Shown piece after piece: positions 1 to 64,000 of a DNA stretch of 64,000 nt. The stretch comes from Diplonema papillatum. Its lineage: Eukaryota > Euglenozoa > Diplonemea > Diplonemida > Diplonemidae. The stretch covers positions 124,001 through 188,000 of the forward strand of contig JAPJBO010000398.1 of assembly GCA_030068145.1 (NCBI GenBank). Reading direction: 5' to 3'. Under the pieces are notes generated by a model. It searched no databases. It was not told the DNA's origin and saw only the letters and a program-made list of their open reading frames with translations. Position 1 is the stretch's first letter. Every line of letters begins with the position of its first letter. Both the position numbers and the translations under genes were made by a program.

Positions 1-3000
1 TCGACGCGTCGGTCACCAGCTCGGCCGCGATCACGCTCGACCCGTACAGCGCCTCCAGCGTCGACGAGTACTCCATGAACCGCAGCGTCGAGTTGTACGC
101 CAGGTCAGACGTCGCGATCAGCTTCGCCGGTGCCCCCACGCCGGCCACGTCCCGCCAGTACCCGCTGCCGCCTCCGTTGGCGGCGCTGCCGCGGTTGTAC
201 AGCTGGTATGTGACGCCCTGCTTCGCGACGTACTCCGTCGACACGTTCGCGAAGTGCGCGGCGGCCCCGTCTCCCGCTTTGTACGCGCACAGCTTGTACT
301 GCCCCGACGTCGACGGGTACGCCGCCACCGGCAGCGCGAACGCCCTCGCAGTCTCCGTCGTCGCGTCCCACGTCATCCACACCGCCGCCGTTTCGTTCGA
401 CGTGCGCAGCAGCCGGAACCACTGCGGGGCGCCGGTGCTGCTTCCCGCCGGCGCCAGCGGCGGCGCCGGGCACACCTGCGTGTCGTTCACGATCGTCAGC
501 AGGTCCGACGTGAAGCCGCCGTTGTTCTGCGCGCTGCACGGCGCCCCCTCGTCTGTCCCGACGGCGGCGCCCGCCGCCGACGCGTCGCACCACGTCGACG
601 CCTGCATCTGCCCCCCGCCGTTGTCGGCGTCCACGTCCGCCACCCGCAGGTCGAATGCCGTTGCGTTCGTTCCCGCGCTGTTCACCTCCACCTCGAGGTA
701 GCTGGGGTGCGAGTAGACGGCGTAGTGCGTGTTCGTCGCCGACGGCAGCATCAGCCACGGCCGCTCCGCCGCCGACGTCGAGTGCTTCACCCGGTAGCAC
801 ACCACGTACTTCCCGCTGTCGATCGGCACGTGGAACAGGGCCTTGCGCACCGCAGTCGTCGTCGACGACGCGACGGCCTCGAGCTGCGGGCACACCCCGG
901 ACCCGCTGGTGTCGTCGTCGTCGGTGCACGACCCCATGTTGCTCGCGCTGTCCACCGCAGGGCCCGAGCAGTCCGCCGCTTCCTCGCCGATCTGCTTCCA
1001 GTCGGCCGTGGTCCCCCACGCCGTCCCCGCCGGGTCCTCCGGCACCCTGCCTGCCGGCTTCGACACCGCCACCAGCTTGAACTCGTTCTCCGTCTTCGTC
1101 TCCGCCACCAAGTTCGCGTACGAGTCGAACTGAAACCCCGTCACCGTCGTCGCTGCGCTCGTCGTCGCCGACGACGTCGGGTTGCTGACGTACTGCGTCG
1201 ACGCCCCGCCGAGGGCCACCGTGTCTGCCGGGGGGCCCGTGAACAGCGACTTTGCCGGCATCAGCGCCGTCGCGAGAGTCCAGCTCTTCATCAGGGCCTG
1301 CGCCGTGTAAAAGGACGGCTCGCCCGCCGCGCCGGTCACCAGCAGCTGGCCCTGCAGCCCGCGCGCCTGCGCCACCTCGACCCAGCGCTTGCCGGTGCCC
1401 CCGATCGTCGCGAGGTTCCACGACGTCAGCACGCACACTTTGTAGTACACCTGCGCGTCGCTCGCCACCGCCGGCAGCGTCACCTTCAGCTCCGCCACGT
1501 CCGCGGGTCCCTCGGCCGGCCCCAGGTTCGTGCGCCCCGCTGCCGCTCCGCCTTCGAGCCCCACGTGCTCCGACGTCCCGGACGACGCAGCCCATCCGCT
1601 TCCGTCGCTGCAGGCTGACGTCGTCGCCACGATCTTCGCCGCGTCTCCTCCTGCCGTCGTGTTGAACGTCTCCGTGTTGCCCGCCGTCGCGCACGATGTT
1701 CCGTCTGTCCCGGCGGTGCACTTCACCAGCTTCACCACCGACAGACCCTGGTTCGTCGGTTGGTCCCGGCTCCTACGAACCACCGCATGCCGTTGTCCAG
1801 CACCTCGTACGCGTACGACGAGCCTCCGCCAGCCCGCCACCACGACAGCGAGTCCTCAGCCGAGTACCGGACCTGCATGCACAGGTGGTACATTCCCGCC
1901 GTCTGCGGCGCGATCATTGCGAACGTCAGCGACTTGTTCGTGTTGTCGGCCACCAGGTCAAACATCGTCGTCCCGGATGCCAGCGGGTGCCCCTCCGTCC
2001 CGGCCGGCTCGTTCAGGCAGTTGTCGTTGTTCTCCGTCGTCTGCATCACGAGCTTCGCGAACAGCGTCAGCCCGCTGATCTGCGTCCCTGCCGCGTTCAC
2101 CGGGAACTGCCCGCTGCTCAGGGTCAACTGGAACTGCTTCAGCTCGCCGCCCACCAGCTGCACCGACCGCACCGCCGGCGTCGATATCGAGAACGCCGCC
2201 GACGGCTGCACCTCGTACGTGTCGTTGAAGATCACCCAGTTCGACGTCCCGAACTGCTTGTAGCAGATCTTGTACTGGTTGTCCGCCATCCCGCCGCTGC
2301 TGTACGCCGGCAGCTCCAACACCGCCGCCACCGTCTTGTAGTTGTAGTACGTCACGTCGTGCGGCACGATGTCGTCGTACACGTCCGGTGTCCTCGCCAC
2401 CAGCGCCGCCAACCGCGTGTTCGTGCTGTTGCACCGGTACTCCGACGACCCCCCGCACAGCGCCACAGTCGGCATCGCCAGCGCGCACGGCACAACTGCC
2501 GAAGCGTCGTACACCAGCGACGAAGTAGACGCCGCGCCGGACCCAGTCTTCGCGCAGTGCAGCGACACGTGCGTGTCCGCCAGGCTCGCGTCCCAGTTGA
2601 ACGGGGTCACGTCGCACGACGACGAAGACGATGCCTTCACCAACCGCAGGACGTCGCCGCTGTTGTCGCACCCGCCCGAGCACGGCCCCCGCGGCGCCGC
2701 CGTCAGCGACCCGTACGTGTCTTCCACCAGGAACATCGCCTCCATCCCAGCCCTGTCCTCCGCCACCGTCAGCGTCAGGTGCGACAGCCCGCTCGAAGTC
2801 GGCGTGAAGTACGTCGACGGCGGCGTCCACTCACCCCGCTCCAGCGACGTCGACGGCATCGGGTGCGACGCGTCGTTCCATGCTCCAGTCGCTGAGCTCG
2901 GCGACAGCTCCCGCCAGTTCCACCCCTTCAGGCGAAAGCACACCCGGTAGTTCGCCGACTCCGGCACCGTGATGTAGTACGCCACGTTCGACACCGACGC

Positions 3001-5286
3001 CAGGTCCGACGACGACCCGTCGCAGTTCCAACCCGCCGCCGCGTCCGATCCGGTCGCCGGCTTCGCGTGCGCGTCCATGCTGTTGCACTCCACCATTCCT
3101 CCGTCGGATTGCATCGCCGCCATCGTCTCGTCGTGCCCGTCGAACCCCGGGTAGTCGCACGGCCGGTCCGACTTCACCAGCCGCAAGCTGCTCCCGATCG
3201 TCGCCGTCACCATGTCCCCCGTCGCGTACGTCCGCACCAAGTTCCAAGCCCGCGAGTCGAGTCCTCCGCCCTCCGTCGCGTTGGTCTGCTCCACGATCAG
3301 CGGGCCCCACGTTCCGATGCGCGTGTCGTTCATGAACCACGTCGTGCTCGGCCCGAAGTCCATTTCCTCCCCGCCCCACGTCGCCGGCACCAGCTCGTCG
3401 TGCTCGTACTTCGCCTCCAGGTGCACCCACTTCGCCGGCACCGTTCCCTTCGTCGACGTGTGGAAGGGCAGCACGCGGTACCCGCTGTACTTCGCGCACG
3501 TCGCCCCGCTGAACGTGCACGTCCGCCGGTAGCACACGTGCCACCGCGTCATGTGGTTCGGCACGTACAGCGTCGCGAACGTCGCCGCCACCCCCGATGC
3601 GTCGTGGCTCGCCGTCGAATCGGTCGGGTCGCCCGTCAGGTCCCGCGACCCGATCGGGTACCGCGCCCCGTCATCTACCATCCCGCCGTGTTCTGCCGGC
3701 GATGCGCTCGACGACGCCGTGTCCAGCGCCCGCGACCAGCAACCGGCTGACGGCCGCGATCCCAGCTGGGCCCCGGTCGAGTACGGTGCAACCCGCGAAG
3801 CGGTGGTCTCCTCTGCGAAGTGCGCCGAGCTCACGATCTTGAAGTGGTCGCCGCCTGCCGGGGCCCAGTAGTTCGCCGTCGCCGTGCTTGTGTACGGGTA
3901 GGCCACCACCGCCACCGGGGCGCTCACGATGACTGTGCTCGTCGCCGCCTCGCTGTTCAGCTGCGTCTCCGAGCTGTCGTCGAAGACGATCTCGCCCCAC
4001 GTGTTCGGCGACAGGTCCACCATCGACCAGCCCACCGGCTCCGCCGCCGTCGTGAACTCCTTCGCCGCCGAGTTCGTCGCGCACGCGCTCGCGCTCGTGC
4101 ACCGGTACAGCTTCCGCCACACCGGGATCGACTCGATGATGGTGTGCCCCGTCCGGAGCGAGATCCGCTGCTCCAGCGACGAGAAGCACACGTCGTAGCT
4201 GCCGGTCGTCGGCGGCAGCCGCACGTACGCGTACGCGTGCCGAGTCTCGCCTCCGACCGGGTCCACCACCACGTCGGCGTGCTGGAAGTTCTCGGTGTTC
4301 GCCGGGTAGTACGTGCCAGCCGCCGTCCACGCGTCCACCAGCGGGTTTGCGTACTGCGTCCCGAACACGCCGACTCCGCCTGCCGTCGCTCCCTCCCGCA
4401 TCCCGTCCAACCCCGCCGTAGCCCACGTCCCGTCCGCTTGCACCTGCGTGCTCCCGAAGTAGTCCGATCCGAAGTTCTGGTACTCGTACGTGCACGCAGC
4501 CCCGGCGGGCACGATCTTCAGGTTGTCCCCCTTCCCGCAATCCGCCCACGTCGTCGCGCACGTCGAAGGTGCGTACGTGAAGTTCCACCCGTCCTCCTCC
4601 GACAGCAGCTGCACGATCGCGTACTGCCCGACCGTCGCGTCCGGGATGTGGTACCACACCTTCGAGTCCGCCGCCTCGAACACGTCGCGCCCGTCGCTGC
4701 TCCTTGCGAACGCCTGCCACTCCCCGTTCCTCTCCAGGTTGTAGTACCGCTCGTCCATCGTGTGCTTGAAGCAGATCACGAACTTCGTCGAGCCGGCCGG
4801 CGCGATCAGCGTCATGTGGGCCGCCGCCACGAACCTCTCTCCCGCCGCAGAGGCCGCAACCGTCATCCCGAACTCGTTCTCCGTCCCCAGCGGCGAAGAC
4901 GAGTACGCGCTGCACTCCGAGCCGATCGACGCCGACCACGCGTACAGCCGCACCTCCAGCGTCCCCATGTCCGACGCGTTGAACATCTTCTTGCTCTGCT
5001 CCGCCGCCGCGGGAGACTGCTCCAAAACAGCCTCGATCCGGATCCGGAACTCCTGCCCCGCGTAGAACCACGACGGCTGCAAGTCCATCGTGTAGTTGTT
5101 CGACGCTTCCCTCGACAGCGTCAGCGACGCCGTCGACGACTCCGTTGCCGTCGACGACTCCGTCGCCGTAGACGACTCCGTCGCCGTCGGCAACGTAAAC
5201 GTCACTGTCGGCGTCGTTCCAGACGCTCTCCCTGCCAGCAGCAGCAGCACCGCCGACACAAGGACATGTAGTCCCCGATCCATCAT
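1..5286 (-). CDS. Large secreted modular protein, 3' end beyond the window
   Basis: I do not recognise the family. The protein starts at the ATG at 5286 with a signal peptide of about 23 residues (MMDRG, then a Leu-rich core ending AGRASG), followed by a Thr/Ser tract built on repeated TATESS. The rest is a chain of similar beta-rich modules. At least nine carry a strand of the form Y-x-[VIL]-C-[FYMV] (for example YDVCF, WHVCY, YRVCF, YKICY, YVVCY), often near an LRLVK or KIV strand, with scattered paired Cys and N-glycosylation sequons. This suggests an extracellular or cell-surface protein. The first frame is open to 1732, but the module pattern continues in another frame from about 1747 to base 1. 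A small intron ending at 1748 (donor at 1776, 29 nt, or at 1803, 56 nt) would join the two; a frameshift is the alternative. At least 1740 residues are visible. Very high GC at third codon positions supports real coding. Confidence 0.7.
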
Positions 5287-5968
5287 CGTCGCTTCTAAAA
5301 TGTCTTGTTCAGACAGAAGCTGGGTTTTCTCAAGTCAGCTGCGAACTTCTTAGAAAGTGTGTGTGTATGTGTGTGTGTGTGTATGTAGGAAAGTAGGGAA
5401 GTGTGTGGAAAGAAAAGTGGGGAAGTGTGTGTAAAGGAAAGGAGGGATGCTCCTGATGAAGAAGAGGGTGGGTGTTAAAATTGCGGCAACGGTTGGAAGA
5501 GACGCGCGAGTAGTATAGGTGTCAGCCAGCTCCCTTCGCTCCTCGACGCGTCCCTATCAGCAGGGAGAGAATACCCTGTTCTTGTCGTCGCTGTACACAC
5601 TGTTCTCGCGCGTTGGCAAGAATCTTCGGATCCGTAGCCTTTCCGCTTCAGCGGCAAAGGGTTCCGAGACCCTGCACGAGTTGTTGTCATTTTTCGATTC
5701 GTCACAATTCTCCGTTCTCCCTGTCGGAGTTCATCAAGTGTGCGTCGAACGAGAGGAGCGAAATCAGAAGTGAGCAGCCAGCAAGTCAACAAAATACACA
5801 TTCGTTCGGAGAATCAAAGTCTCATGATGACAAAGAAGGCGTCGGCAGGAGTCAGTGAAGAAGTTTCGGCATGAGTCGAATGGTGTCCTCTCAAAGAGGC
5901 CACGCCGTCTGAGCAACAGAGGACCGGAGTCCAAAGAAATCATGACGCGCAACCCGCCAACAGTCGAA
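5287..5968. other. 5' flank of the secreted protein gene
   Basis: No gene is visible. A GT-rich microsatellite lies at about 5356-5395, followed by GGAAAGTG-type purine-rich sequence. The region should hold the promoter of the minus-strand gene, but I see no defined element. Confidence 0.4.
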
Positions 5969-6149
5969 AATTGTTGCACGAGTGAGTGGGCCTTTGAAGT
6001 GTGCATGATGCCTCTCGCGCTGCTCCCCTTGAGGTTCCTGGCTTATGCCAAAGCGCCGCCGCCCGGGTTGAGGGGTTGCGGCACCAGGCGTGGGCGAGGG
6101 CCAGGGAGGCTGTTCGGAAAGGTCACCACCAATTTCTTGCATTAGTGAG
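5969..6149 (+). repeat. Short interspersed element S1, copy 1
   Basis: About 145 bp bounded by imperfect direct repeats related to AATTTGTTGCATTAGTG (5969-5986 and 6131-6149). The interior closely matches the reverse complement of 31304-31482, including the boundary repeats, while the outer flanks of the two loci differ. The element is GC-rich and has no long ORF. Confidence 0.7.
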
Positions 6150-6365
6150 TTTGTCAAGGCGTCGCCTTGTCAGGCCTACCCCTGGGCAACGCAGCTGTGG
6201 GTAACAGTCAAACGGTGCTCCTCTGTGCGACCAGACTCCACACCTGGTTGAGCTACACACTCCAGCTCCACAAGACTACGCCGAAGATTCCGACGAGATA
6301 ACACGAACGGGAGCGAAAACACGCGACCCGCATTCATCGAGTGTCAAATCGTGTGCCTCGGCAAC

Positions 6366-6930
6366 GCCAAAACGAGTCCGCGAGAGCTACGTGAACCGCG
6401 GCTCGTCAGCAAATCAGCGAGAGAGCAACGAATCAGTGCAATCGGGTCCCTCTGAACAAGGCCGCACCGCTTGGGACTCCCGCGCGGCCGGCCCAGGAGG
6501 GGAGCAGCGAGAGAATTCCCGCGAAAAGTACGCGATGGCGGGAGTCGGCAAAAGCTACGTGAACCGCGACTCGTAGAGAACTCCGCGAAGTAGTTGCAAT
6601 CGTGTCAGGCCGCACCGCCTGGGACTCCCACGCGGTCGGCCCAGCGAGAGAAACAAATTCTCGCAAAAATACGCGATGACGGGAGTCGGTAAGAGCTACG
6701 TGAACCGCGACTCGTCAGCAAATCAGCGAGAGAACTACGCGAATCAGTGCAATCGTGTCCCTCTGAACAAGGCCGCACCGCTTGGGACTCCCACGCGGCC
6801 GGCCCACGGGGGGACAGCGAGAGAAACGAAACTCCTGCAAAAAATACGCGATGACGGGAGCCGGCAAAAGCTACGTGAACCGCGACTCGTCGTACGTCAA
6901 ATCGTCTCCCTCTTCGCGAGGCCACGCCAA
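6366..6930. repeat. Tandem repeat of about 150-170 bp, four diverged units
   Basis: The block AGCTACGTGAACCGCG recurs near 6387, 6553, 6698 and 6871. Each time it is followed by related sequence with ACTCGTCAGCAAATCAGCG and CGCACCGCTTGGGACTCCC. Unit length varies through indels. The short ORFs crossing it are by-products. Confidence 0.75.
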
Positions 6931-7673
6931 AATGGGAACGTGGCTGGTTGGCATCGGCCGGGCTTGCTTCTGCAGAAAGCTGTTCATTGTTTTGGCTTTA
7001 ACGTAAACCTTCGGCACGCGTAATATTATACCCTTGCTAGCACGCACTGGGTGCAAAACAAAACAGCTCAACGACCTTTGGGAGGGCTGGGGGTTGAGGA
7101 AGTCAATCAAATGGAGAAAAGTGGCCGTGGGGTCTTCTTGAAGAGTACCGGTGGTACCCCGTGACCATTTACGTTGCTTGGGAGCCGTAGTGAGCCATGC
7201 TCCTCAACTTAGTCGCTGCTTGACGCATCAGCAACGTTGTCATCTGAGGCGTCTCCCGATTCCGTACCCAGGTGCTTGTTCAGGCACAACAAAATGTCTC
7301 TCTTTTCCAAGCCGCGAGAAGGCTATTTTGAACCGGGACTTGTCCTGCGCCCTCTTGACATTTCTACGAGCCTCTTCCGAGCGATTTGCGGCATGCTAGC
7401 TTCCCAAGCTCCACATATCGCCCGTCTGAATCTAGCGGTGTTTCTAACGTAGTCTTTCATCACTCGGCATCTCCTCCTCGCAACTAGGGTGTGTCAGGAG
7501 AATTAATGGCACAACAACTCCAACTCTGGCAACATTCTTCGAGATTGCGTACATCGATCGTTTTGGTGGATTTCCAGGGCCTCAATCCGGGTTGTGTACC
7601 GTTCACGCTAACCCGGGTGCGGTGATGCGGTAGGTCTGGATATAATGACCATGGAAAACAACGACAGGTGGTT
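6931..7673. other. Intergenic, no feature recognised
   Basis: Mixed-composition sequence downstream of the minus-strand bromodomain gene. I see no exon with plausible splice sites and no clear repeat. Confidence 0.4.
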
Positions 7674-8354
7674 CTAGAAGGAACGGCCAGACCTCAAGCA
7701 TGCGTTCGCGGTTGTGTTGCTAAGCTGCAGGACGTCGACTTCGCAACGCGTGGCGCAGTTGCCGAGCTTGCGCGCAGCGCACGCATCCGGCGACCCGGCT
7801 TCGACCAAACACAGGAAGGCGTGCGCCTCCGCAGCAGTCAGCGTCGCCGCCAGTTTCTGAATCTGCCTCCTCTCCGCGAGCCAGTTGCCGCCGCCGCGCG
7901 CCATCATCGACGCCGGCTTGGGGACGAGCGGCTCCTTCTTCCACTCTTCTTCAAACTCCTGCTGCAGCAGGTCGGCCCAAATGAAGACAACGCGCCCCAG
8001 CGTGCCCCACGCCGCGTTTCGGTTGTACAACCGGCAGTTCTCCCACACTTGCTCGACGTCTTCAACGACCTCCTCCAGCGTCGCGTAGGCCGCGTATTCG
8101 ATGTACGTGATGATGGAGGAGAGGTCCATCGGCTTGGTGACGATCGCCGAGTAGTTCGGGGCGCCGTCGTTGAGCTCGTCGACGGGCCGCAGGAAAAACG
8201 CGGCGCGCGGGTCGTCGCTGATCTTCTTCACGATGCGCTTCGCCGCCGCGAACGGCTTCCCGATCCCGGCTTTCTTCTTCCCGGTCGGCGCCGGCGGGTA
8301 GATCCGGCTCCGCTTCTTCTGCGGAGCGCTGGTTGCCCCGCCATTTCCTTCCAT
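7674..8354 (-). CDS. Small BET-like protein: bromodomain plus NET-like domain
   Basis: Single-exon, 226-aa protein. A basic N-terminus (residues 11-45, QKKRSR and GKKKAG) could act as a nuclear localisation signal. Residues about 40-138 form a bromodomain: PVD at 57-59, PNY-x2-IV-x2-PMDL at 66-78 (ZA loop), and VW-x-NCRLYN ending at Asn111, the position that binds acetyl-lysine in this family. Residues about 164-223 resemble an extraterminal NET domain (IQKLAATLTAAEAH followed by CEVDVLQL). The family reads acetylated histones and recruits transcription complexes. One bromodomain followed directly by NET resembles plant GTE proteins more than animal BRD proteins, which usually have two, but this one is much shorter than either. 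The ATG at 8354 is the first in frame before the conserved region. No intron is needed. Confidence 0.85.
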   Translation of the reverse strand: MEGNGGATSAPQKKRSRIYPPAPTGKKKAGIGKPFAAAKRIVKKISDDPRAAFFLRPVDELNDGAPNYSAIVTKPMDLSSIITYIEYAAYATLEEVVEDVEQVWENCRLYNRNAAWGTLGRVVFIWADLLQQEFEEEWKKEPLVPKPASMMARGGGNWLAERRQIQKLAATLTAAEAHAFLCLVEAGSPDACAARKLGNCATRCEVDVLQLSNTTANACLRSGRSF

Positions 8355-9540
8355 GCCAGCCTGACTCAGGTGGGGGGGAAGGCACCCGTACGTGTCTGGA
8401 AAAAAGAAGACAAAATCGAAGCCAAGAAGTGGAAGCCTGACCCTTCGAAGTCAGCTTCTTTTTGAGGTCTAAAAGACTCACCCTGAGGGGGTGCAAAGAA
8501 GAGTTGAAGTCTGACACGCAGAAGCCGGGCCCTTCAGGAGGAAAGTTGTCATCTCACCCTTGGGAATCTGGAAGTGCAAGTCTGTCGAAGTACGACCCTT
8601 ATAAGTCTGCGCCATCGAGGTCGAAAAGTGCCGAAGTTGAAGACACAGGGGTGTAGAGGGCAGACACTCAGAAGCCTGGCCCTTTACCCTTTACGGACGG
8701 GGACACATTTATGTCGAGAAAGCCGAAACCCGAGCTGGAGTTGACACCGGGCCTTTAAAGTAAAGACACTTCAGAAAGGGTCAATGTTTGCTGCTGTGAA
8801 GAGATGTGTTACAAAGTCTTTCCAACGAGCAGGCATAGAATCGTAAAACTCTCGACGCATAGATTCCCCAGAGGGCTTTTTGCACGCTGGACAACCCTCC
8901 CTCCGTCCGTAAGGGGGTAAGGACTAAAAGGTTGTCGTTCACGGTAAGAACGGTGAGTTGACACAACAACGTTGTCGCCTGCTTTCTCGAGCTGTTCCCG
9001 GCAACACAGCATTTCAGACACGTCTTCTTGTACGTGTCACCATGAAACAAATTGAAAAGAGGCTCGCGGTGAAACACGGAGGCGGGTTGCCGGTGGTGCT
9101 TCTTTCTTCTGCAAGAATGCACGCATGGCCAAACAAAAGCTGCCGAAGAAAAAGAGCTGAAGATCAAGAGCAAGGGAAAGAGAAGCACAATGTTGAACAA
9201 AACATAGAAAATAAAGCACGGGAAACAAAGGTGAGTACACGACGTAGCCCCCGAAGGTCGCTACTGAATCGCACTAGTATTGCGCTACAAGCTGAACAAT
9301 ACTGCTAGTCGTTTCGGACAAACAAGACAAAAGAAGTGCACCAACCTAATTAACCAGACCGCGGCATTACGTTCCAGATGGAGTTGAGGGTCCCTCTCCT
9401 TTGCACCTCTAGTCAGGAAACGAGCGCAGTGAACACTGAATGAGAAGGATGCTAGCGTCGTGTGAATTCACTCACAACAAAACTTCATCGCATTCAGGGC
9501 ATTGTCTCTTTCTTCTCTGCGCACGAACAGGTCCGTGACT
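8355..9540. other. Intergenic, no feature recognised
   Basis: Upstream region of the bromodomain gene, with recurring AGAAG...CCTGACCCTT-like phrases between 8400 and 8760 that look like a degenerate tandem repeat. No exon is supported. Confidence 0.35.
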
Positions 9541-9652
9541 GGGGACGAGTACATCGCTCTTCAGCACGCTGTCCACTTTACTGCTTGGGCAGAACTGGGG
9601 ACGAGTACATCGCTCTTCAGCACGCTGTCCACTTTACTGCTTGTGCAGAACT
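9541..9652. repeat. Two-copy tandem duplication, 56-bp period
   Basis: The segment beginning GGGGACGAGTACATCGCTC at 9541 repeats almost exactly at 9597. It is a simple local duplication with no coding sense. Confidence 0.85.
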
Positions 9653-10677
9653 GCTCCGTAGTGCGCCTCCTCTTCTGCTGTCATCACTGCACAAGCAGGA
9701 CTAGTCTTAGTATTTGCACTCCCTCCTCAGTCCGAGGAGTCGGTTCTGAAAGACCTTAACACGCTTCGCATGCCCAATCCGTAACCAGCGCGAGTTAAAA
9801 GGCTTCTTGTAACCAGGCGACTGTCGGAGCAACGTCATGTACGAAGGCGCGCGTACACGCGAATATGGTGTTGGTGGTTCCGACCATTGTCCACGGACTC
9901 TACTGGCAGTCCACAAAAATCGAAAGTATTCGATAGACTTCCCCTCAATCCGCATTCCAACCGGCAGGCATCAAAATATCTACAACGAAGCAAACACTGC
10001 TGAGGCACCATCGGCCGAGGGAGAGCAGCCGAGTTTTCAACTATTGCCTACACTTACAAAAGTCGCTGTTCTGCAGCGCGTCGACAACCCGAAGCGTGAG
10101 ACAGCTGAACACCGGGTCCGGCGCGGTGGAATCCAGCAGAAGCTGGAGCTAAAGATGTATTGAAAAGCGGGTGTCACCCCCGTTTTCGGGTGTGCATTTA
10201 CACGAGTTTTGGATGTGGCACACGCGCTTTTCCCGGGCACCCCTCTAAGCTGAGGCCAACTCCACCGTGCACGAAGACCAGACCCCGACGCACCCCGCTC
10301 CCCTGGCCAACCGACGACGAGGGAAGCCCTCAGGGAACTCTTCTAGATTCGCTGACCCACGTTGTAGTTGTATTCTGTCTCCCTCCATCTCTAGCCTCCG
10401 TCGAGGTGAGCAGTACTTTCGTGAATTATGATACAGAACATACTCGACGCCGCCAGACAAAACAGCGAATGTGCCATAGACACCAAACGCAGGTCTAGCT
10501 GGGTTTCGTGCGGGGCGTAAGAAAAGCACCGGCCGTTCGTAGTGTTTCTCCCCCTCTTCACTCGTCGAAACAAGCACCGGCCCCTCCGAGTTATCCGGAA
10601 CCGAAAGGCACCATGCATCTTCCTGGCACATGCCGTCTCCAAAAGACGGCTTGGACTCGATGCGGGTGTGAAGGGAA
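9653..10677. other. Intergenic, with a diverged foldback-like segment
   Basis: No gene is supported. Around 10126-10215 there is sequence related to one arm of the foldback hairpin at 60001-60134 (CGGTGGA-x-TCCAGC, AAGCTGGAG, then a short GGGTGT/ACACCC inverted repeat). Confidence 0.4.
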
Positions 10678-10806
10678 TGCAAGGACGTGTTTGGAATGTT
10701 TTTAGTTCAACACCACACTGCTCCCATCTGCACCGTATTTCGTGGTACGGGCATACGGCGGACCATCATCAGCGCGGAACCTGAGTGCAGACAGGACAGC
10801 GGTGTG
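10678..10806 (+). repeat. Dispersed repeat family A, copy 1
   Basis: Starts near a GTGTTTGGAATG phrase, passes TCAACACC and CATCTGC, and ends GCGCGGAACCTGAGTG...GACAGCGGTGTGAG. The same order of blocks is found at 29862-29998 and, cut by the window edge, at 63952-64000. A more diverged relative lies at 11680-11795. Confidence 0.75.
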
Positions 10807-11398
10807 AGTACGATACGGGGGGAAGGGGACAACAAAGACATCGAGTTAAAAACGAGACGGGCAAACTAAAAAAGACAAAAAAGAAGAACAAAGACTCAAA
10901 AGACAGAAGGGAAAGGAAGCGATCAGCTTTTTGAGTAGCGAACGTTGAGGAGGAAAGAGCTGCTGCCGCAGTTCCTTCTGTGCGATGAACTTAACATTCA
11001 TGTAAGACGACTGCCATACATTACACTTCAAGCGCCGTGACGCAGATTGTGTTCAGTCAATCTTACCCCACACAAGTCGTCAGCTTCACGCCATGGATTC
11101 TAGACCTGGTTTGAAAAACACCCGATTGAGGGCATTCGCGGGGGGACCGCCCCTGCGCCTTCGCGAACGGAAACACTCCCGCTCCCCAACTCGGTCTGTC
11201 TGTCCGCGTCAAACCTTTGGGTGCAGGTTTGTTCTCATGGTTTCGGCCTTCTTGGCTTATGCCGGAGGACTAGTCCTCTTGTAGGTGACGGTCGGTCTTT
11301 GGCTTCTGAGCCCATGTTGAACTGTGCGTGGAGAGTCCCGCTCAGCGACCACCGAGCGGCCCGCATCTTGACGTGGCTACAGTTGCCACGGAGAGTCT
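10807..11398. other. Intergenic, downstream of the AP-4 mu copy A gene
   Basis: No exon is recognised. An A-rich purine tract lies at 10855-10920. Confidence 0.35.
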
Positions 11399-13911
11399 CT
11401 AGTTGATACGGCAGATGTACGAGTTAGCCTGCGTGATGTTCCGGACCCAGCGGGCAGGGTTGTACGACTTCGATCGTTCCTCAATCTTCAAAAACCGGAT
11501 GTTGAGGCCCGAGACAATGTACCTGCGAGAAAGTTTCTTTGACCGCAGCAAACTGAAACGCAATACACGAGCCTCCTAAGCCGAGAAACTCGGATGTGAC
11601 CTTAAAACGAATGCGTGGTGACAGTTTTTGTGTTGTGTTTCTTGTGGGGAGAGGTGCAAGAATGTGTTTCCAAGGTATGCATTCTTCGCCGCGCGTATCC
11701 TATCTGCGCCTTCGGTACATTGACAGACACGTTAGGCGGACGACCACCAGCGTGGAACCCGAGTGTCTGCAGACAGGACGGCGATGTGAGTTTGGTGGCA
11801 GGGATATTCCTCGCTGTCCTACGAAGTATCGGGCGCAGCAGTTTGAACTTGTAGCTCGACATGAAAATGTTCTACAACCGAGCAAACGTACCCCGTCTGC
11901 TGTCCGCATCAGACAACCGAACAATAGGCATGTAATATAAATATTGTTGTGTCTGCGCCAGAATACAGCAGCCGCATTGCCGGCCACAGGAGATTGCAAA
12001 GAACAGATTGGGAAGTGGTAGTGTTCGATATAGTGTGCATCGTTGAATCATCAAGACATACATTGGAATTTCGAAGTTCATCGAGATAGGCCCAATCTCA
12101 CGGCGAATGGCTTGCGTCGTCGGTTGGCTGAACGAGATGCGAGCTTTGCATACTTGTTCGGTTGAGCCGTTGAATTGTTTGATGAGCCAGACAACGACCT
12201 TGTCCGCCGACTTGTATTCGTAAGTCTGATTCTGAGAGCCGCCTCTGAAGTCGACAGCAACACTGTTCGTCACCTTTGGTACTGCAAACTTAATGAGTAC
12301 GGTGGTGCCTTGGATGTGGCCAGGAAAGTCTGCCCGGACCTGTTTGTGAGATGTTGCCTTTGATCTCAGCGCTGACATACTATGTTTCCTGACACGAGTA
12401 GCGTGCAAATAGGCTGCAGAGGGGCCGCATGGCTGGATTAGCATTATGATTGCAAAGACGAACTTGTCACTGTCCCTGGAGTCGCATTGGATCGGGAACG
12501 ACGCGACGAGAAACAAAAGACTCGCGCAGCTGATACAGCTACAACAGGACCAGCCCCCCAAGCGCAACACGAGCCACTCGCAGGTGGCGAGTTGATGTGA
12601 AAACGAGGGACGACCCAAAAAGCTTCGCATGCGCGGTGGGGCTACAAATACGTATTATCATCCGAAGAAGTGTGAAAACGGGTTTTTGCCTGGAGGCTTT
12701 TCGAGTTTTTCTGCAGATGCTTTGAGCTTTCTTTGTGTCTATGCCTTCAGTCGTCTTCATGGTGTCAGCCGAAGCTAGAAGGTTTGCCTGCATGCGCTAC
12801 TGGACCGATTAACAACAGAAAGTGTAGCTCCAAGTAGTTGGGTAGTAGCCAGGTTTTCTAATCCCGTGCATGTCGCAAATGTGACCGCGGAATCAACGGT
12901 TAGAGAGTGAGCCTATCAAGGTTGGAGGCGCGGCTTTCAAAATAAACACCAAACCTGAAGAGTGAGCTCGACTTTGTAGGGAGAGACGTACTCAATCGTG
13001 GGGTTGATTCTGAACGGCATCGCGTAGTCAATTCCGGTGACACGGTAGTTCATTGCCACGAACTCGCCATCCGGTGGCCGGAAGAACAGCGTTCGCTCGG
13101 ATTCGAAGTCGCTGTAGTTGATGCACTCGTGGAAGTTGACGGAGTCGAGGACGACGCCTCCGTAGCTGCGCTCGTTCCTGCCGACTGTAAGGTCTTCATT
13201 CAACCCAAGGCGGAGCTCGGGCGTGCCAGTAAGGAACGACTTCATTATAATAGCGCCGTCGATCTCGGACGTGACGACGTGCCCATTCGCGTTGAAGACG
13301 GTGTTGAGGCGCTCGAGAACATCGACGTAAATCTCGTTGCTTCGCGCGCCGTTGTCGCCGCCGAGAATCGAAGCTTGCGCTTCCGTCGCTTTCTTCGTGC
13401 CTTTGCTGAAGGGCCGCGGGAAGGGGGTTTTCATGTTGGTGATGCTGGTCACGGCGGTAACCTTCTTTTCATCCGACTCGACCATCAGAGGCTCGTTGAA
13501 GATGTACGGTTTCAGCTTCTCCGAGCTCATGCCCTGGGGGATGCCGTAATCGATGACCTCGTCCAGGATCTCGTAGACCATGACGAAGTTCTTCCGGAGC
13601 GATTCCTCGTTTAAAACGCCCAAGAAGTCCTTCAGCAGCTTTGTAAGACGGATCAGGATTTCAGCGAGCAGGGAAGGGGACATGTTCTCCCGTGTGGTGA
13701 TGACGAGCAGGAGGTTGTTCTTCTTCACGTAGGCGTAGTTGATGCCATCGATCGTGAAGAAAGGCGGTGTGTCGCCTCCTCCCGGTCCGTCCCAGAACTT
13801 GTACTTCCGAAAGAAGATCTCATCAGTCCCGCGGACGATGTCGCTCCTGTAGTCTTTCGCGATGATCTTGTCGCCTCTGGGCGACAAGGCGAAGATTTGC
13901 GAGATCGGCAT
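11399..13911 (-). CDS. AP4M: AP-4 complex subunit mu, copy A
   Basis: Medium (mu) subunit of the AP-4 adaptor, which sorts cargo at the trans-Golgi. Three exons: 13911-12955, 12339-12062 and 11522-11399, with donors GTTTGG and GTATGT and acceptors AAACAG and TCGCAG. Phases agree and give 452 aa. The N-terminus (MPISQIFALSPRGDKIIAKDY) begins a longin-like domain with FVMVYEILDEVIDYG. From about residue 190 a mu-homology domain follows (NEIYVDVLERLN, EIDGAIIMKSFLTGTPELRL, LNEDL, PPDGEFVAMNYR), ending in SKSYNPARW-x-RNITQANSY. These motifs fit AP-4 mu better than AP-1, -2 or -3. The C-terminal MHD normally binds tyrosine-based signals. A paralogue lies on the same strand at 22004-24284. Intron 1 holds a copy of dispersed repeat B. 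Confidence 0.92.
11680..11795 (+). repeat. Dispersed repeat family A, diverged copy
   Basis: Shares the blocks TCTGCGCC, GGCGGACGACCA-like, GGAACC-GAGTGTCTGCAGACA and GACGGCGATGTGAG with the copies at 10678 and 29862. It lies inside intron 2 of AP-4 mu copy A. Confidence 0.5.
12665..12775 (+). repeat. Dispersed repeat family B, copy 1
   Basis: Contains TTTTTGCCTGGAGGCTTTT, CTGCAGATGCTTTGAGCT, TTGTGTCTATG and GGTGTCAGCCGAAG in that order. The same order is seen at 35042-35165 and, in part, at 54326-54412. Two of the three copies sit in introns (AP-4 mu copy A intron 1 and metacaspase-like intron 1). Confidence 0.7.
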
Positions 13912-14041
13912 GCCAGGGAGGGGGGTCCTGCTTTCCTTTCCCGACCCGAGCCCCTGCGGTGGAGACTTTTCCTCTCAAGAAATACGCACGTGCGGACAGG
14001 GATTATCCTGCATGGTTAAAAAAATGATTTCTTCACCAAAG

Positions 14042-14074
14042 GAATAGTTGAGTTGCAGCTCTTGACAAAGATAG
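14042..14074. repeat. Left part of repeat G, split by LINE-B
   Basis: Matches 51926-51958. It resumes at 15322-15483 on the other side of the LINE-B insertion. The last six bases, AGATAG, are repeated at 15316-15321. Confidence 0.8.
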
Positions 14075-15315
14075 AGAGAGAGACGAGTTAGAGTGCAGGG
14101 ACCATCTCTCCGAGGAGTATCCGGTCGCCCCACTACTATCCCGTACTACTACGGCGGGCGCAAGTCGTTGCGCCGTGGGCGCGGAGCGAGCCGTGGCCCT
14201 GTCAAAGATGATTGTTGCACCGATGGTGGCGCAGCCGGGGGCGTTCTGACTGGCGGACGAGACCGCCTGGCAGGCGTGTGTTGACACGTTGTTTCGCGGG
14301 CTCTCCTCCTTTTGGCAATAGCCCGCCCTATGGCGGCGGCTAGCATCTTGACAGAGAATCTCAACTCCCACTGAACAAAGGGTACGTCGTGCGGATATTC
14401 AGGCACGGCATCGTTCCAGCTGTTACGGGCGCAAATTGTTTCCAGCTTGCCCAACATCCACTCGGTCTTCCGTCCAGCCGCAAAGCGTGGGCGGTGGGTA
14501 CAACCCGGCATAGCCGGCGCACCAAAACAGCGGAGGGAACAGACCCCCTGCCGCCATTTCCCAGGGAAGGAGGCGACTCCTGAGTCGGCGCAGCACAGGT
14601 CGTTGATGGCTCGCATAAGGTACCCAATTTGCAGCCCCTTCTCGGCGAAGGTTCTCCCCGGGAGCTTCGAACGCGTAAATGCCTCAAAATCAAGCGCGAG
14701 TTCCACGCCTGTCGTCGGGAGAGGGTTGGAGCTGACCCACGATAGACTCCGCAGCCAGAAGACCAACGTCGCTGCGAAGCGGGTTCCGATGTTGGTCGTA
14801 AGCAACTTACGACTGTCCGTTGCTAAGTGTACGTCGTATTTCGTCGACGCACCTGAGGCGAGTTCCCAAGGGCGTGTTGCCGCAAGGCTTCGCTGCGCCT
14901 GCGCCATCTCGATTGAGATCGTACCGATCAGCCTCTGGATCTTCTCCAGGAGGTCAGGAGGGGTCCCGTAGGGGGGTATCCCTCTAATGCACAAGCACTG
15001 GGGCATGTCCCGGACCATCGCCTCAGCAATGCAAAACCGGGATCGCATCTCGTTCCATCTACAACCTGGGCCCGGACATTGCCAGTAGTAATGCCACAGG
15101 GTCCCCGTCGCACCGCTGTCGCAGAACGCGCAGTCGCCGCTCCCCGAACCCCACTTCCTGCGGCACCATTCCCGTGAGTACACCGCTCCCCCAATACATC
15201 GACTGATCGCGGAACTCAATTTGTGGTCCGTCGCGCGGTTCAGCCAAAGCCGATTCATGGCGCGTACGTCCACCCCTCCTTCGATTCCGTCAAATCCTTG
15301 TCTCTGTGTGGTGGG
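14075..15315 (-). mobile_element. LINE-B, 5'-truncated non-LTR retrotransposon insertion
   Basis: The insertion is flanked by AGATAG on both sides (14069-14074 and 15316-15321) and interrupts repeat G, whose uninterrupted paralogue is at 51926-52121. Only the 3' part of the element is present: the ORF2 C-terminus, then a 74-bp 3' UTR ending in a CT-rich tract (minus strand). Tail fragments with the same 3' UTR are recognisable at 57030-57160 and, more weakly, at 21228-21330. It is related to, but clearly diverged from, LINE-A. Confidence 0.82.
14149..15313 (-). pseudogene. LINE-B ORF2, C-terminal fragment
   Basis: Open for about 388 codons to a TAG at 14149, but endonuclease and reverse transcriptase are missing, as expected of 5' truncation. 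What remains is the post-RT region. A zinc knuckle, CAFCDSGATGTLWHYYWQC, corresponds to CKHCGSG-x-DEKHVFWDC in LINE-A ORF2. A later block, VELALDFEAF, matches LELAIDFELF of LINE-A. The tail is Arg/Pro-rich. The fragment has no start of its own; the open frame upstream of 15315 belongs to the flanking repeat. The uninterrupted frame suggests a fairly recent insertion. Confidence 0.8.
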
Positions 15316-15321
15316 AGATAG

Positions 15322-15483
15322 ATGGAAAAAAGAAGGTGTTTTTATTCTTCGCTTTTTCTCACGAACGGGGGGGTCGGTCCTGCTTTTGGCTTTGTAGGTT
15401 CTCCCGACTCCCCAATTCGTGGTCAGCACAAACTCAAGAGGTCTAGTCAACTATTCCCTGCAGTATTGGCATACTTTCAAAAA
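15322..15483. repeat. Right part of repeat G
   Basis: Matches 51959-52121 nearly base for base, ending at an A-tract. See 14042-14074 for the left part. Confidence 0.85.
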
Positions 15484-18400
15484 AAAAGTATTCTCAAAAC
15501 AGGCCGGTTAAAAAAGGTTTTTTAACCACGGGAGTTTCTGGTGAAAGTTTTTTTGTGCCTGCAAGGCCAGTGTCACGGAGGGTAGAGGACCCGCAAGACC
15601 CACAGGTGGAGTCTACAACAAAGTGGCGAAGCAGCAACACTCCCACGAAGGTCGCATACCAGGATTACAGGTCATCAAAAAAACCTCGCTCAACTGGTGC
15701 GTTTGACAGGTCTGCGCTGCCAGTAACTGCCAGTAACAGCCAGTAACAGCCAGTAACCGTCGGGTAGATTGCCATGGTACAGTGGGATTTCTGAAAAAAC
15801 AAATATTGTGTACTTAGCAACTTTTTGGCCCAGAACCCGAAAATTTTGCCCACACTCAAACACCACCACATGATACTTTGAAGTTTTATTTGAGGTGCCA
15901 AGCCCATTTTCTGGACATTTTTGCGTTTATTTTTGACTCAAATGTCAAAGGTTTCCCGTAACAGGTGGACTACGAATCGCCTCCCTTCCCCGACACAGTG
16001 TGGTGGCGCGTTTGGCGTGGCGCGGCGCGGCGCGTTTGGCGCACCCTGTAGCCCCAAGGAAATTTAGGTTCCCACGTGGGCAAAAGTGTGCCTCGGCGGA
16101 ATTGATACCCAGCCTGGGTCATTTTTCAATGGGCACAAACAGTGGACTCTGGTTTTGGCAAAGTGTGGTGATATTTTCCCGCTGGTCTACGTGGCAAATT
16201 TTTTCCGACGACTTTTTGCTCGCTCGTTTCTCGGGTGAAGAGAACGGTGCCAAATAGACCCGGAAACGTAGGCGGATTATTGTGGTTCGTCGGCATTTCA
16301 TTGCTGCAGCGTACATTACACCCGCATTGCACCCGTCAAAACCGGTCCAAAAAGGCTGCTTGCAGGGATCGATCCCCTGGAAAAAGCGTTGGTTTTCACT
16401 GGCCCTGGAAGGACAGGGGGTGTGGGAGGGCACCAGAATAGGCACCCTCTGAGAACAGGTTTTCTGGAAGATTTCGTCATCTTTCTTCTCACCGGATCAA
16501 AAACTTGTCGGAACGCGCGCCGGTATCCGAGAAAATGGCCGAATGATGATCCCAAAGTGAAGAAGTAGCCAATTCCTGGTGAAAACACTGAGGGCGCGCC
16601 AATCGCGCCAAACGCGCCATACAGGGTTTTCTGGCGCGGCCTGGTGCGGCTGGCGCAGGAGCCACACTGCCCCGCACGCGTTACTACGGGGGGAAGGGAG
16701 TGAACCGTTCTAATACCCGACATCTCCACGGCGTCAGATGTTGACTGTCTCCGGAGCGTCGTTCATCGGGTTGCCGCCGGAAGTTACTACGAGCCTGTGC
16801 AGTACTGCCCGCCCGATGAGGAGGTAGCAAGTGTGACGAGAAATCACTTGGACCGTCTGTTTTGGAAGGGATGCGCGGGAAGATGAAGAAGGTTCTCCAA
16901 ATCATCCAAACGCGGGACGAGCTCATTCGACAAAGGTCTGCTGCAAAGAACGAGAGTTGCCTTCGGTTCCACCGTTGCCGAATCTGATTGTCAGTGCGTC
17001 TAGGTCGAGAAAGACTGTTATGGAACAAGTCCAAGCAGGAGGACCTGGTGGCTGGCAGAAAGAGGAAACGAGAAGGCCTGCTCGCATCGATTCGCTCCGA
17101 TTCGACTGCACGAAGGAGTGGCCTGCGCTGCCGTGGGCCCGATCGCGCCATTCACGCGGTACCATGGGATTGTCCCAATGACTCCTATCCCAATGGTTCT
17201 TTGCCAGCAGAGAAGAAGGCTGTGGGGTGAGGTGCGGACTGGAACGTCCCTCCTCCCGTTTACACTGGCCACACGCGCGGAAGCGCAGCTGGTGAAACAA
17301 CGTCCTCCTTCAACCAGCTTGCGAGCTCCTTTTCCACCACACCTTGCTCAAGGACACGCCTCCGCGAACCGCCGCGAATCCCAGCGTCGTTTAGACGCTG
17401 TGGGAGCTTTTCCGGAAGCTTCTGGGAAGATTCACTGGGAGTGCCACCGCTTGCTGCTTCGTCGGGTACCTTTTTAAACCTTCCTTTGTTCCATTATGCA
17501 GCAAGAATTGCGGAATACATCACACTCGCCACGGTCATCTTTTCTGGCAACTCGGTGTCCATAGGGCTGAAGCAAGCCGGCTGATCGCGCTACGAACTTG
17601 GCTGACATCCAGCTTGTCGGATGATCCAACGCCCAACTTCACAAAGTTCCCAAGTCATTGCAACTCTGAAGAGGTTGTCGAGAACTTCGTCAAGATGGTG
17701 ACGAAGACTGGTGGATGAGGATGAGTGCAAGACAGATGGTACGTTCAGCGAAATGTGCGCCTGTTTTTCGAGGAGCGCTTTTTCAGAGCCTTTCGCGCGG
17801 GCAGATGCTACCACGAGGGAAAAAAAACGAGAGTATTTTGTTGCCCCTCCTCCCTTCCAAACTCAGAAAACCCGAAACCTGGAGAAAACATTGTCGAACA
17901 AAAATGAAAAAAAATCTGGGTGGAGGTCAGATTTTGCTAAGTACACCCAGCGTTTAAATCACGTACACCCCTGCTCTGCGCTGCCAGTAACTGCCAGTAA
18001 CAGCCAGTAACCGCCAGGTAGACTGCCATGGGACATAAGCTAAAATCAAACGCACCATCAACGTGGAAAAAAATCTTTCCGGCCATGCTACAGACTTTTT
18101 TTAACCATGATTTTCCCGAATTTCGGGGATCAGAATAATCCCTGCGTGCGGACAGACAAAAGAGAGTGGGCGGAGCGTGCCCGCCTTCTTGGGTTGTGTG
18201 ATCTGGTGGAATCGTCGTATCCTAGACAAAACAAGTGGAAAAGATGGTGGGTTTCTTAGCGTTTATTGAGGGTTAGAGGTTCGGTGTCTTAGGGTCTCTG
18301 GTTGACCATTGAGGCTGGGAAGTGGGTGGTATGGTATATCATTCTTCGCTTTTCCTCCCAAAAAGGATCTCCCTGCATACTAATCAAACAAAGCAAAGGC

Positions 18401-18540
18401 GCGGCAGCCCGAAGCTTTCGTACGGAAGCCGGTACCGGAGCCTGGCAGCGGGACCGTGTTGCATGTATTGCTACTTCGTTGGAACCTTGGCGCGCCCAAT
18501 TTCGCGTTGGGTTTTGTAGTACTGCCCCATTTATGTGTTA
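15484..18540. other. Intergenic, low-complexity blocks and one direct repeat pair
   Basis: No gene is supported. A segment with tandem CCAGTAACAG units followed by GGTAGA-x-TGCCATGG occurs at 15712-15777 and again, in the same orientation, at 17976-18030. Clusters of GGCGC (with GGCGCGTTTGGCG) occur at 16008-16036, and in inverted orientation at 16590-16650. Confidence 0.5.
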
Positions 18541-18764
18541 GTTATCATGCAGGGTCAAAACCTTGTGTCTTTTTGGAAATGGCAAAAAAAAAAGTTCCGG
18601 AAAAAAATTGGGTTTTTTTGAATTTTAAAAGTTTGGAACAAACTCTGCAGTTATTTTTGAGGAAGTTGAGCAAAGATTTTTTTTTTCCAAAAAAAATTTT
18701 AGGGCTCCATCGGCCCCGCGGGAGCGTTTTAAAAAGACACAAGGTTTTGACCCTGCATGATAAC
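18541..18764. mobile_element. MITE with 34-bp perfect terminal inverted repeats
   Basis: The two ends, starting GTTATCATGCAGGG, are exact reverse complements over 34 bp (18541-18574 and 18731-18764). A TA dinucleotide flanks both sides, as expected of a TA target duplication. The 224-bp element has no ORF; its interior is A/T-rich with long homopolymers. The TA target suggests mobilisation by a Tc1/mariner-type transposase, but no transposase is seen in the window. Perfect ends imply recent movement. Confidence 0.88.
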
Positions 18765-21700
18765 TAAACCCGGATCGATCTGTGCTTCGTGGGTACAGCG
18801 GATTTCCTCCTTTGACTTCGATTGTCGGCATGCCGACACCAGTACCACTCAGCCTCCGCTCCGCTGTTCACAGAAAGAAGTAAAGGGCAAGCGAAGAGCG
18901 CGGGTGTTGGAAAAGACAGGTACAACGGCGGCAACTGAGAGGCCCGAAATGAATGTGCGGAGTCCCGACCGAGATTTCGGGCGTTGCGGACGACTCCAGT
19001 GCGGAAATAAGTAATCTGCCCTGTGGGCCCTGTTCGTTCCTTCGGACGACAGGACGGCGTTTTTCGCGGACCACGCAAAAGCAACGGATTGATACTTTGG
19101 GACACGCCGGAGTCTTGCAGTTCACTGACGGAATAGGAGCAAGACGCATGGCTAGATGAGCACGACCACCTCGAATCGAGACCAGAAAAATTCGGGGTGG
19201 GGCTGGCTTCGACGACTAGTAATACCGCGGTAAATAGTAGCACTCCTGAACTAGCCCGAACCAACAGGGATACAGAATGTCAGTCACACCTTCCCGATTC
19301 TTTTGGAAGCTGGAGCTGGAGAAGTGTGCCCGAGCCACAGCGGGGGCCGATAATCGCGCTCGCGTTTACCTCCAGCTTTTGGCTCCAAATTCCGAGGCTC
19401 CAACTCCCACCGTGTGTACCGCAAGGCCCGGCAGAGAAGGCATCTCTGCATCCGTCTATTTCGACGGTACCCGTTGGCAAACGGACTTCGAAGACGCAGC
19501 GCCTTCCTCCGGCCAGCCGGACCTTATATTATTATAAGGTACTACAGGGGGGGGGAATCGTAGTTTTGGAGGGGAGGTTCACTCCAATTGTTACCACGGG
19601 GCCGCATAAACAAGCGTAGCTGGTTTAAACGTCGGGTAAACTTTGAACCTCGACGTCGAACAACAGTTTTTGTTTGGAGACACATCACAGATAGATGCCC
19701 GCCTTTCAACTAAAGAGGAAAGAACGTAATGGATGGTTAACATTGTAGCTCCCCCTGTAGGTTGGTCTGCAAGGGACATCCCGTACTCAGTCGGGAGGGA
19801 GAGCAAAGTCCGAGGCTCTCAACTTGCGCCAATTTCTACGACTTCTCTGGTCCACGTGCGCTGGGTCCTTTCTGCCCGGAGCATTCATTCGTTCGAAACA
19901 TGCGCGGCGCCGCTCGGAGCGCCTACGTCGCGTCTGCCCGCAATCCGCGTGGATGGTTGCCGTACTCGATGAGCGATGAGATCGCTACCGGGGAGGGGGC
20001 AAGCACCAAAACAGGGAGTCCCATGTGGCTGAGCGCTGCAGAGCTCAGTGGTCCAGGAAACAGTGCTTGTAGAACTTCTCCGAGCGCGATATCTGAGCTT
20101 CGTGAGAGCAACCGGTGCAGCAACAACCTCTGGTGAACGAACGCGCCTGTCCAAACCGGGAGACGGACTGCGGCGGCACGGTGGCCCAGGTTCTTCGGAT
20201 TTGTTCCCAGCGATTATATCCTTCCTTGCCACCAACTAAGGTGCAAGGTACTGCCAAACGGACGTGACTGATGATAATGAGGCTTCTCGAGTCGGGATTG
20301 TTGTGGGAAACCGCGGTTTTGGCAGCGGCAACTGACCTGACGGATACGCTGGGTCCAGGGTAAGGCTAGTTGTTTGAGTCAGCCATACACTAGTCTATGC
20401 AGAGAGGATCGAGGACTACCTCGCGGACTACTCGCACGCCTCCTGGCATGACACAATACGTGTATCTTGGCTTGATGCGGCTGGAGGCGTCGCAACACAC
20501 AGCACTACCGTGCAGCCTCGAGCACAGTCAACAGAACTGGAGACGAAACCCGCGACCTTAGTAAGCAGCACCTACCCGAGATACACCACATATCCTGATG
20601 CTTTGCTTGGTACGTAGGTAGCCCTCGATCTGTACCGCCGCGCACGTGAGGTTGGCTCCCGTGCAGGGTTTCTCCAATTCACTCGCAAAAAATGGGAGGT
20701 GTCGTTTCTCACCTGCCAGGTCCTTCCTGGAGGCCCTTCCCGGATCGCCGGCTGCCCCAAGTGCGGAATACATGATAACAAGAGAACATGACGCGGACTG
20801 TTCCTTTCTGTCTTTCTTCGGTAACCATTTCCACGGGGGCCAACGAGCAACGCAACAAATGGATAGGTTTCGTTGAACGCAGGTTGTACGGGCTACAGCA
20901 CGTTTCCTCTCTTACGTGATATTGTAGCGATTGTGGGAAGTCATCGGCATGCCGATGAGTACCACACTAGCCCTACGTGATAAGCAACTAGCGGCCACCG
21001 CGAGTGTTTCTACAAAGCAGGTGCAACGAGCTAGAAGCATTTCGAAGCCCTGCTTTGCAGTTCGTTATGAGTCGGAAGGATCAATCTTCTAAGACCCAGG
21101 GGATCTTGTCACCAAAAAAAAGAAATTGGAAGGAAGAAGTTGTGTCCCGCTTTCCGGCAAAGTTGATGGGCTCTAATAGATTATGAAGGCGGCTGCGCCG
21201 CCGCGGACGCTGAAGACGTAACGAACAGAGAATAGTTTGGACTGCAGGGACCATCTGATCCGGTCTCCTCGCTACTCCACTGCTACACGGGCGTACGTAG
21301 TTTCACAGGCGCACTCTACGCGGGGTAGATCCAGCATTGGATAGCATTGGCAACTCCATTGCTAATGTCCAAGGGATCCAACCCCGTGAAAATCGCCCGG
21401 CTCGAGGTGGCTACAATTGAGGAGGTTGAAACAGGGAAGTTCAAGACGGGTGATGGCGCAGGAGGCTCATCTTCCTTCCCGGGGAAAGAGGATGCCCCCA
21501 GAGGAGCGAGCAAAGACATTAGTCCTTCATAACTCGCACGTATTATCCCTACAAACGTTTACCCAGGTCTTCGACCGTGACGGGCCTCGAAATCCCAAAA
21601 GAAGGTTCCACTGCCTGTTCGCAGAGACGGCCAGCGGGACACTGCGTACTTTTTCGTGTTCCAACTAATCGCGAGGACCTCCTGTATGTCCCTCGCAAGG

Positions 21701-22003
21701 GAGACTCCGCCTTTTGCTTGGCAACAAGACACATTTAACATTTGCATGTCACATGTCAAAAAAGTGACGGTTGGCAGCGTATCATGTTGCAAGCGTCGAA
21801 CAGGTGATTCTACACACGTGCGCACAAGGAATTTCTACGCCGCGTTCCTGGTATTATTTCGAAGGCAGACGGGGGACAGGTTGCTTGACAACGGCGATGA
21901 ACGCAACAGCGAGTGGCTGCAACGACAACCCGAGTACGCGCAGTGCGCCGAAAACGCTCCCAATCGTGGGGTCCGAAGCCGTATTTAGGGCCCGGGGGCA
22001 CCT
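18765..22003. other. Intergenic, no gene recognised
   Basis: No exon chain is supported on either strand. A segment near 21228-21330 resembles the 3' UTR of LINE-B (CAGGGACCATCT, CGGGCGTACGTAG). An inverted repeat around 19305-19400 (AAGCTGGAG against CTCCAGCTT) is related to the foldback family at 60001. Confidence 0.4.
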
Positions 22004-24284
22004 TTAATTGATTCGGCAGACGTATGAGTTCGCCTGGGTGATATTACGGATCCACCGAGCCGGGTTGTACGACTTCGAGCGCTCTTCGATCTTCAGGTGA
22101 CGAATGTTGAGGCCCGAAACAGCGAACCTGAGGATTGTGTGACCGGGTTGTTGCTGGCACATGGCCAGATTCCTTTTACGTCCCCTTTCCATTTTTCGAC
22201 CGTGTAGTTTTGGTAGGTACCCTACACGGGAGCCAAGCTCGGCGTGTTCGGCGGTACTGCAGAGCCACGGGCCTACGGGTCAAGTGGCTACCGATTTCCC
22301 CCCAAGCAAAAGCATCAAGGCGTGGCGCACCTTGGGGTTTGGCGCTCGCGCTGAACACAAGCTCGTCGAGACGGTCAGCCACAGGGCAGAGCGGACGGAG
22401 TTGTAGCACTGTGCTGCCTCCGACTCAAGCTTTCCAAGCTGTGGTTGACCGTCACGTTCCTGGACCAGGAGCGGCCTTAGTCTTTTTCTTTTTCGCCGTT
22501 CGTACTCATTCTCATTGGCGTCCTTCAATTAAGAACACTTGCAAGCAATGCAAAACAACCTTTATCCGAGATCATGGCAGATAGAGGCACAAGGGTGGAG
22601 CCCATTTCGTTTTGCCATTCGACTTTTACAAAAAGCTCCGCGAGGGCACTACTGCCTTCAAAACAGGGATGTGTTCAGCTGCTGATTACACGGAAACCAT
22701 CTCCACTTCGGCCTTCAATGTTCTTCATTGAATATTCGCTACTACAACAACAACCAAGATTTGACGCCGCTCGTTGGCGTTCGGTCCCTTCAAAACGTCT
22801 CGCCGTTCGCGACCAGTGCACCTACCTTTCTTAGTAAATTGCAGAGTTCACACATCATAACTCCACAAGCATGGGCACATACATGGGAATCTCGAAGTTC
22901 ATCGAGATCGGTCCGATTTCCCGGCGAATGCTCTGCGTCGTGGGCTGGCTGAATGACATGCGCGCCCGACATATCTGCTTCGTGTCCCCTTTGAACTTCT
23001 TGATGAGCCAAACCACGGTCTTTTCCGCGGACTTGTATTCGTACGTCTGCTGCGCCGGCCCAAGAACGTCGATTCCCACGCTGGTAGTATTCTTTGGAAC
23101 CGCAAATCGCACGACTACTGTCGTGGCTTCGACGTTCGCGGGGAAGTCTGCCCGAATCTGTAGTTGTTGAAACAAGAGAATGGTTACTACTTGAAGCAGA
23201 GATGTGTAACTGGAACTTGCTTGGCGCACGGTGCAACAGCATGCGCAAAGGCACTCCATTGCTTACTCCACTGCTGCAGGTCGGCCTCGCAGAGCCGGAA
23301 TACTGCCTTGTGTTCGGCTGTGACAAAAGAGTGCGAGATGGTGCACACCTGCAACGACAGCTCTACTTTGTAGGGAGACACGTTGTCAACGAGGGGCAGC
23401 ATCTTAAATGGCATGACATTGTCTACGGAAGTGACACGGTAGTTCATGGCGACGAACTCGCCATCGGGAGGCCTGAAGCAGAGCGTTCGCTCGGATTCGA
23501 AGTCATTGTAGTTGATGCATTCGTGGAAGTTGACCGAGTCGAGGACTACGCCTCCGTAGGTGCGCTCGTTGCGGCCTATGGTCAGATCCTCGTTCAGTGC
23601 GAGGTGCAGTTCGGGCGTTCCGGACAGGAAGGACTTCATCACGATCGCGCCGTCCACTTCGGCGGACAAGACGGTCCCGTTCGCGTTGAAAACCGCGTTC
23701 AGCCGCTCGAGCACGTCGACGTAGATCTCGTTGTTCTTCGCGGCCCGCTCGCCGCTGATGATTGAAACCTCCGTCTCCGCCGGCGTCTTGATGCCCTTGC
23801 CGCCGAACGGGTTGAACGTGCTGGGCTTCAGCTGCGGGGCAAACGGCTTGTCATCGACCGGGATCGGCTCGTTCGCGATGTAGGGCTTCAGTTTTTCAGA
23901 GCTCGTGCCTTGCAGAAAGCCGTAGTCGATGACTTCGTCGAGTATTTCGTACACCATCACAAAGTTCTTGCGCAGCGCCTCTTCGTTGAGCACCCCGAGA
24001 AAGTCCTTCAGCAGCTTCGTGAGGCGGATCAGCAACTCCGCGAGGAGGGCGGGCGACATGTTGTCCCGCGTCGTGACGACGAGGAGCAGGTTGTTCTTCT
24101 TCACGAAGCCGTAGTGGATGCCGTCGACGCTGAAGAACGGCGGCGTGTCGCCGCCGGTCCCGTCCCAAAATTTGTACTTCCGGAAAAAGACTTCGTCCGT
24201 TCCGCGGACAGCGTCGGGCCGGTAGTCTTTCGAGATGATCTTGTCGCCCCGGGGCGACAGCACGAAGAGCTGCAGGATCGGCAT
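22004..24284 (-). CDS. AP4M: AP-4 complex subunit mu, copy B
   Basis: Second AP-4 mu gene on the same strand. Exons 24284-23349, 23157-22883 and 22127-22004 give 444 aa. Donors are GTGTGC and GTATGT, acceptors ACTACAG and CTCAG. Both introns fall at the same codons and phases as in copy A (after LQ, and inside the Met codon of EIPM), so the pair arose by duplication of an intron-bearing gene. The protein is very close to copy A except in the linker between the N-terminal and mu-homology domains, where B has FNPFGGKGIKTP and A has a different, charged segment. All core MHD motifs are kept. Intron 2 is enlarged and carries repeat H; intron 1 is only 191 bp. The start is the ATG at 24284, directly before PILQLFVLSPRGD; the longer upstream open frame lacks homology. 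Confidence 0.92.
22245..22410 (+). repeat. Dispersed repeat H, copy 1
   Basis: Shares GAGCCACGGGCCTAC, AAGTGGCT, AGCATCAAGGC, GGCGCACCTTG-like and ACGGTCAGCC-x-C blocks with the reverse complement of 34560-34690. Both copies lie inside introns. Confidence 0.7.
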
Positions 24285-25096
24285 CTTTTTGGTCTTTTTC
24301 TGGCGGCGCGTTTTTCTCTTTGTTCTTTGAGTGTTGGGGGGGCGGGGGGATGGGGTTGCCCCGCCCCGGCGCTCGCACGGTCCTGTGGTGGCTTTAGGCG
24401 TTAGGTTTGCATTCGGTAGGCAACGCTGCACCGGCCAAACTCGAGGGGGGGGGGGGGTCGTTGCACTGGATCTGGAATCGAACACCTTCTCGTGCCCAAC
24501 AACGTTTACGTTGTCGCTTGCAAGGTAAGCCGACATCGCGGATCGACACCGTGGATCAAGTTTTCAGACTGGTTTTGTTCGTGCAATTTGACCTGCACGC
24601 GTGCAGGTCAAACCGCTGCCAACGTTCCTTTTTAGCTGTATTATGCATTTTAAGAAGGCAGCTGGCTATCGCTAAAAGGAACCTTTTTTCGGCCCATAAT
24701 CTCCCAAAACTGCACGTATGACTATTTTTCTGTCCGATGATTCTGTCAGGAAACTTCCACCATTTCACCTGGTAGAAAGCACCTGATGTGGGCCCTATCG
24801 AGATCGTTTATCTCCACCAGTTACCATAGACATCTTCCTCGATGCAGAACTTGTTCATGCATACAGGAAGAACGCGGATTCCCATAGAATTCGCCTCGAC
24901 TGCGGGTCGACCCGCAACGCTTAGAGGCGCAGAGCACCAAAAAGTGAATGAAACTGGCCACTGCCTCAGTAGGGCCTGTGGGAGGTGGCCCAGTCGCAGG
25001 CAGCGCGCCGCATGCCCGCAAAGAGCCAAACGGGATTGACCAAGAAGGCGAGGAACAGGTGTAAACTGCCATCGCTCACCGACTTTAGCTCGGCTC
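24285..25096. other. Upstream region of AP-4 mu copy B
   Basis: Contains G-runs at 24337-24350 and 24446-24458 and the palindrome at 24587-24612. No exon is recognised. Confidence 0.4.
24587..24612. promoter_or_regulatory. Perfect 26-bp palindrome upstream of AP-4 mu copy B
   Basis: Each half-site reads TTTGACCTGCACG, and the two halves are exact reverse complements with no spacer. It lies about 300 bp upstream of the copy B start codon. It may be a binding site for a dimeric regulator or a hairpin; which one is not shown by the sequence. Confidence 0.45.
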
Positions 25097-25216
25097 ACCG
25101 CACTAACACACACGATCGCACGGATCGCGATGTAACGAGGAACTACTTCTTCGCAAGCCGCACTAACACACACGATCGCACGGATCGCGATGTAACGAGG
25201 AACTACTTCTTCGCAA
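25097..25216. repeat. Exact 60-bp tandem duplication at the end of the PPR-like gene
   Basis: Two identical 60-bp units (25097-25156 and 25157-25216) containing GATCGCACGGATCGCGATG. The second unit includes the stop codon of the minus-strand gene; the first holds a silent copy of the same C-terminal codons just beyond it. Confidence 0.9.
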
Positions 25217-27032
25217 GGTGGTGCCCATCTGACCGCCTACTGTTGACGGCAAATGCTTTGAAGAAAGCGATATCTTTCTCAGGAGCCCCTCGGCAGATGT
25301 GAGGGAGCAATGCCTCGCCCACCTGCTCCAAAGCTTTTGCCTTGAAACTGTCGTCTCCCGTGCGGAAGTAGAGCTGACGATGCGCGAGCGCTCGACACTT
25401 CCACAGGGATGTTACAAAGCGCTTGTTGCCGAACCTATCGACGACGTGTTGTTGAACGTCGTGCGACACACGGTGTTCCTCAAGGTACACAACCCCTTCA
25501 GGGGCGCCTAAGACAAGGAACCGCTTCATGCAAGCCGCCAGTAGAGGCGCTGATAATTCGATCTCTCCGGAGTACAACCTCCAGACTTCCCACAACCGTC
25601 TGGAACTGTTGGCGCACTGAATGAGGCCGGCAAGCACTCCCCCATTGCCCTGTGGTCCCGTGGGTGAAAACCATTCCCTCGCCACTTCGTCCCACAGCCC
25701 ATTCTGTGCGAGGACACGCGCGTAGCAACTGAAGTGAATGACGTTGGCCTCCGCCCGCACACCTTCGTAGAGGTCGCGAGCCCACGGTAAGGCGTTCAAG
25801 CTGGCACAAAACGCCAGAGCCGCGCCGAACATGGGCGCGTTCTTCACGCAAGCCACCTGACGCCACCTCCTTCGGTAGCTTCCGACGATGCGGGCCCTTG
25901 CAGCTGGCGCCAACCGGCTCCCGGCACGGTAGCAACGCGCGGCCGCGGTGAAAACGATGCCAACCCAAGCGGCGTTCTCGCGGAACACACGGCGGCTCGT
26001 CAGAAGGTCGAACCCGCGTCTTTGCAGCGGAAAGGCCACCGTGCCTGACGCCGCGCTGGATGGAGCGGCGGAGCCGTAGTCCCGGCGCAGGGGCCCCCGC
26101 TGCGTGATGGCCCGCAGGAGAGCGGGTTCCACCGTGTCCCCTGTTTTTCGGGGGCGGCCGAGCGCCGGGGCGCGCGTTCCTCGCGCGGCGTTGCGGCCGC
26201 ACTTCCGCGACAGGCGGACCCTTTTGTAACGGAACGGCCGCCCGCCGTTCGGCTTACGCTTAGCTGTCCGCCAGGACCGGCTCCTTCTCTTCCGGCCTCC
26301 CTGTTTCGATGCTGATGGTGCCGGTCTTCGGAGTCCTGAACCGCCTGTTGCAAGACGAGGTCTTAGTATTTCAACCTCCGACAGCGTACCAGGATCGCAC
26401 TCGGAGACGAGGATAGCGCCTCTGTCGCTCGGGTTTGACGCGCACTTGACAACCGAATGGTCGGCCAGTACACGAGGTGTTGTGTGTCGTGGGTGACAGG
26501 GGCACGGGAGGATAAGGCTGGGTCGTCCCCGTTGGACGCGCAGCGCGTGCTGCTGGGGGCGTGTTGATCGAAGGGAAGCAGGCTGAGCTTGTGTGTGCGC
26601 TTGGCTTCGCTCGCGTGTACTAAACACGCCGTCGCTTCGCTCACTAGGGTGCTCGCTCAGGTCACGGGTGTGGTTGCTGCGGGCCTTGCGTCGTTTCGAA
26701 GACAGGCGCTCTGCGGCTGCCTCGATGGTGAGGATGGTCGTCAGCGCCGGCAGGCAGCGAAGTTCGCCCGCCCGCTGAGCGGCGGCAGACAGCAGCGTGA
26801 TGTCCACCTCCCGCTCCGCCAGGGCTTCCAGCAACACGAGGAGCACCTGGCGGCCGTCCGTCGCGCGGCCGGCCCGCCTCCTCCACTTCTGCATGCACGG
26901 CGAGCCCTTAATCGGCGTCACGGGCGCGTCACCAGCGTTGGTGACGCGCACATGTCCGGCATTCCAGCCGACCTGACGACTGTCGGAGTGAAACTCCCTC
27001 CGTATAGCTCGGACCAAGCTCCTCAGACGCAT
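25203..27032 (-). CDS. PPR-like helical-repeat protein, probably organellar
   Basis: Uninterrupted frame of about 609 aa from the ATG at 27032. The N-terminus MRLRSLVRAIRREFHSDS is Arg-rich without acidic residues until the end and has the R-x-F/HS pattern of a cleaved mitochondrial presequence. Two regions look like pentatricopeptide-type helix pairs: one early (VLLVLLEALAEREVDITLL, then AGELRCLPALTTIL), the other from about residue 400 (FGAALAFCASLNALPWARDLYEG, SCYARVLAQNGLWDEVAREWF, then LIQCANSSRRLWEVWRLY). PPR proteins bind organellar RNA for processing or editing. The middle part (about residues 115-330) is low-complexity and basic; it may contain an unspliced intron, since GTGAGC occurs near 26640. 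Assignment is by repeat rhythm only, and no unit matches the PPR consensus closely. Confidence 0.5.
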   Translation of the reverse strand: MRLRSLVRAIRREFHSDSRQVGWNAGHVRVTNAGDAPVTPIKGSPCMQKWRRRAGRATDGRQVLLVLLEALAEREVDITLLSAAAQRAGELRCLPALTTILTIEAAAERLSSKRRKARSNHTRDLSEHPSERSDGVFSTRERSQAHTQAQPASLRSTRPQQHALRVQRGRPSLILPCPCHPRHTTPRVLADHSVVKCASNPSDRGAILVSECDPGTLSEVEILRPRLATGGSGLRRPAPSASKQGGRKRRSRSWRTAKRKPNGGRPFRYKRVRLSRKCGRNAARGTRAPALGRPRKTGDTVEPALLRAITQRGPLRRDYGSAAPSSAASGTVAFPLQRRGFDLLTSRRVFRENAAWVGIVFTAAARCYRAGSRLAPAARARIVGSYRRRWRQVACVKNAPMFGAALAFCASLNALPWARDLYEGVRAEANVIHFSCYARVLAQNGLWDEVAREWFSPTGPQGNGGVLAGLIQCANSSRRLWEVWRLYSGEIELSAPLLAACMKRFLVLGAPEGVVYLEEHRVSHDVQQHVVDRFGNKRFVTSLWKCRALAHRQLYFRTGDDSFKAKALEQVGEALLPHICRGAPEKDIAFFKAFAVNSRRSDGHHLAKK

Positions 27033-27044
27033 TCTCCCTTGCAA

Positions 27045-28116
27045 TGCATGAACTCAACCGTATGCAGCCCCCTTGCGGGTTTTCATCTCCAGTTGGTGCT
27101 GCACCCTTCTCGCCTGATGTTCGTATTTTCACTGGTGTAGGTAACACACAACCCTCGATTGTGGCATGAAGGTCGTTGTAAAAAAACAGATGCCACGTCC
27201 GCGTACTATTTCCTGCTGGGAAAAGCGTGACCAGAATATAAGGCCTTGTGTCATTGGAGACTATATCTTCTTAGCAGCTGCGCGGCCTACGGCAATTGTT
27301 AAAAGCTTGTCCGCAGAACCCGCGGAACACCGTTTCTTTGACAAGACTTAGTAGGGTATTCGTTGTTATTGGCGCACTTCTTGGCACTCTTGCTCCTGGC
27401 AAAGAACAAGATTCTGCCACCCTGACTGCGCGAAAGCAGCACAATAATGAAGGGAGAAACATGTTGCAGCGTGCGCTCGAGTCAAAAACGTAAGGTCATG
27501 AGACATCTAGATCTACTTTCTAACTTTGGTTATGTTTCTGCCCCCTTTCTCTTCGCGTGGGCCGAATGGGTTGTACCTGAGAGCCTGCAAGATGACACAA
27601 AGAGCCGCAGACTCGGGATGAGCTTTTTCCGCTTAGCCACGTGAAGTGAACTCACAGATCTACAGGCATGCCTGAAACGTCAACCAAAACGTCCAATGTA
27701 GAGCTGTCATCGCGGGGGCAACAAGGAGTCGGAGACTCTTCAGGACAGGAGGATACGCCGGGTGGCGTAGTCGCTCATTTTTAACAAGGCCCGCAATTGC
27801 CAGCCAAAAAAAATGACATGACACGAGGAGCAGGCTTCTGGAACCCGTGAGAGCGTGCGGGGAAGGAGGGAGCACCCCGTATGTTTCCTGCTTCTTTTTC
27901 CCCAGTGAGAGCCAAAGACCCAGATCCGGTGATCGAACGTAACGTTGGAAGCGTAGGAAAGATATCTGGGCACGACTCAAGCGACGGGGTGCGAAGTGGC
28001 CGGTCGTTCTCATAATTTCGCGAACGGCTTCCAACGGCGTGGGTACAACGAAGGGTACGGGAGACGAGGAAAGCACGCGCCCGATCGTGGCCAGTCCCAC
28101 ACAAGGGCGCGTGCCC
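27045..28116. other. Intergenic, no feature recognised
   Basis: Lies between the PPR-like gene and the 3' end of the metacaspase-like gene. It should hold the terminator of the latter, but no clear signal was found. Confidence 0.35.
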
Positions 28117-31100
28117 TCACTGGAACACGGGCGAGTGGGACGGGCTGCCGCCGCCGGGAAGCTCTTCTCGGATCCATTGCGGGATGCCGTGCTCGTCCGG
28201 CACGCGCTTCCACTGCACAGCCGCGACAGGCGCCGTCGTGTGGCCGTGCGACGGGGTGACGAGCGAAGCGTCGGTGGTGCCGGTTCTAGGCTGCATGTGG
28301 CTCGGCAAGTACTGATCAAGCCACGTCGGCGGCGCCAAGCGGCCCGCGGGGTTGTAGTTGAGCGCGTTGTCGACGGCTGCCGTGGGCGACCCCGGCCTCG
28401 CCGACCTCCGCACGACGTCGAACACGCGGGTGACGGTGCCCGGTTGGTCGGACGCCTTCCCGATCGTGGTGTCGGGGCCCTTGCGTTCGTCCGCCCTGTG
28501 CCACTTCACGCCGACCACGACCGGCAGCCCCGTGTTCTTTGCGGACGCCAGCCGGTTCCAGCTCTGCCCCAGGATGGCCGAATTGAGAAGCCCCGATTCC
28601 TCGCTGTGCTTCTGGAAGATGATGTTGTGCCGCGTCGTCGCCTCGTCGTCCAGGAGCTTGTTGCGGCGAATCCTCTCATACTCGGTCTGTGGATGATACA
28701 GGGCAAGCGTGATAACTACTTTAGTATAGGGTAAGAAAGCAAAGCGCATGGCAGGATGAGCACATCACCCGAGCCTACACAGGAGAATTCGGGTGGGTTG
28801 AGGCGGGGTCTAAGACTGATTTCTTCCCACCCTCGAAAGGATGGAATGTGACTGGTTGGCCCACGACACGGTCAACAGGCACACTCATATCATTTCTGTC
28901 CGACTTCTCCCTTTTCTTCGCCTTTCAATGATGATTACTTCGGATGGCGTGGAACTCGAATACCCAAAACAAGTCCTGAGTGCAATGACCGAAGACTTAA
29001 GCCGAGACCGAGTGCGATGGAAACCGAAGCTATCTGCCAAGTCCTTACGTCATCAGACGTAAGTAAGGACCAGTAGGAATTCCCGCATCCGAAGGCACGC
29101 CTTTTGACTATCCGTAGTACCGACCAGGGGCGGTGTCGTGAGGTACTCTGGATCGAAAGCAAGTAGCGCCTGAACACGAAACTAAGATTTTCCCGCTTAG
29201 CCCTGAGAGGTGGACAGCTACTTATGAATTCTATGCGCCAGATTTCAGAGCGGGACTAGAGTACAGATAACAAATGAACAGTGCTACCGACCGGACGTAT
29301 TCCATACGTCGAGGGGCGATCCAGTGAGAGCCTTGTCTTGACATTCTCATGTATGTTTGATGATAGCATCAAGTCTTCTTCGCGGGAATGCAGCAGAGTC
29401 TTGTGTTCTTTTCGTTTTTTTTCCAGTTCTTCATTCTTCTTTCTTTCGTTGTCGACGGGGATGAAGGTCGATGTTCTCATTCACCTTGTGCAAACGATCA
29501 TGATTCGTCAAAATAATTGTCTAATAGTATGCGGTGTTACACAAATAGGGAGCCCTCGGTCGAGCACAGAGCAGCTAGGCCGTGTAGAAAAGTGTCAAAT
29601 ACCTGCTGGATCATCTCGGTAAATGCTCTCTCTCGGATGCCTTCCCGTCGCTTTCTGTCCTGCTCTTCCGCTCGCTGGCGCATGTTCTCCGTCATTCGGG
29701 TACGGCGATCTTCCTCGGCCGACTTCAAGTCCTCCTCTGCCATGCCCAGCTCACTCCGTAAATGCTTCGTCCGGTACTTCGCATCGCACAGCCGCGGGTC
29801 TTCCTCAGCAAGAGACTGTGCAGAGTGAAACAATAAGTTACGCCAACAAAAAAGAGTTATTATGGGAACGTGCTTGGAATGGAGATGTGCTCAACACCGC
29901 ACTGGTCCCATCTGCGCCGTGTTTCGGTCACACACGAGGCGGGCCATCATCCGCGCGGAACCTGAGTGTCTGCAGACACGACAGCGGTGTGAGCAGGTGG
30001 TTCGTCAGGCGGCTGCTCGTAGCTCGTCACTGTGAGTCTGTCTGTAGCCGAAGAGAGGACTTTCGTCAAGTGACCCCCAAAATTCGGGTTTGCAGAACAA
30101 ACCCGAACTTTTTCCCGCTGAGCGTGCCTGTATGAAAAGCACATGTGCACATACCTGGGGGGCGCCTAGGTGAAAGTACGTTTGTTTGAAGTCGACGATG
30201 GTACTCGTCGATATACAAGGCAGCGTCGAGATGTCGGACCGCTGCTGCAGCAGCCGGCGGAGGCCGATGAGCAGGTCTTTGAAGCTCGCGCGCGGGTACT
30301 TCTTGGTGAAGTCCATGAAGCACTGCGTCAGGTCCATCGGCGGCTCTTCGCCGCTAACGTCCTCGCGTTTGCCGAAGATGTGGACTACAGTCCCGGAGCA
30401 CGTAGCACGGCTGCCGCCTTCTATCATTCGGAAGCTGCCGTCGTGGTTCGAGACCATTGTGTACGGTAGATCCTGTGTGCACGTTTCATGATGTTGCCCA
30501 ACCACCAACGACTTGCTGTTCGGTGTTTCCCCGCAATCCCACGCGATTGTGGATAGAACGCAAAGAACGTGCGGCGACCCGCAAGCATGCACGCAACCAA
30601 AAAAGCAGCCCCGAGCTTGCGGCCACGGCCCTTGCAGAGCTTTTTGAGAACTAGTCGAAAAATTGGCCCACATCAAGCCGCATCAAGGCTTCTGAAGCCC
30701 AGTCCCTTCAGAAAAGTTGGCCCACATCAAGCCGCATCAAGGCGTCTAAAGCCCAGTCCCTTCAGAAAAGTTGGCCCACATCAAGCCGCATCAAGGCTTC
30801 TAAAGCCCAGTCCCTTCAGAAAAGTTGGCCCACATCAAGGCTTTTCTAAAGCCCAGTCCCTTCAGAAAGGTTGGCCCACATCAAGGCTTCTAAACCCCAG
30901 TCCCTTCCGAAAAATGACCCAACTCGAGGCTTCTAAAGCCCAGTCTTTTCCGAGAAGTTGGCCCACATCAAGGCTTCTAAACCCCAGTCCCTTCCGAAAA
31001 ATGACCCAACTCGAGGCTTCTAAAGCCCAGTCTTTTCCGAGAAGTTGGCCCATATCAAGGCTTCGAAGGGCCAGATGGCTCGGTGGCGAGTCGATGCTGA

Positions 31101-34100
31101 CTACCCAGGCCAGACTGGATCGAGGAACAAACTCGACAAAAGTAGACATCCAGAGGTGCCAGAGGCTATCGTCGCTTGAGATCTGCCGTGATCAATCGGT
31201 TGGCCGCCTCCGCGGCGGCGCAACAGACGCGTTCCATCTGCTGTGACGTAGACAGGAGTGTGCATAGTGCGTTGCTCAGGGTAGTCGAAGGCCTGACAAT
31301 CAGACTAATGCAACAAATTGGATGGTGACACTCCGAACAGCCTCCCTGGCCCTGGCCCACGCCTGATGCCGCAACCCCTTAACCCGGGCGGCGGCGCTTT
31401 GGCATGAGCCAGGAACCTCAAGGGGAGCAGCGCGAGAGGCATCTTCCACGCTTCAAAGGCCCACACACTAATGCAACAAATTTATAATACTTTTGTTGAC
31501 CTCGGATCGCGGCGACCGTAACTGCTGGCTGCAGTATCTTTTGTATACTTTCAATGAAGGTCGTGGAGGTGGCGTGAGCATACCAGCATCTGACCACACG
31601 GATACAAGTCAGAAACGATGGTCAGCTTCGCACCTGACGGGACCATGGGGAGCAGGATGTCGTTGATGGCGAAGTCCGCCATGGCACCTGCCGCCTCAAA
31701 GTCGGACGGTAGAATGTCGGTCGAGTCAGGGCTGTCAGCCCTCACCTGCGCTCTGCCGCAAATGTACAGGAACAGCGAGTTGCCCGGCAGTGCGTCTTCC
31801 ACCAGCCAACTCAGCGCCGTTTGGATGTTGGCGTACGTTGGCTGCTTGTCGGGCGCCGTCGTCTCGTCGCTGAGGCACAGGAACTTCCCGAAGAAGCCCT
31901 GCTCTGTCAAGTATGACTTCATCTTCAGAACGTTCTGCGCGGGAGGGTAAAAGAGCTGAGTAAAGACGAGGAACTATCAGGGCCGACGTGCTGCATAGCC
32001 CCACACAAGAGAGGATGCATTTTACCAGCAGCCGGACCTACCCTTCCAGCCTACAAGAGCCCTTGACACAACAAACACCAGAGAAGTATAGATTACGTTC
32101 GCAGAGCAGAGCTGGCCAAAGACCGTATGAAGTGCTGCTTCACGAGGAGATTAGGTGAGTGACGCCTCTTGCGAACTGCGGGGATGTGAATCAGGGGGGA
32201 CGGAACCTGATTGCACGTTAATTTCCCCTCTCCGAAGAATCGAAAATTCTGCCCATTGCGGCTGCAACTTCTTTCGTGTTGCTTTCTTACCAGGAAAGGA
32301 AACACGTAGAAAGAAGGTCGCCAGTTTCGCCACCGAGCTAGCGGCGTGCGTGCTTCGTGATTTGTGCGAACCTTTCGGTGTGTACGGCAGTAGCATACCT
32401 TTGGGCCATCGGGCATTTCATACATGGAGTCTGTGTAGCCGACGCCGATCAGCAACGCCCGTGAGGCGCCGTAGATGGGTTCGGGCGATATCTCTTGCAC
32501 GGGCCCCGCCGGCTCTCCCGTTTCGAACAAGTCGTCTTCGGGTTCGTCGCGCAGGTCTCGCACAATGCGCATGCCGTCTCCGGCCGGAGACCCGGGGGCG
32601 GGCATCCTCGTCCAATCCACCGTGTTCGGAATCCCGAGCCGAGTGTCGCGAATGAACGGGTCCACCTTAGCCGCTCTGTTTCGGTTGGTTGGTTGTGCAG
32701 TGCGTGGTTATGCAGTGCGTGATTATGCAGTGCGTGGTTATGCAGTGCGTGGTTATGCAGTGCGTGGTTATGCAGTGCGTGGTTATGCAGTGCGTGGCTA
32801 TGCAGTGCGTGATTATGCAGTGCGTGGTTATGCAGTGCGTGGTTATGCAGTGCGTGGTTTTGCAGTGCGTGGCTATGCAGTGCGTGGTTTTGCAGTGCGT
32901 GGCTATGCAGTGCGTGATTATGCAGTGCGTGGTTATGCAGTGCGTGGTTTTGCAGTGCGTGGCTATGCAGTGCGTGGTTATGCAGTGCGTGGTTATGCAG
33001 TGCGTGGTTTTGCAGTGCGTGGCTATGCAGTGCGTGGTTATGCAGTGCGTGGTTATGCAGTGCGTGGTTATGCAGTGCGTGGCTATGCAGTGCGTGGTTG
33101 TGCAGTGCGTGGTTATGCAGTGCGTGGCTATGCAGTGCGTGGTTGTGCAGTGCGTGGTTATGCAGTGCGTGGCTATGCAGTGCGTGGTTGTGCAGTGCGT
33201 GGTTATGCAGTGCGTGGCTATGCAGTGCGTGGTTGTGCAGTGCGTGGTTATGCAGTGCGTGGCTATGCAGTGCGTGGTTGTGCAGTGCGTGGTTATGCAG
33301 TGCGTGGCTATGCAGTGCGTGGTTGTGCAGTGCGTGGTTATGCAGTGCGTGGCTATGCAGTGCGTGATTATGCAGTGCGTGATTATGCAGTGCGTGGTTA
33401 TGCAGTGCGTGGTTATGCAGTGCATGGTTAAGCAGTGCGTGGTTATGCAGTGCGTGGCTATGCAGTGCGTGGTTGTGCAGTGCGTGGTTATGCAGTGCGT
33501 GGCTATGCAGTGCGTGGTTGTGCAGTGCGTGGTTTTGCAGTGCGTGGCTATGCAGTGCGTGATTATGCAGTGCGTGATTATGCAGTGCGTGGTTATGCAG
33601 TGCGTGGTTATGCAGTGCATGGTTAAGCAGTGCGTGGTTATGCAGTGCATGGTTAAGCAGTGCGTGGTTATGCAGTGCGTGGTTATGCAGTGCATGGTTA
33701 AGCAGTGCGTGGTTATGCAGTGCGTGGTTATGCAGTGCATGGTTAAGCAGTGCGTGGTTATGCAGCACGCATTTTTCCCGAAGATCGTTTGAAATTCGTG
33801 GAAAACACATGGAAACAATCGTGCTGTGTTCGGCGATAGAAATCCCGGAGGAGGCAACGTGCTGAAGCCGACGCGAAACACAGGTAAATCTGGGTTCGGT
33901 GGCGGGTGTAAGCGTTCAACAAAAGAGGGGGGGAAAGAGAATGCGTATCCGCTCCATTCCAACCTATACATGTTGGCAGTCTCATACCGCTGCATTTGCG
34001 CCATTCGAACAGGATCCATTCGACTGTCGCCGACGAAGTCGTTGTATGCTGCCATGAAGTCCTGTGTGAGTTGCCGGGGCTCAAGGTACTGATCCACCAA

Positions 34101-37100
34101 TTCGTGCCTCAAACACAGCGTGAACACCTCTGTCTAGGGCCTGGGACGTGGCTCGGCGGCGCCATTCACTCGCACCGTCAGCCAAGACTAGAGCACATAG
34201 ACTAGTCACGTGACGAAGTACAATAAGGGTCTCTCGCAGCAACCGTTCGCCGTTCAAAGGTAGACGAGGGTATCGTACAAAGAAGCGGTGCCCGCATACG
34301 TTCATTCCGAGATCTTGGGCGTTGGCATAAAATTGTCCCACCGCGTTGCGTCTGATTTCGGCACCGCTCTGTTTTTTTTAGGTGTTCGGCTGCAAACTCT
34401 CCTCAAAGGGCTTCGCAGCCACGATCAATAATTCCAATAACAAACCCAGCTCAGACGAGGATTCAACAACGCGTTGTGAAGGGCTCGAGGGTACGAGTGA
34501 ACTGACTGAAGGGTCAACTTCAGGGCATGCAAAGCTCGAGTCGATGGTAGCCAGGGCCTGTACCCCGTCCGCTCAACCATGCGGCTGACCGTCGTGTACA
34601 GACACGCCAAACCACAAGGTACGCCATGCCTTGATGCTTCTCTGAGCCACTTGCCCTGTAGGCCCGTGGCTCTCAAGTGGCCCTACGAAGCCTGTAGGGA
34701 GAGAGAGGAGAGAACACATAAAACAAGTCAAAGGGTACCGTCAGGTGGGCCCCCACCGTCAGGTGGGCCAGGCTAGCTACGGGGTGGCTCCCTAGTCCCA
34801 GGGCCCCTCCCCTCCCACCTATATGTGTTCTCGCTGGCATCGCTACCGCGCTGAGAATTCCGAGAGAGAGAGAGCAACGAGCGAGAGTCATCTGGCAACG
34901 ACGCGCCGACCTCCTTGCTCCCGAGTGCAACACCTCCACCTCCAATCTTCTCCGCGCCCGAACACATGCAGCAGGCTTTCCTCGGTACACTCGTGCTCAC
35001 ACAACGAAGGGGAGGTGCCTTGAGGGGCTGGTACGGAAGAAATGTGAAATCGCGGTTTTGCCTACTACTAGTAGAGGCTTTTCGTATGAGCTATGTTTGT
35101 GTCTATGTTTTCATTCGTCTTCTTAACCATGGTTAAGTGCGCAAATGGTGTCAGCCGAAGAAATGCGTAGTTTTGTTTTATTCTTTTACTTGTTAGTTGT
35201 CGACAACTTGTTTTGTGTTGAGGTGTCATTCAGATGTAAATCTAAAGCCGCCCACGTCAAATTTTGTTAAGCATTGAGTTCTTTTAAGTACATGAACCAC
35301 ATGGATTAGCATGCACTGTGTCGCCGCTTAAGGTTACTTTATGACGTCGTCACCTGTCATTGCGTCGTCAAGGTCGAGTACTTGTGGCGCCAGGGGCGCT
35401 GGGCTTTCTTGCGGTTCTGGAGATTGCGTGGGGGGGCACAGGTGCGGACAGGCTTGCACGTTTTTCACTCTCGAGGGCACTGGAGTGCTTGGGGACGTCG
35501 GACGTTTCTGGTAGCTGCTTGCTTTAAGGGCCTTCTTCTTTTTTCGTTGCACCCCTGACTCGGGTGTGGTCGCCTTCGCCTTCTTCCGCTTGCGGCCGGC
35601 GATCGGGCTCTCCTTCGGGGTGCCGAGCACCCTCTTCTTCAACGCTGGTCGTTCGCCGGTCCCTGGCGTTGGTGGCGGCCTCTTGGCCGCCCGTCCGGTC
35701 GTCGCCGTCTTCTGCTTCACCACGGCGGGCGGTGCCTGCGCCGCGCGCTTTCCCGCCGGTGTTTCTCGTTGTACGCCCACCTGGGTGGGTGAGAGGGGTC
35801 TCTTCTTCTTTTTGCTGTGTCCGGGGGTTGCCGGGGCGTTCGGTTCGTTGGGTTGGTGGTGGCCGCGGCGGCAGCACGCTGCCGGTCTCCTCTGCGTCAA
35901 CGTAGGGAGCCTCCTGCATTCCTGGCAGGTTCCTCTGCCATGCGTGCGGCAGGCATGATGCCCGCTGCGGCAGCACGCCGCCGCCGTCTTGCACTCGCCG
36001 CATTTCGTCGTGCTGTGCTCCACGCACACCGCGATCGGCTGCCCATCGTCAGCGTGGTGATGGTGCCGACAGCACATCTCTACCGTGGGCACGTCCCTTC
36101 GGACGAGTGCTCGACACGCCTCACACTTCCCCTTGTGGTGGGTCGCGCAGGTGACGAGCGCTTTCTCTACTCCGACACCCGGCATATGCACGGGGTCGGG
36201 GTGCAGCTGTGGTGGGGCAGGCAGGGCCCACCTCGCCGCTCTCTCGGCCGTCCAGTCCGGGTACGTCGGGAACTGCGTCCCTACATCGCTTCCCTTCACC
36301 TGCTCTTCGAGGATCGTCCCCGTGTGTGCCTCGCGAAAGCGGGGCCTGGGCCGCACCCCCGATATCCCCGTGATGCCCATGAACGACAGCGACGTCGTCG
36401 GGCATACTCTCTCGCCTCGCTCGCAACTCCCCAGCCCTTGCTGTGTCGCCAGCTTGTCCAACGCGCTGATCATGCAGCGCAGGACGTTTCCTCGCTCCCT
36501 CACCCCCTTCGGTGCATTCTCGTGCAGCGGTATGCTGAGGCCTGAAAAGAGTTCAAAGTCGATGGCAAGCTCTAGCATTGACGCCTGCCCGTTCTCGGTC
36601 CACTCCATGTCTGACAGCCACGCTACCAACGCATAAAACGTCGGTAGCCCCCAGGCCTTGTTCCGCTCCCACGCCCATGCCGGGGCAATCCGCGCAAAGG
36701 GGTGGTCGAGCTTCTCGGCAGGCATCGCATCCGCTCTCGACCAGGGGGTCGTGGGGTTCCTGGCTACCCAGCCTCGTGCTTCGAGCCCTGCCCGCTCCGC
36801 AAGGATTTCAGCCATCATCTCCTGGAGCCGCCTCGAGAAGTGGGCATTCTCGGGTACTACCACTCCGTGTTCCAGCGTGCATCTGGGCCAGTCGGCGCGG
36901 TTGGCCGCCATCAGCTCGGCATGTGCCTCTCGTCGCCGTATGTGCGAGTACGCTCCGCAGTCCCAGAATACGTGTTTCTCGTCCTCGGTGTCGCCGCTTC
37001 CACAGTGCTTGCAGCTGGGCGCCTGCGGCTCAGCTCCGGCCTGTCTCATCCGCGACGTGAACTCAGCCGTGTTCACTCCTCCCGCCAACGCTACACGTAT

Positions 37101-40100
37101 AAGCCTCGCGGTGTGCGCGGGACATTCACGCATCCTCCAGAAGGAGTTCGTCCGCTCCAAGTCGGCTCTCTGTACACCCTCAAATCCCGGCCGCCTCGCT
37201 ACCAGACGGGACCACGTCTTCGCCCTCAAATCCGCCCTCACTTCATGCCCCCTCTTCGAGGGTGTCGAGGCTATCGGGTCAAATATTGCACCATTCCTCA
37301 GCGTGCGAGACAGGGGCCCTGGTCCCCATACGTGTCCACACTCCTCCATGCTCTTCATCGCCAGTCCAACTGGCCCCAGGGGTAGGTCCTCCTCGGCGTA
37401 CCTTCCCCGGATGCTCTCCATCAGAGGCAGAAGTCGTGGCAACCTCTCGCACGCCGCGTAGAACGCCGTCGTCACCCTATATGCTAGGCATGTACTGGGG
37501 TCCGTCAGGTGGCCCTTCTCCTGAAAATTTAGGACCATCTCCCTCGCGCGCTTTGGGTTGGACCCACCCCAGATCAGTCCCATCACCGACGTCGTCAGCC
37601 GTTTCATTGCCACCTTCGACACCGGCGCGAAAGAGCAGCCTGACAGCGCCGCCGGCAGCACATTCGACTGTACAATCCGGACCCGCTTCTCGTACCGGAA
37701 CGGCGCATGGCGGAGGCCTTCCGCCAGGGCAGCCGCCTTCTCCACCCTCTCCGAGTCGGACCTTTCTGTCCTATTCTTCGCCGTCGAGACTAGGGCCCCC
37801 AGGCACGTGACAGATTTGCCAAACCGCAGCAGCGCATCCACGCTGCGGAGTCTGAGCGTCGACTGATGCCTACGTCTCGTCGAGAAGGCGACCGTTTTCT
37901 GGAGGTTCAGCTCCATTCCGGTGAGCGTGCAGAACTCGTCTACCACGTCCACCCCCTTTTGCAGGGCGGCCTCCGACAGCCGCGATAGCAGCGTGGCATC
38001 GTCCGCGTACGACTTTGGGCTCACCCCCTCCGCTTCTTTCTTGACCGCCTTCATCACTACCGACAGCAGGGCATTGATGAGGATGACGGATACAGGGCAC
38101 CCTTGAAGGATACCATTGGTCACACTAAACTCCCTGCCCACCCCTAGAGGCAGCTTGAAGCGTCTCGCGAGCAGTCTGTAGATCGCCCTCAGCGGCTTGA
38201 GAACCCGATTGTGCAACCCTAAGTCCCCGGCCAGGCGCAGCACTATCTCTCGCGGGACCATGTCGAAACATTTCCGGAAGTCCAGCGCCACCCCGTAGAG
38301 CGGCTCTCCATCTAGCAAGGCGTCCTCCATCTCGAGCCCTATCTCCATCAGGACGTCCTCGATACGGTGACCCGGTCGAAAGCCCTTCTGTCCTTCTTCG
38401 ATCCACTTCTCCTGCCACAGGACTATGTCCGCAAGCCTGCGGCACGCCCATAGGCGGTACACAGCGGACGTGACGGTTATTGGCCTCGTGTGCAGCGGGT
38501 CTTGGCTCTCATCCTTCGGCACCATCGACACCAGGGCAGTTGTCATGCTCGCCGGCCAAACCCCAGTCACTTCGACCAGGTTCATGACATCCGCTAGCGC
38601 ATTCAGCAGGGGAAGCGGCAACTCCCGCAGTTCAGCCATGCGCCAGCCATCCACGCCTGACGCGCTTTTCTTCGGCTTCTTCCTTAGCAGAGTCCGCAGC
38701 TCCTCCCCCGTGATCGTCCCGGGTTCCATCAAGTGTGTGTCGATGTGCTCCTGGAACCGATCCCGAAACGGTCCGTACTCCGGCTCTGGCCGGTCCTTGT
38801 ATTTACGCAGGATAGCGTCCCACGCAGTGTGCAACACCTCGTCCATCTCGTCCACATTTGCAGTCATCTTCGCTCCGGTGCGCAACACACCCGACGGCTC
38901 AGCGCGACCGGCGCAGACGGTCGCTAGACATCGTCTGCTCGCGTCCGCCCTCTCGTTAAGCTTGTCTCGGTACTTCGTAAACCTGGCCGCAGATCCTTCC
39001 CTTCCGAGCCTACTCGTCTCTTCCCGCAACGCTGTGAGCAGCTGCTTCGCCTTCTCATGATCCGGAAACCCCCCTGCGCCTTGGTCGCCCACCATGCACG
39101 CTTGTGCCAGCCGCTTGCAGTTCTGCCAGCAGAGGGACACCTCATGTGGAACAGCTTCCGGCCCGCGACGTTGCGCGAGGTAGCTGCAGATGCGTTCCAT
39201 CCGGTGGATGGCCTTTCTAAGCCGTAGCTGCCTGCTGTTCGCTGCCCCCGACCCGTCGGTCGCAGTGCCCGCCGTGACACAGACCCTCCTCGGCAATGTC
39301 TTCATCCCCCGGCCGGTACCCCTTCCTCTCTCTTCCACAGGGACGGCGAATGCATCCTGCAAGTACCGCTCACTGACCCGTGACCACTCGAGCCAGGCCT
39401 CTTCCACCCGCTGCGCCGCCAATCGTTCCGCGAATTCGGAGTTGGCCAGTCTCTGTACGGCTTCCCTGTCGGCTTCTGCTTCCGAGAGGTCCCACTTGGA
39501 CCCCCCCTCTGTCGGGATCTCCCGCGGCACCTTAAATCGCCACACGCTTTGGCGCAGCGCTGCAATATCCAGGGTCACTGTCACGAGCCGGTGTCCCGGT
39601 ACGTTCACCGCGGTGGTGACGCATTGACGGAATGCACACGCCGCTATGCGGTTGAGGAGTATGCGGTCGATCCTCGTGCCTGACGTCCGGGCGCTGGTAA
39701 AGGTCGGTGGCGGAGGCGTGTTCCCGGTGCGCGCATGGTGCAGTTCCGCTGCGTCGGACCATCCGTTCCTAAGTGCCTTCCGCAGAACAGGGGACCGATC
39801 TTCTTCCGTGTTGAGGTCTCCCATCACCAGTATGGGGACGTCGCCGAGGCTGTCTGCCGCCGCAAAGAGGACCTTCTCCAGCATGTCCTCACGTTCCTCG
39901 TTCTCCGCCCTCCCGTTTCCTGATGGGCAGTAGACATTGAACACGTGCACGAAGGTGCTGCCGGTCCCTGTTGCGACTACAGTATGGCTTACCCGGTCCG
40001 GGGACCGTAACGCCACGTGCGAGAGCGCTGCCAACGTGTCGTACGCCGGTATCGGCCTCTGTACTAGAGTGCAGAGTCCCCCGTTCGCAGCGTTCGTCGT

Positions 40101-43100
40101 CGAGCGACTACCGGAGCTTCTACAGAGTCTCCCGGGAGGTGGCGGACCCCAGTGGCAGCACCAATTCCGTAGGTATTCCTCCGCCTGTGCCCGTTTGCAT
40201 CGAAGGAGTGTGACCTCCTGGCAGCAAAGAAGGTCGGCTTCCACCGCGTTAACCGCTACTATGTACTGCAGCATGCTGGTCACGTTGAGCGTCGCGAACT
40301 TCATCTCCGTGCGGCCGGGACCAGGGTTCTGTTCGACGTCCCCAGCTGTTAACAGCCGCTCTCGTGCAGATCCTCTGACTGATTCTTCTGTTCTTTTACT
40401 GTTACATAAATGCGTAGGGTTGGACTGTTGATGGGGGGGATGGGTGAGTGACTGTGGGGGGGGTGGGGGGGGCATTGTGGGTGGATCCAGCGTACCTTGT
40501 TCTCCTCTGGTGGGGGAGGAGCAGCGGGCCCTTCCCTCGTGCACAGCTCTGTAGGTGAGCGAGACCCTGTCGTGTGTGACATCACCGGGACGGATCCCGT
40601 GTGTCCACAGGTTCCTGGCCTCGCCCTCCATGTGGCACAGAGTGCCGGCTGGCAGCGGGGTTCTCACTCTTTGGGTCCCCCTCTCCCACTCCATGACCGT
40701 GTCACTCAGTAGCGAAACAGTCGCAACCCTCGGTCCAAGTTCTTGCTGGTCTTTATGGGGGTTTATCCCCACTCCCTTCCGGTACCAGTTGGCCAGCAAC
40801 TGGTCCGGTTCCCACCCCAGACGGTCACGTATGACATCCGCAGCTTCTCTCAGGGGCCCCTCGGGGATCCCCCGCTCCAGTTTGACCGGGGGTCCGCCCT
40901 GTCGATAGGCGTGCCCCCACTGCTGGGTTTCCCTGCCATGCCCTCCCCCCAGCCTTCCCCAGGGGGCTTCCGGTCTGAGCTCGGGGACCCGGCTCAGCCT
41001 CTCCAGGAGGTCCCGAGGGATCGTCTGGAAGCTGAGCCCGGGAATGGGTCCATCCTCCCTGCTTCGGGGGGGCTTGCTCCCGGGTCTTTGCCCCTCGCCG
41101 TAAGTCGGCCGCGGATGTTGGTCATTGTGGGGGGTTTGTTTGTGCGCAATGTCGGGCCCTCGGGGTAAAACTCCCGGACGACTGAGGCCTGGCGCGTCGA
41201 GAGAGGGGGAGAAAGAAGAAGAAGAGGGTCTGCCGCCCCCTTCGCGCATTGCTGCGTGATCGAACTGCCTAGTAGCGTTGCTAGGACTCGGCAGCCCGAA
41301 CGAGGGCCTCGGTCCTCCGGTGGCCCGGGGATCCTGATGCAGTCAGCCACTGCCAGCCTTCTCCCTGGTGCGGTAGCATTCGTGGCACACTCTGGCACCA
41401 CACGCGCACTTCCTCTGCAGCGTGTTCTTCCCCTTCCCTCCGTTGCAGCGGCTGCACTTCCAGGCCACCTTCGTCTTCTCCACGTCATCGCCCCAGTTGT
41501 GGACGTGCGCATCGACCTGCATCTCGCCTTCCGCACTTCCCGCTTGTTAAGCATTGAGTTCTTTTAAGTACATGAACCACACGGATTAACATGCACTGCC
41601 TTGAAAGTCAGGTTATCGGATGACGTCGTCACCTGCCATTGCGTCGTCAAGGTCGAGCATTTGTGGAGCTAGCGGGGTTTGGCTTTCTTGCGATTCCAGA
41701 GACTGAGTCGGCGAGTACGAGGGCGGGCACGTGTGCCCGTTTTTGACTTTCGAGGGCATTGGCGTGCCCGTGGTCCCCGGTCGTTTCTGAGAGCTGCTTG
41801 CCCTCGGAACCTTCTTCTTCCTTCGATGCACCCCTGACTCGGGGGTGGTCGCCTTCGTCTTCTTCCGCTTGCGGCCGGCGATCGGGCCTTCCTTCGGGGT
41901 GCCAAGCACCCTCTTCTTCAGCGCTGGTCGTTCGCTGGTTCCTGGCGTTGGTGGCGGCCTCTTGGTCGCCCGTCCGGTTGCCGCCGTCTCCTTTTTCGTT
42001 GCCGCGAGCGGCGCTCGCGCCGCTCGCTTTCCTAATGGCGTTTCCCGCTGTACACCCACCTGGGTGGGTGAGGAGGGCCTCTTCTTCTTGTTGCGTCCGG
42101 GGGTTCGGCTTGTTGGACTGGTGGTGGCCGCGGCTGCAACATGCCGCCGGTCGCCTCTGCGTCAGCGTAGGGAGCCTTTTGCACTCTTGGCAGGTTCCTC
42201 TGCCATGCGTGCGGCAGGCATGATGCCCGCTGCGGCAACACGCCGCCGCCGTCTTGCACTCGCCGCACTTCGTCGTGCTGTGCTCTGTGCACACCGCGAT
42301 CGGCTGCCCATCGTTCGCGTGGTGATGGTGCCGGCAGCACATCTCTACTCCCTTCGGACGAGTGCTCTGCACGCCTCACACTTCCCTTTGTGATGGGTCG
42401 CCCACGTGACGAGTGCCTTCTCTATATCGACTCCCGGCATATGCACGGGGTCTGGGTGCAGTTGTGGTGGTGCAGGCAGGGCCCACCTCGCCGCTTTCCC
42501 GTGCAGCGGCATGCTGAGGCCCGAGAAGAGTTCAAAGTCGATCGCAAGCTCCAGCATTGACGCCTGCCCGTTCTCGGTCCATTGCATGTACGCTACCAAC
42601 GCATAAAACGTCGGTAGTCCCCAGGTCTTATTCCGTTCCCACGTCCATGCCGGGGCAATCCGCGCGAAGGGGTGGTCAAATTTCTCGGCAGGCATCGCAT
42701 TCGCTCTCGACCAGGGGGTCGTGGGGTTCCTGGCCACCCAGCCACGTGCTTCGAGCCCAGCCCGTTCCGCAAGGATTTCAGCCATCATCTCCTGGAGCCG
42801 CCTCGAGAATTGGGCATTCTCGGGTACTACCACACCGTGTTCCAGCGTGCATCTGGGCCAGTCGGCCCGGTTGGCTGCCATCAGCTCGGCATGTGCCTCT
42901 CGTCGCCGTATGTGCGAGTACGCTCCGCAGTCCCAGAATACGTGTTTCTCGTCCTCGGTGTCGCCGCTTCCACAGTGCTTGCAGCTGGGCGCCTGCGGCT
43001 CAGCTCCGGCCTGCCTCATCCGCGACGTGTACTCAGCCGTGTTCACCCCCCCCGCCAACGCTACACGTATAAGCCTCGCGGTGTGCGCGGGACATTCACG

Positions 43101-46100
43101 CATCCTCCAGAAGGAGTTCGTCCGCTCCAGGTCGGCTCTCTGTATGCCCTCAAATCCCGGCCGCCTCGCCACCAGTCGGGACCACGTCTTCGCCCTCAAG
43201 TCCGCCCTAACTTCATGTCCCCTCTTCGAAGGTGCCGAGGTTAACGGGTCATATGTTGCACCATTCCTCAGCGTGCGAGACAGGGGCCCGGGTCCCCATA
43301 CGTGTCCACACTCCTCCATGCTCCTCATCGCCAGTCCAACTGGCCCCAGGGGTAGGTCCCCCTCGGCGTATCTTCCCCGGATGCTCTCCATCAGAGGCAG
43401 CAGTCGTGGCAACCTCTCGCACGCCGCGTAAAACGCTGTCGTCACCCTATATGCTAGGCATGTACCGGGATCCGTCAGGTGGCCCTTCTCCTGAAAGTTT
43501 AGGACCATCTCCCTCGCGCGCTTCGGGTTGGATCCACCCCAGATCAGTCCCATCACCGACGTCGTCAGCCGTTTCATCGCCACCTTCGATACCGGCGCGA
43601 AAGAGCAGCCTGACAGCGCCGCCGGTAGCACATTCGACTGCACAATCCGGACCCGCTTTTCGTACCGGAACGGCGCATGGCGGAGGCCTTCCGCCAGGGC
43701 AGCCGCCTTCTCCACCCTCTCCGAGTCGGACCTTTCCGTCCTATTCTTCGCCGTCGAGACTAGGACCCCGAGGCACTTGACGGATTTGCTAAACCGCAGC
43801 AGCGCATCCACGCTGCGGAGTTTGAGAGTCGACTGATGCCTACGTCTCGTCGAGAACGCGACCGTCTTCTGGAGGTTTAGCTCCATCCCGGTGAGTGTGC
43901 AGAACTCGTCTACTACGTCCACTCCCTTTTGCAGGGCGGCCTCCGACAGCCTGGACAGCAGTGTGGCGTCGTCCGCGTATGACTTTGGACTCACACCCTC
44001 CGCTTCTTTCTTGACCGCTTTCATCACTACCGACAGCAGGGCATTGATGAGTATGACGGATACAGGGCACCCTTGAAGGATACCGTTGGTCACACTGAAC
44101 TCCCTGCCCACCCCTAATGGTAGCTTGAAGCGTCTCGCGAGCAGTCTGTAGATAGCCCTCAGCGGCTTGAGAACCCGATTGTGCAATCCTAAGTCCTCGG
44201 CTAAGCGCAGTACTATCTCTCGCGGGACCATGTCGAAGCATTTCCGGAAGTCCAGCGCCACACCGTAGAGCGGCTCCCCGTCTAACAAGGCGTCCTCCAT
44301 CTCGAGCCCAATTTCCATCAAGACGTCCTCGATCCGGTGACCCGGTCGAAAGCCTTTCTGTCCTTCTTCGATCCATTCCTCTTGCCACAGAACTATGTCC
44401 GCCAGCCTGCGGCAGGCCCATAAGCGGTACACGGCGGATGTGACGGTTATCGGTCTTGTGTGCAGCGGGTCTTGACTCTCATCCTTCGGCACCATCGACA
44501 CCAGCGCAGTTGTCATGCTTGCCGGCCAGTCTCCAGTTGCTTCGACCAGGTTCATGACGTCTGCAAGTGCATTCAGCAGGGGGAGCGGCAACTCCCGCAG
44601 TTCAGCCATACGCCAGCCATCCACCCCTGACGCGCTTTTCTTCGGCTTCTTCCTCAGCAGAATTCGCAGCTCCTCCCCCGTGATTGTTCCGGCTTCCATC
44701 ATATGTGGGCCGATGTGATCCCGGAACCGATCCCGAAACGGCTCGTACTCCGGCTCTGGCCCGTCCTTGTACTTACGCAGGATAGGGTCCCACGCAGTGT
44801 TCAGCACCTCGTCCATCTCGTCAACATTTGCAGTCACTCCCGCCCCCTTTCGCAACACCCCCGACGGCTCAGCGCGTCCGGCGCAGATGGTTGTCAGACA
44901 TCGTCTGCTCGCATCGGCCCTCTCGTTCAGCTTGTCTCGGTATTTCGTAAACCTGGCCGCCGATCCTTCCTTTCCGAGCCTGCTCGTCTCTTCCCGCAAT
45001 GCCGTGAGAAGCTGCTTCGCCTCCTCATGATCCGGGAATCCTTCTGTCCCTTGGCCATCTTTCATGCACGCCTGTGCCAGCCGCCTGCTGTTCTGCCAGC
45101 AACGGGATACCTCATGCGGAACTGCCTCCGGCCCGCGCCGTTGCGCAAGGTAGCTGCAGATGCGTTCCATCCTGTGGATGGCCTTCCGGAGCCGTAGCTG
45201 TCTGCTGTTCGCCGCCCCCGACCCGTCGCTCGCAGTGCTTGCCGTGATGCAGACTCTTTTAGGTGACGTCTTTATCCCCCGTCCTGTACTTCTTCCCCTT
45301 TCTTCCGCAGGGATTCCGAAGGCATCCTGCAAGTACTGCTCACTGACTCGTGACCACTCGAGCCAGGCCTCTTCCACTCGCTGTGCTGCCAGCCGTTCTG
45401 CGAAATCGGAGTTGGCCAGTCTCTGTACGGCTTCCCTGTAAGCTTCTGTGTCCGAGAGGCCCCACTTGGGTCCCCCCTCCGTAGAGATTTCCCGCGGTAC
45501 TTTAAATCGCCACACGATTTGGCGCAGCGCCGCAATGTCCAGGGTCATTGTCACGAGCCGGTGTCCCGGCACGTTCACCGCGGTGGTGACGCATTGGCGG
45601 AAAGCTCCCGTCGTTATTCGGTTGAGGAGTATGCGGTCGATCCTCGTGCCCGATGTCCGGGCGCTGGTAAAGGTCGGTGGTGGTGGTGTGTCACCGGTAC
45701 GCGCATGGTGCAGTTCCGCTGCGTCGGACCATCCTTAGTGCCTTCCGCAGTACAGGGGACCGGTCTTCTTCTGTGTTCAGGTCACCCATCACCATTATGG
45801 GGACGTCACCGAGGCTATCCGCCGCTGCGAAGAGGATCTTCTCCAGCATGTCCTCACGCTCCTCGCTCTCCGCCCTCCCGTTTCCGGAAGGGCAGTAGAC
45901 ATTGAACACGTGCACGAACGTGTTGCCGGCCCCTGTTGCTACTACCGTATGGCTCACTCGGTCCGGGGACCGTATTGCTGCGTGCGAGAGCGCCGTCATC
46001 GTATCGTACGCCGGTATCGGTCTCAGTACTAGAGTGGAGAGCCCTCCGTTCGCGGCGTTCATCGTCGAGCGACTACCGGAGTTCCTACAGAGTCTTCCGG

Positions 46101-49100
46101 GTGGTGGCAGACCCCAGTGGCAGCACCATTTCCGCAGGTATTCCTCCGCCTGCACCCGTTTGCACGGAAGGAGTGTCACCTCCTGGCAGCAGAGAAGATC
46201 CGCTTCCACCGCGTCGGCCGCTGGGAGATACTGTAGTAGGTTGGTTACGTTTAACGTCGCGAACCTCATCTCCGCGCGGCCGGGACCAGGGTTTTGTTCG
46301 ACGTCCCCCGCGGTTATCAGCCGCTGTCTTGCTGATTCTTTGATTGATTGTAGAGTTCTTTGGTGATGAAGCAAAAGTGTCCGTGGCGCGGGGCTGGACT
46401 GATGTTGGGGGGGTGCAGTGGATGCCTGAGGGCTGGGCGGGGGGGGTATGGGAGTTTCTTGCGGGGTGTCCCGGCCTTGCAAACTTTGGGAGGCGGCCTC
46501 GCGCACGGCCCTGTAGGTCAGCGAGACCCGGTCGCGTGCGACATCATCGGGACGAATCCCGTGTGTCCACAGGTTCCTGGCCTCGCCTTCCATGTGGCAC
46601 AGTGTGCCGACCGGCAGAGGGGTTCTCACTCTCCGGCTCCCCCTCTCCCATTCCATGACCGTGTCGCTCAAGAGCGATATGGTCGCTACCCTCGGACCCA
46701 GTTCTCTCTGGTCTTTGTGGGGGTTGATCCCCACTCCCCTCCGGTACCAGTTGGCCAGCAACTGGTCCGGTTCCCACCCAAGGCGGTCACGTATGAGATC
46801 CGCCGCTTCTTTCAGGGGCCCCTCGGGGATACCCCGTTCCAGTCTGATCGGGGGTTCACCTAGTCGATAGGCGTGCCCCCACTGCTGGGTTTCCCTGCTG
46901 TGTCCACCCCCCAGCCTTCCCCATGGGGCTTCCGGGTTGAGCTCGGGTGCTCGGCTCAGTCTATCCAGAAGATCCCGAGGGATCGCCTGGAAACTTAGCC
47001 CCGGGATGGGTCCCTCCACCCTGGCGGGGGGGCCCTCGTTGCAAGTTGGCCGGGCACACTGGCTATTGTAGGGGGATTGTTTGTGCGCAAAACCGGGCCC
47101 TCGGGGTATCACTCCCGGGCGATTGAGGCCAGGCGCGCCGTGAGAGAGAGGGAGGGGAAAAGAAGAGGAGCAGGAATTCTCTTTTTCCGTCTCTGCGTGA
47201 TCGAACTGCCTAGCAGGGGTGCTAGGACTCGGCAGCCCGAACGAGGGCCTCGCGCGCAGGGCAACCCGTAATGGGCTGGCGGGGCCACTGGCGCCGGGTG
47301 CGGGCTGTGGAGGTAGTCAGCTCGTGCAAGTCTTGCACGCGCTGACGTCGCAGCCCTCGCATTCCAAGCGAAGCTGACCCTTCGCCTTCTTCTTCCTACA
47401 CACGCCGCAGGTGTAGCCGGCTGCGGCCTTCGTGGGGGTCCCGAAGGCGTGGACGTGCTCTGCACCGTCCATCCGGGCGTCGCTTCCCGCGGGAGCCGGC
47501 CCGTCCCCTGCCGGCTCCGGCGTCTTCCTCTTCTTCTGCGCTGCCGCGTCCGCTGGCGGGGCCGCCGGCGGGGCCGCTGGCGGGGCCGCTGGTGGGGCCG
47601 CTGGCGGGGCCGCTGGTGGGGCCGCTGGCGGGGCCGCTGGCGGGGCCGCTGGCGGGGCCGCTGGTGGGGCCGCTGGCGGGGCTGCTGGCTGGCGGGGCTG
47701 CTGGCGGGCCGCTGGCGGGGCCGCTGGCGGGGCCGCCGGTGGGGCTGCTGGCTGCGGCTCGTCTTCCTCCGGCGCCGGCAGCCGCATCCGCCGCTTCCCG
47801 CTGGGGCTGGCAGCGAGCCGCCTGCGCCGCTCCCTCGGCATCTCCCCTCCGTCGAAGGGATTCACCCGGAGGTCGGGTGCCTCATCCCGCTGCAGCACGC
47901 GGAACGGGGGGTCGGTGGCCGACGTCACGACGCAGACCCGCACCCCACCTCGCAGGAACGACGTGACGACGTCTGCCTGCCAGCCGGCCTGCCGCAGGAC
48001 GTGCTCCACGTCCGCCTCGTGCTCGCGTGGCGCCGCGCCCATGAGCAGGAAACGCGGCTTCGATTCGAGGGGGGCAGCGGCGTGTTCGCCGGCCGCCGCA
48101 CGCACCTCTTCCAGCGCGGCGTCGCTGCGTGCGCGTACGAGGAGGCGTTTGCCGGCGAGCACGAGACCGGCGGCCGCCCCGCCTGCCCGCTTCGCCACTT
48201 CCAGGGCGACCGCCCTCGTGGCCCCCTTCTGCAGGGCGACCACCGGCATGCTGTCCCGGCACGCCTTCTCCGTCGACCGCCAGAAGCAGCCATCCCGACC
48301 GGAGCTGGCCAGGATCTCGTCGGCATGGGCGCGGGGCACCCGCACGACCAGCTCGCGCCGCCCCTGCTGCGACGACACGCCCCACATGGTGTCGTCGCGG
48401 ACACGTATGTCCATCTTTAGGGCCGCCCTGACGGCCCTTCGGCATAGGCGTGTCAGCGCCGTGCGGGGGTCCTTCTCCACGCAAGACCACGTCTCCTCCG
48501 ACGCGTGTTTGCGGGCCACGACGAAGGCCAGCACCGTCGTGGCAGCGGTCGGCTTAACCGCGCCGACGGGCATTCTCTGCACCGTCACCTGCCCCCGCTG
48601 GCGCACCGGCTCACCGCCCGTCCACAGGTACATCTCTTGTACCCTTCCGCCCACCATCAGCACGGAGCCCCGGCACGCGTCGCCGAAGGCCTCACGGCAC
48701 AGCACGCCGAGGCGCACCCGCTTCCCGTCGCGCTCCGCGACGTCCACCGCATCCGCAGCGGGTCCCTTCGCTTCCTCTGCTGCGGCGGCGCTGGGGGCGA
48801 CCCAGAGCCAGCTCCGACCGCCTCGAAGTTGGGTTCTGGGAGGACCGGCGCGTCCCAGTCGGCGGCGTCGATCTCGCCGGGCGGCGGGGGCCGCCTGGTC
48901 ACGTCCGCCCAGGTGGGCGCGTACCCTTGCCGGGGCCGTTGGGGTTGCTGCTGCTGCGGTTGCTGCTGGTGTTGCTGCTGTTGCTGTTGGTGTTGCTGTT
49001 GCTGTTGCGGTTGTCGTTGCGGCTGTCGCTGCGGTTGCTGCTGCTGCTGCTGCGGTCGCTGCTGTTGCTGCTTCGGTTGCTGCTGCTGCTGTTGCTGTTT

Positions 49101-49170
49101 CGGTTGCTGCTGCTGCTGCTGCCGCTGCTGCTGTTGCTGCTTCGGTTGCTGCTGCTGCTGTCTCTGCCGC

Positions 49171-49241
<71 letters not shown>

Positions 49242-50699
49242 CTTCTGCCTTGGCGGTTGCTGCGCCGGCTTGCCGCTCCGCGCTTCGATCCGACGCCTGA
49301 GCAGCGTCGTTGCAACGTCGATGATGCCGTAAACGGCATCCAGCTCGTCGAGGGCGGCGTGCTCTGCCATCCCCCGCGCCTCCTGGATCAGGACGTTGAT
49401 CCTGTCCATCGCTTCCGTTTGGGTGAGCAGTGGGCAGCTCGTGTTCTTTAAGCGGGTGGGTACCGCTGTTGTGTTAAGGGGGTGTTTGTCCTGGATGTTG
49501 TCCGGGCGCACTTTACCGGCCGCGTGAGCAGCCAATAAAGTACAGAAACTGTAGCTTTTAAATCGTTGGTTGTTAAGCAGCGGCTGCCAAAACTTGCCGT
49601 GACACCTATGATCAAAGTAAGTAGGAAAGGAGAAAGGTTGCTTAAAAAAAGGAAATGGGGGTAGGTGATATTTTTTCGACCCTCGTAGCTCGCTGGGTCA
49701 GGCGCGCCAGGTAGGTGCTGGGCTAATTTCGGTCTGGGCTTGGGCGAAACACAGAAGGTGTCCGGAATGCGTAACCGGAAGAGGGGGAGCACACACCAGG
49801 TTTTCATCGAGCATAGCCTGGGCCGCTTTGACAAGCTCCCTGTTCTCAACCTCGGCGACGATAGCGGCAGGGTCGAGGTTCCTGGGCGCTTGCTGCGGAG
49901 CGCCCCAGTCCGACCTGCCCCCCGGTCTCTCGCCGGGCGGCGTCCGCGGGGGGCTGATGTCCACCTTCTCAGGCGACCGGTACTGGAACGGGTCCCCGCC
50001 ACCACCGGGTTGCCCCACGAGCCGCCTCAGTTGCTCTCCATCCAGCCGCGACAAGTCCGCTTGGGTGAGGCCGGCCGACGAAGGACCCGCGTTGTAGCCG
50101 CTGTAGTTGCCCGGTGTAGATGCGTACCTGTCGATGACGCGTTTGCCCAGGAATGGGTCCAAAGCCTCGAGGAGAGGGTCGGTGTCTGCCTGCAGCGACA
50201 CGAGGGCGTTGACGTCGATGTGGTTGGCCAGGTTGGTTTGATACCTCTGGACGTTGCTCGTCCGGGCCTGCGGCCCGGGGGCCCTGGGCGGGATGATCTC
50301 GTTGGCGGCCATGGCTGGGCCGTACGGACCCCTCGTCCGGAGGGATTCGACGGGCAGAGGGTAGCTGCTGAGCTGCGGCATCGCCTGGAGAGGAACCTGC
50401 GGCACGTTGGTGAATCCGGAGGTGGGGGCTGCCAGGGACCGTTTCCGGCCGGGCTGGCGCTGGATGGACGCCGGGGCCGAGTCGGGCAGACCGGTGCTGT
50501 CGCCTGACTTGCTGCTTTTCCGCTGCGGGCGGTCTGGTTGTGTAGGCCCCGCAGGCGCGGCCGGCGGCGCGCTCTGGCTCGCACTGCTCTGCCTCCTGCT
50601 CGGGCCGCCGCGCGACGGGCCGCCGGGGCCCGCGGCGGACGGCTTCGCGCTGACCGGATCACTGCTCATCTCCTTCTGCGGGTCTCCGCGCGCAGACAT
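28117..50699 (-). CDS. Metacaspase-like protein with catalytic dyad replaced, eight exons
   Basis: Proposed exons: 50699-49797, 34368-34210, 34127-33988, 32675-32399, 31934-31584, 30472-30155, 29815-29603, 28686-28117. All joins keep phase and use GT-AG (several donors GTATG), giving about 976 aa. Residues 1-300 are a Pro/Gly/Ser-rich prodomain. The caspase-like p20 fold follows (SRALLIGVGYTDS, then PTYANIQTALSWLVEDALPGNSLFLY, GAKLTIVSDLYPCGQMLDLPYTM). Where metacaspases have SGHG this has CGRA (Arg554); where they have D-x-CHSG it has DLYPCG (Tyr604). Both catalytic residues are therefore gone. A p10-like part (VVHIFGKREDV, FKDLLIGLRRLL) and a charged coiled coil follow. A likely role is as a non-proteolytic regulator, as for known pseudo-metacaspases. 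The exon 2 limits, the exon 3 start and the last exon are least certain; an alternative end is at 29431. Confidence 0.68.
29862..29998 (+). repeat. Dispersed repeat family A, copy in an intron
   Basis: Begins AACGTGCTTGGAATGG and ends GACAGCGGTGTGAG, matching 10678-10806 and the partial copy at 63952. It lies between exons 6 and 7 of the metacaspase-like gene. Confidence 0.8.
30655..31075 (+). repeat. Intronic tandem repeat, 54-bp unit with shorter derivatives
   Basis: The first units are 54 bp (TTGGCCCACATCAAG, CCGCATCAAGGC, TCTAAAGCCCAGTCCCTTC). Later ones lack the central block or carry ATGACCCAACTCGAGG instead. About nine units lie in intron 5 of the metacaspase-like gene. The period divisible by three leaves open frames on both strands that are not genes. 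Confidence 0.85.
31304..31482 (-). repeat. Short interspersed element S1, copy 2
   Basis: Bounded by the exact 16-bp direct repeat ACTAATGCAACAAATT (31304-31319 and 31467-31482). The interior matches the reverse complement of 5969-6149. It lies in intron 5 of the metacaspase-like gene. Confidence 0.78.
32690..33765. repeat. 15-bp minisatellite, about 72 units, in intron 3
   Basis: Unit TATGCAGTGCGTGGT with frequent variants (GGCTATG, GGTTGTG, GATTATG, GGTTTTG). Variant units occur in higher-order patterns, for example alternating TTATG / CTATG / TTGTG from about 33060 to 33360. The period of five codons leaves long open frames on both strands (His-Asn-His-Ala-Leu type), which I regard as by-products. 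Splice sites on both sides place it wholly within an intron of the metacaspase-like gene. Confidence 0.95.
34560..34690 (-). repeat. Dispersed repeat H, copy 2
   Basis: Reverse complement matches 22245-22410 (GAGCCACGGGCCTAC, AAGTGGCT, AAGCATCAAGGC). It lies in intron 1 of the metacaspase-like gene. Confidence 0.7.
34710..34832. repeat. Possible small inverted-repeat element
   Basis: The ends GAGAACACATA and TATGTGTTCTC are reverse complements 123 bp apart. The interior has two copies of CCGTCAGGTGGGC. No target duplication is evident, so this may be chance. Confidence 0.35.
35042..35165 (+). repeat. Dispersed repeat family B, copy 2
   Basis: Contains GGTTTTGCCT, AGAGGCTTTTCGT, TTTGTGTCTATG, CATTCGTCTTC and GGTGTCAGCCGAAG in the same order as 12665-12775. 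Confidence 0.65.
35264..35273. repeat. Target-site repeat of LINE-A, site 1
   Basis: TTGTTAAGCA, found identically at 41544-41553 and 49571-49580. It marks the 3' boundary (minus strand) of the downstream LINE-A copy. Confidence 0.75.
35334..41249 (-). CDS. LINE-A ORF2: AlkB-like domain, 2A, AP endonuclease, RT, zinc arrays
   Basis: Uninterrupted, 1971 aa, ATG at 41249. Residues about 70-236 are an AlkB-like Fe(II)/2-oxoglutarate dioxygenase: metal ligands His165-x-Asp167 (INPHKD) and His217 (LWTHGI), and 2OG-binding R228-x5-R234 (RVSLTYR). After a Pro-rich linker comes a 2A motif, RLLTAGDVEQNPGP, with the predicted skip between Gly310 and Pro311. An APE-type endonuclease follows (TLNV, CQE, NVYCPSG, GDLN, TRIDRILL, PGHRLV). 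The reverse transcriptase has FRPGHRIEDV, VALDFRKCFD, GILQGCPVS and YADDA (from residue 1081). A zinc knuckle, CKHC-x10-H-x4-C, lies near 1413. A Cys/His-rich array of three related units spans about 1700-1797, followed by a Lys/Arg/Pro-rich tail and an acidic end. The protein would nick DNA and reverse-transcribe the element RNA in the nucleus; the oxygenase would be released separately. Confidence 0.93.
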   Translation of the reverse strand: MREGGGRPSSSSFSPSLDAPGLSRPGVLPRGPDIAHKQTPHNDQHPRPTYGEGQRPGSKPPRSREDGPIPGLSFQTIPRDLLERLSRVPELRPEAPWGRLGGGHGRETQQWGHAYRQGGPPVKLERGIPEGPLREAADVIRDRLGWEPDQLLANWYRKGVGINPHKDQQELGPRVATVSLLSDTVMEWERGTQRVRTPLPAGTLCHMEGEARNLWTHGIRPGDVTHDRVSLTYRAVHEGRARCSSPTRGEQGTLDPPTMPPPPPPQSLTHPPHQQSNPTHLCNSKRTEESVRGSARERLLTAGDVEQNPGPGRTEMKFATLNVTSMLQYIVAVNAVEADLLCCQEVTLLRCKRAQAEEYLRNWCCHWGPPPPGRLCRSSGSRSTTNAANGGLCTLVQRPIPAYDTLAALSHVALRSPDRVSHTVVATGTGSTFVHVFNVYCPSGNGRAENEEREDMLEKVLFAAADSLGDVPILVMGDLNTEEDRSPVLRKALRNGWSDAAELHHARTGNTPPPPTFTSARTSGTRIDRILLNRIAACAFRQCVTTAVNVPGHRLVTVTLDIAALRQSVWRFKVPREIPTEGGSKWDLSEAEADREAVQRLANSEFAERLAAQRVEEAWLEWSRVSERYLQDAFAVPVEERGRGTGRGMKTLPRRVCVTAGTATDGSGAANSRQLRLRKAIHRMERICSYLAQRRGPEAVPHEVSLCWQNCKRLAQACMVGDQGAGGFPDHEKAKQLLTALREETSRLGREGSAARFTKYRDKLNERADASRRCLATVCAGRAEPSGVLRTGAKMTANVDEMDEVLHTAWDAILRKYKDRPEPEYGPFRDRFQEHIDTHLMEPGTITGEELRTLLRKKPKKSASGVDGWRMAELRELPLPLLNALADVMNLVEVTGVWPASMTTALVSMVPKDESQDPLHTRPITVTSAVYRLWACRRLADIVLWQEKWIEEGQKGFRPGHRIEDVLMEIGLEMEDALLDGEPLYGVALDFRKCFDMVPREIVLRLAGDLGLHNRVLKPLRAIYRLLARRFKLPLGVGREFSVTNGILQGCPVSVILINALLSVVMKAVKKEAEGVSPKSYADDATLLSRLSEAALQKGVDVVDEFCTLTGMELNLQKTVAFSTRRRHQSTLRLRSVDALLRFGKSVTCLGALVSTAKNRTERSDSERVEKAAALAEGLRHAPFRYEKRVRIVQSNVLPAALSGCSFAPVSKVAMKRLTTSVMGLIWGGSNPKRAREMVLNFQEKGHLTDPSTCLAYRVTTAFYAACERLPRLLPLMESIRGRYAEEDLPLGPVGLAMKSMEECGHVWGPGPLSRTLRNGAIFDPIASTPSKRGHEVRADLRAKTWSRLVARRPGFEGVQRADLERTNSFWRMRECPAHTARLIRVALAGGVNTAEFTSRMRQAGAEPQAPSCKHCGSGDTEDEKHVFWDCGAYSHIRRREAHAELMAANRADWPRCTLEHGVVVPENAHFSRRLQEMMAEILAERAGLEARGWVARNPTTPWSRADAMPAEKLDHPFARIAPAWAWERNKAWGLPTFYALVAWLSDMEWTENGQASMLELAIDFELFSGLSIPLHENAPKGVRERGNVLRCMISALDKLATQQGLGSCERGERVCPTTSLSFMGITGISGVRPRPRFREAHTGTILEEQVKGSDVGTQFPTYPDWTAERAARWALPAPPQLHPDPVHMPGVGVEKALVTCATHHKGKCEACRALVRRDVPTVEMCCRHHHHADDGQPIAVCVEHSTTKCGECKTAAACCRSGHHACRTHGRGTCQECRRLPTLTQRRPAACCRRGHHQPNEPNAPATPGHSKKKKRPLSPTQVGVQRETPAGKRAAQAPPAVVKQKTATTGRAAKRPPPTPGTGERPALKKRVLGTPKESPIAGRKRKKAKATTPESGVQRKKKKALKASSYQKRPTSPSTPVPSRVKNVQACPHLCPPTQSPEPQESPAPLAPQVLDLDDAMTGDDVIK
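41258..41311 (-). other. Conserved intercistronic hairpin, LINE-A copy 1
   Basis: Between ORF1 and ORF2. On the minus strand CTGCC...CCTAG and CTAGG...GCAG can pair around a short loop. The block is conserved in copy 2 (47199-47253) although neighbouring sequence has diverged. Confidence 0.5.
41343..41543 (-). pseudogene. LINE-A copy 1 ORF1 remnant, zinc-finger C-terminus
   Basis: The last 67 codons of ORF1, open from the truncation point to the TGA at 41343. They encode HVHNWGDDVEK followed by a finger of the form CSRC-x-GGKGK...CACGARVCHEC. The equivalent end of ORF1 in copy 2 has CGVC...CEGC...CKTC. These fingers probably bind nucleic acid. Confidence 0.7.
41544..41553. repeat. Target-site repeat of LINE-A, site 2
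   Basis: TTGTTAAGCA at the junction of the two LINE-A copies, identical to 35264-35273 and 49571-49580. Confidence 0.75.
41613..47112 (-). pseudogene. LINE-A copy 2 ORF2, interrupted
   Basis: Same domain order as copy 1. The segment 47112-45691 holds the AlkB-like domain (INPHKD, LWTHGI, RVSLTYR all kept), the 2A motif (RLITAGDVEQNPGP) and most of the endonuclease, including GDLN. The segment 45578-42345 holds the endonuclease end, reverse transcriptase (YADDA) and zinc knuckle. The Cys/His array and basic tail lie in other frames between 42372 and 41613. The ATG used by copy 1 is absent at the equivalent place, so the start is unclear. Relative to copy 1 a stretch of about 84 residues is missing just before the ARWALPAPPQLHPDP block. 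Retention of all AlkB and 2A key residues in a decayed copy shows they belong to the family, not to one odd copy. Confidence 0.88.
47199..47253 (-). other. Conserved intercistronic hairpin, LINE-A copy 2
   Basis: Minus strand CCTAGCA-CCCC-TGCTAGG is a perfect stem-loop, set within the same conserved block as 41258-41311. The loop and upper stem differ between copies while pairing is largely kept. Confidence 0.55.
47317..49409 (-). pseudogene. LINE-A ORF1: Gln-rich, Pro/Ala-rich zinc-finger protein, one frame change
   Basis: Begins at the ATG at 49409 (MDRINVLIQEARGMAEHAALDELDAV, a likely helical segment). A long Gln-rich tract follows (about 49260-48940), then GYAPTWADVTRRPPPP. Near 48797, in a run of five G on the plus strand, the reading frame shifts; the rest runs from there to the TGA at 47317. 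The second part has a conserved-looking core (KHASEETWSCVEKDPRTAL, ELVVRVPRAHADEIL), a Pro/Ala tract from a GC-rich minisatellite (47540-47760) and a C-terminal finger, CGVCRKKKAKG...CEGC...CKTC. Its role is probably RNA binding and RNP formation, as for other LINE ORF1 products, although no RRM or classical gag-type knuckle is visible. The indel could also be a sequencing error in the homopolymer. Confidence 0.72.
47540..47760. repeat. GC-rich minisatellite within LINE-A ORF1
   Basis: GGGGCCGCTGGC-type 12-15 bp units encoding Pro-Pro-Ala-Ala on the minus strand. Confidence 0.9.
49571..49580. repeat. Target-site repeat of LINE-A, site 3
   Basis: TTGTTAAGCA just outside the 5' end of LINE-A copy 2, identical to 35264-35273 and 41544-41553. 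Confidence 0.72.
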
Positions 50700-51149
50700 C
50701 TTTCATCGGCGGGGGGGGCGGGGGGGGGGTCCTTGTTCGCTCGCCTCCTCCCACCCCAACTCTCTCCCCGGATGAATTGTTTGTGCTGTCTGGGTTTAGA
50801 GTTGAAGTTCGCTTGACATACGAGAACGCTGGCAAGTATTCTGTGCTCATCACCGATTGAATATGCGCTACACTACAACCAAGATCTGCACTCATCCACG
50901 CTCAATCGAGTCTCACGCCAACGACTTCGCGGCATGGACCACGCACTCCTACGCACGCCTGGCTTTGTGATACGAGTACGCGGCCAACTACGTGCATTCG
51001 GCAGGTGAGTTGTTACACACTCAGTACCTGCGAAGAGCCTCAGTCATTGCGGCCAGGACGCCGAAACATTGTGTCCTCCTTTGCAGTGGGGACGGGTATC
51101 GGGCGCGTAGTGCTTTGGACAAGCCCAGGCCTGTACGCCCGTGCACAGT
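50700..51149. other. 5' flank of the metacaspase-like gene
   Basis: Starts with a G-rich tract (50709-50730), then mixed sequence including TGTGCTCATCACCGA, a phrase also seen near 56296. No exon is recognised. The promoter is expected here. Confidence 0.4.
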
Positions 51150-51345
51150 TGGGTGCGGCGTTTTTTTCCTTTCAAGACACTTTGCACTGCCGCTCAGAAT
51201 CAGAGGCATGCGGCCAAAATCTCCTGTTTTTCAAAGAGAAGAACAGCTCGATCGTTCCCTCGCGAGGCTTGTCGGACCTTGGACCTGTCCGTTTTTCGCT
51301 ACTTCTTCTTGCATGCGTGTTTCCATTTTCCAAACTCGCAAAGAA
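51150..51345 (+). repeat. Dispersed repeat C, copy 1
   Basis: Shares AAGACACTTTGCACTGCCG, CTCCTGTTTTTCA-GAGAAGAA and TTGCATGCGT-TTTCCAT with the reverse complement of 56320-56510. Confidence 0.75.
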
Positions 51346-51404
51346 ACAGAGATCAAGCGGGCTCAAGCATATAGTAGGATGTTGTGTTTAGGAGTTCTGT
51401 GCAA

Positions 51405-51650
51405 GAACATTTCCGGAGTTGGGGCTTGCACTGCTAAACGAAGCAACGGACGATCAGCATCACCTGACCAAAGGTGATGAAAATGATAAGGCAAAAGTTT
51501 TTTGTTCTTCGCGTGTACAGGGTATAAACCTCTCTGGGGGGGGTTTTCCTGTATTAGCACTTTTTCGTCGGCTTCGTTTTCTTTTTCATGTGCAACCGTT
51601 GTTCCGGAAATGTTCCCGTCAGTACAGATGTACTATTAAGAAAAGATTTC
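51405..51650 (+). repeat. Dispersed repeat E, copy 1
   Basis: Matches 61998-62235 in the same orientation: AACATTTCCGGAG, GACGATCAGCATCA, AAGGCAAAA, TGTGCAACCGT, CCGTCAGTACA-type blocks. Confidence 0.75.
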
Positions 51651-51925
51651 TCGATGGTCCGGTCAGGGTGCGAGCACCACCAACAAAGGTGTTCAAGCTT
51701 GTCTTTTGTCTTGTTCTTGTGGTCATCCGCTCTGGTAGTTCTACGAAAGCATTCGACAGCTCTTCTTTTCGGACAAATCAGAAACCCTCGTTTTCAAGCA
51801 CAGATACCTGAGAAGTCTGCGACACGCGGAGTCCGCAGGCGGTGGCCCAAGTTCATTCTGGCGGTAGTTGTCACACAGCCCCCAGTACTACCCGGACTCA
51901 CCGTAACGTGAGAGGAAAACGCAAA

Positions 51926-52121
51926 GAATAGTTGAGTTGCAGCTCTTGACAAAGATAGATGGAAAAAAGAAGGTGCTTTTCTTCTTCGCTTTTTCTCACG
52001 AACGGGGGGGTCGGTCCTGCTTTAGGCTTTGTAGGTTCTCCCGACTCCCCAATTCGTGGTCAGCACAAACTCAAGAGGTCTAGTCAACTATTCCCTGCAG
52101 TATTGGCATACTTTCAAAAAA
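51926..52121. repeat. Repeat G, uninterrupted copy (empty site for LINE-B)
   Basis: Matches 14042-14074 joined directly to 15322-15483. It has a single AGATAG (51953-51958) where the other copy carries LINE-B between two. Confidence 0.85.
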
Positions 52122-52542
52122 AAAAGAAACTGAACAAGAAACGTGCGTGGGTGTACGAGAGTGAATGTGTGTGTGCGCGCGTTCACTGTGGCAGCATGCG
52201 ATGGCTTCCCACGTGCAATGCAAGCAGAGCTCGAAGGCCAGACGTGGGGACAGAAACAGACCGCCGCGACGCTAAACACGCAACAACACGAGACTCAGAA
52301 TTAGAGATGCGGAATGATCTCTCCAAACGAGGGCGCCACGGCAAGGAATCGCGAGCGCCCGGTGGATTTCTCAACCCGGCAGGCCATTATCGGTGTGGCC
52401 GGAGAGGTCCCACCTCCCCTGCCCAAGGTCTTGCAGCAGCCGGTTGTACGCCAAGGCAGTAACAACGACAAGAGTTCTCAGAAAAACAGCACAAGCGCGT
52501 GCACACACACACATAGAAATACGTTATTTGTTTGGACATGGG

Positions 52543-52690
52543 GGGGGGTCGAATAATAACAGTTCTTTGACACACGTCTGGTTGTCTAAAAACACTACCA
52601 CTATTTGATCCTGCCACTGTTCGGCTACCCGGAACTTTTTTTATTATTCGACATATCGAATAATGGCACAGTGTTATTATTCGACACCCC
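52543..52690. mobile_element. Foldback/MITE-like element with G-tract inverted ends
   Basis: The ends are GGGGGGTCGAATAATAACA and its near reverse complement (TGTTATTATTCGACACCCCCC region, 52669-52690). A further internal palindrome, TTATTCGA/TCGAATAA, lies at about 52643. The corresponding place in duplicated segment D copy 2 (near 56815) lacks it. There is no ORF. Confidence 0.7.
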
Positions 52691-53041
52691 CCTTTACTCG
52701 GTGGGGACTCCCGGTGCCCACTTCGACGGAGGCCCGGGGGATCCCCCTTAGGTGACGGGCGAATCGCGACTCGCTCCAGACTCGTTTTCATTCACGCTTC
52801 ACTCGCCTTCAGTACCATGCATGGTCAATTCTGTGTGCCTTTTCCGACCCATTTGACTCAGGTGCGGGCTTCAACCACAAGAATCTGGGGGCAAATACCC
52901 CGCTGCCAAAGAAGACCCCCATTTTGGTGAAGAAACACGTGTTGAGGGGGAAAGGCAGCAGAGAAGTTTCCCGCGCTGTCACGGCGGTGCTGGCCTCGCC
53001 ACTGAGCGTGACGGGGATTGACAGCGTCTTCTCGACGAGTT

Positions 53042-53850
53042 GGGCGAGTCTGGGGCAAGTGGGCAAGCCAGAAGGCGAGATTGGGGGAGGGCCGAAACAA
53101 TGCTCACCGAAACCCCCATTTCAGCGTACCTATTGTATTCCGAAATAATATTGTATTTGGGCCCCCCCCAGTAGGGCGAGTCTGGGGCAAGTGGGCAAGC
53201 CAGAAGGCGAGATTGGGGGAGGGCCGAAACAATGCTCACCGAAACCCCCATTTCAGCGTACCTATTGTATTCCGAAATAATATTGTATTTGGGCCCCCCC
53301 CAGTAGGGCGAGTCTGGGGCAAGTGGGCAAGCCAGAAGGCGAGATTGGGGGAGGGCCGAAACAATGCTCACCGAAACCCCCATTTCAGCGTACCTATTGT
53401 ATTCCGAAATAATATTGTATTTGGGCCCCCCCCAGTAGGGCGAGTCTGGGGCAAGTGGGCAAGCCAGAAGGCGAGATTGGGGGAGGGCCGAAACAATGCT
53501 CACCGAAACCCCCATTTCAGCGTACCTATTGTATTCCGAAATAATATTGTATTTGGGCCCCCCCCAGTAGGGCGAGTCTGGGGCAAGTGGGCAAGCCAGA
53601 AGGCGAGATTGGGGGAGGGCCGAAACAATGCTCACCGAAACCCCCATTTCAGCGTACCTATTGTATTCCGAAATAATATTGTATTTGGCCCCCCCCCAGT
53701 AGGGCGAGTCTGGGGCAAGTGGGCAAGCCAGAAGGCGAGATTGGGGGAGGGCCGAAACAATGCTCACCGAAACCCCCATTTCAGCGTACTTATTGTATTC
53801 CGAAATAATATTGTATTTGGGCCCCCCCCAGTAGGGCGCGTCTGGGACGA
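53042..53850. repeat. 132-bp satellite, about six units
   Basis: Unit starts at 53042, 53174, 53306, 53438, 53570, 53702 and partly 53834; GGGCGAGTCTGGGGCAAGTG to a C-run plus CAGTA. Units are nearly identical, so expansion is recent. The period is 44 codons, which keeps frames open on both strands; I regard those ORFs as by-products. Confidence 0.95.
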
Positions 53851-54012
53851 GTCGCTACTCGCCCGCCACCTGAGCCTGGGGGGGGCGAAACAACTGAAAA
53901 ACGGATCTTTCTGTTGAGCCGCTTGCGCCCGACACAAAACCCAGGTCTACCTGAGTTTACTTTAATATCGCCCTCCCAGGGTTCTCCCTACCAAACAGGT
54001 GCTTGTTCTGAA

Positions 54013-54325
54013 CGTAGCAGCCTACCGCCGGTACGCTCGGCGAAAAGGGGAGGTGTCGCAGCTCACCTGGCTGGGTCCGTTCCGGGTGGATCCAGCTGCT
54101 GCCCCGAGGTGCTTATTCCAGAAAGGAGAATTGTGACGTGCGGGTTTCTGATCTTGGACAGTCTACGGCTCGCATAGTGATTCAAAGATCCTACAGCACA
54201 GTACACAGTGATTCTGGGTCTTGGGGGTCCTTGGCACCTACAAATACTGGAAAACCCCACCCGCGTTCCTCGGCCCATACACAGAAACCCACATACCAAT
54301 GAGTCCAGATTTGACATCTGGATCC
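54013..54325. other. Intergenic, no feature recognised
   Basis: No exon or clear repeat was seen between duplicated segment D and repeat B. Confidence 0.35.
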
Positions 54326-54412
54326 GAATCACGTAAAAAACGCGTTTTTGCCTAGAGGCTTTACGTGTTATTCTGCAGATGCTTTGAGCTATATTTTGTG
54401 TCTAGGTCGTTC
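54326..54412 (+). repeat. Dispersed repeat family B, copy 3
   Basis: Contains CGTTTTTGCCTAGAGGCTTT, CTGCAGATGCTTTGAGCT and TTTTGTGTCTA, as at 12665-12775. It is followed by an AG-rich tract ending GACGAGCTAGAGTGC (54452-54486), like the start of the LINE-B tail at 14075. Confidence 0.65.
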
Positions 54413-54486
54413 TAATATACGGGCAACCAAGTTAAATCGCCCGGCAGAATAACGAGAGGGAGAGAGAGAGAGACGAGCTAGAGTGC

Positions 54487-55029
54487 TGGGATCAAAAAAT
54501 ACAGGCGAGTTTGCAGATTCTTCACGATAACTACTCGAAAGATCCTTTTCCACCTGCCACCCAACTTTTCTGCACTCTCGTTTGCTACTTTTTCGCACTG
54601 CTGACCTTTTGGGGTTTCTAGTAAGCTGTCGACCATTTAGGGAATGAAGGGACAAAGGTGATACTGAAGACGTTTTCAGCTGTGAGAAGTAGAGGCCACA
54701 GCTGCGAAAGGACAAGCAAAAGCAAGAAAGTGTGCCATTGAGAGTAAGAACGGGGGTCATTTGCTTCACGTGGCACGCTGTCTTCCTTTCACGTGTCATG
54801 TTGCAGTTGTGCTCTTTATTTCTCCGCGAGATTCAGTGCGGTACCCGTTCTCATGCTCGAAATTACAGATGATGTCTTCTTCTCTTGGCAGCAGCTCGTA
54901 CACAGTGCTGCCCTTTGGTCGTTTCGATCTTGTGGTGCTTCCAGCAATCGTGAGGGGGATCATGACTGGGTCAGCCAAGCTTCGTTCCCGCAGTTCTTTC
55001 CGCTCGTGCTCGATGGCTTTCACGTTGCG
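54487..55029. other. Intergenic, no feature recognised
   Basis: No supported exon or repeat. A short minus-strand open frame here lacks recognisable features. Confidence 0.35.
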
Positions 55030-55120
55030 ACCCATAACACCGTCTTGGATGGCAGGTTCAAACCGGGTTTGAGGCTGTGGCCATGGCCACAGCCTGGGCG
55101 GAAGCCATCCAGCTCCCTGT
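55030..55120 (-). pseudogene. Fragment of a third IFI6/ISG12-like gene
   Basis: Encodes only the last segment, GSWMASAQAVAMATASNPV, ending at the same CCGGTTTGA as the intact copy at 55606. The shared stretch continues past the stop (ACACCGTCTTGGAT). Upstream coding sequence is unrelated. Confidence 0.75.
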
Positions 55121-55605
55121 TGCCTCGAGTACACCCGTGACCTGGCAAAAGTCTTCGTATCTTCCTTGGCACTTCTGAAAGTGCTCGGCTCTGCTCCCCG
55201 CGCTTGAACATCTTTCTTTGGCTTTGGCCTCCGCTCTACCCTGGTGCCAGTGCAACAGAAAAGTTGGGTGGTGCGGTGGAAAACCTATCTCATTCACTCG
55301 AAAAAGGTAGTTTTCTACACTCGTAGTTTTCCAGTGTGCCACTCGTAGCTATTGTAGAGAGCAAACTTGTTTCCACCTGAAAAAAACAACGTTGGCAGTG
55401 TTCTTCTCGTGAATGCTAACAGGGGCGCACAAAGAGAAGAAAAGGGAGAGTCTTTTAGAACATATGAAAAGAGGGTCCTACCCGGGTGGTTCAGCTTCAC
55501 TGTGGCTGGCATAGGTTCGCGAGGTTGGCCACTTCCCACACACAACCAGACGTCATCAGCTCGCCCCGCCACCAACCGCGTGCGACCCCTAACACCGTCT
55601 TGGAT

Positions 55606-55830
55606 TCAAACCGGGTTCGAGGCTGTGGCCATGGCCACCGCCTGGGCGGAAGCCATCCAGCTCCCGGTGCTTATGGCACCAGCTGCCAGCCCTGCTTGCG
55701 TTCCTGCAAATGCCCCACCCGCAACCGGGCCAACCGCCGACAGCCCAATCATGCCCAGCACTGCTGGACTTCCTACTGTTACACCCACCACGCAGACGGC
55801 GCCAGTGACAATAGCTCCAAAAAAGCCCAT
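55606..55830 (-). CDS. IFI6/ISG12-like small membrane protein, copy 1
   Basis: Single-exon, 74 aa, ATG at 55830. Almost wholly hydrophobic and Gly/Ala-rich, with two membrane helices split by short loops: MGFFGAIVTGAVCVVGV, then SPAVLGMIGLSAVGPVAGGAFAG, and QAGLAAGAISTGSWMASAQAVAM. The P-x-VL-x3-G-x-SA-x-G...AG run and the GS-x-MA-x-AQ block match the core of the interferon-inducible IFI6/IFI27 (ISG12) family, which occurs in animals and various protists. Animal members sit in mitochondrial or ER membranes and modulate cell death and virus replication; function here is unknown. It is paired with a close copy at 57243-57467, and a conserved block upstream of both may be the promoter. Confidence 0.78.
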   Translation of the reverse strand: MGFFGAIVTGAVCVVGVTVGSPAVLGMIGLSAVGPVAGGAFAGTQAGLAAGAISTGSWMASAQAVAMATASNPV

Positions 55831-55934
55831 TGTTTTATGTAAGGAAGGGGTGTTAAGTGTTTCTGCGTGTTGAAATGTGTTTTCGGTTCAAGAAGTCTTT
55901 TTCATTTTTTGAGGTGCAGCTGACACGGAGCGGT

Positions 55935-56045
55935 GGTGCGTTTGCTTCACGTGAGGATGCGCCAAGTTTTTGCTAATGCAAGGAGACCAGGTACGTCGTC
56001 GGCCCCGATTGGCCGAGTCCTATTCCAAGACTAGCGCTACCTCAC
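55935..56045 (-). promoter_or_regulatory. Conserved upstream block of IFI6-like copy 1
   Basis: Shares CGAGGATGCG-type, TTTGCTAATGCAA and GGCCGAGTCCT-TTC-AGACT blocks with 57550-57670, at similar distance from the two start codons. The pairing comes from tandem duplication, but its retention suggests regulatory content. Confidence 0.4.
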
Positions 56046-56319
56046 AACCACGCAGCGACGCTCAGTAAGCCTTCCTGCACAGGCGAAAAAGCCATCCAAT
56101 CACGAAGCGGCAAGTGAAGATAGTCCTATCGTATCGTTGCGTCCGCAATCACGAACTGAAGCTCGCTGATCTGTGGTGCATCAGCAAGCGACGACTGACG
56201 AAGCACGCAGTGAAACGCATTGCTGTGTGTCCTTCTGCCGGGGTTGACCGAGGTGGTGGCAACAACGTGCCTGCTGGCATTGACATGATACTTTGTGCTC
56301 ATCACCGACGCGAGCTTCA

Positions 56320-56510
56320 GAGCATATGGTGAATGGAAAGACGCATGCAAGTAGTGAAAAACGAACGAGTCCAAAGCAAAGTCTCATGTGCCTCAGGAGG
56401 AGGGAGCAATCGCCTTCCACGTCAAGCTCTTCTTCTCTCTGAAAAACAGGAACACCTTGGTTGCCAGTCCTGAACGGCAGTGCAAAGTGTCTTTAGGAAG
56501 GAAACGCCTA
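56320..56510 (-). repeat. Dispersed repeat C, copy 2
   Basis: Reverse complement matches 51150-51345. Confidence 0.75.
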
Positions 56511-56511
56511 C

Positions 56512-57000
56512 CGCCGCGACGCTAACACGCAACAACAGGAGGAGAGTATTCACGTGAATCGTGTTCACAAAACTCAGAGTTAGAGACGCGGTTCCGGTGA
56601 TATCTCCGGAGAGTCATGTCCCATCAGCGAGCGCCACGGCGATGGATCGCGTCGGGTGGATTTGAGGCCATTCTCGGTATGGCCGGAGAGGTCCAGCCTC
56701 CCCTGACCAAGTGTCTACCAGCTGGTGGTCCGCATTGAGGGCTATGCTGCCCAGCTGAGCTCTCAGAAAAGTAGAACAAGCGCCCACACACACACACATG
56801 TGGACATCAGGGATACTCGGAGGGGCCGCCCGGTGCCTATTTCGACGGAAGTTGGGGGGGAAGAAGCAGTATACAACTGCAAACACGGAACTCCGTTTGT
56901 TGAGTGCTTACGCTCGGCGCTGAACCCGGGTCTACCTGAGTAGGCCTTCGTTCACGAAAGGTATTTGCAACTGGCGCCCTCTTCAAGTACTCCCTAGAAA
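56512..57000 (+). repeat. Duplicated segment D, copy 2
   Basis: Matches 52255-54010 in block order but without the MITE and the 132-bp satellite. Confidence 0.75.
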
Positions 57001-57029
57001 GCAGGTGCAAAAAGAGAAAAACAAGAGAA

Positions 57030-57160
57030 CGGAGAGAAAGCGAGTTGTGCAAGGACCCTCTCTCCGGGGAGTTTCTGGTCTCCTCACTTATCTTCGTGCT
57101 GCTACGGCGGGCGTAAGTAGCTCCGGAGGCGCGCTGCAGGTTGCGGCTCTGCTATGAGAA
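57030..57160 (-). mobile_element. LINE-B 3' tail fragment
   Basis: Plus-strand sequence AAGGACCCTCTCTCCGGGGA ... GCTACGGCGGGCGTAAGTAG corresponds to the LINE-B 3' UTR and ORF end at 14085-14165. Only the tail is present, as expected of severe 5' truncation. Confidence 0.6.
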
Positions 57161-57242
57161 CATACGGACAACTTTTCTGCTCATCATTTTCGGCAGAGGC
57201 AGAACCGCGGGCGACTGATCGCATCCTCGTCACTGCATCATC

Positions 57243-57467
57243 TCAAACCGGGGTAGCTACTCCTGCCATGGCCACAGCTTGTGCCGCGGCCATCCAGGTG
57301 CCTGAGTGAATCGCTCCCGCAGCCAGCCCTGCTTGCGTGGCCGCAAAGGCACCTCCGGCCACGGGGCCGACTGCCGACAATCCAATCAACCCCAGCACCG
57401 CTGGGCTTCCGAGCGTCACGCCTACAACGCAAACTGCGGCAGTGACGGCGGCCCCCAGGATGCCCAT
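57243..57467 (-). CDS. IFI6/ISG12-like small membrane protein, copy 2
   Basis: Single-exon, 74 aa, ATG at 57467. About 80% identical to copy 1: MGILGAAVTAAVCVVGVTLG, SPAVLGLIGLSAVGPVAGG, AATQAGLAAGAIHSGTWMAA, AQAVAMAGVATPV. Changes are mostly conservative hydrophobic swaps, which suggests selection on the membrane protein rather than drift. It ends with the same CCGGTTTGA as copy 1. Genes and flanks form a tandem duplication with a period of about 1.64 kb; duplicated segment D and a LINE-B tail now lie between the two genes. Confidence 0.78.
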   Translation of the reverse strand: MGILGAAVTAAVCVVGVTLGSPAVLGLIGLSAVGPVAGGAFAATQAGLAAGAIHSGTWMAAAQAVAMAGVATPV

Positions 57468-57549
57468 TGTTTCAGGAAGAGTGTAAGTGTTTCTGTGTTG
57501 CGTGTTGAAATGTGTTCGAGTACAGGGGTTGTCAGTTTTGAGTCCAGCC

Positions 57550-57670
57550 GACGCGTGGTTCGCCTCAGCCGAGGATGCGTGAAGATTTCGCTAATGCAAT
57601 GGCCTGATACTAGCTAGCTTTTTCTCTCGCTGTGCATCTGAACCCGATTCGCCGAGTCCTGTTTCGAGAC
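57550..57670 (-). promoter_or_regulatory. Conserved upstream block of IFI6-like copy 2
   Basis: Counterpart of 55935-56045 (GAGGATGCGTGAAG, GCTAATGCAA, CGCCGAGTCCTGTTTCGAGACT). Confidence 0.4.
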
Positions 57671-57869
57671 TCATCTTAACTCTGGATCACGTAGCGAAGT
57701 TCAGCTAGCCTGGTAACTGCCGAACTTGAACCGGGATTTGGATGTGTTGCTGCGTCCTCGATCACGAATTGAAAGTTCACTGAACCTCGTTGGTGCATCA
57801 AGAATCCGAATTCGATCTTCGTCCCATCTCGAGCTATCGAGGATTGAGGCTTATTGACGTGGTGACATT

Positions 57870-60000
57870 CAGGCCGAGTGCATCTGATCTCGTGAGGCAG
57901 AACTGCAGAACTTTCGCCAATCTCGTCGCTTCGAGGGTGCTGCAAGAGAGAGCCGGCGAGGGTAGAAAAAAAGGATCGAGACGAGGAATAAACGGGGAAT
58001 TCACCTTTCAGTCATCATGTGGTCTCTGCTTACAATTTGTGGGAGTGTCCTCCGTGCTGTGCTTTACCGAGTTTCGCAAGGTTGTGGGGTTTTGGAAAGG
58101 CACGTTGAATCGAGGGCTGACGAAGAGGACCCGTGAGTCCGATGATTGCAACACTTTATGACTGCTACGTAAAGCCGCGTCATGAACTTGCGTTGCTGAG
58201 CTTTCGATGCAGTGATCGCCTGTTCCAGAAGGGTTGTGTGCTGACGGCCACCTTGAAAACTGTTGCTAAGCACAGACCAGATCGCCCCCCCGATAGGTTG
58301 TCCTGTATATCGTTTGAAGCCAAAACGTGCAATTACCCTGCAGGGATCTACATGGCATTTGTTTGCTAAAAATTTGCAAAACCCCCGGCAGGCCAGCACG
58401 ATCTTCGGATGTAAGATGAAGGTGCGCGGAAAAGGTTTGAACGTCTTTGCGCCCCTGCCAGTGCAGTAAAAGAGCGGGGTCATCTCTATTCCTCGCATCG
58501 CATTGCCTGCCGCTATCTTTCACGGTCTATGCATGTGAGGATTGCAGAACCCAGCTTGGAATTCAAGTTTATCGGTTCCTTCTGTTCTTTTAGGTTAGAA
58601 TCCTGGGTGGGCGCTCAAGCTTTGCATCAGCTATGTAGATCCTCTGCTGAATGTTCTGCTGCACTCCGCAGTAGTGCTGCTTTGCACAACATATCAGTGT
58701 GACCTGCTGTACCTCGTATCCTTTGCCGTACGAACACTGACACACGCTTCTTTCGCGATCCTCTCACGGCATTCAACTTGCTCACGAGCCATCCCGAGGA
58801 CGCAGAGACTCTTCTTCTTCCTGTTTTGTCTCTCTCGCTTTCTTCGTTTTAGTTTTTCCTTTGTTTGTTTCGATCGTTGTCTTCTTTTCCGAGAGCCGGA
58901 GGGATTCGGAATGAACTTGTACTGTAGTGCGTCAGATCTGCCTAGTTCGCTGTTCGCAACACTTGTGTGGTTTGTGGCACAAGCAGGGAGAAACAGTGAG
59001 GTATCTGTGCTGTCTCATGTACAGTGGCCATCATGGCATGCGACATCGTTTCGGGTAATCGAGTCAAGATTCTTGAACCCACTGCACCTGGTCCAGTGCA
59101 GGGAGAGAAGTCTGACGCACCAATGCAAGCAAAGACACCCCTACGAAGGGGCTACCGACCGTACTCGTTTGTTCAAAGAGGGATGGGAGGGGGGCGAGGG
59201 AGGGGGAGCTGCCTTGCGGATGACTACACTACTACCTGCGATCATCGGTGTCCATGCCTGCCACCCAATGATAACTCCCCTGCAATCGGGTTTCATCACC
59301 TCGACCTGGCGGTCACTAGGATGCTGCCCTGATCCCTGGGCGTTCTCTTCATTGTTTCTGCAACAAATTCATAGGGCAGCAGCCGGGCAGTGTAGGTCTG
59401 GCGCACGACCCCTGCAGCGAGTCCAAGGGTGGCGGGGAAAGCCTGCTACGCAGCGCGCAAAGCTCGAGTCCGAATTATCACGGATTTTCCGAGGGAATCT
59501 GCGAGGCTTGACGAATCTACATACAGGGTGTCTGTTCTTCGGGGTAAACATTTTGTTTTCCACAACCCCATCCGCTCTTCCTATGACTGGCCTCCCCGGG
59601 CACGGGTTCAGCGCAAGTGCCAACCCGGGGTTGTTGATGCGTCGACAAGGGTAGAGAGGAGTACCAAAGCCCCAGGTCTGGACTGCGAGGGGTGCCTCTG
59701 TGTCCCGCGGCCCAAGCCACGGACAGCAGGCGCTAACAGAGAACTTATTCCCCAACCTACCAACCTTTTGGAACCTCAGAAACGAGACTGGCCTTACAAG
59801 AACGACAGAGAGACGAACGAGAGTCGCCGCGTCCCGAGCAGGTGTTCTTAGCCTTCCGGATACCGGTGACGGTTTACCTAGTAGCTTGGCATCCGGAAAC
59901 TACTACCGCTAGCTAAAAAGCTCACGTCCTCTGTCGACACCCCACTCCAAGAGACTGCTCTCGACGCCAGCTGCGCCTCCGAGAATCTTACAACATCACA
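57870..60000. other. Intergenic, no gene recognised
   Basis: A 326-codon open frame at 58674-59654 (plus) shows no domain, has compositionally uneven segments and crosses sequence of ordinary base composition, so I do not call it a gene. Confidence 0.4.
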
Positions 60001-60134
60001 CGGTGGAGCCCGGCATCGGATCGAACGAAAGCTGGAGTTAAACAGCAGGTGCAACACCCTTTTCGGGTGTGGCACCTGCTGTTGTGGCTCGGCACCCCCA
60101 TTTCAACTCCAGCTTCTGAGGCTGGACTCCACCG
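60001..60134. repeat. Foldback hairpin element
   Basis: Long imperfect palindrome. Outer arm CGGTGGAG/CTCCACCG, middle arm AAGCTGGAGTT/AACTCCAGCTT, inner arm ACAGCAGGTGC-x-ACACCC around a TTTTC loop. Related arm sequences occur near 10126 and 19305. It may be a foldback-type mobile element, or a source of hairpin RNA. Confidence 0.65.
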
Positions 60135-60591
60135 TTGTTATCACTCGAGCACGCCTTTGGCACAATCCCGTGAGTACTCATCATCATCATCCGAAATTGC
60201 ACAACTCGTGGTTGAGAGGGCTTGTAGCGTTCTAAACAAAGGGATAGGGTTGCGAGAGGAGCGGACTTGTGCTGTTGCTGTGCAGGGAAAATAAGATGGG
60301 GCGGGGGAAGCCGGGGAGGAGATTGAAGCTTTTGCCCTCACGGACGGCGGAGCAGACTGCATAGCATACCGAGCCAGTTGACGTCTCGTGCGGCAGTGCG
60401 ACACGACAATGGGTCAACGTTTTTGGCTGCTGTTGGTAGATCGGAGAACCATTCGGGGCTCAATCAGAGGTTTCTTGCTCGGCTAGCCCGACTTTTGGGA
60501 TTCAGGTGGGCGAGCTCAGCGTGCGTAGAATGTGAAGCAACATTTGCGACCCGTTTTGCGTGTTCGCAGACCGGGAGATCCGTTGTGCGAA

Positions 60592-60890
60592 AAGGCGCCT
60601 AAACCACCACTACTCCGTCTCTGCATGCAGAGGCTCTAGCCTTAGAAACTAGTTGCCAGGCCACCTCAGACCTGGTAGTCTGCTTCGGGAAGGCGCCTAA
60701 AACCACCACTACTCCGTTTATCTGCATGCAGAGGCTCTAGCCTCAGAAACTAAGTGCCAGGCCGCCTCGGACCTGGTACCTGCTTCGGGAAGGCGCCTAA
60801 ACCACCGCTACTCCGTTTATCTGCATGCAAATGCTCCAGCCTTAGAAACTAGTTGCCAGGCCGCCTCAGACCTGGTACCTGCTTTGGGTT
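60592..60890. repeat. Three tandem units of about 100 bp
   Basis: Units start AAGGCGCCTAAA at 60592, 60691 and 60791, and each ends GACCTGGTA-x-CTGCTT-GGG. Confidence 0.9.
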
Positions 60891-61997
60891 CACGGTCTAG
60901 ACCCGCCAGCTTCACTAAAACTTCTCCGTTGCGCAATTGCATCCGTGCGTCCGTAAGGGTAAATGCCTTCTGCCGTGAAATGGAACGCGCGCGTTGGTGT
61001 GGTGCTCGCACTGATGATGAGCACCCTTGACGGGTGAGCAGCGACAAGGAAAGGGCGGTCAAAGGGCGGCATCGTCGGAAACCTCGAAGAAAGCTTCTTT
61101 TTGGGCGATCTCCTTGAAAGATGTCCAAGCACCGAATGCCGAAATGACCGTCTGACTGGGAAGCTTTTGATTCGAGACCTACCTGCTGTCTGCAACGGTC
61201 AGCCCGCTCTCAGGGCTCCCCTTTCTCTAGAGTATGCTGAGGCTTCGTAGATCGGCTTTCGAGAAAAGGTCGCTCGAACCGCTTATTGCGCGCGAACTCC
61301 TCTTTTTGTGAGTTTTGAGTTGATCCCAGCGTCGAACTTGAGACTTTTAATGAAAAATGCAACAGAAGAAATAAGGGATTCGGGTAGAAAACGTGCCTCA
61401 CAATTGCGCAGACTTCCACGATTGAAAACGGTTAACTTCCCCCGAAGAGCCAGGCGCAGCCCCCGGTTCAACACAAGACAAAGGAGGCGTGTATTCTGCC
61501 GGCATCGTGACAGGTGAGCATGTTGGCATATGTACGTTTGCGGATACGGCCCCCGCGTTTCTGGAAAGTGGCCCTCTCGGTATTGCGAGGTTTCTTGTTC
61601 ACTGTTCTTGCTATTCTTCGCTGTCCTCTCCAGTTCGGTAGTTTTCTCGTTCAGTGAAGCGCGGTACTGGTGGCATGGTTGGTTGCAAAGAAGGAAAAAA
61701 AGGGGCGGGAGAAACAAGCACCGACGCTCGCACAACCACAGCTGATAACGGACAAGCGATGTTGGTGTTGAGACGAGCAAAGTCTTCTTGTGCTTCCGCA
61801 AGATTCGCTCAGTCAGTTGGCCCCGAGAACGTTGTCGTTTTCTTTTAGCGTTTGAACGGCCGTGCCAGAGTTGAAGCGTTTTGAAACGCTAAACTTACTA
61901 TTAAACCTACCTTCAGGGCGCAAGTAAAAACGCTGCGGTTGTCGGTGACGGGCGGCTCTCGTTTCCCCCCTTCATTGCATGCTTGGTACCGTAAGAC
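60891..61997. other. Intergenic, no feature recognised
   Basis: Open frames of 100-170 codons occur but lack domains, composition bias or splice context. No gene is called. Confidence 0.35.
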
Positions 61998-62235
61998 AAC
62001 ATTTCCGGAGCTGGCTTGCACTCGATGAACGAAGCTCAACGACGATCAGCATCAACTGATCAATAATGATGGACATGACAAGGCAAAACAATCTTTCTGC
62101 CTTTCGCGTACGGCGACACAGGGGCAAAACCCGATCTCTTTTTCTGCGGCAGGGTCGTCATGGGGCTTCGCATTATCTGTGCAACCGTCGTTCTCGAAAT
62201 GTTCCCTTCAGTACAACTTGTACTGCTCAAAAAGA
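61998..62235 (+). repeat. Dispersed repeat E, copy 2
   Basis: Matches 51405-51650 in the same orientation. Confidence 0.75.
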
Positions 62236-62434
62236 AAGAAAAACGAAACAAGAATTAGCAGAAAAAAAAAGAATATATGTGTCGTCTTGCCTTTTTTAAC
62301 TGTTTTTCGTTGTCGACAAACCTGTTTCTACTCTCAGCGTCTTTTCGTGCCTTGCAGGGACGGTATTTTTGTGGGTCTTCTTTCGTTCCTGTCGAAAGAA
62401 GAAAAAGGAGGAGGCAAATGCAAAATCTCTGAAG

Positions 62435-62494
62435 GGGGGAGGGGTCAGTGCTGATACTAAGCCTGAGATCCAAAACGAAGTTGCTAACCCTGGG
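62435..62494 (+). repeat. 60-bp direct repeat, left copy
   Basis: Contains GTGCTGATACTAAGCCTGAG and AACGAAGTTGCTAACCCTGG, repeated at 63887-63944 with few changes. The two copies bracket the inverted-repeat element 62491-63831. Confidence 0.85.
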
Positions 62495-63831
62495 TGGGGG
62501 TGGGTACCCCCCCCTACCCCCCCCCCCCCCCCTGGGGCTATGTAGGATGGAAACGTTGGAAACGTTTCCGTTTCCGTTTCCGTTTCCTTCTTTTTGGCGG
62601 TGGATGGAAACGCCGTTTCTTTTCAAAAGAAACGGCTGGTATGCCACTAGTATACTGGCTGAAGGTCCGACCGGAAACGTGTTCCGAACGGCGGACCCCG
62701 CAATCCAGTGGGAAACCATGGACAAGGAGGCTTTGAAAAGAGGGAGGAAATAGGCATAAGAGTTGCGACCGCGTGGAGCAGACGCAACCACACGCATCCG
62801 GTTATGATGACTTTGAGGTCTGCAGCTCTTTATACCAATGGCTGTTGTGGCGACGATGCTCTGTTATGCGAGGCCGTTGGCCAACACGCTGAAGACGATC
62901 GGGAAAGCAAATCCGCTTCCAATATTAGACTCTACAGATACGATCGTTCAGCGCCACAGGCTACAAGACCGGGGGTTTTCGGCGGCGTAAGACAAAGAGG
63001 GAGTGCAATCAGCATCAGGAGGTGAGAAGGGCACACGTATGCCGGGGCAATGTTGAACCCGCCAGAAAAGCGATGGCCACGCAGTAACGTGTGCGCTAAA
63101 CATCGCTTGCCACAGTGCACCTTGCATACGACGACGGGTGGCAACTGTCACCGGAAGAGGCGCCATCGGCGGTGCTGTCGGAGCATAGACAACGACGGCA
63201 GGAAGAACCACCAACAATGCAGAAGAGGACGGCAGATTCAAAAAGCCCCACTCACATGAGAACGTGGGTTGGAAGCAGCAGAATACGAAGTGGTAGGCAC
63301 AGAAGAGTGGAATCTGGTGTCAGAAAGCATCCACATGTGACGACATTCTGCATCATTCAGTAGCTTGTGGTTACCTATTTGCTCGTGCCAGATCGCCGAC
63401 GAAAGAAAGCGGTGAGCACCAGCGACTGCTCTGCACAAACGAGACCGCGACGACACACAAGAAGGGGCCGAGCCAAGTCGAAGAACAGCCCAGGAAGGGC
63501 CCTGAAGAGTCAGAGAGCCCGCCAGAAGACGGAGGAAGAGAAGTGCCCGCTGGTAGATCAAAAGAAGAAGGTGATCCCGCCCTCTGAAAGGAAAGCCAAA
63601 ATTTGGCTGGAAACGGACACCCGACGGACACACAGAAGGACCCGCGAAGTGGTATCCTATAGGACCCCTCAGCACGAGGAGCCTTCCGGCGTTTCTTTTA
63701 AAAGAAACGGAAACGTTTCCGTTTCCGTTTCCGTTTCCTTATTTCGAAAAAACTAAAAGAAACGGCGTTTCCATCCAACTTAGCCCTGGGGGGGGGGGGG
63801 GTTTAGGGGGGGGGGGTACCCACCCACCCCT
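62491..63831. mobile_element. 1.3-kb element with long inverted ends (G/C tracts and TTTCCG repeats)
   Basis: The left end (GGTGGGTACC, C-run, GGGCTA-GT-GGATGGAAACG, TTTCCG tandem, AAAAGAAACGGC) recurs inverted at 63685-63831. The arms are about 150 bp and imperfect. The interior (about 62660-63680) has no recognisable transposase; open frames there are short. It is probably a non-autonomous DNA transposon. Confidence 0.6.
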
Positions 63832-63886
63832 CGTTGCCGTCCGGCTGACAACGATGCCGAGTTTAGGGGCCTTAGCATCAGCACTG

Positions 63887-63944
63887 GGAGGGGTCGGTGC
63901 TGATACTAAGCCTGAGACCCAAAACGAAGTTGCTAACCCTGGGA
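63887..63944 (+). repeat. 60-bp direct repeat, right copy
   Basis: Matches 62435-62494. Immediately upstream, CTTAGCATCAGCAC pairs with GTGCTGATACTAAG to form a hairpin. Confidence 0.85.
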
Positions 63945-63951
63945 GGGGGAT

Positions 63952-64000
63952 TGCAAGAACGTGCTTGGAATGGGTATGTGTTCAACACCGCACAGGTCCC
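63952..64000 (+). repeat. Dispersed repeat family A, cut by the window edge
   Basis: AAGAACGTGCTTGGAATGG, then TCAACACCGCA-x-GTCCC, as at 29862. Confidence 0.7.

Follow-up and report, generated by a model that had tools for sequence, protein, structure and literature searches.

Retroviruses of the MLV type use gag-readthrough-pol expression, and in L1Tc, a LINE of Trypanosoma cruzi, the 2A sits near the N terminus. L1Tc and other 2A-bearing LINEs are described as APE-type elements (PMC4981915, PMC12846837), and T. cruzi belongs to the same phylum, Euglenozoa, as Diplonema papillatum. AlkB in a retrotransposon is already known from the orchid Phalaenopsis, where a Ty3/Gypsy element is reported to have acquired an AlkB-type 2OG oxygenase, with in vitro activity shown for the orchid enzyme only (PMC9289625), and TET/JBP 2OG dioxygenases have been reported to pass among transposon lineages of one host group, the fungi, Helitrons included (PMC12730594). 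For both, the erasure of silencing marks has already been proposed (PMC9289625, PMC12730594). The author of a preliminary description of the D. papillatum locus analyzed here knew of no described LINE with both AlkB and 2A, and in the literature searched we likewise found neither an AlkB-bearing LINE nor a gag-eraser-pol layout.

The window, a stretch of 64,000 nucleotides (contig JAPJBO010000398.1, positions 124,001 to 188,000), contains two copies of the LINE on the minus strand, which share the 3' end ...CTTAACAA. Copy 1, of subfamily A1, is 5'-truncated and spans 35264..41543. Its ORF2 (35334..41249) is a real single frame, open over 1971 aa when read on the minus strand from 41249 to 35334, while the plus-strand translation is full of stops; the frame stays open upstream to 41342, where it meets an in-frame UGA (41343..41345, context UGA-CUG) and, beyond it, the 5'-truncated end of ORF1 (41346..41543). 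ORF2 is composed of an AlkB domain (residues 70-239, 40533..41042), a linker, a 2A/StopGo motif, RLLTAGDVEQNPGP (residues 298-311, 40317..40358), an APE endonuclease domain (residues 326-537, 39639..40274), a reverse transcriptase domain (residues 919-1123, 37881..38495) and a C-terminal region. The proposed joining of AlkB to APE-RT in the same ORF is borne out by Pfam, which matched 2OG-FeII_Oxy_2, Exo_endo_phos (PF03372, 1.3e-10) and RVT_1 (PF00078, 2e-19), the latter two above cut-off.

The start of copy 1 (41543) directly abuts the 3' end of copy 2 (41544), which belongs to subfamily B. This is the second, decayed copy noted previously: its ORF2 region (41544..47316) has two frame breaks, near 45.7 kb and 42.35 kb, and keeps both the AlkB domain (46495..47004) and the 2A core GDVEQNPGP (46282..46308) intact. 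An in-frame UGA (47317..47319, context UGA-CUA) again marks the boundary with ORF1 (47320..49473), here an open frame of 718 aa that is gag-like by position, has a Cys-rich C terminus and shows no match in Pfam.

The N-terminal domain had been called an AlkB-like oxygenase, and it matches 2OG-FeII_Oxy_2 (PF13532) at 5.7e-13 (50 bits, Pfam cut-off 31.2), with H165, D167, H217, R228 and R234 present as claimed. The HxD...H iron ligands, the R-x5-R pair and N-x-Y are invariant in all seven aligned AlkBs. A profile search of the PDB returned ALKBH8, 3, 6, 2, 5 and 7, NMAD-1 and AlkB; ALKBH8 was the best solved relative (E 9.7e-22), and ALKBH8-type proteins (PDB 3thp/3tht; PMC4051686) exhibit the same N-x-Y, HxD, H, R-x5-R order. 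Membership of the domain in the AlkB family is supported by these sequence comparisons. The predicted structure is poor (pLDDT 49.8), and Foldseek with that model found nothing at E<=0.001. Of 466 candidates compared, ~144-458 aa long, none from outside Diplonema was a homologue at E<=0.01, and a search for relatives among long proteins gave three only, all from D. papillatum; both searches required shared 5-residue words and miss proteins lacking them, so absence elsewhere does not follow. As a separate observation on a possible host origin of the domain, L021 (C129) appears similar by eye, and the tree leaves it unplaced.

By sequence, the LINE is an abundant, recently expanded APE-type family of D. 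papillatum: APE endonuclease and RT lie within one ORF, and its copies are dispersed, some of them 5'-truncated (copy 1 of the window and L030), with a 3' end in common. An exact 39-mer from AlkB occurs at 181 places in the genome, putting transposon AlkBs at well over a hundred, and a 32-mer from RT at 387, although the 39-mer and the 32-mer need not be equally conserved. In all 138 scored genome places the match ran through AlkB, linker and 2A into the first APE residues without a stop, at 76-100% identity (a lower bound, 138 of 944 candidates having been scored), so the AlkB-2A-APE arrangement is not due to chance. Because copy identity is very high (20 of the 29 other A1 loci are identical to the window copy across 2841 bp), the expansion was evidently a recent burst; open frames inside one subfamily therefore prove little, and the counts represent few independent lineages. 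INGI elements are described with an RNase H domain (PMC12278014), whereas Pfam matched none in the copy 1 ORF even with the limit set at E 1, and for this reason we do not file the LINE under the INGI/L1Tc clade. Among the deposited LINE models examined that carry the RT of this family, all either start at or after the post-2A point, as does P0004, whose first Met immediately follows the 2A, or are without the AlkB motif, and so these models miss AlkB. PF13532 is listed for none of 75 RT relatives, some of which are truncated models of this same family whose missing AlkB is uninformative. Loose-pattern AlkB matches in P0034, P0042, P0044 and P0069, each of which falls within the final third of its protein, were taken as chance.

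A recently captured, non-functional AlkB carried along as a passenger would be compatible with so recent a burst and such high identity, yet was rejected as highly improbable on comparison between subfamilies. There the AlkB dN/dS is 0.165 (CI 0.094-0.29) versus 0.162 for APE, far from the neutrality that the preliminary description had named as grounds for abandoning its proposal; a second comparison gives 0.159 versus 0.160, and the flanking linkers have 0.73-0.82 beside the first value and 0.41-0.82 over both comparisons. AlkBs of Helitrons are also low, with 0.149 for L017/L019 and 0.194 for L017/L025 (dS 1.16, near saturation). Values were obtained by the Nei-Gojobori method after removal of minus-strand HSPs and of codons aligned to a stop or an X; of 163 AlkB codons, 162 were covered in B, 97 in L029 and 145 in L030. 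Other comparisons carry less information: the 5'-truncated copy L030 is too close (0.59, CI 0.17-2.5), the stretch before the A1 ATG is too short (20 codons, one synonymous and four non-synonymous changes), the Helitron pair L025/L028 has no synonymous and two non-synonymous changes, and the 0.233 of the AlkB pair L024/L023 is based on eight changes. The between-subfamily values show purifying selection on AlkB.

The 2A between AlkB and APE-RT is canonical, as proposed, conforming to the D(V/I)ExNPGP definition (PMC4981915), with GDVEQNPGP in A1, B and L030 and GDIEQNPGP in L029. Predicted 2A skipping would separate AlkB from APE-RT. The proposed release of AlkB by the 2A covers the C-terminal side of the domain only; on the N-terminal side AlkB continues the ORF1 frame across one UGA.

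In longer copies, ORF1 lies upstream of AlkB in the same frame with a single leaky-type UGA between them (UGA-CUG or UGA-CUA), an arrangement like that of a readthrough gene, with coding sequence on either side of the stop. Exactly one stop, a TGA, was present in 62 of 68 rows across the ORF1/ORF2 junction, and at least one TGA in 67 of 68 (82 of 1248 candidates scored); the exceptions are C1288, without a stop, and five rows with additional stops. The context is UGA-CUG at 27/27 A1 loci containing the junction and UGA-CUA at 66/66 B-type places, 64 of them at in-frame spacing; in the remaining two, C34 and C2366, the TGACTA spacing is 8 bases shorter and out of frame, with one TAA in frame instead. 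What the sequences show directly is the layout, an active site that is conserved, purifying selection and, in several subfamilies, the in-frame UGA-CUR. UGA-CUAG is a proven mammalian readthrough context (PMC4132726), though the likeness ends at UGA-CUA: the next base is C, not G, in copy 2, and A1 has CUG. RNA folding after the UGA gave z scores of -1.07 (A1) and -2.88 (B), and because these are inconsistent no stimulatory hairpin is claimed. Use of UGA as a sense codon is unlikely and was rejected, the 1971-codon frame containing no TGA.

Stop readthrough yielding an ORF1-AlkB fusion is probably the main route to AlkB, given the single in-frame leaky-type UGA and the lack of a Met before the active site in subfamily B. 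The first Met of the B ORF2 frame is residue 221, past the HxD at 200, and the UGA-to-HxD interval of copy 2 is likewise without Met; 11 genome rows, including the window copy, score equal to the Met-free B stretch of 203 residues, and six of these sit in open frames of >=1900 aa. A1 does not need readthrough, because an AUG is present 32 codons past the UGA, and AlkB could instead be a separate translation product, with the UGA incidental: either ribosomes would reinitiate, or a spliced-leader trans-spliced mRNA would begin at that AUG. Trans-splicing of a spliced leader is listed for the host group (PMC10161547), and P0004 shows a model starting at a Met after the 2A. We nevertheless consider separate translation unlikely: at least 11 B rows offer no Met before HxD, the frame and UGA-CUR are kept even though ORF1 identity between A1 and B is only 27%, and the TGA-to-anchor spacing of A and B differs by 33 bases, a multiple of three (two of 66 B copies break this pattern).

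In the tree, the clade of the LINE AlkB also holds AlkBs that occur as fusions with Helitron proteins and with a further protein bearing an OTU-like region, from which it follows that the domain crosses transposon classes. In the P0001 class, the OTU match is below the Pfam cut-off and there is no RVT match; by eye only, an RT-like part was seen in P0001 and a recombinase-like part in P0003. It is conceivable, if somewhat short of probable, that one AlkB repair/demethylase domain serves as a mobile accessory of LINEs, Helitrons and an OTU-like element, repairing their exposed single-stranded nucleic acid. In the LINEs, UGA readthrough would then set the dose of the ORF1-AlkB fusion, and the 2A would detach it from the replicase.

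For the LINE we favor, with moderate confidence, the layout ORF1 - leaky UGA - AlkB - 2A - APE-RT as a system that repairs element nucleic acid, in which readthrough, 2A skipping and catalysis are inferred. The majority of ribosomes would stop at the UGA to yield ORF1p, while a minority would read through to yield ORF1p-AlkB and then skip a peptide bond at the 2A to yield APE-RT. ORF1p would keep AlkB on the element RNP, where it would oxidatively strip alkyl or methyl adducts from the single-stranded RNA template and cDNA, so that the template stays readable for RT. That single-stranded element nucleic acid is the substrate is suggested tentatively, with support from the same-clade AlkBs of Helitrons, which likewise have a single-stranded stage. 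ALKBH8-type enzymes from bacteria, protozoa and mimivirus are reported to repair DNA adducts in vitro, with m3C repaired by only two of four tested proteins and m1A by none, bar one very weak case (PMC4051686).

The ALKBH8-like profile bears on two other functions. ALKBH8 being the best solved match, P0001 carrying an NCBI model name taken from an ALKBH8-type tRNA methyltransferase, and two protozoan ALKBH8s being reported to hydroxylate tRNA (PMC4051686) would all fit an enzyme that modifies host tRNA (wobble mcm5U hydroxylation) or other host RNA in favor of element mRNA translation. The copy 1 ORF has no RRM or methyltransferase domain in Pfam, however, fusion to ORF1 suggests an RNP location, and the domain is shared with Helitrons, for which we know of no need for a special tRNA status; we regard the tRNA role as improbable. 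The same profile, not ALKBH5- or NMAD-1-like, also makes it rather unlikely that AlkB removes a mark by which the host silences the element (6mA in DNA, m6A or m1A in RNA, or 5mC), since ALKBH8 is no m6A/5mC eraser, and AlkB enzymes have, to our knowledge, no in vivo action on 5mC. Mark erasure does find support in the 5mC, base J and RNAi genes reported in the genome paper (PMC10161547), the in vitro m6A demethylation by the orchid Gypsy AlkB (PMC9289625) and the spread of TET/JBP across 11 fungal DNA-transposon lineages (PMC12730594).

If the preferred reading of repair of element nucleic acid is true, a nucleic-acid repair/eraser enzyme would be selectable within LINEs and transferable across transposon classes I and II, and a limitation of transposition by base adducts or methylation would become testable. 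The in-frame UGA and 2A would form a compact natural cassette with three predicted products. Compared with the orchid Gypsy element, an LTR element with an additional ORF and an ALKBH5-like domain (PMC9289625), the D. papillatum element is an APE-LINE whose ALKBH8-like domain lies in the reading frame of ORF1 and 2A and also occurs in Helitrons. It differs from L1Tc, for which no AlkB is mentioned in the available portions of the sources (PMC4981915, PMC12846837), and from the fungal transposons, whose dioxygenase is TET/JBP, not AlkB (PMC12730594). Unlike ALKBH8-type proteins, its AlkB sits inside a mobile-element polyprotein. In its in-frame UGA downstream of a gag-like ORF, with C-U-A or C-U-G as the next bases, it resembles MLV-type gag-readthrough-pol and the UGA-CUAG genes (PMC4132726), while the fourth base of CUAG is unmatched in both junctions read.

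The ORF of 1971 codons given in the preliminary description, which had proposed a LINE with an AlkB-like dioxygenase released by a 2A peptide, is present at 35334–41249 of the window but lies on the minus strand. The Pfam domains along the ORF are, in order, 2OG-FeII_Oxy_2 (5.7e-13), Exo_endo_phos (1.3e-10) and RVT_1 (2e-19), all exceeding the curated cut-offs, and the residues singled out in that description, H165, D167, H217, R228 and R234, were verified in the ORF. The stretch linking the oxygenase to the endonuclease, RLLTAGDVEQNPGP, fits the 2A definition D(V/I)ExNPGP (PMC4981915). Only three long-protein homologues of the AlkB part were found, all from Diplonema papillatum. The RT stretch of the window LINE is matched at 100% identity by one D. 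papillatum gene model, and the deposited model P0004 lacks the AlkB part, since it starts at the Met immediately after the 2A. The host-like gene model P0002 (DIPPA_14024) ends in a C-terminal piece of the LINE AlkB at 89% identity, either by exon capture or through a model error.

The AlkB, linker, 2A and first APE residues, used as a genome query, matched at all 138 scored places, none with an internal stop; these were drawn from 944 candidates, so the count is a lower bound, and 36 matches are 100% identical across the entire query. The window copy (copy 1, subfamily A1, 35264–41543, minus strand) is identical to 20 of the 29 other fetched A1 loci at all 2841 compared bases, with the remaining nine matching at 99.6–99.97% or over shorter stretches. 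Some of this identity may be an assembly effect, because the D. papillatum genome paper cautions on duplicated or collapsed repeats (PMC10161547). Exact-word counts in the genome were 181 for an AlkB 39-mer and 387 for an RT 32-mer, which fits 5′ truncation, and the words may also differ in conservation. At 41543/41544 the 5′-truncated copy 1 directly adjoins, head to tail, the 3′ end of copy 2, a member of subfamily B (ORF2 region 41544–47316, minus strand), possibly by a template jump or an end-targeted insertion. Contigs C1063 and C1128 carry four and five copies, respectively, of an AlkB-ORF fragment truncated to query residues 1–142 (open frame 223), perhaps as part of a larger tandem or segmental repeat. 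Elsewhere in the window, 32690–33765 is a tandem array of 72 copies of a 15-bp unit with several frames open, and 12937–13974 and 23187–24563 are two diverged copies of a putative adaptor-complex mu-subunit gene.

Between copies 1 and 2, the dN/dS values are AlkB 0.165 (95% CI 0.094–0.29), APE 0.162, middle region 0.167, RT 0.037 and, in the two C-terminal parts, 0.135 and 0.43; the AlkB-2A linker, by contrast, has 0.73 and the N-terminal part 0.82. Comparison of copy 1 with a further copy, L029, gives 0.159 for AlkB, 0.160 for APE, 0.073 for RT and 0.41 for the linker; for L030, a 5′-truncated near relative, the AlkB value is 0.59 with a very wide interval. With AlkB at 0.165 and 0.159 in the only two informative subfamily comparisons, a ratio near 1 beside a constrained RT, which the preliminary description had set against its own reading, was not found.

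Upstream of the AlkB ORF, the fetched copies carry ORF1, with a Cys-rich C terminus, in the same frame and separated by one UGA (UGA-CUG in A1, UGA-CUA in copy 2), a putative recoding signal in addition to the 2A; a Pfam scan of copy 2 ORF1 (47320–49473, minus strand) returned no matches. A genome query of the form ORF1-X-AlkB, with X at position 256, scored 82 of 1248 candidates. The junction is crossed in 68 of the 93 listed rows, 62 of them with exactly one stop, TGA, five with extra stops and one (on C1288) without a stop. TGACTG is present in 27/27 A1 loci that hold the junction (30 fetched), and TGACTA in 66/66 B-type places located by the TGA pattern; spacing is in frame in 64 of the latter, and in the other two (C34, C2366) it is 8 bases shorter and out of frame, with one in-frame TAA. 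The junction has persisted through an exchange or a rapid divergence of ORF1, since the A1 and B ORF1 proteins are 27% identical and the AlkBs 87%. The AlkB of subfamily B has no AUG of its own, because its ORF2 frame reaches a first Met only at residue 221, after the HxD at residue 200, and eleven genome rows, including the window's own, score equal to the Met-free stretch of 203 residues (six lie in frames open for 1900 aa or more). Because members of one subfamily do not count as independent copies, the junction evidence amounts to two or three lineages.

The same clade of AlkB is found in Helitrons. Pfam scans identified Helitron proteins with an N-terminal AlkB at the genome loci L017 (2714–8017; Helitron_like_N, 8.5e-38) and L027 (2869–9936; Helitron_like_N, 6.5e-38, and PIF1, 5.1e-42, in a single frame with AlkB), and L018, L025 and L026 are assigned likewise on the protein start common to these two; all five AlkBs belong with that of the LINE. 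In a midpoint-rooted tree of 13 AlkBs, with three host branches flagged as long, six element AlkBs group apart from seven presumed host AlkBs, with support of 94/95, just below the tool's starred level, and in 95% of 200 bootstrap trees. The Helitron AlkBs look constrained from their dN/dS (L017/L019, 0.149; L017/L025, 0.194 at high dS; L025/L028, uninformative). The D. papillatum proteins P0001 and P0003 are multidomain and element-like, with AlkB, a weak OTU match, and RT-like and recombinase-like stretches recognized by eye only; P0001, in which the OTU match is sub-threshold, is 74% identical to the LINE in AlkB and has no significant similarity to the window LINE outside it. Loci L023 and L024 each hold one of two near-identical AlkB ORFs; the ORFs scanned there gave no Pfam match to a transposase.

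An NPGP motif is present in 14 of 75 RT relatives. The predicted protein P0029 has no AlkB and unites an ORF1-like part and APE-RT with two NPGP motifs, and P0041, P0054 and P0067, also AlkB-less, combine an OTU domain with APE-RT in one protein. The N-terminal modules of these relatives seem exchangeable, and the likeliest origin is insertion of AlkB between ORF1 and the 2A of an ORF1-2A-APE-RT ancestor.

Readthrough of the UGA would yield AlkB as a minor C-terminal extension of ORF1p, in an amount that would equal that of the APE-RT freed by 2A. Our leading guess for the putative enzyme, held with somewhat less than even confidence, is protection of single-stranded intermediates, because these are common to LINEs and Helitrons. 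A tested set of ALKBH8-type proteins of bacteria, protozoa and mimivirus repaired DNA in vitro, mostly etheno adducts, and one repaired only in ssDNA; m1A was left unrepaired by them, save very weakly by one (PMC4051686). Two protozoan members also hydroxylated tRNA (PMC4051686), and we rank tRNA modification, like erasure of a silencing mark, below protection of single-stranded intermediates.

Among the titles and opening abstract lines of papers listed by full-text searches of the open literature, none is on an AlkB-bearing LINE or Helitron. AlkB is carried by orchid Gypsy elements (PMC9289625) and TET/JBP by fungal DNA transposons (PMC12730594), and in human cells UGA-CUAG gives up to about 31% readthrough (PMC4132726), a motif from which the junction here differs in the fourth base. 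Transposons that carry a 2OG oxygenase as an accessory are a known kind of element; what is unusual here is the cross-class spread and the predicted mode of expression.
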